From Tetrahymena thermophila SB210 (lineage: Eukaryota; Ciliophora; Oligohymenophorea; Hymenostomatida; Tetrahymenidae), in the NCBI RefSeq assembly GCF_000189635.1, contig NW_002476157.1:744001-808000 (forward strand): 64,000 nt of DNA, read 5' to 3'. The notes beneath the pieces are model-generated. The model was not told the DNA's origin and searched no databases. It saw only the letters and a list, made by a program, of their open reading frames with translations. Below are positions 1-64,000 of this stretch, piece after piece. The stretch's first letter is position 1, and each line of letters opens with the position of its first letter. A program made the position numbers and the translations under genes.

Positions 1-1
1 T

Positions 2-323
2 TCATCTCCTGGTATTTCGGCTGCTCACTTAACCATATCTGAAGTTTTCCCACTAGTAATATTTACATAAAACAATAGTTTATTAAGCTTTTTTTTTAAT
101 CTAAAAGAAAATCAGAAGTTAAGCTCTTGCTCTATTTAATACAGTGGGTTTATGTGCAGGAGGAGCTTTGGCACCATACTTTTTTGGTGTCTTAATTAGG
201 TTAAATAGTATAGATTCTCTATCTTTAGGCTACTACTGTTCAAGCTTAATAATGATTACAGCAGGGCTTTTGGGTTTAGCAATAGGTATTAGAGCAGAAA
301 ATCTACCATTAGAAGAAATATGA
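2..323 (+). CDS. MFS sugar-transporter-type protein, 3' end only
   Basis: C-terminal part of a major facilitator superfamily transporter, probably of the sugar porter type; the 5' part lies outside the window. The first exon (2-55) ends in the family signature ISEVFPL. A 52-nt intron, 56-107 (GTAATA..AAAAG), follows. The second exon (108-323) resumes in phase 0 with KIRSQALALFNTVG, which completes the P-L-(E/K)-I-R signature, then gives a glycine-rich helix GLCAGGALAPYFFG and a last hydrophobic helix before TGA at 321. With TAA/TAG as Gln the frame is clean. The usual Glu of PLEIR is Lys here. The substrate cannot be told from this fragment. The splice phase is my reading; any other AG breaks the frame. 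Confidence 0.75.
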
Positions 324-889
324 AAAATAATTTATTTACAGTTAGTATATTAAATATTTTGGTAATCTTAAGAAAGAAATAAACAATAAAACAAATAAAT
401 AAAGATATAAAATGAATAAAGAAAGATATAACACATTTCAAAAGTTTTTAATATTAGTTAAAAATTTTGTTTTATTAATAATTTAAAATATATATAGTTA
501 AATTTGTATACAATTATCTACTTTGATTTTGTGTTTATATTTTAAGAATATAATTTAATTGGAATGTCCTTTACAATAAAATTTTTTAATTAATTTTAGT
601 ATTCAAGAACATATAGGAATTCTTTTTAGAATATAATTTTATGTTATAAATTGTTAAGTTTATTACACATAATATTTGCCATACTTACAAATTGTATCCG
701 ATTAAAGCTCAAATTTTATAGAATATATTAAATTTAACCAAAATTAAGCCTTCCTAATTATATATTCAAATTTTAATAAAATATTTATGTTTTTAATAAC
801 ATCTTTGATTAATTCTTAAAATCTAGAATTAATAATCTTATTTAAATTAATTAAATATATATAAATACATATTTAAAGAATTAAGTTTT
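324..889. other. Gene-free AT-rich spacer before the 5S array
   Basis: Very AT-rich with no sustained reading frame in the ciliate code. It holds the 3' flank of the transporter gene and the upstream region of 5S copy 1. I see no further gene or repeat. Confidence 0.6.
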
Positions 890-1009
890 GTTGTCGGCCA
901 TACTAAGGTGAAAACACCGGATCCCATTCGAACTCTGAAGTTAAGCGCCTTAAGGCTGGGTTAGTACTAAGGTGGGGGACCGCTTGGGAAGTCCCAGTGT
1001 CGACAACCT
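890..1009 (+). rRNA. 5S ribosomal RNA, copy 1
   Basis: A 120-nt 5S rRNA starting GTTGTCGGCC and ending CGACAACCT. The internal promoter region is conserved and a T run follows as the RNA polymerase III terminator. It differs from the other five copies at nucleotide 47 (T at 936 where the others have C), in the GAACTC(C/T)GAAG stretch. Helix I is fully paired. Confidence 0.97.
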
Positions 1010-1125
1010 TTTTTATTTTAAAATAATTGCTTTTATAATCTTAATGAAAATAATTTTAAAATTTTTAAAGTTTTATTTTGATTTTTTGAAATATATATAA
1101 ATACACATTCATTAGGAATACTTTT

Positions 1126-1245
1126 GTTGTCGGCCATACTAAGGTGAAAACACCGGATCCCATTCGAACTCCGAAGTTAAGCGCCTTAAGGCTGGGTTAG
1201 TACTAAGGTGGGGGACCGCTTGGGAAGTCCCAGTGTCGACAACCT
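1126..1245 (+). rRNA. 5S ribosomal RNA, copy 2
   Basis: Consensus 120-nt 5S gene of this array, followed by a T run. Its upstream spacer (ACACATTCATTAGGAATAC before the gene) matches that of copy 4 and differs from those of copies 3 and 5. Confidence 0.97.
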
Positions 1246-1370
1246 TTTTTTTATTTTAAATTTAATTTATTTAAAATAGAATTTTTAATATATTCTTTAA
1301 AAATAATAAAGCTTTATTTGGAATTAGTAGAAATGTATAATATAAAAACACATTCATTAAGGTTAATTTT

Positions 1371-1490
1371 GTTGTCGGCCATACTAAGGTGAAAACACCG
1401 GATCCCATTCGAACTCCGAAGTTAAGCGCCTTAAGGCTGGGTTAGTACTAAGGTGGGGGACCGCTTGGGAAGTCCCAGTGTCGACAACCT
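1371..1490 (+). rRNA. 5S ribosomal RNA, copy 3
   Basis: Consensus 120-nt 5S gene. The upstream spacer carries a TTTAAAATAGAATTTTTAAT block shared with copy 5, so copies 2-3 and 4-5 form a repeated dimer. T-run terminator at the 3' end. Confidence 0.97.
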
Positions 1491-1604
1491 TTTTTTACTT
1501 TAGAATTAATTGCTTTTGCCATAAACTTAATGATTATTATTTTTTAATGTTTTATTTTTATTTTTAAAAAAATATATAAATACACATTCATTAGGAATAC
1601 TTTT

Positions 1605-1724
1605 GTTGTCGGCCATACTAAGGTGAAAACACCGGATCCCATTCGAACTCCGAAGTTAAGCGCCTTAAGGCTGGGTTAGTACTAAGGTGGGGGACCGCTT
1701 GGGAAGTCCCAGTGTCGACAACCT
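1605..1724 (+). rRNA. 5S ribosomal RNA, copy 4
   Basis: Consensus 120-nt 5S gene with a T-run terminator. The upstream spacer is of the copy-2 type. Confidence 0.97.
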
Positions 1725-1848
1725 TTTTTTTATTTTAAATTTAATTTATTTAAAATAGAATTTTTAATATATTCTTTAAAAATAATAAAGCTTATTTGGA
1801 ATTAGTAGAATTGTATAATATAAAAACACATTCTTTAAGGTTAATTTT

Positions 1849-1968
1849 GTTGTCGGCCATACTAAGGTGAAAACACCGGATCCCATTCGAACTCCGAAGT
1901 TAAGCGCCTTAAGGCTGGGTTAGTACTAAGGTGGGGGACCGCTTGGGAAGTCCCAGTGTCGACAGCCT
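1849..1968 (+). rRNA. 5S ribosomal RNA, copy 5 (G-U variant in helix I)
   Basis: 120-nt 5S gene with one change: A to G at nucleotide 117 (position 1965). This turns the U2-A117 pair of helix I into a U-G wobble, so folding is kept. The upstream spacer is of the copy-3 type. A T run follows. Confidence 0.97.
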
Positions 1969-2095
1969 TTTTTTTTCTTTCTTGATAATCCTTAAATAGG
2001 TAACTTTTATAGTAGAATTAAATAAAACTAAATTTTAAAATATATTGGAAAAAATTTATTTTTTATATATGTAGGCATTTAAAGTCATATATTTT

Positions 2096-2215
2096 GCTAT
2101 CGGCCATACTAAGGTGAAAACACCGGATCCCATTCGAACTCCGAAGTTAAGCGCCTTAAGGCTGGGTTAGTACTAAGGTGGGGGACCGCTTGGGAAGTCC
2201 CAGTGTCGATAGCCT
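2096..2215 (+). rRNA. 5S ribosomal RNA, copy 6 (compensated helix I variant)
   Basis: 120-nt 5S gene starting GCTATCGGCC and ending CGATAGCCT. Relative to the consensus, position 2 is C and 117 is G, and position 4 is A and 115 is T. Two helix I base pairs have therefore changed on both sides and pairing is fully restored. The upstream spacer is unlike those of copies 2-5. T-run terminator present. Confidence 0.97.
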
Positions 2216-2442
2216 TTTTTTTGTTTTATAAATTTTTATTTAGAATATATTTAACTGGCGTAAATAAATGATTGTTAATTTAAAAAGAGAGTAGTGAAAT
2301 TTTATAAAAATAAAGGGATATTAATAAAATATTCAATGAATGATTGTTATGATTTAATATAAAGTTCGAAAATAATAAATAAGAATAAAGATTTGAATTT
2401 TTTATCTGAAATTTATATAGATAGATAGGCCTTTTATAAAAA

Positions 2443-2958
2443 ATGATAAAAACAAGTGGTTTTGGCAATTAATTTACAGACCAATATGAAGATTATGAAA
2501 GCAAATTTACTGAAATACCATATACTCCAATTTATAAAGAGTATGATGAATATAAAAAAGAGTTTTGCTAATATACAAATAGAAATCATTCATGGAAGAC
2601 TGCTTTATTTTAGCAATAAAATATATTGTTAGATCTTCATGAAATGACAAATGTTAAATATTTAGTTATTGATGATTTTAAATATGGCTGTGAAATGACC
2701 ATTTCACTTTCTGAGTTTAAAAGCGGACCTTATATACCCATTTTTGAGAAAAAATATTTCTGCCGTTCTACTGAAAAAAGAATTAATCTATCCAGCCTCC
2801 CTTGTAGATATATTTAAATTAATGTCTCTAAAGGAGTTCATGTGCATATTTAGAGTATTAGAATAATTGGCATTAAATCAAATGAATTAGCTACAGAACT
2901 AGGTTTAGATTTCTTCAAGGTCATGGTAAGTGGGCCATAAAGAATTATGTATAAGTGA
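2443..2958 (+). CDS. Small protein of unknown function, possible discoidin-like fold
   Basis: Single ciliate-code frame from ATG at 2443 (the first ATG after an in-frame TGA at 2407) to TGA at 2956; 171 aa. I do not recognise the family with certainty. The middle and end (DLHEMTNVKYLVIDDFKYG, then LPCRYIQINVSKG and IQSIRIIGIKS) have the beta-strand rhythm of an F5/8C or galactose-binding-like jelly roll, which is inference. No signal peptide or TM segment. A GTAAGTGG at 2925 could be a splice donor, so the C-terminus may be longer and differently spliced. It may be a surviving fragment of a larger gene. Confidence 0.45.
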
Positions 2959-3371
2959 TATATTAAATATTTTTAAATTTTAATAGATTTATAAATCAAT
3001 CAATTGTATTTATTTATATTTATGTGGAGTTAGTTAGTTTTACAAATTTAAATTTACAAAATATAATGAAAAGCCAATTAAAATAAATTACATTTTCAGC
3101 TCATTTAAATAAAATAAATCATTTCAATTTTAAATATTTAGTTTGTTTTAAGAAATTTTATAAAAATTTTTAAAAGCTTTAAAATTTTAACAAACAATAT
3201 AAGTTTACAATAAACATTTTTAAATATAAAATCACTCAAAATTAATACTTATTTAATTTTCATTAAATGTAAAGTTTAAATCTTAACTAGTAAAGATAAG
3301 ATGGATGTCAACAAAAATTATAGTACAGGAAAATTTAGCTTAAAAATGGTAAAAAATAAAATCATAATTTA
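2959..3371. other. Intergenic AT-rich stretch
   Basis: Convergent spacer between the small plus-strand gene and the stop of the minus-strand Sfi1-like gene. No frame or repeat that I can support. Confidence 0.5.
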
Positions 3372-6300
3372 TCATTTAAAAGCAGAATCAGGTGGCATTA
3401 TAACTTTAATTGTTTTTTATGTAGTTATTGGAGCTTTTTTATAGTCTTGTAAGGTTTAGTTTGGCTAAATTTTAGGCTTAGAGATAGTATCTTTAATACA
3501 TATTTATATGGATATATAATCATTTTTCTCTTATTTTTTGGCTTATGTGTACTTTTTCCACTCTGAAAATGTAATAGAGAGAAGCTACGAATTTATTTTG
3601 TTTACTTTTTAATTTAGGCCTAATCTTTTTTTTCTTAGTGTCTATGCTGTTGAGCAGAACAAAGTAAAGAATTGGTTTTATAATTTGCTTGAATAGTGCA
3701 TTAGAGCTCTTACATCAACTGAATTCTTAACTTCATTGATCTTATTCTTGAATTTTTAGAAAAGGGTATTTTTATAGTAAAGATCAGCTTGTCTCTTCAT
3801 TGCTTTGTAGTTGACTATCTTCTTCCATTCGGTATATACTTTGTATATCTTCATCATTTTATTATTTTCATGAATTGCTTCTATCCATTTCTTGTGCTGA
3901 ACACAGAATTTTTTAATTTTAGCAAAAGCAATAGTTTTAAGCTCCATATTTTTGACTTTCATGTTTTATTCAATTTATATTTTACGATTATTTTTAACTC
4001 TGGAATAATCACTGTACCATTTTATTACATTAAAGCAATTTTGTTTTATATTTTCTTGCTTATTTTAGTAAAAAAGCTTTGCATTTTGCATAACCTTCAT
4101 AACCCTACACATATCTCTCACTTATTACTTTATGTTCATATTTACATAAGAATTAATTAAATCTTTCAACTTTCTGTGATAGAGGTTTTTAAAAATGTCG
4201 CTCTTTTTAAAATTTTCAAGGTCTAAGAATAATTCATGTTTTAACTTCTCTTGAAGAGTTTTATCAAGATCTGATTTTTCATTTTCATCCTATATTTCAT
4301 ACTTATTATTTATAATGGCAGGAGCACTTCTTTCGCTGTTATTATCATCACTTGGTTTTCGCTTCTAACTATTTTATTTTTTAGAGTCTTTATATAAAGA
4401 AGAGTGCTTCAAGCTTTCTTCATACTTCATCTCACTTTAAAAGGATAAATCAACTTCATCAAGTGCTGACTTCTTTCCCTTATTACCTACCTAATCTTCT
4501 TCGTTATTTAATTTCATTTCCAACCTGTATTTAAATTTTTCAATTATATCACTCTTGTCTTTAAGCATAGTTTGAATTTCTTTTTTTAACTAAGCCTTTT
4601 AACGAATTTCTTAAAGTTCTTTTTCTAACTCTTCATTTACTTCACTCTCCTCTAATTTATTTGTTTGAGGAGCTTAAAGTTTCGATTTAGAGTTGATAGG
4701 TGGCAGATTTTCATGAGATTAATTTTGATTAAATTTGTTATCCATAATTTTTAGCAAATCCTCATGAGTTATTTTGTCGTCTTCATCCTAATCTATTTAT
4801 TATTCGTCCTAATCTATTTATTATTCATCCAAGTCTATTTATTATTCATCCTAATATCCTTCTTAAATTTATTAAAGGGTCTATTAGGAATGTCTCAAGC
4901 TTTTTTAACTTATGTTAGCTAACTAATTTTATGATCCTTCATTCAATTCTAAATATTAACCTTGGTTATTATTGTTGTTCAATTCATTAGGATTAAACAT
5001 GTTCATGAAATCAGATTCATTCTAAATATATTCTTGATTTTACTTTTAAATATAGTCCCCAAGCTCCATTAATGATTTTTATGCTGTAGAATGTTTACGA
5101 CTTTAATCAAATATATTCTCATGATTAACATCTTTATTTTTTTCATAATTATCAATTAATTTGCTATCAGATTAGCTTTAATTCTTTGATGAAAGCATAT
5201 TTTTTGTATTTCTTGCTTATCTTTAGTTAACTAACTCCTACAATTTCTGATCTAATTACTTGAGCTAAGTAAGTAGATTTTAAATATCCCCTTCATAGTC
5301 ATCAGGAGAAATATCTTCTATTTAATCAGATTTCTGCTAGCCTTGTTTTTGGATTAATATTTAAACAAACAATTTTTATATATTCATTAATTCTTCTATT
5401 TTTTCTTGAAATTTTTAATCTCTCTAAGCTTGATCCAATAAAAATTCTTAATCCTAAGGAATTAAATTCATTAATCTTAACTAAATTAATTCATATTGAT
5501 GCTTTCTTTCCTCATCTTCTTTTTTTTCTTTCTCCTTGTTAACTGCTTAGAAAAGTTCATCAATCCAATCCAAAAGCTTATTTTCATCTAAATCATTTAG
5601 ATACTAAAGCTGCTCTTATGTTAATTCCTACTCTTCTTATTTTTGCTCTTATTCATGGTTTTATATCATTTAATTTGAAAAGCCATGATTAAAAATTTGA
5701 GAGTCTGTCTTTAACTCTTCATCAGCTTATTAATTTTAAAATTTTTATTCTTCTTCTTCATCTCTTATATTATACATATTTTCGTCATCATTAGCTTCTT
5801 CAATAGGTTGCTATTATTATTCATTTAGCAAGTTATATTTCCTCCAATCTTTAGGATTAACTTCATTCCCTTAATAATTTTGAAAATCAGCCATACTTTT
5901 GTTTTTTAAAGCTTAGCTTTTCTTATTTTTGTTATCATCTTAATCTATATGATAGAGAGATGGGTATTTATTTTAAGTTTTTTTATTAGAAGATATTTGG
6001 ATATCTTACAGTGAATGCTACTCGCTTTAATGCTCTAAAGAATGTGAGTGCTAACCAGCCTCATCATATTCCTTTGCATTATTATCATTACTGTTTTCTT
6101 AAATTTAAACTTCGAATTATTCCTTATCTTATTCTTAATCACTTAAGTTCTCATTCTCATCATAAAAATCATCTTTATCTTCAATAATTATTTAGTCTTT
6201 AGGAACTACTTATGTTTTCATTAACTCCATATCCTCTTCAAGCTAGTGAACAAAAAGAGGATTAGAATTAACAGAGTTATCACTTTAATTTGAAGTATAT

Positions 6301-8246
6301 TGCTGTGCTAATTTATGGTCGTGAAATTTTTGCTAATTTGCTTTTTTATCATTTTAATATTAATTGTCGTAATCATCGTATAATACTCCATTTTATTTAG
6401 CTAAGGCTTTTTGAATCTATAATTTGATGCTCTGTCCTAATGATTATTACAAGCTCTCTTCAGAAGAAGAGGAGTAAGCTGAACTATTCTCCCCAAACTT
6501 GTATGAATTATAAATGTCTTATAAATGATTAATTTATAAAACTTTTGAGCTTCTTAGCTCTTCTTTTAAACTATTTTCTAACTCCTAAGTAGTAGGTCTT
6601 GAGTGAGGAGAATATTTTCTAATATGATTTTCTAAATCTCTCTCGAATTTATTTCTTTAACTCTCAAATTTGCTGTTCACAGTTCTAACTGAATCATAAT
6701 GTCTCTAAGGAGATTTATCTAATAAATTTTTAGATATCAAACGAGAATTATCATTGGATTGAAATGTATTTTAAAAGCTTTTATTAGACTTTTCTGAGTT
6801 TTAAATAGAATTCATTCTTTGTTCCTTTACCATCTTTTAATACTGCAAAGAAGCTTACTGTTTTTCATATTAATATTGAGAGTACTTTTGATAAGGAGAT
6901 GCTTAGTTTATTTTTGAAATATTTTCATTTTTATTTGGAGAGGCTTGCAATTCATAAATCTTCTCATATTGCTATCTCATGTCAGAATTAAATTCAGGTT
7001 CTTAATTATCTCTATTCAACCTGAAAAATTCATAGTCCTTCTATCCACTAAACAAATATTGTTAATTCTATGAGGGTTGATTAAAAGGAAAGTGTGCTCT
7101 TACACTAGAGCTAACTACTGAAGAATTATTGTTTTGTAAGTTATTATGAAGGTGAAATGATGACTATTAAGAATTATCATGCAACGAAGGAGGATTAACT
7201 AGCTAGACAGATGGTTGCTATTAGTATAAACTTTAGCTTAGTATCCACTATGGTTAACGATACTGTTAATTTGAGTAATTTATTACATTTATATTTTCAC
7301 TGTTGTTTGAGTTGTTTGACACAAAAGGTTGATTTAATCTCTGAATATTATTGTTATTTTACAAAGAATTAGTAATCTATTCATAATTTATAGTACCTTT
7401 TTGTGAAGAAGAGGAAGAAAGCTGATATAGTTGATTTGTTTTTTAAGTTTAACTACCAAAGTTGTACTAATTGCTATAAAAATTTTATTGAGAATTTCTT
7501 TCTTCTTCGATTCTTTGAAGACCTTCACTGTCTTTTTGGCTAACTAATATATTATCTACTTGCTTATTAGCATAAATTTAATTGCGCTAAGCTTTTTATT
7601 CTCCAAAATAGTTGTCATAATTTGTATTTTCATTTTAAAAGTTATTATTAATTTAAATGTTTTGATTATCTGATTTAAAAATTGACTATAAATTATTATT
7701 GCTCATGATATTGTTACTATTGTTGTTAGTAAAGATGTTAGATATCTTGATATTACTATTTTCCATTCCGAAATTATTTTAAAAAGAAAATTCCTCCACT
7801 CCACTTGAGTTATTCATAATTTACTTTTTCAGAACAGAGTTGCTTGTTTTCTTCATTATTTAATGTGATTATGAGTATTCTAAATCTGATGAGCTTTCCA
7901 TGCTAAAATTTCTATCATTTTTGCTTAAAATATGTTCTTCTATTAATTCATGAATAGATTCATCATTATCTTCAAATTATCCTGTTTTTTGCTTGTTTAC
8001 AAGCTATTAATGCTTCTTATTTAAATTTGGGCTAATAGAATTGAACTTTTGCATCTATTAATTAAATAACTCGCTTTCATTCTTCAAACTTGGAGAAGAA
8101 ATATTTTCTGAAATTTAACTGGATGAGCCCTCTGACTCGTTTAAGAACTAAGGATTCTTTTCGATAAAATTTTTCCTATCTCTATCATTTCGTTGAAGTG
8201 ATTCTTCAATCTATTTTCTCTTTTCTGCTAATTAACTGGCCTTCAT
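3372..8246 (-). CDS. Large Gln-rich protein with C-terminal Sfi1-like repeats
   Basis: An uninterrupted minus-strand frame of 1,625 codons. ATG is at 8246, preceded by an in-frame TGA; the stop is at 3372-3374. I checked every codon for TGA. The N-terminus is charged and predicted helical (MKASQLAEKRKQIEES). The middle is low-complexity and rich in N, Q, S and E, with four near-perfect DEQQID-type repeats encoded at 4779-4857. The last ~250 residues hold Sfi1-like repeats: hydrophobic/Trp motifs such as YTEWKKIVNY, FSEWKKYTQA, LMHYSSKLQNQFF and CFNVIKWYSDYS at roughly 30-residue spacing. Sfi1 repeats bind centrin at centrosomes and ciliate basal bodies, so a basal-body or cortical scaffold role is likely. 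Family assignment rests on motif spacing only. Confidence 0.72.
4779..4857 (-). repeat. In-gene tandem repeat encoding DEQQID-like units
   Basis: Four adjacent copies of a 21-nt unit (rc of ATC CTA ATC TAT TTA TTA TTC) inside the Sfi1-like gene. They encode acidic/Gln heptads and keep the frame; copy-number variation between strains would be expected. Confidence 0.8.
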
Positions 8247-9596
8247 TCTTATAATTTGATTAAAGATTTTTCAAAATTTGAAATAAGTCCCAGTAAATTT
8301 TTTTGATTACAATTAAAAGGACTTCTCTCTATAATTTTAAAAATGAACAAAAGATTTGCAATTTATATAAAATTTATTAAATAGATATATCAGCTACATC
8401 AATCAATCATACAATTAATATTTATTTAAGATTTTTTATATCAAATAAGGTTATATTTTTAAGATGATTTATAATTATTACAATTATTTATCATTTTAAT
8501 TCTATAAATTTAAAATAAAAAGCAGCAAGCAGTGTGATTGATGAAGCTGATATTAAAACCATAAATTATTTTAAATTTGAAAAATTAAAATTTTATAAAT
8601 TAAAAAATATATTTTTTAATAATGTTTATAATTATTAAAAATATTAAAAATTATCCAATATGTAAAATCTTAAGCAAAAATTAAAATTATTATTTTATTT
8701 AATAACGAATTAAGCTAAACAAAAATGAATTCTAAAGATATTCTTTTAATGAATTTTTGAATAATATTTAGTTAACTATTTTAGTTTACACATAATTGCA
8801 AATATTAATTTTGTTTGAATTTATTTAATAAAATTTCTTATAATGATTATTTGAAAATATTTTAATTATAGATAATTTATTTGGTTATTAAAGATTTATT
8901 TAGTTAAATAATTATTTAGTGAAGAAGTGTTTGGAGTAATAAATATATTTTTAAATAATTAAATAAGAAATTCTTATGAGTCTTTTTTTTTATAGCTTGT
9001 TTTGATGTAAAAGGAGTTTAAAGTAATTAATTAATATATTTTATTAAATATAATTAATGTCTTTTTTTTAATTGATCATAAATTAAATTGGTTTAATGCT
9101 TAAACTTAGATAGTATTTTTGCTCTTTATTTTCATCATTATTTGTTTAATTGATTAAATTATTAATTTGTCTTTTTTAGCTGGTTATTTTTTGAGGATTT
9201 TAAAAAATTTCAGTTATTTGATTTTTCGAGCAGCTCTAAACTGCTTATTATTAATTTAAAAACTTTATTAAATTATTTTTCACTATTATAGTATATTAGG
9301 CTCTTTACACTTTTAATTTATCATTACAAATTTTTTTAGCTGATCAAACATAATCAAATATATGTTAGTCACTCGCTCTTTTTTTATCAGCAATTTTTAA
9401 CTAACAATATTTTTAGATTTTACTAATTTGATTATTATTTTTTATGAAAATCTTGTAATTTAATAACTTTTATTTATTACTAAGGTTTTGTTATTTAATT
9501 AATTATTTATTTTAATTGCTTATTATGAATAATAAATATAAAATAGAAATAAGTTTTTAAAAATATCATTTATTTATTTAAGAGACTTTCTTTCAG
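8247..9596. other. Long intergenic region between two minus-strand genes
   Basis: Holds the promoter side of the Sfi1-like gene and the 3' side of the WD-like gene. It is AT-rich with no supported coding frame, RNA gene or repeat. Confidence 0.5.
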
Positions 9597-11855
9597 TCAT
9601 TACAAGTATTCTATTTTTCCTTTTCTGGACTCTGAACATATATTGAAAGTAGCAAAAACTCTTGAATTAAAAATTATTATATCTGTAATTTAAAATTCCA
9701 TTTTTATGACTTTTTTGAAAGTGAAATCTTTTAGGCTTAGAATGAAGACTTCATTGTAATTTTAAACTCCAATGATGTAATCTTCACTTAGCTATTTGCT
9801 TAGAACAATTTAAAATGGTAACTGAAGGTATTTAATGAGTTTGAGACTATTAAGGTTATAGACATATATTGTATTCTTAAAAGAAACGACGTACAAACAG
9901 TTTCTAAATGTCCACATATTTTATATCATTTTTGTAGGCAATTGAATTGACTTTCTTTGCTATTTTCCAGTTTAGAAATTCCATAAGCGAATTTTGTTAT
10001 CACTCTCACAGTGAGAAGCGATTGTTGAATTGTTTATTTTAATTATGCGATTTATTTTTTGTTAAGATGATCCAGCTTTCATAGTATGAATAAGATGATG
10101 AGTTTTTATATTCCATATTTAGATTTTATTGTGGCTGCACAAGCAAGCCATCTTATTTTCATCCACTTTGATAAAATGTCCATATTAGCGATATGTGCGT
10201 TCTTATTGATTATTATTATTATCATTGTTATTATCTGTATCTAATTCGCTGTTTTGCTAGTTTAGAGCTAAATTTTACAATTCTTGCTATAAAACAATTT
10301 CAGATATTACTGAGTCAAAACTTTGCTGGCTATTTTAATTTTATTAATTAGCAATTTGATTTAAAGAGCCATTATGATTAGCAGTGGGATATAAGTTAAA
10401 ATTATTAGTAGCTTATCTCTAACCGCAAGAAAGAGGAGGACTAGTCAAGGGAGAAATAGATTCCAGAGAGCTATGGAGATGATGATTATGATGCCTATCT
10501 TCTTCTAATACTTTTATCAATTGGAAAGGATTAATTGAAAAGAGAAAAATCTATTTAGTATTATTGTTGCCTATTACAACGTGCTTGTTATCTAGAACAC
10601 TGAACTAGCCCCATCCTATTGAATACTTTTTACCATTTAGCTCATGAACTTATTCTATTTTTTTTTCATATGTTATTCTTCTTTGTTTGTTATCCCATAT
10701 TTTTATTTGTTCACCTATTAATATAAGTTCATTCTCGTTTTTTAATAGAACGCTTTAAGTTTCTTCCAAGCTGAATTCAAAATTATAAATTTTTTTGCCT
10801 TAAAAACAATGTGAATTTTAATTAAAGGAGGAGGATTAACTTTACAGTTAAGGAGAATTTTAAAATTTTAGTTGGATGTTATCTGAAGATGGAGAAACTG
10901 GAGTAAGACAGGGAGAGGCAGTCATATTTCTAAATCTGGAGCGGATATTTGGTGATTTTGTTTTGGGTGGTGAGTTGAATGGAGATTCAATTTATTGTGA
11001 CAATCTAAAATTACTACAATCTGATCCATTACTGTTCAAAGAAATTTAAGAATCTATTGAAGATTGTCTTGAGTTATTTTTTTAAGAAAGGGGAATCTCT
11101 AATGATTTTAACTTGAGCTTGGCTGGGGAAGATAAACAAAAACTGCTATTATTCTCAAAAGTTGGTTCCCTTCGTAGTTCATGTGCTATAATTGAATCCG
11201 GTTATTTTAATTTTTCAAGTAGAACCAAATCAGTTTTTTTCAGGTTTTCTATCGATCGGGTTATGTCAGCATAAAAATTAGCTAAGATATTTTATTTAAG
11301 AGACTTACTCTGCTAAAGTATTTGTAATTCCTTTTCCAATTTACCTGATAAGCATTGGTTTTTAAAAAAATTTAGATCTTCTTCTTGTGCTGTGTTGCCT
11401 TTTTAAGAGATCACTTTGATAGTTGCTTTATGCTTTTCGAAAAGACTCTATGTTTCTTATTACTTGATTATTCTTTCAAGCATTTCGTTTACGCTATCAA
11501 AAAACTCATCAAAAGAGCTCCTAAGCTTTTTCAAAAAACTATTCTTTTCTTCTCTCCAAGGAGCATAATCAAGCTGAGTATAAAGCTTCTCAGACAAATA
11601 GCTTGCGCAGCTTTTAAGATCAAATTCTTTAGTTGGAGAGTTGCTTTTATCGCTTTACTTTGAAGAGTTAGAATTTTTTCTTGATGATTTTTGATGATTG
11701 TGATGATGATGATGATTGTGATGATGATGAATATTGTGGGTTTAACTAGCCTAAGCAGTTTAAGCTGCTGACTTTTTAGCTAATGAATTTTGAATATTTA
11801 TATGATTAATCTCTTAAAAATCCCTCACCAGATCGATAGTAGAACTGGAATACAT
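9597..11855 (-). CDS. WD-repeat-like protein with His run and helical middle
   Basis: Open minus-strand frame of 753 codons from ATG at 11855 to TGA at 9597, with no intron needed; 752 aa. Residues ~45-60 are a His/Asn run (HHHHNHHHHHNH). Residues ~80-330 are helical and charged, possibly coiled coil (EKELQILQQS, LEKLKQ). The C-terminal half has beta-propeller strands ending in WD-like motifs: EQIKIWDNKQ, NKIQIWNIKTH, DNKIRLWNFQTGK and SIGWGQFSVLDN. In ciliates this layout is common in B-box/coiled-coil plus WD proteins, but I see no zinc-binding Cys/His cluster at the N-terminus. It probably acts as a protein-interaction scaffold; partners are unknown. The short plus-strand frame at 11385-11663 is a shadow of this gene. 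Confidence 0.72.
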
Positions 11856-13733
11856 TTTTTTAGCTTTAAACCTACCTTATGTTGTAAGAATTTGTTTGTA
11901 TGATTTATATATTTTTAATTACTTATATTCCTTTTAGTTTTTTTTTGTTATTGATTATGGTATATTTAAGTAGTTTATATGATTGTATATTATTTATATA
12001 TTTATTTATTAACTTACTTATATTCTTCTTTATATTTTTAATCATTATTTTTTTTGATATCTAAGTCTTTCTTAATTTTTTTACTTATGCCTTTTTTGTT
12101 CTTTTTCTTTTTACTAAATATTGTTGTAATATAAAAATTTCATTGGGCCTTTAAGTTTATGTAATACTCTACTTGTATGTATGTATGTATGTATATAGCA
12201 AAGATTCAAGTGTTGCCTAACTTATTCTTACTTAAAAACATAATTCTTATATTGCTATTATTTATTTCATTTTTGCTAACCATGTTTTTATTATATTTTA
12301 ACTGATTCTCTATCCACACTTAATAACCCAAGTCCTCTCCTCAAATCATAAAGTTACATTATCCTTTTTCTCTTTTTAGGTCAATAATTGACCGGAGCTT
12401 CTCACTTAAAAATAAAAGCAGAAAAATATTTCAAAAGTAAGCTATTGTTAAAAATAATTAAAACGTTTATCTAATTCAAAAGAAAATAATTAATCCTATT
12501 TTTTCAGCATAATTTAAATTCTGTAAAAAAATAATTCTTCATTAATTCTTTGTGGATTGCTTGGTTTCTTTAAATTTTTACCTAAAAATAATGGAAGGAA
12601 AAGTAAGATTTTTTTTTAAAAAAAGTAATTCCAAATATTAATTTGGCTTTATATTTAAATATTATAATGAACTGATATTTTTATAGAATCAATCAAAAAG
12701 CTTTAATTAATTTACTAGTATGTAAAAATAGTAAATATTTTCGAGCTTATTAAACAAAAAATTTGACACTCAATAATTTACTTCACTTATTTAATATTTA
12801 GTTTGCCTAAGATTATTTAGTTTTAGATATTAAATCCATCAAATACTTTCACGAAAATACTTTAGATTTATCCTAAAATACAATAATGTAAAAAAAACTA
12901 TCTATGCAAAGTATTTGTAAATTACTTTACAATTATTATTTCTTCTCAAAAAAAGTATGTCAAAAAAATTGATGGATTGAAATTTAAAAAATTCAATAGT
13001 TTATTTTTCAATTTAAAAATAGAAAATTGTGTCAAGAACAGAAAGAGCTAAATAGAACTTACTACTTACTCATTCTTAACTTAATTAACAATAAATATTG
13101 AATGAAAAAAATTGATGAAATTTTTATAATTTTCTCTTTTTTATATAAAATATTTTCTTTAATATTTCATAATTTGACGATAATAAAAATGTCTTATTTT
13201 TTGTAGATTTGACTATTTTTTAAAACATTTGCTTTAAGTATTTAAGTATTTGTTTTTTGGTTTAAGTCAAATGATTCGCCCTAGATATCATAAATTAAGA
13301 GCAAAGTTTACCTCACTTAAAAATAATACATGTAAGCTATAATTGAGATATTCTTAGTATATTTAGTTTGTTCTTAGTTTTTAGATTTATTTTAAAATTT
13401 TAGAAAGAATTTTATTAATTTAAATATTTTGCTTGTATTTTTAAGTAAGCTTAGATAAAAGTAAGTAACAAAAATAATTTACATAAAATCTAATAAATTT
13501 AAAGAAAAAATAATTCAAGCATTTATTTTCACTTTAATGAAACAAATCAAGTTTTGTAATTTTATTGTTTAAAAACATTTTTTGTAAAAATCATATTTTT
13601 ATAAAATTTTTTTATTATTAGCTATTAAAAAGCTATATTTTTTTATTTAATAGAAAAAAATAGATTGTAAAGTCATATATTATATTAACTTTTGATTGGA
13701 TATTTTTATAATTTATAAAATAAATAATAATAA
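11856..13733. other. Long AT-rich intergenic region
   Basis: Divergent region between the WD-like gene and the ABHD17-like gene. It contains a GTAT microsatellite and otherwise no frame with coding character. Confidence 0.5.
12174..12196. repeat. GTAT microsatellite
   Basis: Five to six uninterrupted copies of the tetranucleotide GTAT in non-coding DNA. Confidence 0.9.
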
Positions 13734-14642
13734 ATGGGAAAGACTATCAGTAAAGCTTTTTTTTTTTAGCCTCCTAAATAACCAAGCTACCATTCTAAAA
13801 GCGACTTTTGGGTAGATAAATTAATATTTATAAATGAAGACTTTAGCACAATTTAAAGGGATTAAAGTATTCCATGCTTATTTTGTCCTTATTACTACCC
13901 AAACACGACCTAGATATCTAACTAAATATTGATATTTTTTCATTCTACAGCTAGCGATTTAGCTCAAGACCACCACTATATATCTGAAATACGTAACCAT
14001 TTGTAAGTTAGCGTTTTAGGAGTTGAATATCCAGGTTATGGCATTTACAAAGGGAATCCTTCTCCAGAAGGTATAGAGAAAGATGCTCTTATTGTATATA
14101 ACTTTGTCAATCAATGCTTGTTATATCCTACTTAAGATATAATAGTCATGGGACTATTAATGGGTACTGGCCCTGCTTCTTATTTGTGTTCTTAAGTTAA
14201 ATTTAGCCTTTTAATATTAATAGTACCTTTTAAATCTTGGAGAAGAGTAGCAAAAGATCATGCATCATTTTTAGGAAATATAGTTCCTAAAGACTACTTT
14301 AATAATTTTGAAAACTTAAATAAAGGTATATTCAATTGTAAAACAATTGTTATAGATGACGGTCCAGATGAAGATCAATGTGCTTAATGTAGTCATTTGT
14401 ATTTTGACAAGATTTACTACAGTGAATAAATGTTTTTACATTTTTACAATAAAATAAACCAACTTAATAAAATAATGAAATTTAGATTTTTTCATAATAT
14501 GAATCCTTTTTAACATGACATTTATCTTCATTGTATAAATCCTGTTTAAGAGATTATTAAAGAATGGAATATTCAATCTCACAATATTTCTTATGAGCAC
14601 ACTTAGTATAAGCTATAAAAAATTTAAGAAAGGTGTTATTGA
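13734..14642 (+). CDS. ABHD17-like alpha/beta hydrolase lacking the nucleophile Ser
   Basis: Intronless 302-aa frame, ATG 13734 to TGA 14640. Family hallmarks are clear: LGVEYPGYGIYKG, a PSPEGIEKDALIVYNFV helix, and a nucleophile-elbow region ending MGTGPASYL. Active ABHD17/FAM108 enzymes remove palmitate from membrane proteins with a GRS(I/M)GTG elbow. Here that reads GLLMGTG (residues 140-146), so both the Arg and the Ser are replaced by Leu. The oxyanion HGNA is HSTA, and the usual HG..D acid-loop motif reads DDGPDED. The frame is intact, so this looks like an expressed pseudoenzyme or a very young pseudogene rather than an active hydrolase. No N-terminal palmitoylation Cys cluster is seen. 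Confidence 0.8.
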
Positions 14643-15438
14643 TTTTGATCAACAACCTATTTTATTCATAAGTTAAATTTCTTGAAAAGAATTAACAATG
14701 TCTATAATATTATAAGATAATTAATTATTTATTTATTACATTTTTCTAAAATTATTTTTCATTTTTTAATATTTTCTTCTTAATTTTAATTATGATAAAT
14801 TAATTGTTTTATTTAATAAAATATATTTAGTAATTTAAATAAAATTTGTAAATTTAAATATTTTAATCATTAAAACATTTAAAATATTAAAAATACTAAA
14901 GCTTTTTAGTATAAAATTTTTTATTTTAAATAAATTTATAAAAAATACATACCTACATATACACCTTAATATCTAAATTATTAATTTGTATTTAAGTAAA
15001 TAACAATTTTGAAAATATTATATTATAAAAAATGTAAGTGAATCTATTTTGAATTACCACGTGTATTGTTCAAGCAAAGTTAAAGTACTTATTAATTTAG
15101 AATAATTTATACTTGAATATATAGTAATTTGAATAATTTTCAAGATAAATTAGATTTTAATTTTATTACTAATTATATTTTCTTTTAAAATAATAATCTT
15201 ATCAAATGATTGATAAAAACATTAAGGGATTATAAGAAATATTATTAATCAATCATAGTTAAGAAATAAAATCTAATTATTTAATATTATTTGTTAATTA
15301 ATTTAAAATAGAAGTTTATTTGGTGGATAAGATTGGTTTTTCAATTTAGAGAAAATAATAAATTATTAATTAAAAAGATATTTATTTATTGGTAATAAAC
15401 TTATTCTTTCAATAGTAATTAGAAATATTTTAAAAAAA
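14643..15438. other. Intergenic AT-rich stretch
   Basis: Spacer between the ABHD17-like and PIG-O-like genes, both on the plus strand. No supported feature; it presumably carries the promoter of the downstream gene. Confidence 0.5.
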
Positions 15439-18400
15439 ATGGGTTAAGAATTAGATTATTCAATATAAGCATTCAAAATTTTAGCAAGGATTTTTTTTTT
15501 ATAGCTGCTTTGTCTTCTTCTTTTCGCTTATGGATTATTTTTTTTCCATAAATAGTTAAGTTTAGTAAGCAAATCAGATCTTTAGTCTTTTGTTAAAAGA
15601 GATGAGTGGTTCGAACTTCAGTAGCATGAAACTATAGGATTATTTATTTTAGAAGGAAAAAATTCATTAAATCAAATGAAGTTGCCATCTGATATTCAAA
15701 ATATTACTCTAAATCTAAAAAGAGAACCGCAATGTTATGAAGGATAAGAAATCATAGCTTTAATGACTGGTAGTTATTCATCGCTCTTAGAATATGTATA
15801 TTCATAAGATAAGGTAATTGAAATGAAAATTGACCAAGATATGCAATCAAAAATATTCTTATTTATTAATTGATATAGCTGATTGAAGATAGCATATTCC
15901 ATTAGCTAAATCATACATAAAAGTAAGTTGCTTACATCGGAGAGCAAACCTTTTGGCAAGATTTATTTCCACATATGACTCATTCTGAATATAACAGTGA
16001 AAAGGATTTAAAATATATTTTAACTTCAAGTGAAAGCTTCAAAGCAGATTTTATTATTGGTAAATCTTTTAGATTAAGCATCTTTTTTTAAGCAGATTAA
16101 AATTAGTTTGTTAAATAGAAGAATCATGTTTACCTTAAAAATATTAAATAGGCTTGATAGAAGATAATTAAGAATTTTATAAGCAGATTTAATAGTCCTT
16201 ATCAGAGTTAAAAAAGAAAACACTGATCCTTATTTTAGAATGTAAGTATTATTTTTAATTAATTAGAAAGCATTTTTTATAAAATTGTTATTTTCTTTTT
16301 TGTCATATTTTTTTAAATTAAATAAAGAGGATGAATGCAGCATATATGGCTCAAGGGAAAGTAGACTTATAGCACTTAGCAATACTTAATTTCAAAATAT
16401 TGTACAGCTACCTGATTTAGAAAGAGAAGAAATCGATATGACTAGCACCTTGTCAGCAATTTTAGGCATACCCATCCCTTTTTGCAATTTTGGTTAAGTT
16501 ATTCCGGAATTATACTCAAAAGAAATGGACTTAGAATTAGACGGTGAATAATACAGCACTGAATTAAGAACATGGTATACTGTTTTCTACCATATTCTAC
16601 TTAATTCACATTAGATGGAGCACTATATAGCATCATTTTAAAAATATTATCCATTATTCTTTAGCAGTGAAAAAGTTGAGGAACTAAAAACAGAAATAGA
16701 AAATTTACAAAAAAGCTTTTCTAATATTTTAGATGATATTTAGCCTGGACAGTAAGGAAGCAAAGAAGAGTAGAAAGTTATAAAGTAAATTAAAGATCAA
16801 ATAAAAGCATTTAGAAAAGCTATGAAATAAATGGAATTAATTATTTAGTAAAGTAATTTCGGTTAGATACACTTGATGGTGTTCGGTTTAGTCTTTTTTA
16901 TAATTGCATTTTCTTATTTACTCATAACTGAATTCAAAAGTTAGTAAAATCTCCAGTTATTTACTAAATTGATAAAATCAGCTTTTTATTTTAATCATAC
17001 CTCGCCTGTTTAATACAACTTTAATATGATCTTAACAATCTTCCTATCCCTTACTTTTATCTTTGTAAGAAATGGTAAATGAGTTATTATTACTATATAA
17101 ATATACCATATAGATTTTTTTTTAATTTTAAATCATTTTTATATTTTTTATTTTTAAATTTTTGATAAAAGAAATTCTTTTTCATTATAGAAAATAAAAT
17201 TTTTTATGCTTATGTTGATATTAATTAAGGTATTTTTAAAAAAAATTAGAATACATAATCTAAATTATTAAAAAATTATAATTTAATCAATTTTTATAAC
17301 TTAAAATTAAAAAAATTAGATTATTTAATTTTGACTGCTGACATAATTTTGCACGGAATACTTTTACTAAATCTTGATTAAGATAAGATAAAAAAGTATT
17401 TATTTTTGAGCTCAATAAATATAGCAATAAATGCTAAGTGCTTAGGATTGATAAAAATTAATTGGGCTTTGAAATTGGCTGATACTATAGGAGTTCACTA
17501 CATATTCGATGTTTTATGTTTTTTAGTTATAGTTTTTTTTGCTTTCAAAGTTCTCTCAACAATTTATTTTATAGAGATAGAATTTCTAATAGAAACGAAA
17601 AAGAAAAGGATTTTTAAGGCTTTGATATCTATTTCATTAATAAATATAATTCTAAGTGGATTACAATACTTCTTTAATGATATTATATCTCACGATTAGG
17701 CTTCATTTTTAATTATGCTCTTTTTTACAATAGTATCTTCTATTTTAGTTAGGCCTTTTGTTTATAAATCTGAGGACTTCAATAAACTGAACTGTGAAGC
17801 CAAGTGGATTCTTGTAAGTATAAACGTTCTTCCTTTAGTGTTTTTAGACACTCATAATGAGCATATTTTTATTATTTTAATACTTTATTTGTACTAGCTT
17901 TTCAACTTTTTCCACTTAATAAAGAATGCAGGTTATCTTAATTCTTCCATGCAAGTATGCTATTTGATATTCCTAACAATTATAATATTCTAGAAAGGAC
18001 TGCTGGGTTCAATAGAAATGGGATCTCTTAAAAATGCTATACACATGGATCATCATCATGAACATGAAGAAAGTAATGTAGTTGTTCACAGTGAAAAACA
18101 CACGAATGAAACATCAGAAGGAAATGTTCTATTTAGCTTTATTACTAACTGCATATAAATAGGAGCAGCTCCAATTATTTTGGGAGGAATTTTTCCTGTG
18201 TTTTAGAAAATTGCCAATAAAGCAAAGACCATTCCAAGAGAAAAGTTTATGAATTAAAGTATTCTTAAATTGTTATTTGACTAAGATCTATTCCTTAGCA
18301 TTGAAAATAACTACTTTACTAGTCTCTAAAATTTAATAACTTATCTGTTACTGCTTTTAATAATACTATCTCTAAGAATTATATTTGTGCTTTCAAATAT

Positions 18401-18716
18401 AATCTTAAATTATAGCTCAAACTTTAATCTCTTTAGATTCTATAAAGAAATCTTCATCTTCGAAATAATAAACTTTATATTCATTTATATTACTATTTTA
18501 GGTTGTATTCACTTGTTTGTGTAGCTAAATTAAAATGATCAAAAGTAGTACGAGCTTAAATTACAATCTGATAATGAACCAAGTGAAAAAATAAAAAACA
18601 ACAAATAAATCTCATTTAGTTAAAATGATGAAACAGAGCTATTTAAAGTGAATAATAGAATGAAAAGAGAAGATTCATTAAACGAATAAAGTGCTACTTA
18701 AGATGATGAAATATGA
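15439..18716 (+). CDS. PIG-O-like GPI ethanolamine-phosphate transferase, metal site lost
   Basis: Five-exon model: 15439-15813, 15879-16059, 16107-16241, 16328-17074, 17320-18716. Phases fit and the total is 945 codons (944 aa). PIG-O adds ethanolamine phosphate to the third mannose of GPI anchors in the ER. Order: N-terminal TM (~residues 15-33); a lumenal domain with ALMTGS, a YIGEQTFWQDLFP block (GDDTW..LFP in the family) and LSAILGIPIPFCNFGQVIPEL (a strong family signature); then two TM helices, a C-terminal multi-TM region and a His-rich loop (MDHHHEHEE). The metal-binding motifs are gone: IDALR reads LEGKN, no DHAGH is seen, and GDHG reads LEQD with GDHGG replaced. It is likely catalytically inactive or repurposed. 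The third exon boundary is the least certain; the unspliced frame stops at 16155. Confidence 0.75.
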
Positions 18717-19679
18717 GAATAATTATATTCAAACATTAATATAATTATTTTCTTTTAATTAAATTTTTTTAATTTCATAATATATTTTATATAAATACTA
18801 CTTCAGCTAAATATTTGTATTTCAAAAAAAAATACTTTTATAAATTTATGCAGCAAAAACTAAAATAAATATTAAAAATTTTAAAATCAGTTAAAATATT
18901 TTTTAAAAATTTGGTTCAAATGTTATTTTATAATGAGTTTGTCTCTTTGCTTTTAAAATGATAAAATAATTTTTTAATTTTTTAAATTACTGATATTATT
19001 CATCAAGGTTTAAAGCAATGATTTTTACTTTAAAAAGCTTTTGAATCTCATTCATTTTTAATGCTTAAGAAGAAATATTAAATATTAAGTTAAGTTATTT
19101 ATGACTTTTATGAATTTATTTCACATTAATAATTACTTTATTAGCTTAAAAACATACCATGACTTTTTTGTCTCTAAAAAATATTCTTATTTTTAAGTTT
19201 TTAGTTAAAATATAAAATATATTTTTAATTCTTATTTTTCATAATAGCTTTATTATCGATTACTTAACTTTACTTAAAAAAACTATTTTTAAAATAATTA
19301 AATTAAAAATTTAAAGTTAAGCTATTAAATGTAAGAAGTGAATTTATTTAATCTAATTTTTAAATTAAATTAAATTCTAAAATTTATGTTATATGATCAT
19401 TTAGTTGCAATGGTGCTAGCTTATATAAGATAATATAACTAATTTTGTTAAATATTTATTCAATTTATTTAAATATTTCTCATATCATTTTTTATTAAGA
19501 CAAATGGAACTTTTATAAATTTAAAATACAAAAGTTTTTAAAAGAATTAAATGTATCTAATAATGTAAATTAAGTTTAAATAATATTTTTATCTTCATAT
19601 TTGTTTTATAATTAGAAATATAAATATTTTATAGCATTATTATGAAGAATTAACTTTCCTATTTTTAGAATTATAAATT
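18717..19679. other. Intergenic AT-rich stretch
   Basis: Spacer downstream of the PIG-O-like gene with no supported coding or RNA feature. Confidence 0.5.
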
Positions 19680-20939
19680 TTTAAAATAGAAAGAGTGTTT
19701 GAATTATCTCTTTAATTTAAGAGGGAAGATATTTTTGAAATTAAAAATATCGCGGAGGATGAGTGTATATTTATTTTAATTTGATAAGTCGATGAGAGAT
19801 ATAATATGAATATAAAAGTGATGCTATTAGTTTAAAAGAGCTGAATTTAATTTTGATTGCTAAGATAAAAATTAATAAATCTGAGTACTATGTGTACATA
19901 AAGTATAAAATCATTCAGTTTAATTTATTGACTAGCTTTTTAACGTATATTTTGAATTGGTTTCTTTCTATTAAATAAGCGGAATATAAAGATATTTCAA
20001 ATAGATTAAATTTAAATAATAACAAACATATAAAATATATACATGCCTACTTAATTTCTTAAAGCATGCCTTTCATGTTTTTTTGTAAACAGTCAGGGTT
20101 ATTCAGTCTATTACATTATTTTTACTAGCTGAATTTTTAAAATTTGGCATGGAAATAAAGAAAAGAGGATATTATAATAGACTAATTGTGTGTGTCAACC
20201 ATTTTGGAAAAACATCAACATGAACAGTGTTATGAAAGAATAAATTTTATGAGAGTTTTCAAATATTTTTTGGTGGGAAGAGATAATTCAAATTAAAACA
20301 ACATATTTAATACACTTATGAAGTATTTATGCATGTGTAACTTAACTTTGTTTGATTTTGAAGTGTGTTTTTAAATAGCAAAAACAAATTTTTATCTTGA
20401 GTTTTTAGAGTTTATAAAAGAAACATTTTGATATAATGAATGGATTAATGTCTAATTTGCTAAATAAAATATAATAATTACCAAATTGCATATTTTTTAT
20501 TAATAAAAAATGCGCCACCAAGCAATTTAAAACTGTTAAAAAATCTAACTATTAATATTTTTCTAATCTAAATAAAATTTATTTCAATCTAAAAGCTTTT
20601 CAAATTGCTACATTTTTTCGTTCAATTTATGACTCTATTTAAGATTTTAGTGTAGCTGTGACATTAAATGTTTTAAAATGTAATCCATCAGAAATTATGT
20701 ACTGTTAAAAATATCTTTTTTAAATGAAAATATTCAGAAATATCTTATATTTGGTTTACTTCTGTATTATTTCCCTTGCTTAATTTGGAAGTATTCTAAT
20801 GATAATTAAGAAGCATATAGGTAAGTAAAATTAATTAAAAAAATTTAAATGCGTATATGATACCTTCCTTCCTTCTTTTTTTTTAGTTTACTATCAACTT
20901 TTAATAAGCCACAGTATCTTATTTATCTAAAAAAAATGA
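19680..20939 (+). pseudogene. Coding-like but disrupted region, possible gene remnant
   Basis: GC is visibly higher than in the flanks, and three successive ciliate-code frames look protein-like but do not join. Segment 1 (about 19680-19783) gives FKREDIFEIKNIAEDECIFI, vaguely like a cyclic-nucleotide-binding beta-roll, then TGA. Segment 2 (about 19795-20431) runs over 200 codons without an early in-frame ATG. Segment 3 starts at ATG 20436 and runs to TGA 20937, with a good intron candidate (GTAAGT at 20820 to TTTTTTAG). Either this is a multi-exon gene I failed to splice or a decayed one. Because only TGA stops, long chance frames are common here, so confidence is low and I claim no function. 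Confidence 0.35.
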
Positions 20940-21751
20940 TTCATTTTTTTTCATAAATTTTATTACTCTCACAGCAGTTTGTAAAGAGCTTGTTTATCAA
21001 AAATTTATTTAAATTGAGGAGATTAATCTCAATTAACTTCTTTACTGGACATCACTTACTTATGATGAGCCGCATAGGAGAAAAAATCCTTATTTCTATT
21101 TATATATTTAAAAATAAATAACAGTCTTTTTGTTATGTAATAACAAATATTTCTATATTAATTCTTTATCATTCTAATATTTTAACTGAATTTAGAAATA
21201 CTATTTGCTATTAGTGATAGAAAAAACATTCATATGCAAAAAGTTTACTTTTGCTTAATCCGTTTACAGACACGTTTAAAAACTGAATGAGAACATAAAA
21301 AGTTGATTTAAATAAGCAAAATACAGTTGATAGCACAAATGAAATTTTGAAATTTTTAATGAAGGCGCTATTTGCGAAAATTAAGAATTATAGCGCTCAT
21401 TGGAATAATATTTGAAAATCTTTGGTTTAAATATTGAAGAATTTGGATAAAAGATTGAGTTATATTAATTATAAAATTAGAAACATTCATTTCTGCAATA
21501 CTTTCATAAACAAATAAGAAAAAAAATATAATTAAAGAAAAAGAGTATCAATCAATCAAACGATCTTTCATATAATTAATTGCTGGTTAATAATAAATCA
21601 TACAAGAAATCTAAACTGCACTAAAATCTGCGAAAACATACATACAAACATAATATAATTAAAATAATAAATTTATTTTTGAACAACTCTCTAATTCAAA
21701 TATTAACGAATACACTTTTAAACACATTTTAAATTTAAAAAACCTACTATC
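20940..21751. other. RNR2 upstream region
   Basis: Non-coding. It contains a short hairpin near 21014-21037 (AATTGAG..CTCAATT) and a GC-containing inverted repeat at 21365-21396. The last 200 nt carry ATCAATCAA-type AT-rich sequence typical of a ciliate 5' leader. Confidence 0.55.
21365..21396. promoter_or_regulatory. GC-containing inverted repeat upstream of RNR2
   Basis: GCGCTAT at 21365-21371 and its exact reverse complement ATAGCGC at 21390-21396, separated by 18 nt that include TTTGCGAAAA. Such GC-bearing words stand out in this AT background, and the inner word resembles E2F-type sites of S-phase genes. It lies about 360 nt before the RNR2 start. A regulatory role is inference. Confidence 0.35.
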
Positions 21752-23311
21752 ATGCAACAAATTGAACAAACTAACGAATAACTCTTTGCTCCTTCTAATG
21801 TCGACTTATAAAAGGCTGCCAATCCTAAGGTTAACAAGTACTTAGCTACTGGTATGAATCCCCTTCCTCTTTTGAAGTCAAAGAATGATGAAGGCAAGGC
21901 TCCTAAGGAGGGTTATGAAGATGAACCCTTACTCAAGGATAACCCTAACCGTTTTGTACTCTTCCCTATCAAGTACAACAAGGTCTGGGAAATGTACAAG
22001 AAGGAACTTGCTTCTTTCTGGACTGCTGATGAAATTGATTTATATCAAGACTTGAAAGATTGGGAACGTCTCACTGATAATGAACGTCACTTCATCAAGT
22101 ACGTTCTCGCTTTCTTTGCTGCCTCTGACGGTATCGTCCTTGAAAATCTCGCTGAATAATTCATGTGTGAAGTCTAAATTCCTGAAGCTCGTGCCTTCTA
22201 CGGATTCTAAATTGCTATGGAAAACATTCATTCAGAAACTTACTCTCTTTTGATTGACACTTATATTAAGGATGAAGTTGAAAAAGATTATCTTTTCAAG
22301 GCTTCTCAAAATGTTCCAGTAATTCACAAAAAGGCTTAATGGGCTCTTAAATGGATTAACAATAACGATAATTTTGCTTCTAGACTTATTGCCTTCGCCG
22401 CTATTGAAGGTATCTTCTTCAGTGGTAGTTTCTGTGCTATCTTCTGGCTCAAGAAGCGTTCTTTAATGCCTGGTTTGACTTTCTCTAATGAACTTATCTC
22501 TAGAGATGAGGGTCTTCACACTGATTTCGCTTGTTTATTATACTCTATGTTGAATAAGAAGCTCACTAAAGAAGAAATTTATGAAATTATCACCGAAGCT
22601 GTTGAAATCGAAAAGGAATTCATTTCTGAAGCTCTTCCTGTAGAATTAATTGGAATGAATAGCAATGTAATTTATAAATTTATTCTTATCTATTTTTAAT
22701 AATCTTTTAATTTCAGGACATCCTATTTACTAAAATAATAAAACAAGCTATTTTTTGAAGCTTGTTAATCAGTTTATTTTGTATTTACTCTGATATCTTA
22801 GATAAAGAATGAAACAAGCTTCTACATATTTGAGCTTGACTTAATTATAATAATATTTAATCCATAAATATTTGACCTACAATAATGCTTAATATTCTGG
22901 ATAATTAATCCTCCCAATAAAGAATATTCCCAAAATTTTTTAAGCATATCAAACTATAATCAATAGTCTATTTTATATTGATTCTGATATTAGATCATTA
23001 ATAATTTTTGTTTAAAATATTAGAAAAACTTAGAATTTTCTAAAAAATATTAATTAAAAAAACTAATATTTAATTTTATTTATAATTAATAATAGATGAT
23101 GAAACAATACTTAGAATTCGTTGCTGACAGACTTTTATTCGCTTTAGGTGTACCCAAATTCTACAACAGTAAAAATCCTTTCGAATGGATGGATATGATT
23201 TCTATTTAAGGTAAAACTAACTTCTTCGAAAAGAGAGTTGGTGAATACTAAAAGGCTAACGTTATGTCTTCTAAAGAAGATAAGGTCTTCAGATTAAATG
23301 CTGATTTCTGA
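21752..23311 (+). CDS. RNR2: Ribonucleoside-diphosphate reductase small subunit (R2)
   Basis: Makes the tyrosyl radical for class I ribonucleotide reductase, which supplies dNTPs for replication. Exons 21752-22666 and 23096-23311, with a phase-0 intron of 429 nt (GTAATT..AATAG); 376 aa. All key residues are seen: iron ligands Asp126 (AASDGIV), Glu157 and His160 (MENIHSETY), Glu ~219 (AAIEGIFF), Glu ~253 and His ~256 (RDEGLHTDF), and radical Tyr164. The C-terminus FRLNADF is the eukaryotic R1-docking tail. Codon use is more biased than in neighbours (more AAG, CTC, GGT), as expected for a highly expressed gene. The start is chosen at the first ATG, before the [10 protein letters not shown] leader. 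Expect S-phase regulation from family knowledge. Confidence 0.97.
22742..22766. repeat. Hairpin within the RNR2 intron
   Basis: AACAAGCT (22742-22749) and AGCTTGTT (22759-22766) form an 8-bp stem with a 9-nt loop near the 5' end of the intron. A similar AAACAAGCTT word recurs about 65 nt on. Function unknown; it may simply shorten the effective intron. Confidence 0.5.
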
Positions 23312-25328
23312 GATAGATGTGTAATCATTTCAAAATAAAAGCTAAATTGCTTCAATAATTATAAATATTCTCAATTAAAATATTTATTCCTCGCCCAAAT
23401 AAAAAAAAATGAGCAAGGACAGTTCTTTCAACAAATTAAAAAAAATAAATAACTTGATACTCAAAACAAACATAAAAAAAATCTCCATAAAATAATATAA
23501 ACAAGCCCTATAATTAAAAATATACTTCTTACTATTAATTTTGTAATTTTATAGTTTATAATTTGTGTATAATATTATTATCCTTACACCATTATAAATC
23601 AATCTACTTTTTTAAAATAAAAATAATATTTTATTAAGTTAATGAATTTATAAAAATAATAAAACAAATTTATTTAAAATTATTGTTAACTTTTTTAATT
23701 TTAAGTGTAGCTGATTTTTATAGTTTATGTGTACACTGAAGATAGCAACTAAATTTCCTTGTTTCTATAATAAATTTTTAATAATAATTTATACTTTCTT
23801 TAATTATTAGTCAAATAAATTAGCTCATTTTTTATCTTTTAAAAAGTAAAAAACAAAAATTATAAGTTTTAAAAGGGATTATTTTTTTGAATTTGCTCAA
23901 TTATATTAATAAGATTATTATTAAATATTTTGATTACTTTTACTTTCTTCTTTAATTGTAAAATTTATAGTTTTAAATACTCCTTTTAATTAGAATATAA
24001 TCATTAGTAGCAAAATAATGATTAATTTATCAACATTTTCCTAAAATTAGTCAAGAAAAATATAAAAATTGTTTATTAGTGCTTTTTTATCAATTATGGC
24101 CTGGAATCACTATTGAGTTTCAAATATTAAAAAAATGCTTTAAATATTTTAATGGTTTTAGTTTATTTTTTAAAATCAAATTTAAAAAATGTTTAAAAGT
24201 ATAAATTTATTTAAAAAATAAAAAACTTAAAAAGTTAATACAGGTTTTTTTGAAAAGGATTATAATTTCCATATTTTTTTCTATCATTTTTTTTAAGATT
24301 CTTACAATAAATATTTAATCTAATTTAAATATTAAGTTGATAAAATTTGGAAATTTGAAGCTTTAAATTAAATTACTTATTTTAATAGCCTTGTTAAATA
24401 GATAAAAAGAAATTTTAAGCTAATTTCAAATTCAAAAAAATTTAAATAAAAAATGTTACTGACTATTTAACATTTAGAATCCAAAAAAAACTAAATTTAC
24501 TCAATTTTTCAAAATTGTTAAATTAAGATATTCATTAAGTAAAATTAAATAAAATTATTCAATTATTAGATAACTTAATTAACCATATTAAACATTATTT
24601 ATGACTACCTTAATAGTATGAGCACTCAATTATTGTTGAAACATTTAAAAAAATGTAGCTAAAAAATATTCATAAATTAACTTGATAATATTAGAAATTG
24701 TAATTTGACTGAAATTTTTTGTTTAGGCAGTATTCACTTTAGAAAATTTTTTTTATTATTAATTTTAATTTGACTTTAATAAAAGAAAAATATTAACTGT
24801 TTAATAAATTTGAATATTCCTATAATAGTTTATTTTTTTATTTTTCTCAAAGTATTTTTTATTTTTTAAAGTAAATTTTATACAATTTAATTTAATATTA
24901 TTTATTTTAATTAAATTTTTTCATACTTTTCATTTAAGCTTAAATATTTGATTTATCTACTAAATTTAAATTAATAAAATAATTGAATTGAGAGGCAATT
25001 TTTATTTATATTCTATTTTGAAATAATATTTTTTACATATCCATCTCATTTAAAAAAATTATAAATTATAATTTTAAATATTAGAATTTAAAAATTCTAA
25101 TAGATAGTTTTTTATTAAAATATTTCATAAAAGAAAAAGCTATTTAGCTTTTATATGTTATTAAATATTAATAAATTTCTATTTAAAGACACTGTTATTA
25201 AATTTTAAAGTAATAGATCTATTTTATCTTTGTAATTTATGTTAAATTAAAATTAATTATTTGCTAATACTATCAAATTAGTGAAATTCATAATTTTTGA
25301 TTTTAAAGTAAGGGTTAAGAAAACAAAA
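23312..25328. other. AT-rich intergenic region, partly duplicated
   Basis: No supported gene. From about 24500 onward the sequence resembles 30290-31033, so the upstream flank was copied together with the sensor-like gene that follows. Confidence 0.55.
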
Positions 25329-28300
25329 ATGATATATCAATTTTTATCAATTTTTAAAAAAATAGAATTTTAAATAGGATTATTATTAGTATTTCCTTAA
25401 GTCCTTCTTCTGCTAGCTTGTTCAATAACGATAGCTATCTCTAAATGTTAAAATTTTATAGAACTAGGTTCACTTTATTTTTATTTGGAAAATTAGTAAA
25501 CACAATTCGCTAAATAACTTAATAATGGAGTACTTTAAATCTTCTAGTATGACATACAGCATGAACAATCTGTTATTAATTCTATATATAGGTCATTTCT
25601 TTAAATAATTAATCAAAAAATGAAAACAAATGAGTATTTTATGATGCCAATCCTAAATATAGAAGATACATACTACAATATTGGAAATTAATATCTTTTA
25701 AATTTATACCAAAATAACATGACTTAGATTTCAAGTTGGTAAATTTAATTTAAATCAAATTTGAAATTGAATATACTTTATTATTTTTTTAAACATGTTT
25801 TATTCATAAGATTTAAAAATGATTTTATTAAATAATTTTTAAAAAAATAAAGAAAGAACATAATTCTTCATAAGTAGAAGTTTTTTTTATTAATTTAAAT
25901 ATATAAAAATTTTTAATAGAATATCAACTAAATTTTATAATTTTTCTTATTTTTTGTTTGTTAAAAACATCTAAAGTCCCATATCTCATTTTTTAAAATA
26001 AATTTAAATTAATAATTATCTTAATAAAATACAAGGTATTAATAAAACTCATAAATTCTAAGCAATTTAGATCAGGTCTCTTAGGATTAGATAAAATATT
26101 CTAGTTTCATTGATTTTATTTGGAAATCAAGCCTTTCATCTAAAAATACTCAATCTCACTCATAAAAAAATTTAAAATTATTTGTCAAATCATATTTCAT
26201 GGTATTTAATTATGATGGTATGTTTTTTGGCTCAAAGGCAAATATGACTTACTAAAATATTTAAGACTATTGTTTTAGCAGTAAATTTGATTCTAGATGC
26301 CAAGAGTATTTTATAGTAGCTAGTTAAAATAATAAAAATACTACCTCAATTTATCCACCTACTCAATTTATGTATGATGCATTTAATTAGCCATTCATTG
26401 CGACAGGAATATGCAAGAAATTTAGTAACTTAAATCAATTTAGCAAAATTTTAGTCTCAAAATCTTCTAATAATTCTTATCAAGATGATATGTATTCAAT
26501 AATTTGTAATGCTATTTATTTAGAAAATTAAAAAGAAATATTGTAAACTTAAAATGATACTAGTGAAGTAAGAATAATTTTCGAACCAAAAACTGAAAGA
26601 GTTTTGTTTTAGAGCGATAAGGTAATTCAATAAAATTCTATTTTGTCTTTGGAAGAATCATTTTTAAATAGGATTGACTCACAAGAGCAATTAGATTATT
26701 TTAAATAGTAAATATCTTAATTCTAATCTTAGATGCAAAGCTTTTGCTCCACAACTAAAAGTGATATTTATAAAGTAGCTTAAAGCCAAATAATTTCTAA
26801 TTTTACTTTCTTTTCTAAAGGTTAATAATTTAATGTTGTGTAGTAATTCACTTACTTAATAGACAAAAATATTAACAATAACAATGAAATAACTTACTGC
26901 TATTAAAATAATTATTAGCTTCTCACCATAAGTTCGTTAGAGCCATTTAAGTAAAAAGTAGAAGATTTAAACGATTAGATCAAAATAATAAGTATATTAT
27001 TTTTTACTACGATTCTTTTAATTGCAATGCTTGGTTTTGTTTTTTCTGTTATTTTCTCTTTTTCATTTTGTAAATAAATGAATATTTCAATCTAACATCT
27101 AACAAATATTATGAAAATACTTTCTATTGATGAAGATACAAAAGAATAAATTTTGCTTTAAGGAAGATAAATTTTAAATTAATTTGAACAAGAAGAAGAA
27201 TGCATATTTAACTCAAGTGACATAAATCTTGTTTATGAGAGCTTTTAAAATTTATTTTAAGTGATAATTTTTGCAAACCAGTCTATCTACAACTAAGATG
27301 AGAGTCTCAGCATTATGCAGCTAAATTAAGCTATTTAATTCTTTAAAAAGTTTCAAAACTAGAGAGCTTTAGGAATATGTTACAACAATATTGCTAATAT
27401 TCACTTCTCTAATGGAAGATATAATGAAGCCTATGATTATTACTGTTTATCAGTGGTCTGCTGTAGATACGAGCTAAATATGTACTAAGAAAATGAAACA
27501 ACTACTATCAATAAGCTTGAAGAAACCCAATAAAAACTCAGTATTAACAGCTAAAAATCTAATGGTAAAAGCAAAACTAGCTCAATTAACAAATAAACTG
27601 AAAAATAAATTTAAAGAAAAACTGAATAAGTTGTTAGTTAGGAGCAATAAAGCTAAATTAGAGATAAAAATTAAAAAAATATATCAAACAGAGTAAGAAA
27701 ACAAAAATTTTATGATATTAGTAAGAATTTATTATAAGATGATTTTGATAAATATGATATACTATTTACAAGAAAATTAAATGGATTTAAATGTGCTTTA
27801 TTTTTTATGGTCTATAACAGAAATTAATCAGATTTTGATGCACTTGAAGTACTCTTAGCAGAGGTAGAAGAATTAAACGAATTGTATTATAATTAATTAT
27901 CAAAGAGCAATAAAAATTAAATATTCATTAATTTTTTTTACACGTTCATACACGGATTGAAGCAAGACTTACAAAGTTATGAAGTGTTTATTAAAGAAAA
28001 CGATGAAATTTACCTTTAGTGCATCTTGGAAGCTTAACAATAAAAAAATTAAGTTATGAATATAAATGATAATAATTTAAATAATTTATAAGTAATGACT
28101 ATCAGCCAACCATAGGATACTTATTAGTAAAACTAAAGTAAAGCTCAATAACAAAACATCAAAAATCTGTAGATTTAATAGTAGGAATATATTTATTAAC
28201 AACAAGATATAACCATTTCAGAATCAACAGACTAAAATTTTTTCTCTTTGAATAGATCAAATACAACTTTTACTTTGAATAAGTATTAAAAAAGAAACTC

Positions 28301-29966
28301 AAAAGTTGATTAAATATCAAATGGAACTTTGAAAGATAAGCTTAATAATAAATTTTCATAAATTTTTGGTATGAAAACAATATTATCAAACAAAAAATCG
28401 CCAAATTAAAAAGGTAGAAGCAGCTTAGTAAATTACCTAAAATAGCCTTTGAATGATACAAAATTCTCAAACTAAAATTAATTAAAACCAGAAAATGAAT
28501 ATGCTCCAAATACAAAATTAAATTAAACTTAATTAAATTTTATTTAAAGCAGCTTATCCAAGTCAAATATACAAAAATAATTAAATGCAGTAAAAGAGAG
28601 TAAAAATATTCCTTTTCTATTATTGAATGTAGATTAGATGTTTTAATACTTTTACTTCAATTAACTTGGAACTTATAATCTATTAATTAAATAATTCAAG
28701 TCAGCTGCTGAAAATTTCACAAGAATGTTTGAAGAATGCAAAAGAATCATCCCCTACTAAAAGAACATTTGCATAAAGAAAATGATTTAAATTTTTATTT
28801 CATTTAATTTAACACATCCACTTTTAGATTAAATGTATATCTAATAAATAAGTGATTTATCATATAAAATAACTGTAGTTTACTTTGATCAAACAAATAA
28901 AGCAAAAAATCTAACTAATTCATCAAAAAATATCTTAAATAAATTTTACCAATCTAATCTTGATTATTAGTACTAAGTTATAGATTAGATTTAAGGTTAA
29001 GATGCTAGGTCTTAGATATTTGATTTTTGCTAGAAAATAATAGACTAATTACTGAAGTACAATGACGATCATTTTGGATTTATCTTAACTTCAATAGAAG
29101 ATATGTGCATCTCTTAAAATATAGCTACAACTAAATTTGAGTTAATTAATAAAAATAAAAAAATGTTCAAGTAAGTATTGTTTGAATGTCTTTTAGCTGA
29201 ATAAGTAAATAAAAGTGAAAGAAAAATTGAATCATAATTAATATAAGATTATATTCTTTTAGAAGTGGAAGAAGACTAAGATATTTCAATTTATAACAAT
29301 ACAAAAGAATAAGAAAAAAGTTTACCAAGTGATTTTTATTCAAATTTATATGGACTAAATGAAGTTAAAAAATTAAATGTTCCAGTTTCGCAAAAGTAAA
29401 CATTTAAATAAGTAATATAAAAAAAGTTAAAAGTAGATTTGAATAAAAGTGATAAAAATAATTAAAACATAAGAAAAATGTTTTATTTCAGTATTAGAAA
29501 AGCAATTTAAGAATTAGTAAGTAGCAATGGAGCAAAGGCATTACATTTTAAACTAAATTCAGCCTTTCATAATAAAAAAAATGAAAATAATCACATTTTT
29601 AAATAGCATAATTTGAATAATAAACTGGAATTTATAAAAGAATTCCTAAGAGCAAACGAAATGAAAAAAAAATTCTTCAAAAATGTAATAATTTTTGTAA
29701 CAAGTGACTTGAATGCTTTTGATTAGGACGAAGATTAATTTAAAAGCATCATTAAATATTTAAGAATTTTTGATATAGAGCTTTGTATCTTATTTTAAAA
29801 TGATCAATATTTAATAGAAGAAAAAACCTAATTCGAAAATATAATTTTTGAAAATAAATATGTAGTAAACTATTTTTTCAACTCCAGTAATCTTCATGAT
29901 TATCTCAATACTTGCAGATGTAGTAAATACCATGACTCTATCCCTTAGTTTATAGAATACTTTTGA
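25329..29966 (+). CDS. Two-TM sensor-like protein with TPR and VWA-like region, copy A
   Basis: Model join(25329-25738, 26036-29966), 1,446 aa; the intron (GTAAAT..ACAAG, 297 nt) gives phase 2 with TG+G=Trp. TM1 lies at ~17-37 (GLLLVFPQVLLLLAC). An extracellular region to ~450 looks Cache-like (YSSFIDFIWKSS, VFNYDGMFFGSK). TM2 is at ~455-483 (FFTTILLIAMLGFVFSVIF). Then a TPR at ~570-610 (LGICYNNIANIHFSNGRYNE), a long Q/N/S-rich linker, and a C-terminal region with VWA-like strands: VVYFDQTNKA where active VWA has DxSxS, and FKNVIIFVTSDLNAFDQDED. It is likely a plasma-membrane sensor or receptor with cytoplasmic protein-interaction parts. No kinase or cyclase domain is visible. It is followed by a tandem near-copy. 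Confidence 0.82.
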
Positions 29967-31033
29967 AGAACTATAATTTAAATAATATTTATTATAAACA
30001 ATTTGAATTAACTTTTTATTATAAAATTAGCTTTTATAAATATTGAAAAATTGCAGCATATTAATTTTTTTATTCTCCCATATGTACATAACAATTTGCT
30101 TTAATTTTTAATCATTTATCTTATTTATTCATTTTCTTAATTTTTATCTATTTAAATGTAAAGGATAAAAAGAATGCGAACTTACTAGTATAGTAACAAA
30201 TTTTGATGTATTTATTTTATTCTACTGGGTTTGCATTCCATTATCCTTTATATGCTATTGTTACAAGCCTTTCTAAATAAATTATAGAAATTGTAAAATT
30301 AAAAAAAAATTTAATTGAGATATTCATTAAGCTAAATTAAATCAAATTATTAATTAACTAAATTACTAATTTTAAATTTTAGTTTATAAATACCTTAATA
30401 ATATGAACACTCACTTATTGTTGGTAGATTTTTTAAAATTTATTAAAAAAATATATTAGAAAAAATTAAAAATCTTAAATATATATCAACTTAACATATA
30501 ACATATATGCTACAGTATTATTATAAATTTAAATTCTTGATACTAATAATATTATAATAAATTTTTTACAATTAAATATCACTTGTTTTAATGATTTTAG
30601 TTTAATTTTTTCATGTCTCAGATGATTAAATTTTCTATTTAAGCAAAATATAAGAATAACTTCCAAATTTAAATAATTAAAACAAACTAATTGAGAGACA
30701 GTTTTTTAAAAAATTTTTATATCCATCTCAATATCTCAGTATAATATTAATCATCAGAAAAATATAAATAATAATTTTAAGTATTAACAATTTATAGAAA
30801 TCTACAAAATATAAATAGATAGTTTGATATAAAAATATTCCATAAATAAAAACTACTCAGCTTTTATATCTTGCTAAATATATATAAATTTATATTAAAA
30901 AACTAAATTTTAAAGTAGTAGATTCTATTTTATTTTTATAATTTATGTTTTATTAAAATAAATTAATTGCTAATATATCAAACTAGTGAAATTCATAATT
31001 TTTCAGTTTAAAGTAAGGGTTAAGAAAACAAAA
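29967..31033. other. Spacer between tandem sensor-like genes
   Basis: AT-rich. The part from about 30290 is homologous to about 24500-25328, the upstream flank of copy A. It includes the shared pre-start motif GTAAGGGTTAAGAAAACA just before both ATGs. Confidence 0.6.
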
Positions 31034-34000
31034 ATGACATATAAATTTTTATCAATTTTTAAAAAAATTGAATTTTAAATAGGATTATTGTTAATATTTC
31101 CTTAAGTCCTTCTTCTGTTAATTTGTTCAATAACAATTGCTGTCTCTGAATTTAAATATTTAGTAGAATTAGATTCACTATATTTTTATTTGGGAAATTA
31201 GTAAACAGAATTCATTAAATAACTTAATAATGGAGTATTTTAAATCTTCTAGTACGATTTACAGCATGAATAATGTGTTATAAATTCTATATATAGATCA
31301 TTTCTTTATATAATTAATCAAAAAATGAAAAGAAATGAGTAGTTTATGATGCCTATCCTAAATATAGAAGATACCTACTACAATATTGGAAATTAATATC
31401 TTTTAAATTTATATCAAAATAACATGACTTAGATTTCAAGTTGGTAAATTTAATTTAAATCAAATTTGGCATTAAATATACTTTATTATTTTTTTAAATC
31501 TGTTTTATTGAAAAGATTTAAAAATGATTTTATTAAATAATTTATAAAAAAATAAAGTAAGAAGTCATAATTCTACAAAAGTAGAAGTTTATTTATTATT
31601 TAAAGAAATAAAAATTCTGACTTCAATAAATACACTTTTCTTTTTTATTTCTCAAATGCTTATTTCATAAAAAATAAATTAAGAAATGAAATTTTTTTTG
31701 AAATTATTAAAATTTTAAATGAAAAAAGAAAATAAGTGAGTTATACAATCATAAATTATATTTTTAGTTTTTTAATGAAATTATAAATGACATTTTACAA
31801 TAAATTTGTATTAATATATTATTTCATTATATTTTATCAACCTAATTTTTTAAATTTTTCTTATTTTTTGTTTATTAAAAACTTCTAAAATTATTTTTTT
31901 TAAATAAATGCTTTATTACCCTAATTTATAGATCATTATATAAAATATTTTAAATTAATAATTATCTAAACAAAATACAAGGTATTAATAAAATACATAG
32001 ATTCTAAGCAATTTAGATCAGGTCTCTTAGGATTAGATAAAATATTCTAGCTTCGTTGATTTTATTTGGAAATCAAGCCTTTAATCTCAAAATACTCAAT
32101 CTCACTCCTAACAAAATTTAAAATTATTTGTCAAATCATATTTCATGGTATTTAATTATGATGGTATGTTTTTTGGCTCAAAGGCAAATATGACTTACTA
32201 AAATATTTAAGACTATTGTTTTAGCAGTAAATTTTATTCTAGATGCCAAGAGTATTTTATAGTAGCTAGTTAAAATAATAAAAATACTACCTCAATTTAT
32301 CCACCTACTCAATTTATGTATGACGCATTCAATTAGCCATTTATTGCGACAGGAATATGCAAGAAATTTAATAACTTAAATCAATTTAGCAAAATTTAAG
32401 TCTCAAATTTTTCAAATGATTCTTATCAATAAAATATGTATAGAATCATTTGTAATGCTATTTATTTAGAAAATTAAAAAGAAATATTCTAAATTGAAAA
32501 TGATACTAGTGAAGTAAGAATAATTTTCGAACCAAAAACTGAAAGAGTTTTGTTTTAGAATGATTAAGTAATTCAATAAAATTCTATTTTGACTTTGGAA
32601 GAGTCATTTTTAAATAGGATTGACTCACAAGAGCAATTAGATTATTTTAAATAGTAAATATCTCAATTCTAATCTTAGATGCAAAGCTTTTGCTCCACAA
32701 CTAAAAGTGATATTTATAAAGTAGCTTAAAGCCAAATAATTTCTAATTTTACTTTCTTTTCTAATGGTTAATAATTTAATGTTTAGCAATAATTCACTTA
32801 CTTAATAGACAAAAATATTAATAATAACAATGAAATAACTTACTGCTATTAAAATAATTATTAGCTTCTCACCATAAGCTCGTTAAAACCATTTGAGTAA
32901 AAAGTAGAAGAATTAAATGATTAGATTAAAATAATAAGAATATTATTTTTTATTTTGATGCTTTTAATTGCAATATTTGGTTTTGCTTTTTCTGTTATTT
33001 TCTCTTTTTCATTTTGTAAATAAATGAATATTTCAATCTAACATCTAACAAATATTATGAAAATACTTTCTATTGATGAAGATACAAAATAATAAATTTT
33101 ACTTTAAGGAAGATAAATTTTAAATTAATTTGAACAAGAAGAAGAATGCATATTTAACTCAAGTGACATAAATTTGGTCTATGAGAGCTTTTAAAATTTA
33201 TTTTAAGTGATAATTTTTGCAAACCAGTCTATCTACAACTAAGATGAGAGTCTCAGCATTATGCAACTAAATTAAGCTATTTAATTCTTTAAAAAGTTTC
33301 AAAACTAGAGAGCTTTAGGAATATGTTACAACAATATTGCTAATATCCACTTCTCTAATGGAAGATATAATGAAGCCTATGATTATTACTGTTTATCAGT
33401 GGTCTGCTGTAGATACGAGCTAAATATGTACTAAGAAAATGAAACAACTACTACCAATAAGCTTGAAGAAATCCCCTAAAAACTCAGTATTCACAGCTAA
33501 AAATCTCATAGTAAAAGCAAAAGTAGTTCTATTAACAAATAAACTGAAAAATAAATTTAAAGAAAAACTGAATAAGTTATTAGTTAGGAGCAATCAAGCT
33601 AAATTAGAGATAAAAACTAAACAAAAATATCAAACAGAGTAAGAAAACAAAAATTTTATGATATAAGTAAGAATTTATCATAAGATGATTTTGATAAATA
33701 TGATATACTTTTTACAAGAAAATTTAATGGATTTAAATGTGCTTTATTTTTGATGGTTTATAACAGAAAGTTATCAGATTTTGATGCACTTCAAGTACTT
33801 TTAGAAGAGATAGAAGAATTAAATGAATTGTATTACAATTAATTATCAACAAACAATAAAAATTAAATGATTATTAATTTTTATCACACTTTCATACACG
33901 GACTTAAACAAGAATAATAAAATCTTGAAGTATTTATCAAAGAAAATGATGAAATTTACCTTTAGTGTGTCTTACAAGCTTAAGAAGAAAAAATTTAAGC

Positions 34001-35912
34001 TACAAAGCTAAATCAAAATTTAAATAATTTATAAGTAATGGTATTCAGTCAGCCGTATAACTCTCATTAATAAAACTAAAGCAAAGTTTAAGAACAACTT
34101 ATCTCAAATTTATAGATTTAATAGTAGGAATATCTTTATTAACAATAAGATATAGTAATATAAGAATCAACAGAATAAAATTTATACTCTCTTAATAGAT
34201 CAAATACAACTTTTACTTTGAATTAATATTAAAAAAGACACTCAAAGGTTGATTAAATATCAAATAGCACATTGCGAGATAAGCTTAATAGTAAGTTTTC
34301 ATAAATTTTTGGTAAGAAAATAATCAAATAAAACGAAAGATCACCAAATTAAAAAGGTAGAAACAGCTTAGTAAATTATTTAAAATAGCCTTTGAATGAT
34401 ACAAAATTCTCAAACTAAAATTTATTAAAATCAGAAAATGAATACACTCCAAATACAAAAACAAAGTATTCTTAATAAAATTTTATTTAAAGCAGGTTAT
34501 CTCAATCAAATAGCATAAAATAAAATGATACAATTAATGAGAGTAAAAATATTCCTTTTCTATTTTTGAACGTAGATTTGATGATATAATACTTTTACTT
34601 CAATTAACTTGGAACTTATAATCTATTTCTTAAATAATTCAAGTCAGCAGCTGAAATTTTCACTAGAGTATTTGAAGAATGTAAAAGAATTATACCTTAC
34701 TAAAAGAATATTTGCATAAAGAGAATCATTTAAGTCTTTACTGCATTTAATTTAACACACCCTCTTTTAGATTAAATGTATATTTAATAAATTAGTGATT
34801 TTTCATATAAAATAACTGTAGTTTACTTTGACCAAACAACTAAAGAAAAAAATCTAAATAGTTCACCAAAAAATATCTAAAATAACTTTTCACATTCAAA
34901 TCTTGATTATAAGTACAAAGTTATAGATTAAATATATGGTTATGATGCTAGGTCTTAGATATTTGATTTTTGCTAGAAAATAATATACGAATTACTTAAG
35001 TACAAAGATGATCATTTTGGATTTATCTTAACTTCAATAGACACTATGAGCATCTCTTAAAATATAGCTACAACTAACTTTGAGTTAATTAATAAGAATA
35101 AAGAGATGTTCAAGTAAGTATTGTTTGATTGTCTTTTAGCTGAATAAGTAAATAATATTGAAAGAAATATTTAACCATATTTAATATAAGACTATATTCT
35201 TTTAGATAATGAAGAAGACTCCTAAGAAATTACAATTTAAAAAAATACAAAAGAATAAGAAAAAAGTTAACTAAGTGATTTTTGTTCTCATTTATATGGA
35301 CTTAAAGAAGTTTAAAAATTAAATATTCCAATCTCACAAAAGCAAGCATTTAAATAAGTAATATAAAAAGAGTTAAAAGTTGATTTGAATAAAAGTGATT
35401 AAAAAAACTAAAGCATAAGAAAAATGTTTTATTTCAGTATTAGAAAAGCAATTTAAGAATTAGTAAGTAGCAATGGAGCAAAGGCATTACATTTTAAACT
35501 AAATTAAGCACTTCATAATAAAAAAAACGAAAATAATCACATTTTTAAAAAGCATAATTTGAACAATAAACTGGAATTTATTTAAGAAGCCCTACGAGCA
35601 AATGAAATGAAAAAAAAGGACTTCAAAAGTGTTATAGTTTTTATAACAAATGACTTTAATGCTATTGATTAGGACGAAGATTAATTTAAAAGCATCATTA
35701 AATATTTAAGAATTTTTGATATAGAGCTTTGTATTTTATTTTAGAGTGATGAATATTTAATTGAAGAAAAAACCTAATTTGAAAATATAATTTATGAAAA
35801 TAAATATGTAGTAAACTATTTTTTCAACTTCAGTAGCCTTCAAGATTATCTTAATACTTGCAGATGTAGTAAATACCATGATACTATACCTTAATTTATT
35901 GAATACTTTTGA
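31034..35912 (+). CDS. Two-TM sensor-like protein with TPR and VWA-like region, copy B
   Basis: Tandem paralogue of the preceding gene. Model join(31034-31443, 31982-35912), again 410 + 3931 coding nt and 1,446 aa. The splice donor and the ACAAG acceptor are conserved, but the intron is 538 nt instead of 297. The same layout is seen: TM1, Cache-like exterior, TM2 (ISILFFILMLLIAIFGFAFS-like), the TPR (LGICYNNIANIHFSNGRYNE unchanged) and the VWA-like end (DFNAIDQDEDQFKS). The conserved TPR and TM2 differ little from copy A, whereas the Q-rich linker (about 34000-34560) has changed most. The frame is intact throughout, so both copies are probably functional. Confidence 0.82.
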
Positions 35913-36761
35913 AAAAGTATAGTTTACATATGCAGTAGGTCTTAATTATACACATTTCAACCTAGTAAAAAAAGGAATGTCTAAATTTAGATTTGAGTTT
36001 ATGAATTTTAAGAACATGTTTTAATAGATCTTTATTGGGGTTACAATTTGAGCTACACAAAATAAAAATTTAAGCAGAGTTAGGTAATGAAATTATTATT
36101 GCTAATTGCAGAATTTTTTTTTTTTGTAAGAGCGAGATAAATTAATATAATATTAAATAAATTTATATAATAGTATTTTATATGTTTTTATGTTATTTGT
36201 ATTAAGTTTATAATAGTTTAAATAAAGTGAATATGACTGGAGAGATGAAATATATATTTTTTTCTTTTTTGACTGGGATCAAATTCACTTTTTACTATAT
36301 ATGTTTCTAGAAAATTAATTAAGTAAATTTTAATATTTTGATTTGATTTCAACTAAAATTAAAAATGTAATATTATAAATCAAAAAACTATTATAAAAAA
36401 TAAATCAGGTAATTTAAAATTATAAATTTTATTTTTACTTTTATGCTAGTTTTATTTTCTTAAATTATATCTAGTATTCTTATTCTTATATTAACTTATT
36501 GTAAACACTTTTTATAATTAATATTTAAGCCTTGAAATTAAAAAAGCACAAATTGATTTTATGAGGAAGTTAACATAATCAAAACTTGTTTATTAAAAAA
36601 TATAATAAATAGAATTTTAAACATTTTATTCTTATTTATTTATTAGTTTAGTTTTTTTAAGTTAATAATCAAAAATCAAAAAAAAATAAATAAAGAGATA
36701 AATAAATAGAAAATAAGTTAAGTAATCACTAACTAATTGATTATAAAATCAATATATTAAA
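35913..36761. other. Intergenic AT-rich stretch
   Basis: Downstream of copy B and upstream of the large propeller gene. No coding frame or RNA gene supported. Confidence 0.5.
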
Positions 36762-39700
36762 ATGAAAGCATATTTAATATTTTTTATAGTATTATTTAAA
36801 TAAATTTAAACATTTATCTAAGCACAGAGCTCAGTAGATTTCGTATATAGCTCTATTCCTTATAAAGAATATGACTTAAAGAGTATAAATGGAACATCTA
36901 GTGATATTAAAGTTGCATCTTCAGCTAGTATAGCAGTTATTGCTATTGGCTAAGGAGGATTGATGGTTATAGATAGTTCTTTTAAAAGTTATTATATTTA
37001 ACCTTCAGATTAAAGTTTTGTGTAAACCGTTTAGATTACAAATGATGCTAACTTTATATTTATAGGAATGAAAGAAAAGATAGGTATTTTAAGGGTTGAC
37101 TAAAAAGATTTTAGTGTTCATATGATTAACCAAATTGATGATCCATCTATAACAATTGTAGATATTTAATTAAGCTTAAATGAAGAAATTATGTTTATAA
37201 TTGGCTATTTGGGAATATTATAATGGTATGATGTAAGAAATATGACTAATATTATTTAACTTGGATAGTTGAACTATCCTTTAATGGTTTTTTATAATGG
37301 ACATATCTCTCCAAATGATAATCTTTTTTACATAGCCGCTGATTAAGATGGATTACTTGCTTTCAAGATTGATAAATATTTAGAAAATGATAATCTACAT
37401 GTAAATCTTACAAGAATATTAAGAAAGCCAGCTATTTCTAGCATGGTAAATTTTGTTATCTAAAGTAACAACTAGTATGTTATTGCTATAGATATGTGGG
37501 AAGGAATTTTTCTACTTTAAAATTTGAATTAATTGATGCTAGTAGGAGATAATGTTGAAGATCAAAATGAAAGTAAATCAAATAACATTAATTTTAAATC
37601 TATTATGACTAAAAAACATTTGACAAATTCATAAATTACTTTTTTTTTCTCTTTAAATTTAACAAGTAAATAATTTTAGGTGTAAATCTTAGTTTATTTT
37701 ACATTATTCATTTTATTTAACTAAGCAATAAGTAAGTAGAAGTAAATTATAAATCAATTATTAATTAATTAATTATTCATTCATCCCCTAATTAGTAAAA
37801 GTAAAAATTGATCAATTGAGAAAAAATAAAAATTATATTAAATCACTTAGTTTAATATTTGAATCAAATAGTTGATTAAATACAAAAACAATTTAAAAAC
37901 AAAATATCTTTCTTATAATTTATTTTAAGATTTTGTTAATTTTTTATTTTAGATTTATTAAATTTTTTTATTTTAATTTAAAAATAAATATATTTAGGTA
38001 TTGTTAATATGATCATGCTAAACATAACAACCACTTCTGAATTTCTTTCTTCTATAGCTATAAGTTCTGATGATAAATTTCTCTATATTGGTGCAAGGTC
38101 TTTGGGTATACTAATATATAATATATAAGATGTCCTTAATCCTTAGTTTTTTTAGTAAATTCAATTAAATGGGTAATCTTTTTCAATAGGCTTATCTCCT
38201 AGATTAAACAATAATAACAACAATAAATTTGATAACTAATACATTTTTTATTCCAATTCCTTATCTGTGTATGTTTTTCGAAAATAACAGCCTTAGCTTT
38301 TTAACTAAATACCAAACTTATTTAATGTTTAATAATCTTAGATGTTTACATAAAGTACTTCTAATTATAAATGGAGATGCACAATATCTTAAAATAATAA
38401 TTATTTTTTAGGTGGTTTTGACAAAGATGGCCTCTGTGTATTTAAAATTTAAGTTAATTCCTACACTGAATAAAATCCTTCCAAAATGTAATTATAATAT
38501 TAATTTGATTCGGTACTTCAATAAATAGTTAGTACAAACAAACTTATGTAATTTAGCTCTCCTGATTAAATTCCTTGGGGATTCTATGTTGAAAATATAT
38601 ATTTTTCAAAAAATGACTAATATATTTATTTTACTTCTACATAATATGATTTAAATATAATTGCATACAGATTTAAAGTTATTGTTTCCGATAATGGTGA
38701 ATATTCCTTTTAATTTGATAAAGCCTTAGTATATGATTAAGTTTATTATAGTGAGTAAATGGACTTAAGTGAAGACGAATAACATGCTGTAATGTCTTAC
38801 TAAGTTGGAATAGCTCTCGTTGATTTTGTGAAATTCGAAGTTATATCTATGTACAGTAATTCAGATGTAATAGGTAATTTTTGTGGTGCTGTTCTATCTC
38901 ATGATAAAAAACATGCATTGGCAGTTGCTAGAAATGTTGGATTATTTATTTACGATACTTCAGATATGAAAAATCCTAAATTGGTTAATCAATGGAGGAC
39001 AAGTGGTGGCGAAACCTTAATGAGATCAAAAACAGATCAAATTATATATTTAATTGACGGATTTAATGGATTAGTGCTATTAGACTCTACTTAATTACCT
39101 CAGATAGTTGTTATTGGAAGCTTTATCACAAATGGCTGGGCAAAATATATTTCCTTTACTTTAGATGAGAAATACGGAATAATATCTACTACAGATTCAG
39201 GAACTTTAACTTTGATAGATTTAACAGACAAATAAAATTTAAGAATTATAATGAAATCCACCATCTAATAGTAAACCTCTACAACAACCTGTGTTGGTAA
39301 CTACAAATTAAAGCTTATTTCATTATTAAAAATTTTTTTTTTTTCATATTGATTGATTTATTTATTTTAGATTAAACAGGTTTATCTTTTTTATTCTCGA
39401 CTAATAAATACGGAGTGAGACTGTATAACTTGCAAAATTAAGTGCTTATTCATGTTGAAAGAGAAGTTTTAAATGGAGCTGATACTTCTCTTCAAATGAA
39501 AAGTAACGAAAATTTTCTAATAGGTTAGTCCTACATAATTAGGTTTACTTCTCTCTATAAAAAGTAAAACTAAATAATTTCATAAATATATTACTACAAT
39601 AATTTGTAGCTGAAAAGTTTACCTAATTGGATTGATATCGATTAAAATTAGAGTGATCCTAATTTATAAATTGTGCTAAATCTAGTGATTCCGAAAGAAT

Positions 39701-42700
39701 CTTTGGATTTTGAAAACGACTTTTAAAGCTATTTAATTTTGGTTACTTAAACATGTCTTTAGCTAGATGAAAAATCTTTTATATTTAACAACGAAGATAT
39801 TACCACAACTCAAAATGAAAGCGCTTTAATCTTTTAATTTCTTCAGCATAATGGTTACACAGATAGGTAAAATTGTGCAACTAACTTATTTGACTCTACT
39901 TAATAGCAATACCTAAATATTTAAACAGCTTTTGCTGGAATCAGCATAGATCCTGTAAGGTTTGATATGATTTAATAATATGTAACAGAAACTTTTAAGA
40001 GATCAATTATTTTGAATTAATTTATATTTAATGTTGAAAGCTCTTTGTATTTTAACATAACTAACTCCTCATAAATGATTTTTTCAAACGTTAAAGATGT
40101 TACTGTAAGTCTAACTCTATCAAATAATTCTCCTTTTATTTTCGTTCAAAAAATATATCCCAGCTTAATTATTTATTTTAATGAGTAATTAACTCAAATG
40201 AAAATATAAGGGTAATTGGATTACATAAATTAAGTTTTTTATAATAAAATTTTATATTTTGACTAAAGGATAGCAGGGAAAAATGGAACTTATAATGAAT
40301 CATAGTAAATTTCAGTTTAAATTATTGATAATGTTAATTATGATTTAAACTTAAACTTTAATATATCTTAATAAGTCTCATTCTTAAAGCTTAAATCTGA
40401 TATAATCTAGCAAAAATCGATTTAGGATTAAGTTAATAAGTAATATCATTTAGCTGAACTCTAAATTGATGATCAATTCATGATCGAATTTGATTAGAAC
40501 ACATTTTAGGATACAGACTCCATTACTTTAACATACCAAATACTATAAAAAATAAATGGAGAATATTCTCCACTTTCTTCAGATTCTTTTATTAAATTTG
40601 ATAGTTTAAACCTTCGTATACAAGGAACCCCTCCTTCTAGCTATTTATTTCAAACTGTTTATCTTAGATTTCAAGTTACAAACGGATATACAATCAATTT
40701 TTAAGATTTTTACTTAAGAATATACCTGATGTCCTTCACCTACATTTTTAACTTATTAATTCAAATTTTAGGTCCATTGGCTTTTGCTGTTGGATTTTAT
40801 AAATAAAGATCTATTTTCATGAATATTTATTTTAAAAATAAAACTTTATACTCAACAGAAACTGCTTATGTCAATCAAATTTATAGAAAAAAAATAGCTA
40901 TTTTAGACTAAGATTATAGTATTGCGAGCTTATTTTTCTAAAAGTTTCTGAAAAAGATTGGTCAATCTTTATAAAAAGTAACAGTCGTTCAAAAATAATT
41001 GTAATCCTAGGTTTTTAATAGAACTAAAACTCCAAATTTATAAGTGAATTAATCTATGAATTTCTCATTTGAGAATCGTAATAGCAGCTTTAATACAAAA
41101 CAGTAAGAAAATCCAGTTATCAAAGTCTAAAAAACATAAATGTTTTTAGCAAATGAATCATAACAAGCTTGCTTTGATAAGCTTTTACTTGATAAAAAAC
41201 AGCATGATAAGATTAATTTAAGTTAAAATAATTAAGACAAAGAATAATAAAACTTATAAAAAAGTTAAGCATTAAAAAAAAATAAATCAAAAAAATAAAA
41301 AAATTCCCATCATTTTTCATAAAAATTTAGCTTGAAATAAAAATAAATTAAGCAATAATTAGAAATGTCGAACGATAATACTTCATAAGTTAAATTTAAA
41401 TAAACAGAAACAATTAAGGATCAAAATGAATAAATAAACTCAAACTAAAATCAAAATACTTCAGAAGTAGAATAAGAAAATGATTTAGTAAATTAAATAT
41501 TTTAAAATAGTAAATCAAAATATAAAGAATCATAGCAACTTTCAAGCAAACAAATTAGGAAATAAAAACTTCCTAATCAAATATTTGATATATAAAATGA
41601 TAATAGTTCTTAGTATTCTCACTAGCTTAACTTTAAAAAAACAGATACAATTAATGATCAAAATGAATAAATAAACAATATTATTTAAAATTTTTGCTTA
41701 TAAAATGTCAATAATAGTCTGTACGGTTTTGTTTAATTTTTAGTTAAAGGCACTTAAGACTCACTTAACTTGGAGAAATTATTTAATATTATGATCTAAT
41801 AAAACTTGACTATTTAATTAAATATGTAAAATTACCAAATATAAAATTATGCCAAAGATTTGTAAAATGAAAATAGCAGGTTTTATTACTGCTTAAAAGC
41901 AATAGTTGTGAGATTTTTATTAGAAAATGAAAAAAAAACTCTTAATGCCTATCAACAGCTGAAAAAAAACTCTATAAAAGCAGGAGAGTACTTAGCAAAC
42001 GATTGGTATAAGGATTATGTTGAAGTTACAGCTACAAATGAGTTAGACTAATTTGGAGTACCATTAGCATTTTCGAAAACAACTTTAAAAAATCATGAAA
42101 TAGTTAAGTAACTAAAATTGTTACAGATGATACCAAATATTTAAAATACTAGTCTAAATCAGTTCTATTCTATTTAAAAATATGGTATAAATCCATTCTT
42201 ACTTAAAGAAGGTATTATTTATTTTTTATATTTAATTCTTAGATTATAAATTTTTTAAAAATTCAATTAATAATTTAAAGTCCTCTTTGCTGATGCTCTG
42301 GGCTTAGATCTAGTCAACTCCAAAAATATAGTTAAATGCTATGGTGAATCTCTTCATTTAAAAAAGAATGAATTAATGTCAGTAGAAGCTTTCGAAAAGA
42401 TAGAAGAAGGTTGCTGCTTGTTTTTAAGAAAGTTTTTTAATCTTTAATATAAAAGTCTGCCCATTTCTAAATATGTCTCTTTACCAAGCTGGTTATCCTA
42501 CGATTACAAAAACGGTGTCATAATTTTGGAAGGAATACCCACCAAGTTAGATATTAATCATTATATCATAAGAGTTTACGATAATATTCGCTTTGTTTGC
42601 TTCTAGTATCATTTGATAATCAAAGATAATTCTTATGATGTAGATCAGGTTTAAGGTAATACCAACTCAGTAGATGAATTTCAAAACTAAATTAAAAAGT

Positions 42701-43083
42701 TTTCATAAAGTTTTGAAATAATGAATGCCTCTCAATCTCCTCTACTGTAAACAAAATAGGTAATATAGGCAAATTAATCTTCTTTTCTGAAAGAAATTTA
42801 ATCCTAAAAAATAGAAAACTTAGTAAATATAGCATTTGATTAATCTATCAAAATAAATTATTCCAACCCTAGCTCAATTAATATTGATTAAAAAAATGAT
42901 GAAATTGATGAAAAAGCTGACTATATAAACAGATCAGTAGGTGAATTAGATAATAAAGTTTCCTCTTTACCACACTTTAAGTATGGTCCTTAGCTGAAAA
43001 TTCCTTCTTTTTAAAATACACAAAATCCAATAAATAAAAATTAATTTGAAGACACTAAATAATTGAGTAGCAATTAAATTTGA
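36762..43083 (+). CDS. Large membrane protein: LVIVD-type propeller, cadherin-like, one main TM
   Basis: Four-exon model 36762-37572, 37998-39296, 39371-42211, 42281-43083; phases close and give 1,917 aa. An alternative first donor at 37666 adds 31 aa. Order: signal peptide (MKAYLIFFIVLFKQIQTFIQ); extracellular LVIVD-like repeats to ~700 (IAIGQGGLMVIDSS, LYIGARSLGILIYNIQD, VGLFIYDTSDMKNP, FNGLVLLDS); a beta-rich region ending in a cadherin-like stretch (LRIQGTPPSSY, VYLRFQVTNGYT); TM at ~1160 (FNLLIQILGPLAFAVGFY); then a ~740-aa Q/N-rich cytoplasmic tail. A second cadherin-like motif (LPSWLSYDYKNGVIILEGIP) lies near the end. It is probably a surface adhesion or receptor protein. I know of similar large ciliate proteins but no assigned function. 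Confidence 0.75.
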
Positions 43084-44264
43084 TGAAATCTGAAAAATTA
43101 TTTTTAAAAATAAATTCCATAAAATATATTTTTTATTATCCAAAAACAAATAAAAATAAGTTTATTTTTATATTTTAAATCGTTTTTAAAATAAATTTAA
43201 AATAAACGATTTATACTTTTTTAATATTTTTAATTAATTTTTTAATAAATACTTAATTTTTTTAAAAAATTAAAATAAATTTTAATTTTGAATATATTTA
43301 TTGTGCTTTTGAAAAATATTTTATATTTTAATATTTATTGTAAAATCTAATTGAAAAAGCTGCTTCAATTTTATATATGTTCTATTTATCATTTTAAATA
43401 ATTATTAAATAAATAATGACACATTTCATTTGTAAAATCTTTAAATTTAATAAAAGCAGAAAGAAATAAGTAACACAAGCTTTTTGATATTAGAAAATAA
43501 ATGTGTAAATACTAATAAAATTTTTTTATCTAATTCAGCTAATTTTTATGGGTGATATATTTATTCTTTTTTACTCAAGATTAAATGATAAATAAATATT
43601 TTTTATATTTAATGGATCTTTTATCATAAAATTTCTCATAGAAGAGACTTTTTTACTATTCCCATCTCTTAGTAAATGTTTATTTTATTAAACAATCAAC
43701 CAAAAGTGATATTTCTAAAAGAGAAATAATACGGCTTTTTAACATAGCTTTTACTAGCCATTCTATATATAGTTAATTCCTAACATCTTAAAGCTAACTA
43801 AAGCTACTAAATTCTTTTAACAATCTTAAAACTACAGAAATTAGAATCCTCTTTGATAATACAGCTAATATGAATTTGTTAAATTGAAAATAAAATAAAG
43901 ATTACGAATTTAATTATCCTTGAAATAGTGAGTGTACTATAAACAAGAGTAATATATATATTAAGAAACATACAAATATTCCTAGCTGATTTTTGAAAAC
44001 CCAAATACATTAAATATTAGTAGTTAAAATATCATAAAAAAAACAAAATTTGCTTCTTTAGTTAAGCTAAAAATAAATGTATAGAAATACTGTGCAAATT
44101 ATAAGTTCAGATCAAATGAATTTAAATTAAAAACAAAAAAAATACAATTTTAAAAAAATATAAATATAAATAAAATATGACAATTCATTTTTAAATAATT
44201 TTGATAAATATTATATCCCTATTTAAAATATTTTGATTGCTATTAATATCAAATACAAAGAAAG
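43084..44264. other. Intergenic AT-rich stretch
   Basis: No intact frame. A short match near 43700 (AAAAGTGATATTTCTAAAAG, compare AAAAGTGATATTTATAAAGT in the sensor gene) hints that the gene relic that follows may begin earlier. Confidence 0.4.
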
Positions 44265-44930
44265 AAATGATTTATATTATAAATTATTATATTCTCTAAA
44301 TAAATAAAAATAAATTCTAATTTGAAATTTTTATCAATTTTTATTCACTGATTAAATCTAAAACTATGATATTTAAACTTTAATAAAAGAATTACCTTTT
44401 ATGTGTTGCTTATGCTTAAAAACTAATAAGTTAAGCTTAGAAGGTAAAAGATTCTAATTTATATGGTTTTTAAAAAATAATTGTAATCAGTCAACCTAAT
44501 AACTCTTATTAGTATAAACAAAGCAAGTTTTAGAAAAAATAAACATCTCAAATATTAGAATAAATAGTTTAGACATTTTTTTTCTAAAAAGATCAAATTA
44601 TTATTTAAGATTCTTTTTATTAATATATGATATATGAATAAAGAAAATAAAACTTGATTATAATAAAAATCATTAAGTCTCTAAAAATTGATTAAATTTT
44701 GACTATACAATCCTAGATAGATAATAATCTTAATATAAATTCTTCAAAAATTTTTAATTAGATAGATATTAAGTAAAAGAAAATATCCAAATGGTAATAT
44801 GCCAATTAAAAATCTAGTGGTTCATGTGACTAGATATTTAATTGGCTTAACTTAAAAAATAATAAATTAATTATAAAAAAATTTATATAAGATTTAAAAC
44901 TAATACATACATACTCTAAATCCTCATTAA
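44265..44930 (+). pseudogene. Decayed fragment of the sensor-like gene family, 5' portion
   Basis: Degraded but collinear with about 27870-28510 of copy A. Successive matches include TTATATTATAAATTATTAT / TGTATTATAATTAATTATC, ATTACCTTTTATGTGTTGC / ATTTACCTTTAGTGCATCT, ACTCTTATTAGTATAAACAA against copy B, and GATAATAATCTTAATATAAA / GATAAGCTTAATAATAAATT. Frame breaks and indels are frequent and no usable ORF remains. It matches the middle of the gene only; the continuation reappears at about 50770. Confidence 0.6.
44801..44846. repeat. Hairpin palindrome, 18-bp arms
   Basis: Arms 44801-44818 and 44829-44846 are reverse complements with one mismatch, around a 10-nt loop (GGTTCATGTG). It lies inside the first pseudogene fragment, close to where homology to the sensor gene ends. 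Confidence 0.8.
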
Positions 44931-45027
44931 TTAAAGCTAGATAAAAAAATTTTTTTTCAAGAAAATTTGGCCATATTTAAAAATTCTCTTAAAATGGCCT
45001 TAATATAAGTTGGCCTTAATTAATGAG
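44923..45027. repeat. 105-bp segment bounded by 12-bp perfect inverted repeats
   Basis: CTCATTAATTAA at 44923-44934 is exactly repeated in reverse complement at 45016-45027. Inside, TGGCC words occur near both ends (TTTGGCCATATTTAA, AAAATGGCC, GTTGGCC). The size and termini resemble a MITE or an old insertion end, which is inference. It sits at the boundary between the sensor-gene relic and the duplicated Cys-rich/LRR unit. Confidence 0.5.
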
Positions 45028-45971
45028 AATGCACGGTATCTAATTTAAAATTAAAAAATAATTTAAATTAATACCCACATAAGTTAAAATTAGTTGTCAT
45101 AAATTTATTAAAATTATTTTTTTAAGTAAGCTTGATATTATTTATTCATATCTCTTTTAAAGATTAATTCTTTTAGTTACTTAGAAAAGATTAGTATTTT
45201 TAGACTTTAAAATTTTAATTAAAAAATGAATAATTTTAGTAAAAAACTTAACTTGTGTTTAATATATTAACATACTATTTTTTTTGATAGATAAGATAAA
45301 TTCATCAGAAAAGGCAATAAGAAAATCTTATGATCAAATTTTAAAAATTACCTATCAGAAATAATTAAATTAAAAGGACAAATTTAATTTTTTAATCCAT
45401 ATATACGTATTATTAAGAGCTCAAAAAAACATCAAAATCAATATTCACATCCAAAACTAAAAAGTAGACAAATATTCAAAACTAAGTTCAACCCTATTTC
45501 AAAAAAAAATTAAGTAAATTTATCTTTTCGTCTTTTTGTTAATTTATTTGATTAAAAACAAAAATTTTTTTCTTTTCTTTCTTAATTCAAATTAAAAATG
45601 CAGCTTTGAAAATGATTTTAATCTTATTTTATTTATTTATTTATGAAATTTATTTATAAATATTTTCGGTGGTTTTTTTCTGTAATCTAGCAAGTGGAAT
45701 TACAGTTGCCTATGTAGTATTAAAATCAGAATTCCTAAAGATAAGGTAGCTGATAATTTAATTAATTTTTTTTGAGTGAAATTAAAATAAGCTATGACCA
45801 GGAAAACACTAATCTGTGAATAGGAGATATTTAACTTTCAATCAGATTAATTTACCTTAATTTATTTTTTGCTTGATGTTTACTTACTACTTTATATGTA
45901 TCTCTATAAGAATGGTAAATCCATAATAATTAAATTAATTAAAACAAAAAAAAGCAAAATAAATCCAAGAA
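45028..45971. other. Upstream region of Cys-rich gene 1
   Basis: Non-coding. From about 45230 it is homologous to about 52390-53218, so the duplicated unit includes at least 700 nt of 5' flank. Confidence 0.6.
45796..45890 (+). promoter_or_regulatory. Conserved promoter block of Cys-rich gene 1
   Basis: A block with GACCAGGAAAA(C)ACTAATCTG, TTTACCTTAATTTA and TTG(A/G)TGTTTAC words is kept in order upstream of both Cys-rich genes (here and near 53031-53125), while surrounding AT-rich sequence has diverged. This suggests promoter or leader elements; function inferred. Confidence 0.4.
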
Positions 45972-46562
45972 ATGAAATCTATTTACATTACCTTAGCACT
46001 TATCTCCTTATTGGCATTTACTCAAGCTGCTGATCTCCCCTGTCCACTTCCTAGTTGTGATGGTGATGCTAATCCTTAATAATGTCAAGCTGCTTAGTCA
46101 CAACTTGCAATTTGTTTTGAAACTAAGTGTGCTAACTTATCAGCTTAAGATCCCTAAGCTCTTTTAACTTGCATTACTACTTGCTAACCAACATACTAAC
46201 CTTTAAAGTAGAAATATTAAGATTTTTTTAAATGCTTATCAACTAATTAGTAAATTTAAACCCTTTCAAAATGCGTTCAAGCAAATATGCTAGGATGTTA
46301 AAATGATTAATAAACTTGCGCAACTGCACTTTAAGCTTAATCCTAATGCGTTCAATCTAAATGTGCTAGTAGTATCAAAGGATTTGATGATTTGGATGGT
46401 ATTTAAAAATGCATTTTTTCAACCTGCAAAAGCGACTCTTCATTAGTTAATAATGCTGAAAAATAAATTTATGAATGTGCGACTGGAAAAAAAGTTTCAG
46501 TTTCTGCTAAAATTTTAATTTCATCAGTCTTCACCTTGATTGGATATTTAATCCTCTTTTGA
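45972..46562 (+). CDS. Secreted/GPI-anchored-like 16-Cys protein, copy 1
   Basis: Intronless 196-aa frame, ATG 45972 to TGA 46560. The signal peptide MKSIYITLALISLLAFTQAA is followed by a Cys-rich body of 16 cysteines in recurring pairs (CxxxxC, TCxxTC, QCVQSKC, KCIFSTC). The C-terminal hydrophobic tail (ILISSVFTLIGYLILF) sits at the very end, as in GPI-anchored proteins. The pattern fits small ciliate surface proteins; I cannot name a family. It is convergent with the LRR gene downstream and has a paralogue at 53219. Many Gln codons are TAA, so standard-code tools miss it. Confidence 0.85.
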
Positions 46563-47818
46563 TTAAATTATTATTAAATCAATAAATAAATCTAAAAAAT
46601 AAATATGTAAATTTGTGTTTTATAGAAACAAACTTTAAATTTAAATTTTTTTTAGAAATAAATTTTCACTAACTATTTTCATTTCTCATAAAATCACTAA
46701 GATATTACATATATAATGTTATATATTCTAAATTCAGAACATTCAAATATTACTTTAGATGATAAATACCTCATTTTCTATACTAAAACAAAATATAAAC
46801 AAGAACACTATTGCCTATTTCTGTTTCTTTGATTTATTAATATTAGTTTATTTGATTACTATTTTTTTTTTAATTTTCAAAAATATGTGAGGTCCTCCCA
46901 TGATAAACCTCATCATATATTTTTGAGACTAAAAATTTGTGTTGGGATTATATTGATTTTTATTTAATTTTTGATAAAAAAATTTTAAAAAAATATTTAG
47001 ATATTTCAAATTAATTTCTTTAAAATATAATTTCTAAAATTTAAAAAACATAATTCATTAATATTTAAAAATATTTTTTTTAATTTAAATAATTTTAGAT
47101 AAATTGAAATAATCTTACCTATCACCTTGCATCATTCGTCTTGAAAATGAAGTTTATTTGAAGTAAACAATATGCTGCAAACTACTTCTCCATCATTAAT
47201 TTATTCTTTATAATTTTTAAAATAGAAATCTTTTAAATCTAGGGAATGTACGATGAGAATGGTAAGGCAAATATTCTCATATTTTTTTATTTGTTTATTT
47301 CATTAATTTAAAGAAAATTTAAAAATTTCAAATTTATTTTTGATTATTTAAATATTTTTCGAATAATTCAAAAATAAAATATTAATGATAAATGATGAGT
47401 TACTCATTTGAAAAGACTGATTAATTAAATATATAAAATGCAACTGCATACGCTGTACCTATAATTTACATAGATACAATACATATTTTTTATTTTTACT
47501 AAAATATAGTAAATTTTTATTTTCAAAATAATTAATATCAAATTATTACTGAAAAAATAGTAATAAACCTTTAACAAAAATAATAATTCAATCAATCATA
47601 GTCTAATCTATAATAATAAACATTGATGTCTATGAAAAGTAATCTTTTAAAATACATTTTAGCTATTTAATTGTAAGTCTTCAAATCAGTTTAGTCTCTA
47701 TATAATTATTTATAATTTCAAAGATTATAATTATTAATTACAAAAATATTACCCAATAAGCATATCAAATGAAATTAAATTTTTTATTTAAGAAAAAGTC
47801 CTAATAAATTAAGTTAAT
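46563..47818. other. Non-coding stretch between convergent genes, copy 1
   Basis: 3' flank shared with the LRR gene. About 46860-47450 is largely absent from the second unit, and it includes an imperfect hairpin (TGTGAGGT..ACCTCATCA near 46887-46915). Whether 47110-47200 hides an exon I cannot tell. Confidence 0.45.
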
Positions 47819-49987
47819 TCATATTTTTAGAAAATAGGTGCTCTTATTTTATATAAAATATATTAAATTTGCTTATTTTTAATTGATAAAGTTAATTATT
47901 TACTATAAATTTATACTTATCTTGAATAATTACTAAAGTTGCACTGTACTTTTGGCTAAACTCAATAAACTCTCAAAACTTTAATTGTTTGCCCTTTGTA
48001 AAAAAAATAATTAAAGAATATCTTTTTATAGCTTCATAATTTTACTTCAGTATTAGATTCATTATTTGTAATTATTTACACCCAGATATCTGCTTGCTTA
48101 AATTATACATATCATTTGAGTTTATAAAACAAGAACTTTATTTATATTAAAAAATATCTTAAAAACAAAAAGTTTATTCTTTTAAATATCAACTGATATA
48201 AAAGTTAAATTTTATTAATTAAAAAATTTAAAGCTTTTAAAGTATATTTTACGTTAAGTTTAAATAGATATTTTTTAGGTTTTATTTATTTAAAAGCCCT
48301 AAATCAAGTACTTATCCTTCATGCAACACATTATGTCTATTTATAAATTAACTTTATTATTTAAAAAAATCAAAAATTTTATAATACTATAAAGATAACT
48401 TTAATTCTTCCAAATAACTACATTCAATTATTGCTTATCCTATTTCATTTGCTCCATACTTTGTTATACAATTTTCTCTTTGAATATTATTTATAATTAA
48501 TCTAAATTTTAATTTTACAATTAAAATTATACTTTAAAAATAATTGTAAAATCCTAAGTTAGGGGCAACTTTTAATAGCCAAACTAATTTTTTGTGCACC
48601 TTCATATTTGAGGAAATTTTAACTATTTATTTAATTTTATCAATTTCATATTAAATATTTGCAATAATACTTAAAATCTAAACTCAGAACATTTAAGTTT
48701 TATCCACTTTATTAAATACCTTTAGATATGTCAATAATCCCTAAATCTTCTACTTCATTTTATCTTTTAGTTTACAAAAAATTATTTGCTATTTAATTAA
48801 TTAATAGATAAAAATAAGAAATCATTTGGATAAATTGGAGATTGCTATTTAAAATAAGTCATAGTTTTATTGATTTATTTTTCTAAAAAAATATATAAGA
48901 AAATTGTAAATAAGATATCCTAAAATTGAAAAAATTATGAAATTTTATAATAAAAATAATCGAAAACAATAATGTTCAAAAAATATTTTTTATCAAAAAT
49001 TGGTTTTTATTTAATTAAGCCTTAATTTTTTTTCTCATTTTTCTTAAATTTTGCTTTAATGAAAATTATTATTTGTTATCTGGATTTTAAATAAATTAAA
49101 AAATTTCAATTTAATTTAACCACCTAAAATTTAGCTTGAGAAGAGATAATCTATTCAAATTAATTATGGATTAACCTAATTTACATAGCAGCTTGTTTTT
49201 TATTAGACACCTCCTATTTAAAAAAAATAATTTTAATAAAAATCTTTGATAATGCATGCATTCACTCTAAATCTAATTCTAGATGTTCAAGATCATCACA
49301 TTTCTTTAAATTAGAAACTAAAAATTCGCTTTCTTCACCATCTCTGATTGCTAAAATACTTTGATATTGAAAGGATAGTTTTTAAATAAGAAAAAAAATA
49401 ACAAAATAATTTGTAAAAAAATTTACTTGAATTTTATTCTCAAGTATTTCAAATGGATATTTTTAGCAATTACTTCACCAATCAGTACAACAATTTATTG
49501 GCCAATCATGCTATTACTAATTTATAATAATTTTTATTTTTAGTTCAAGATATTATTTACCTTAAATGTATATCTAGCTTTTAAAGTAAATCATAAGTTT
49601 TAATAGCTTGCTTAATACTAAATAATCCTTCAGACCATATATAGCATTCTCTAATTTTAATATTTAAGCATCAAATTATAATAATTTTTATATAATTACG
49701 GTAACAAAAGAGATAGTTCTTTTATATTTTTTAATTTTTTTAAAATTCTTCCAACCTAAACAACATCCTTTCTTGAACATTATCTATTTGTATATGTTTT
49801 TATTAATTTTATAATATGAATTTCATTTTTTAAAATATATACTTTTTGTGAATCTCAAGTATTTCTATTGAATCAATATTAATATTAGAAAGCTTTTTTT
49901 TATAAGAAAGATAATTCAATTTCTTTATTTTAATTATACAATCATATTTACATTTATATTATCAATATCTGATATTTTTAATTCCAT
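47819..49987 (-). CDS. Leucine-rich-repeat protein, one repeat per exon, copy 1
   Basis: Thirteen-exon model (minus): 49952-49987, 49843-49892, 49700-49783, 49561-49650, 49427-49516, 49266-49358, 49124-49213, 48671-48763, 48533-48622, 48388-48501, 48253-48351, 48046-48135, 47819-47993. These sum to 1,194 nt, 397 aa. Every intron except the first is phase 2, and most internal exons are 90-93 nt, one ~30-residue LRR each: ILKKLKNIKELSLLL, VIAKNIHLKYLRIKF, NLKKCDDLEHLELDL, AIIECSYLEELKLSL, LLNKQNLKNIYLNL. No signal peptide or TM is seen, so it is a cytoplasmic interaction protein by inference. Introns are 31-117 nt except one of 360. The first exon is the least certain. Confidence 0.75.
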
Positions 49988-50769
49988 TTTATTTTACTAT
50001 TAATTCTTTGAAAATTAATTCTTAATATTTGTGAATTAAATTTGGTTTTTAAAGAAATTCCTTTGATTTTGTAACACAATAAAATTATAAATTGATGAGA
50101 TTTATTTATTTATAAACTAGAATTTAATTGATTATTTTAAAAATATTTGCTCAATTTCATTTTTTATAAATTTTAATAATTATTTTATATTCGTAATTAT
50201 AATAAAAAGACTATTAAATTTTTATTTGAAACTAAATGAAAGACATAATCTCTATTTCAATTTTATAAGTATTCAACTACTATCAAAAATTTGCATCAAT
50301 TTTTATCATCATAATTAACAAAAACAAATTAATTAAGATTAAAAGTAAATCATAGTTTAAAAAATTGATTAAATGCAAAACTTCAGTTGTCTTCTGTTAT
50401 GATTTAGTAAAAAACAAAAAAATTTTCTAAAATTTTAATTTTTGAAAATTCTCCAATATTCATAAACCCAATTCGCAACTAGCCATGAATAAATATGGTA
50501 TATAATTATTTTAAACTACACCTACTTCAAATAATTTAAAACGAAGCAAAAATTTCAGGTGTCGTTTAAATTAATTAAAAAGCAATTTAGTTTAATGATA
50601 TTAATATTTAGTGTATCTACGAGGGAATAGACGAAAGTGTTGTTTAAATATATGTTGACCAGAATTTCAAAATAAAAAATTTGTTAAGCTAGATAATATA
50701 TTCACTCTAAATAAAAGATCAAAGTGTACTTAACATTTTTTTGTTTTATAATAATTATTGAAATGTTAG
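49988..50769. other. Upstream flank of LRR gene 1 and unit end
   Basis: Homology with the second unit (56883 onward) fades near 50270. The rest is AT-rich with no supported gene. A weak resemblance to the sensor gene near 50365 (GATTAAATGCAAAACTT) is too short to rely on. Confidence 0.45.
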
Positions 50770-51480
50770 TAATAAAAATAAAATAAAGTATTTTTGGAGA
50801 GCAAAACATCTCTTTTTTGATTTTTTAAAGAAAATTTGATGATATTATACTTTTATTTCTATAACCTTGAACTTAAAATATCTTAGTAAATCAATTAAAA
50901 TTTGCTACTAAAACTTTCACAAGATTGCATCAAATAAAGAAATATGTTATCTATAATAATAATTTAAGTCTTTACTACATTTAATTCAATCTAATTTTAG
51001 AAAAAATTCACATATAAACAGATAAGCATCTTTTAATTTAATGAAGTGAAGTAAACAAACAAATAAATATAGAAAGATATCTTATTAATCCTCTAATTAA
51101 TTTAAAGAAAAAGAAAAATAATAACTTTATCAAAAATAATCATTCGAATAATAAATGGAAATTTATAAAAGTGGAACTAAGAGGAAACAATAATAAAATT
51201 TAAAATAAAATAGTTTTTAAAGTAAATAACTTGAATCTTTTTGATTAGAAAACAAATATACTTTAAAGATTTGATAAATATATAAGAAATTTTAAAAAGA
51301 ATTGTAATTTAAAATAAAAAATGGTTGTTTATTTTAATTGAAAAAAAAAAATTCTTCGAAAATAAGTATATGATAAACTATTTTTGGAGGTTTTCCATCA
51401 TGCATTATTTTATCATTACGAATAGGTAAAGTATGTTTCATAATTCTATAATAAAATTTATACAAAACTTTTGAATGGTT
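50770..51480 (+). pseudogene. Decayed fragment of the sensor-like gene family, 3' portion
   Basis: Collinear, degraded match to about 28585-29930 of copy A. Examples: GAAAATTTGATGATATTATA / GTAGATTTGATGATATAATA (copy B), TAAGTCTTTACTACATTTAA / TAAGTCTTTACTGCATTTAA (copy B), AATAAATGGAAATTTATAAA / AATAAACTGGAATTTATAAA, and CTTGAATCTTTTTGATTAG / CTTGAATGCTTTTGATTAG. Multiple deletions and frame breaks. It starts almost exactly where the fragment at 44265-44930 stopped in gene coordinates. Confidence 0.65.
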
Positions 51481-53218
51481 ATATTTACGCATATATTCAA
51501 TATTTAGAATGAGAAGATTTTAAAACAAATTAAATGTTTTTAGATATGTTTTATGTATTAATTATTTAAATATAAATCTTAATTTATTTGTATAGTGTTT
51601 TTGTTTACTTTAATTAAGCTCTTGCTTTTAATAAGAAAATGGAGATTAAATTATTTTCATCGTGATTAATTAGAAGTCTAAGTTAGACTTTGTATAATAA
51701 TTAAGAGAAAACAACAGCTTTATGAATTTTTTAAAATCAGAAATAATATAAAAAAAATTCAGTAAAATACTTATCAAATTAGAAAAAATTAATTAAATAA
51801 TTTTAGATGGTGCTTTATTTGTCACAACAACAAAAATTTTGAGTGACTTTATCAATAATTAAAAATCTAAATTAGACTTTGTACAAGAATTTAATTAGTA
51901 ATAAGAAACTTTACTTATTTTTGTTTATAAGACATGATAAAAGAAAATTTTATGTAAAATAAACATCAAATTAAAAAAATAGCTTAAATGACTTTTAGTT
52001 AGATATTGAATGATTTGCCATTACAGAAAAATGAAAAGTTTATTGATAAAAATAAATTTATACCTTATTTTTTCAATTTTCTAATATAAAATTAAAAAAA
52101 TTTACATCCTAATATATATTTTTATTTTTATTTATTTATTACATTGTAAATTTAAACAAAAGTTGTTTGAGTGAGCAATTTTATATTAGGTATATTTAAT
52201 TTATTTGTTATAATTAAAAAATAATATAGATTAATGACTAAAAAAAATTAAAATTATTTGGTATTTATTTTAATTGAAAAATATTTTGTTTAAATATACA
52301 ATTTTTTTAATTGCTAATTTAAAGAGTTGCCACTTTTAATCACAGAGAAATGATAAATATTATTAAATCTTAAAAGTTTATTTTAAAAATGAATAATTAC
52401 CGCAAAAAATCGAGCTTTTGTTTCATATTAAAAAAAGTAATAAAAAATTATTATTTTTTTAGAATAGATAAATAAATAAATAGAAAGAGAGAGAGAGAGC
52501 TAAATGATAATTTTATGATCAGCTTGTAATAATACGATCTATCGTAAATTATTTAATTAAAAGGACAAATTTATATTTTTTAATTTAGATAAACATATTA
52601 ATTGGAAGTAATGCTTAGGGCTAAAAAAAACATCAAAATCAGTGTTTACAGCTCAAAGGTAAAGCTGATGATTGTAAATTAAATTTTATATAAAAAAAAT
52701 CTCTCTTTACACTTTATGAAAGAAAATTAACTAAACTTATGTTTTTCCTCTTTTTGTTTATTTGTTTTCTTCAAAATTTCTTAAATATTTTAAAGAAATC
52801 CTTTTTCTTTTCATTAAAAATTGATATTTTGAATAACTCTATAAATGATTTTATTCTTTTTGTATGAATTTATGAAATTTATTTAAAAATATTTTGGATG
52901 GTCATTTTCTTTCAATTTGGCTAGTACGATTATAATTGTCTAGAAAAACTATTAAACAGAATTCGATCCAAAAATTAAATTGATCGCTCCTATTTTAATT
53001 AAATTTTTCTGAATAAGTAATTTAAATTATATGACCAGGAAAAAACTAATCTGTGAATAGGTGGAATTCTTAATTTTCTATCAAATTGATTTACCTTAAT
53101 TTAATTTTTGTTTGGTGTTTACCTATCTATCTATCTACTATAAATACAATTCTAAAAAATTGATAAATTTATCATAATTAAATAATTAAACAAAAAATAA
53201 AACAAAATAACCCAAGAA
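51481..53218. other. Spacer and upstream region of Cys-rich gene 2
   Basis: AT-rich, no supported frame. From about 52390 it is homologous to the flank of Cys-rich gene 1. It contains a GA microsatellite near 52482-52499 and TATC repeats near 53122-53137. Confidence 0.5.
52482..52499. repeat. GA microsatellite
   Basis: AG/GA dinucleotide run of about eight copies in the non-coding upstream part of duplicated unit 2; not present at the matching place in unit 1. Confidence 0.85.
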
Positions 53219-53812
53219 ATGAAATCTATTTACATAACTTTAGCACTTATTTCCTTATTAGCATTTACTTAAGCTGCTGATCCTTAATGCCAAAAACCTA
53301 CATGTGCTGATGATCCTAATCCTTAAGAATGTCAAGATGCTTTGTCAAAACTTGAATCTTGTGTTTAAACTAGTTGTACTAACATTTAAGCAGGTGATTT
53401 CTAGGCTATTTTAACTTGCTTTACTACTTGCAAACCAACTTACTAACCTTTAATTAAGAAATTTGAAGATTATGCTGAATGCTAAATATCAACTAATCCT
53501 TAAATTGCAAAGCTCGTTAAATGCGTTGAACCATCATTGTTAGGATGTTAAAATAATCCAGCAGATTGCCAAACTGCATTTTAAGCTTAAGGTGAATGTA
53601 TTGCAAATAAATGCCCTAGTGTAGTCAAAAGTTAAGATGATTTAGATGGTATTTAAAAATGCATTTTCTCTACCTGCAAAAGTAGTTCTTCAATAGTTAA
53701 TAATGCTGAAAAATAAATTTATGAATGTGTCACTGGAAAAAAAGTTTCAGTTTCTGCTCAAATTTTAATTTCATCAGTCTTCACCTTGATTGGATATTTA
53801 ATCCTCTTTTGA
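53219..53812 (+). CDS. Secreted/GPI-anchored-like 16-Cys protein, copy 2
   Basis: Intronless 197-aa paralogue of the gene at 45972. Signal peptide and hydrophobic tail are unchanged in protein sequence (SVSAQILISSVFTLIGYLIL against SVSAKILIS). All 16 cysteines are kept in register (QCQKPTC, SCVQTSC, TCFTTC, ECIANKC, KCIFSTC), but the residues between them have diverged strongly in the first two thirds. Conserved ends with a varied core are typical of surface antigens that diversify after duplication. Convergent with LRR gene 2. Confidence 0.85.
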
Positions 53813-54668
53813 TTAAATTATTATCTATCTACAAATAAATAAATACTAAAATGTATTATCTATATGTTAATTTGTATTTTTTAGAAAACAAACTTTAAAT
53901 ATACATTTTTTTAAAAAACAACTTTCCACTAAATATTTGAACTTTCCATAAAATCACTGAGATATTACATATATATTAAATATTCTAAATTTATAACATT
54001 CACATATTACTTGAGATATAAATACCTCATTTTTTTTACTAAAACAAAAAGTAAGCAAGGAAGCTGCTATCTATTTCAGTTTCTTGGGTTTATACATATT
54101 AGTTTATTTAATTGCGTATAAACACAATATAAAAAATTGGAAAGGGGGGGAAAAACATAGGATTGAAGTTGAAACCCAATTTTATTACCATTTTATAAAA
54201 ATTAAATGAAATACCTATATCTGTATCTACACAGTTGGTGATTTTTTATTACAGGATTACAATATATAAAAAGAAAACTACCTAAGAGGTACATATACAT
54301 ACATACAATACAAATTTTTTACTTTTACTAAATTTATAATTTTATTTTACTTCTAAAACATTTAAATAATTTTCAAAATAATTAATATTAAATTATTACT
54401 GAAAAAATAGCAATAAACCTTAAACAAAAACAATAAGTCAATCAATCATAATCTAATCTATAATAATAAACATTGATGTTTATGAAAATTAATCTTTTAA
54501 AATATTTTTTAGCTATTTAATTGTAAGTCTTCAAATCAGCATAGTCCCTTTATAATTATATATAATTTATAAGATTAGAAATATAAATTATAAAAACATT
54601 ACCCAATAAGCATATCAAATGCAATTAAATTTTTGATTTAAGAAAAAGTCCTAATAAATTAAGTTAAT
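53813..54668. other. Non-coding stretch between convergent genes, copy 2
   Basis: Homologous to the 3' flanks in unit 1 but lacks most of the 46860-47450 segment. Contains a G run (GGGGGGG near 54144), unusual in this DNA. No gene seen. Confidence 0.5.
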
Positions 54669-56882
54669 TCAGATTTTTAGAAAATAGGTACTCTAATTTT
54701 ATATAAAATATATTAAATTTGCTTATTTATAGTTGATAAAGTTAATTATTTACGATAGATTTATACTTATCTTGAATAATTACTAAAGTTGCACTGTACT
54801 TTTGGCAAAATCCAACAAGCTCTCAAAACAATAATTGTTTCTCCTTTGTAAAAAAAATAATAAAAGAATATCTTTTTATAGCTTCATAATTTTACTGCAG
54901 TATTAGATTCATTATTTTTAATTATTTACACTCAGATATCTGCTTACTTAAATTATACATATCGTTTGAGTTTATTAAACAATAACTTTTTTTATATTAA
55001 TAAATTAAAGTATTCCATATTTTTAAATATCAAAAAATATCTTTATTAACAAAAAGTTTATTCTTTTAAATATCAATTAATATAAATATTACTTTTCACT
55101 AATTAAAAAATATTTAAATATTAAAAGAAAAATTTACGTTAAGTTTAAATAGATATTTTTTAGATTTTATTTATTAAAAAGTCCAAAATCAAGTACTTAT
55201 CCTTCTTGCAATAAATTATGTCTATTAATAAATTAATTTTAGTATTTAAAAAAAAAAATAATAATAATACTATAAAGATAACTTTAATTCTTCCAAATAA
55301 CTGCATTAAATTATGGCTTTTCCTATTTCATTTACTCCATACTTTGTTATACAATTTTCTCTTTTAATTTTAATTAATCTAAATTTTAATTTTACATTTA
55401 AAATTATACTTTAAAAATAATTGTAAAATCCTAAGTTAGGGGCAACTTTAAATAGCCAAACTAATTTTTTGTGCACTTTCATATTTGAGCAAATTTTAAC
55501 TATTTATTTAGTTTTATCAATTTAATTTTAAAATTTCTTTCATTTTACTTAAAATCTAAAATCAGAACATTTAAGTTTTATCCACATTATTAAATACCTT
55601 GAGAAAGGTCAATAATCCCTAAATCTTCTACTTCATTTTATCTGTTAGTTTACAAAAAAAATATTTATTATTTAATAATAAAATAAATATATAAAAAATA
55701 AGAACTCATTGGATGAATTGGATTTTGTCATTTACAATAAATTATAGTTTTATTGAATTTTATATTATTAAGAAAACAGAAAAAAGAAGATTGTAAATAA
55801 AAAATCTTAAAATAAAAAAAATTATAATAAAAAATAATGCAAAAAGATAATGTTCAAAAAATATTTTATATCAAAAATAGGTTTTTACTTTATTAAAAGT
55901 TAATATAAAAAAAAATTTTTTTCTCATTTTTCTTAAATTTTGTTAAATCAAAATTATTATTTTTTGTTTAGATTTTAAATAAGTTTAAATAATTTAACCA
56001 CCTAAAATTTAGCTTGAGAACAGATAATCTTTTCAAATTAATTATGGATTGACCTAATTTACATAGCAGCTTATTTTTTATTAGACACCTCCTATTTAAA
56101 AAAAATAATTTTAACAAAAATCTTTGAATATGTATTCACTCTAAATCTAATTCTAGATGTTCAAGATAATCACATTTCTTTAAATTAGAGACTAAAAATT
56201 CGCTTTCTTCACCATCTCTGATTGCTAAAATACTTTTATATTAAAATGATAGTTTTTAGATTGTTCTTGATAAAAATTCAAGATAAAAAAATAACAAATT
56301 AATTAATAAATCATTTACTTAAATTTTATTCTCAAGTATCTCAAATGGATATTTTTAGCAATCACTTCACCAATCAGTAAAGCAATTTATTGACCAATCA
56401 TGCTGTTACTAAGTTATAATAATTTTAATATTTAGTCCAAGAGATTATTTACCTTAAATGTATATCTAGCTTTTAAAGCAAATCATAAGTTTAAATAGCT
56501 TGATTAATACTAAATAATCCTTCAGACCAAATATAACATTCTCTAATTTTATTATGAAAGCATCAAATTATTATACTAATTATGTATAATTTACGGTAAC
56601 AAAAGAGATAATTCTTTTATATTTTTAAACTTTTTTAAAATTCTTCCAACCTAAACAACATCCTTTCTTGAAGATTATCTAATTGTATATGTTTTTGTTA
56701 ATTTATTATGGGAATTACATTTTTTTAAAAATATGCTTTTTCTGAATCTGAAGTATTTCTATTGAATCAATGTTTATAGTAGAAAACTTTTTTTTTATAA
56801 GAAAGATAATTCAATTTCTTAATTTTAATTTTACAACCATATTTACATTTATATTATCAATATCTAATATTTTTAATTCCAT
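54669..56882 (-). CDS. Leucine-rich-repeat protein, one repeat per exon, copy 2
   Basis: Paralogue of the LRR gene at 47819-49987, with the same order of repeat exons and the same phase-2 junctions. ATG at 56882, stop at 54669. Exon reading gives ILKKFKNIKELSLLL, VIAKNIHLRYLRIKF, NLKKCDYLEHLELDL and the same end (STYFLKI). Exon 10 is 6 nt shorter, so the frame is kept. Many differences are synonymous (CAA/TAA, GGC/GGT), which suggests both copies have been under selection. The donor after the second exon is GC (GCATAT) instead of GT; if it is not used, this repeat would be misspliced. I did not sum every exon here. Confidence 0.68.
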
Positions 56883-57787
56883 TTTATTTTAATATAAATT
56901 CTTTCAAAATTAATTCTTAAAATTTAAATATTAATTAAATTTTGATTTTGAAGTAATACCTTTGATTTTTTAACACAACAATAATACAAATTAATGAGAT
57001 TAATTTATTTATAAACTAGATGTAATTTTAGTTAATTATTTTAAAAATATTTGCTCAATTCCTTTTAAATTGATATTAATAATAATTTTATCTCCATAAT
57101 TGTAATGATAAAAAGATTATAAATTCTTATTTGAAACTAAATAAAAGACAAATAATCTCTATTTCAATTTTACAATTATATTAATTAACATCTTGTTAGA
57201 TTTTTATAAATTCAAATTTTTTAATTCTTTTTGACTTCAATTAATTTTAATAATTTATTTTTGATAAAGTTAGTAATAATTTTTAAAATGTACTCTAAAA
57301 ATAAAAATAAAAAAATTTAAATTTAAAAAATACTATATTAATTTTCGATTCTGAAATTATTTTATTGAATATTCACATTTAAGTCATTAAAATCTTAATT
57401 TTTAATCAGATAAAATTATTTTTTATGTTATTAAATTTTAGTAAATTGGGAAGTAATATATTTAAAAATACAGAGGTATTAAAATGGTAATTAATTTTTC
57501 TAACAGTAAAATTAATGACAAAGCTATTTCTAATTTCAAATTAAAATATTCTTGTTTAAAATATCTTAGCATGCCATTTACATTTTAATCCATGGTTGGA
57601 AAAAATAATTAAAATTTAAAAGTGGAGATTTTAATTTTGATCACCTTGAAACAAAATTTTACTGAAAAACACAAATAAATAAGTAAGTATTCATAAATTG
57701 CTCGAATAATTTTAATTAATTAATAAATAAATAAATAAGAAAATAAATTATAATTTCTGATATATATTTATTTGAAAAATAAATTAA
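56883..57787. other. Divergent promoter region
   Basis: Upstream of LRR gene 2 (minus) and of the membrane-protein gene (plus). AT-rich, unit homology ends near 57180. No supported gene. Confidence 0.5.
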
Positions 57788-60379
57788 ATGAATATTTAAA
57801 GTGGGCCATTATAAACAAACTAAGTTAGCTTTTAATCATAATTTAAGTATAATTCTTAGCTGAATTTGACTCAAGGTGAGCAATTAGATTAGGTTTAAAG
57901 ATAGAAACATCATCATAATTAAAAATAATAAAATAATATCAACTTAGAAACTAAACACCATCATTTATAGAAAGATAAAAAGTAAATTAAAAGCGATGAT
58001 GAGAATGAAGCTACAAAACAATCAAAACACAGAAAGGAAACCATTATAAGTAAAAAATATACCAGTAAAGGTAGTCAAAAATACGATAATATTTTTGAGG
58101 GATTTGGAGATTTGCTATTTGATGAAGAGGACTAGAGTAAAAAAGACAATTAGACTACTGATAAAAATAATTTGACATCACCAAAAGCAGATGATCCTTC
58201 TGATAATTAAAATATTTTGAAAAATAACACTAATTAAAGCAACTTCAATATGGTTGATCCTAAAATTTGCTTAGACATGGATCCATTTAATATTTAGAGT
58301 TAAACAAACTAGCAAAACTAGTAAATAAATTTGGATTTTGGTACAACACTTAACAAAGAAATAGTAGACTAGTAGAACACTCAAAGGAATCTAAATCTTA
58401 ATTAAGACTAAGTTACACAAAATATAAAATTACCATCTTCTAATTAATCAAATGAATAAGAATAGATAAAAAATTATTATAATTTAAATTCTAAAGATTA
58501 AAATTAGCAGATCAATATCTAATAACCAAATTAATTATTTGGAAATTAGATTGTATAAGGTTTTTACTCTTAGAGACCTAACTAATAATATTAAGTAGAA
58601 TATCTTTCTTTGCTATTTACTGATGAATAAGATAATAATAATAATAATAATAGTAATCAATTAAACAATGAAGTTAAAAATAAAAACAAGATATTCTTCT
58701 TCTTCTTGATGCTACTTCTATTTATTATATATTCTTTATTTGGTTATATTGTTATTTTTATCATTTTTATCATATCTGCTTTTAGAGAAATTAGAGGTAA
58801 ATTGTCTAAAGTTTGCATATTATTTTGGACTCTAACTAGCTGTGCTGCAACACTTTATGTTTTTGGAATTTAATTCTATTATTATATCAGTGATACTAAG
58901 GTATAATATCTCTTATTTGATATCAATAGTTTTTAATTAGCAGTCATGTTAGTTATTTCATATGTGAGAGCTTGCTATGTAGAGATTATAGATTAATCTA
59001 ATATGTTCAAATCAGTTTTAAATTTTGATACATTTAGAGGTCTAATCTATCTAAATAGCTCTTCTAAAGATTCTGAGGCTTCTCTTTTTGATATACCTTT
59101 CAGTGAACCAATTTCAGCTTAAAATATTCAGCAAAGATACTCTCTGCTAACTATTTCACCAATTCCTTCATAGCTTAATTATTCTATTAGTAAACTACTA
59201 AGCGGATTTTAGGATTATTATTATCCTAATTTCCATCAGTATTTAATAATTGTCTGTATTTTGATTCTTAAATTTGTTTTAGGATTTTACTATTTATATA
59301 GTAAGCATAACCATATTAACATAAGATATGCTATCGATATTACTATAACGGTGTTCGTTTATCTTTACTCAGCCTTTATTTTAATTAGAATTCTGGGAAA
59401 TTACGACCTTATAAGAAAAGCTGATCAAATGAATAATCTGAATGATTCAATAAACTTTTAAAATCTTAAATAAGAAAAGTATCAAGAAAAACTTGATTTT
59501 ACTTGTCCAATAAGTCTCGAAACTTGGGATAACGCGCGTCAGTATGTTTGTTCTATAGATCTTGAGTTTCTTTCTGAATTAGAGTATGCATATTTTGGCT
59601 TGTTTTTTTACTTTATTTTTGTATCAGTTATAATCACCACAGCTTATGGAGAATTTTATTGGATTATCCCTAAGGAATCTATACTACTTGAACCATATAT
59701 GGTTATATTAAATACATTTAACTTTTTAATAGTTAATAGCTTACTTTTCTTTAGGTTATGGTATGGTTAGCAGTTTAATGATACATTCGAATTGTAACAG
59801 TAGAGCCTTGAATTTTTGATGGATATTGTTGAAGACATTTAGCTAATGTATGAAGCTTACTTTGAGCCATTCAGGTTTGCAAATGAGCAAATAATAGTTT
59901 AATAAAAGCAATATGGCCAAAATAAAGTAGATATAGAGAATATCAAAAGACAGCAAAGAGAAAAATATATAGCTTAGTATTTAACTGAAGTATAAAGCAG
60001 GAGTGAATAGTAAATCATCACTCAAAAAGATATAACTGTTGACAAATACTCAATATAAGGACTACTAATATAAAGAGTAAAATAGACAAGCAACTTTTAT
60101 ATAGATGAAAAGGTGCAATACTAAGGAAAAGTGTATTAAAAATAGGACAAAGCTTTATTAAGAAAAAAAATTCTAAAAAATATTTATCTAAGTCTTAATA
60201 AAGTGATTACTTCTATCAAAAATGATGCTGAAAAATATTAGTATCAGTTTTTAAACTGCATACCAGTTTCATTTTCAAATACTCTTACAACATTTGCAGT
60301 TGCTTTATTTACTCTTCTTCCTTAAGTGATACCCAAATTCTTAGGCTTCTACTAAGATATTAGTTAGAATTCTAAATGA
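57788..60379 (+). CDS. N/Q-rich multi-pass membrane protein, unknown function
   Basis: Intronless frame of 864 codons; ATG 57788 is the first after an in-frame TGA near 57757, and the stop is TGA 60377. Residues 1-~295 are hydrophilic, with HHH runs, Lys-rich patches and N/Q low complexity including an Asn run from AAT repeats near 58630. From ~300 on there are about eight hydrophobic segments: FFFLLMLLLFIIYSLFGYIV, VCILFWTLTSCAATLYVFG, LAVMLVISYVRACYV, YLIIVCILILKFVLGFYYLY, ITITVFVYLYSAFILIRIL, FGLFFYFIFVSVIITTAYG, VILNTFNFLIVNSLLFF and a final FSNTLTTFAVALFTLLP. A charged Q-rich loop of ~150 residues precedes the last segment. I do not recognise the family; a seven- or eight-TM receptor or transporter is possible. 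Confidence 0.75.
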
Positions 60380-61155
60380 TCAAAACCTTTTCTAAAATTA
60401 ATTAATTAATTATTCTGTATAAATTTAAAAATTTAAGAATAAAAATTTTTTTAAATTCAATTAGATTTTATAAAATAATAATTAAAAAAAAATTATTATA
60501 GAATTATTTAGATAAAAAATATCTACATTATTTATTTTTTTAGCACAATATTTCTTTGGCATGGTAATATCTTCCACTATTTTATTTGAATATGGCTAAT
60601 TAAGTGAAAAAAACAAAAAAATAAAAAATAAAAACAAAAAAATTGTTAAAATTTTTTCAAAAGTAATAAAAAAGATTTTTTTTTTCTATATTTATAAATA
60701 AATTTAAATTTTTGATATTTATTCAATTTTTAATATATTTTATTTCAAAACTTCTCTTATGAATTATTTATTTTTTAGATATAGAAATATTTAGATTAAA
60801 TTATTAAAAGGTATTTGTAATTCCGCTAAAGTAATCATTTAATTGAAAAACAAAAAAGCAAATAAATTTTGATTTACCAATACAATAAATAATATGTATC
60901 TGTAAACTTCATTTCTTAAAGTTATTTAATAAAATAATACGGCAATTTTATCATATCAAATAATCAGATCATAGATATTTTATTTAAATTGAGATTTATA
61001 AATAAGTAAATAGAAAAAGAATATTTTTTTTAAGTTAAAACAATAAAAGAATAATATATGTACCTTGATACAAAACTTAAATTGAATTGCAAATCCAATC
61101 ATTTATTTTTTTAATTAATAAATTGAAAGATAAAAGATATTAAAAATTTTAAGAT
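60380..61155. other. Intergenic AT-rich stretch
   Basis: Spacer between the membrane protein and the oxidase gene, both plus strand; nothing further supported. Confidence 0.5.
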
Positions 61156-62313
61156 ATGAGTTAAGAAGTATACGATATTATAGTTTTAGGTTTGGGAGCT
61201 ATGGGCTCTGCATCTTTTTATCAAGCAGCTAAACAAGGTAAAAAAGTTCTAGGTATAGAATAGTTTGAAGCAGCACACAATAAAGGTTCTTCTCATGGAG
61301 AAACTAGAATTATTCGTGAAGCATATCATGAGGGATCATTTTATGTTCCAATGTCATAAAAATCAGCTAAATTATTTTAAGAACTAGAAAAGGAAACTGG
61401 TTAAAAATTATATGAAAAAATTGGATGCCTCATGGTTGGTACACCAGATTCATAGACCATTTTAGACTCAAAACTGAGTGCTGATAAATATAATTTACCA
61501 TACAAAATGTATAATAGCAAGACTATTAAAGAAAGAGTTCCAGCATGGAATATCCCTGAAGGGTTTATAGCCTTGTATGATGAAACTGCAGGCTTAGTCT
61601 ATCCTGAAAGAATAATAAATGCACATATAGATGTCGCTCTTAAAAAGAATCCATAAGCTAGGGCATTGTTTGGTACTAAAGCTTTATCAAAAAAAGTTAG
61701 AAAAGAAGATGGATTAATAGAAGTAAATACAAGCAAGGGTTTATTTGTTTCAAAGTAGCTTATAATTAGTGCAGGCTTATGGGGAAATGATTTCCTTAAA
61801 GAGTTGAATCTTCCTCTAATCATCTAAAAGCAGTCAGTAGCATGGTTCGAAAATGATGACTCTGATAAAAAGTTAGGATAACTTCCTTGTTATTTAGTAG
61901 AATATGAAAAAGATAAGCAAGTTTATGGATTTCCTAATGCATTAAATACAGGAGTAAAAGTAGGACTACACAAAGAAGGCCCAACCTTTAAAATTTCAGA
62001 TGAAATTAATTATGATTAAGACCCTGCCTTTTATGATAGAATAAGACAAAAAATATCACCCTTTATCCCTTCTATTTCTCAGAGTAAAATAGCTAAATAA
62101 GCAGTCTGCTTTTATACTCTCACTCCTGATGGTCATTTTATTATTGATTTCCATCCACAAAACGATAACATAGTTATCCTAAGTCCATGCAGCGGACATG
62201 GATTTAAGTTTTGTTCTGTAATTGGTCAAATGGCAGTTGAACTACTTTTAACTAAGTCTAATCCATACACTTACTTCAAAATTTCAAGATTTAATCCTAC
62301 TTAAAAGCTCTGA
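61156..62313 (+). CDS. Sarcosine/N-methyl amino acid oxidase-type flavoprotein
   Basis: Intronless, 385 aa, ATG 61156 to TGA 62311. It belongs to the monomeric sarcosine oxidase / PIPOX branch of the DAO family, which oxidises N-methyl amino acids or pipecolate with O2. The N-terminal dinucleotide fold is clear: IIVLGLGAMGSASFYQAAK, then the acidic end of strand 2 (GIEQFE) and the SSHGETRIIREAY block typical of the family. Near the end, AVCFYTLTPDGHFIIDFHP carries Cys318, matching the Cys that binds FAD covalently, followed by PCSGHGFKF. Length is normal. There is no signal peptide. The C-terminus (RFNPTQKL) is not a clear PTS1 signal, so peroxisomal import is uncertain. Confidence 0.92.
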
Positions 62314-64000
62314 AAATATAACTTTAAAATATTTTTATAGCTTCAATTAATAAGTAAATAAATATATTTAAATGTAATTGTTTTTTTTATATTAATATTT
62401 TATTAATTATTTTTTAAAAAATGCTATTTTCCAAATTAATTTCAAATTCTTATTAATAATAATATTTTATAAGTTAAAATATCTAAAAATAATTATTTAA
62501 ATAATATATAATACATCTTTAATAATTAATTCCCTAAATTCTAAATTAGGAGATAAAAAAAATATAAAAATTAAAATATTAATCTTCAAATTATTGTTAC
62601 TTCTTATTTTGAAAATCAATTAACTGGGTGGATCATAAAATACATTTTAATTTATAATTGTTGTATTTTTTTTTATTAAAAATAAATAATATTTAAAATA
62701 TTTTAAAAAATCGATAGTATTTTTACCCCCTTGTAAATTTATAAGTAAATATTAAAAATAAATCCTAATTTTTCATTTATTAATGGATAATTAAAAAAAC
62801 AGGATACAATATAAATTATCCATATTTTATTCAATCTAATTTTTCTTTAGGGTATACTAATTATATTAATAGAGAAAAATAAAAAATAGAATTTTTTAAT
62901 TGTTTAGAAAGTGTATCAACAATATTTAATTTCAACTATTAAAAGGTAAATCATATTCAACAAAGACGTTTTAAGTAAAATAGTTATATTTTATTTCAAA
63001 ACGAACTAATCTTAAAGCTTTTTTAACTAAATTTATTTTAATTAAATTATTAAAAGTTGTTTGAATAGCAAGTTTATTAACTGTGATATCTAAATAAATG
63101 AGTGATTTGAGCATTTAAATACTTTAACTAATAGTTTATAACACATCAGAAGAATTACTTTTAAAAAATAATTTTTTTAATTATCATTTTTATATATTTA
63201 ATTAATTAATTAATTACTTTATGTTGATAATAAGAAATCTGAGCCTGTTAAATTTTACTAATTACTCAAAAATATAATTAAAACTCTTGTCTTCTAAGTA
63301 ATTATAACTTTTAAGAATTAAAAAATTTATTATTAAAATTAAATGTTATTCATATTTTTATCTATTTACCAAAGTCCTAAATTTAGAAATTCTAGATTTT
63401 GTAAATTTGAAATACTATTTATTAAATAAATTAATCCTTCATTTCGTAAACAACTTGCTCTGTATTATTTTAAGTTAAATTATAATTAAAACAGTTATTA
63501 AAAATAAAATTACATAAGATCAAGACAAAGGTATTTTAGTGAAGATTATTTTGCTAATATTTCAGATATTCTTATTAAACCTTTACTTCCAACAGGCACA
63601 TAACTTTATTTTAAATTATAAATAAATAAAATTTATCATAATAATAATAAAATTAAATTTCTATGTAAACATTAGATTTTACCTTAAAATTATTTTTACT
63701 GCTTCTAAATTTTGTGCATATTAAAAAAAATTGTTTAATAAAGTACTAATTTCTTAAAACCCTATTTTATTTTTTCTAAAAATACAAAAATTATTAAATT
63801 TTAAATTAGGTTATTTGCTAAAACTATAGTTTATTTATTTTCCTTGATAGAGATTTAAAGAATTTAAACTATGCTGATTAACCAACATTAAATTATGATA
63901 AAGAGAATTAAATATAAATAAAGCATTTATTTTATATATGAAATCTTTAAGCTTATACTTTAAATTTAAAGAAACTGTCTTTAGATCTAACTGCTAAGTT
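62314..64000. other. Gene-free AT-rich end of window
   Basis: Over 1.6 kb of AT-rich sequence without a frame of coding character, RNA gene or repeat that I can support. Confidence 0.5.

Follow-up and report, generated by a model that had tools for sequence, protein, structure and literature searches.

A decayed third copy of a tandem-duplicated gene in Tetrahymena thermophila, probably split by insertion of a two-gene block

A decayed third copy of a tandem-duplicated gene in Tetrahymena thermophila SB210, relic C, lies in two halves with a block of two other genes between them. The best explanation, which we consider likely, is that the block was inserted into this old pseudogene and split it, because the halves abut on the gene, have diverged equally from the intact copy B, are about equidistant from the intact copies A and B, and are separated by DNA that is nearly all block or dispersed repeat. 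An earlier note on this locus had proposed insertion of a Cys-rich/LRR unit into an older third copy of a sensor gene, followed by decay and then by a second duplication of the unit. While insertion stands as the best reading, the subsequent decay and the order of duplication are not supported. The locus offers a datable case, resolved to tens of bases, of apparently working genes inside a dead gene of a ciliate, each joint bearing repeats, and it brings together three linked clocks: the relic, the block copies and the A/B pair.

The window that we analyzed is the whole 64,000-nt stretch at positions 744001-808000 of contig C332 (NW_002476157.1), taken from an assembly of 101 Mb in 445 contigs. 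Its long frames are open under the ciliate code (code 6), and coordinates given without a contig refer to it (Table 1). The assembly carries the telomerase RNA of T. thermophila on C67. The intact members A and B are tandem duplicates. Their family is large, with clusters on at least C308, C91 and C31, and its longest matches beyond the A/B/C locus have 32-35% protein identity (both from the 30 of 109 first-look candidates that were scored).

Table 1. Features of the locus and of the related block relic on another contig.
Feature	Position	Strand	Description
Copy A	25329-29966	+	Intact family member; open frame of 1545 aa; likely intron near 5' end
Copy B	31034-35912	+	90% identity with A (25922-29984); start placed by alignment to A
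Relic C, left half	43701-44792	+	Matches B 33158-34349, score 392.3
MITE-1, dispersed repeat	44796 to ~44908		Hairpin head 44798-44849; right edge approximate
MITE-2, inverted-repeat element	44914-45036		TA on both sides
Unit 1, two-gene block inside relic C	45038 to ~50450		Homologous to 52208-57179; ends also match C288 relic
Unit 1 Cys-rich gene, product probably secreted	45972-46562	+	Open under code 6; 196 aa, 16 Cys, hydrophobic C-terminus
Unit 1-specific stretch between block genes	46857-47424		Alignment gap vs unit 2; largely dispersed repeats
Unit 1 LRR gene core	47753-49650	-	Seven exact 90-bp, phase-2 exons
Unit 1 LRR exons, four of seven	49650-49561, 49516-49427, 48622-48533, 48477-48388	-	
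Unit 1 LRR exons, other three	48135-48046, 47993-47904, 47842-47753	-	
Dispersed repeat R	~50437-50660		Conserved right terminus at breakpoint; left edge approximate (50417-50437)
Relic C, right half	50658-51474	+	Matches B 34401-34885 and 35520-35912; internal deletion of ~640 nt near 51112
Unit 2, second block copy outside relic C	52131-57179		Begins 0.7 kb downstream of relic
Unit 2 Cys-rich gene	53219-53812	+	Open; paralogue of 45972-46562
Unit 2 90-bp LRR exons	between 56666 and 54603	-	
Decayed block relic, both ends	C288 ~997121-995868	-	On another contig

The relic was matched to A and B by local DNA alignment, with composition-aware scores fitted to AT-rich DNA. A permissive alignment (match 5, mismatch -4) was discarded, as it joined relic and non-relic AT-rich DNA alike across both flanks; at the local G+C of 18-20%, such scoring lets alignments run through unrelated DNA from one end to the other. 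With the fitted scores, the decayed third copy claimed earlier proved to be real. Against B, the left half and the two right pieces (50658-51112 on B 34401-34885, score 235.1; 51105/51115-51474 on B 35520/35530-35912, score 182/177) reach 392, 235 and 182, clearly better than shuffled AT-rich sequence, for which the maxima from 100 dinucleotide shuffles of each region are 65.5, 63.3 and 71.7. The scores against A are 330.7, 195.9 and 191.1 (60-shuffle maximum 77.7), with the reverse complements reaching 51.5 and 55.2. The top score of 39 real control windows on this contig, none of which touches the relic, A or B, is 63.0; in an earlier set of 41 windows, which this set replaced, the window 42501-44212 overlaps the relic and scores 214.3.

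The extent of the relic had to be revised. The left fragment, previously placed at 44265-44930, begins about 560 nt earlier (43701) and stops at 44792, and 44796-45036 is dispersed repeat. The right fragment, previously placed at 50770-51480, begins at 50658 and is discontinuous, part of the gene being absent within it (Table 1). Upstream of the relic, the first ~2 kb of the gene are undetectable, as 43084-43700 scores 41.7 (30-shuffle maximum 53.0). In tblastn searches with the A and B proteins, the right end of the relic is significant (E ~1e-14, 45 bits), whereas the left half is not, with E 0.017 and 29.6 bits where the best of 200 shuffles reaches 34.3 bits. For the left half, this protein-level result speaks against the relic. 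We explain the weakness of the left half by its frameshifts, which the DNA alignment tolerates.

The frame of relic C is disabled by 49 indels, 38 of which are frameshifting (28 of 35 in the left half and 10 of 14 in the right half are not multiples of three), whereas the A/B pair has six, two of them frameshifting. Differences by codon position are near-flat in the three aligned stretches (0.31/0.27/0.36, 0.34/0.33/0.33 and 0.34/0.29/0.33). With homology beyond chance, a disabled frame and a near-neutral substitution pattern all present, relic C is, judged from these alignments, a pseudogene that lacks its 5' end and belongs to the tandem-duplicated A/B subfamily. The two halves have decayed equally: the left one has a divergence from B of 0.426 (0.374-0.486), the right one of 0.451 (0.393-0.517). 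Both are also about equidistant from A and B: the left half has 380 differences from A and 367 from B in 1059 columns, and the right half has 166 and 157 in 452 columns and 114 and 118 in 361.

The fragments had been described as abutting in gene coordinates, 5.8 kb apart and with unit 1 between them, and this description holds. The halves have no overlap, with 51 nt of B lying between their matches, and the 5,865 bp between them are made up of two MITE-like repeats, the two-gene block and the dispersed repeat R. Two independent breakpoints in the 4,638-nt gene would fall within 52 nt of each other with a probability of 0.022. When the flanks were joined in silico, a single alignment ran through both halves with a best score of 348.3, which does not exceed the scores of the two sides taken separately and added (162.5 + 202.3). 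Breakpoints and repeat edges coincide within a few bases: the left homology runs to 44792 and MITE-1 begins at 44796, and R stops at 50660 and the right homology starts at 50658. The joint is inexact, as 51 nt of the gene are absent or unalignable, and no target-site duplication was seen by eye around it, where these 51 nt are unaligned.

In the insertion reading, a two-gene segment homologous to the block 0.7 kb downstream would have been copied into relic C in the germline, in what may have been a single event between the equivalents of B 34349 and B 34401. The most likely route would be that nearby DNA was copied during break repair or ectopic recombination. MITE-1, MITE-2 and R might have come with the copied segment, might have been recombination sites or might be later inserts. 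Besides the inexact joint, the target-site duplication not seen and the score of the joined flanks, it speaks against an insertion that the two edges carry different repeat families and that no source sharing these edges can be seen. Additionally, the halves of the block are of unequal age; this would take later gene conversion or two steps, and it blurs the date of insertion.

The arrangement might instead have arisen with no insertion, by a tandem duplication from the middle of C to past the block; the 3' part of the first C and the spacer would then have been deleted, giving the order C5'-unit 1-C3'-unit 2. Tandem duplication is common here, as seen for A/B and for the family clusters, and it would explain why the two blocks have the same orientation. 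However, this requires the end of the deletion and the duplication breakpoint to lie no more than about 50 nt apart, a coincidence to which the probability given above for two independent points applies. Neither the 3' part of relic C (score 39.9, shuffle maximum 49.6) nor the spacer at 51475-52130 (40.1, shuffle maximum 49.3) has left a trace in 44793-45060, which is nearly all dispersed repeat up to 45036. Moreover, a simple tandem duplication would leave the ancestral right flank at unit 2, whereas it is unit 1 that has this flank. We regard such a history as unlikely. It is highly improbable that the fragments are the remains of two different dead copies, complementary by accident; such an origin would suit a family that duplicates readily and relics that lack the 5' end and part of the right half, but accident would have to account for complementarity within 51 nt and for halves equal in distance to B and in position relative to A and B. 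We give hardly any credence to chance alignments of AT-rich DNA or to an assembly artefact, as the relic, despite the behavior of permissive alignment at this G+C and the left half falling below the best tblastn shuffles, scores several-fold above the 100 shuffles per region and the 39 real windows, the shuffles excluding chance, and units 1 and 2 differ by ~10-30% and are therefore not one sequence assembled twice.

Repeats of different families mark the two edges of the DNA between the halves. MITE-1 has an inverted repeat with 21-nt arms (90% complementary) and copies on C322, C78 and C164, among others. A near-identical right half of MITE-2 occurs on C81, C176, C184, C64 and C328, the element being complete with TA at both ends on the first three and partial on the last two, and its 16-nt TIR core has 19 exact genome matches including its own (reversed control 0). 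R has copies on C261, C186, C125 (two), C60 and C148, and its terminal 24-mer gives six genome matches with at most two mismatches, its own included (control 0). Beside unit 2, no copy of the edge repeats was found. The idea that a single transposon was the carrier was rejected, since MITE-1/MITE-2 on the left and R on the right belong to different families; matching terminal repeats at both insert ends were not found.

TA-flanked MITEs are of the Tc1/mariner type, and most transposons are removed from the macronuclear genome. MITE-2 resembles TA-flanked MITEs in being short, in its terminal inverted repeats with TA on both sides and in having several copies, and it differs in its setting, as the present assembly of 101 Mb has macronuclear size (passages of PMC6564038 give 103.0 Mb for the macronuclear and 157.7 Mb for the micronuclear genome). 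The left terminal repeat of MITE-2 is clearly diverged compared to its near-identical right half, as if the element were chimeric or partly converted.

The block consists of a Cys-rich gene and an LRR gene that are convergent, and both units have the same orientation. Between 45045-50272 and 52208-57179, identity is ~69-79% before 46365 and ~91% over most of the LRR half, and the divergence of the units is largest upstream of the Cys-rich gene, at 0.302 (0.26-0.35), compared to 0.110 in the LRR half. These differing ages suggest later gene conversion in the LRR half. The stretch 46857-47424 between the genes of unit 1 has many genome-wide matches (query 1949-2382) and is absent from unit 2. 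A tandem repeat (51667-51806 / 51856-51998, 73%) lies in the spacer that separates unit 2 from relic C.

The earlier order of insertion followed by decay is probably reversed. Third-position divergence between C and B is 0.495 (0.42-0.58) and exceeds the largest block divergence of 0.302, which comes from a noncoding stretch that may be constrained. Because of this excess and the near-flat codon-position pattern, decay probably began before the insertion, assuming that the insertion made the duplicate. Under the same assumption, the insertion came after C had split off. The share of its branch that C spent as a working gene is roughly estimated at -0.12 (interval -0.84 to 0.45), and C has probably been dead for at least half its history.

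The decayed relic of the block on C288 bears on the order of the two units. No trace of the Cys-rich gene was found in it by tblastn, and no edge repeats were among the matches there. Its main left match is directly preceded by 57 nt like those of unit 2 (52131-52187). On the right, its flank follows unit 1 as far as 50450 with a score of 150, compared to 63 for unit 2, which stops matching unit 1 at 57179. The left flank is hence common only with unit 2 and the right flank only with unit 1. Given this sharing, each present copy of the block seems to have lost one ancestral end, so that the order of units 1 and 2 is unreadable and the proposed later duplication of the unit is not supported. 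We consider it very unlikely that the block is a dispersing cassette, i.e., host genes repeatedly copied as a unit with the edge repeats as recombination or mobilization ends. If it were, live and fast-evolving genes for surface and LRR proteins would land in dead genes, and the C288 relic would be an older landing.

The LRR label given to the unit fits, as the gene has the 90-bp-exon structure described in passages of PMC6564038 and a leucine pattern visible by eye. Both units pass the threshold of three exact 90-bp exons flanked by phase-2 introns, with eight such candidates in unit 1 and nine in unit 2, of which seven are shared, leaving one unit 1 exon that is not. In 300 shuffles of each unit, the mean was 1.0 such exons and the maxima were 5 (unit 1) and 7 (unit 2); the opposite strand has none in unit 1 and two in unit 2. 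The seven shared exons are preserved, with 6.7% divergence compared to 12.1% outside and 0 gaps in 630 columns, the latter partly because a length of 90 bp in each copy was the basis for selecting them. The LRR gene looks like a live gene. Its exact 90-bp exons and flanking phase-2 introns are like those of the Tetrahymena 90-bp-exon LRR genes, for which passages of the same paper propose ectopic recombination as a driver, stress exon shuffling and report that ~1.6% of T. thermophila LRR genes resemble direct tandem duplicates of entire genes (PMC6564038). In contrast, the whole LRR gene core is here duplicated along with an unrelated neighbor.

The Cys-rich genes are open in both units and encode proteins of 196-197 aa with a signal-like start, 16 Cys each and, by inspection, a hydrophobic tail. 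Their product is probably a secreted surface protein with a GPI anchor. A genome search with the gene gave three matches in all, i.e., the pair and one weak match on C174. The first 21 residues of the pair are identical, with 0 replacement changes in the first 21 codons, and the tail is nearly so. In a simple Nei-Gojobori estimate with no significance test, dN and dS are 0.37 and 0.27 in the middle, 0.04 and 0.15 in the tail, and 0.22 and 0.25 for the whole; a diversifying surface protein pair is possible. The Cys block CX(>=6)CX(>=1)CX(>=1)CX(>=1)CX(>=1)C within 120 aa is present in both (residues 24-71), a loose pattern that is found in 4,925 of 24,725 proteins according to passages of PMC4136848. 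With periodic Cys, a hydrophobic C-terminus fitting a GPI anchor and local duplication, the pair resembles the T. thermophila Ser surface antigen candidates described there, but it comprises just two close copies and the likeness is one of Cys pattern and tail (PMC4136848). The pair may matter more than the split, given its conserved signal and tail, its equal Cys number and replacement changes that equal or exceed silent changes mid-protein.

The components of the locus are of known kinds: tandem arrays, pseudogenes and 90-bp-exon LRR genes, all known in Tetrahymena, and repeats near joints. The split is ordinary genome change. The CYP5005 cluster of T. thermophila, as described in passages of PMC2691746, is likewise a tandem array with a dead member known by its broken frame and with local duplication as a main source of copies, whereas the dead member here is also cut by a block of unrelated genes. 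Among the matches listed in a literature search of titles and abstract starts there was no paper on such a split, which is not proof of absence, and passages of PMC5182062 do not mention MITEs or pseudogenes.

For A and B, Pfam gave TPR matches that are all below the cut-off, and the product appears membrane-spanning by inspection and, weakly, TPR-like. There were 0 Pfam matches for the neighbor gene 39169-43083, the unit 1 Cys-rich protein and the frame 57776-60379, 0 NCBIfam matches for A, the same neighbor gene and both Cys-rich proteins, and 0 Rfam matches over 43000-58000. A search of solved structures with A gave no match (best E 0.66), and the predicted structure of A residues 227-619, made with B alone as alignment partner, has a mean pLDDT of 41 and a pTM of 0.25. 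The frame 39169-43083 contains an internal repeat (41225-41439 / 41453-41676, 69% identity), and overlapping internal repeats that are 79-90% identical are found near the left end of the window (783-2247).
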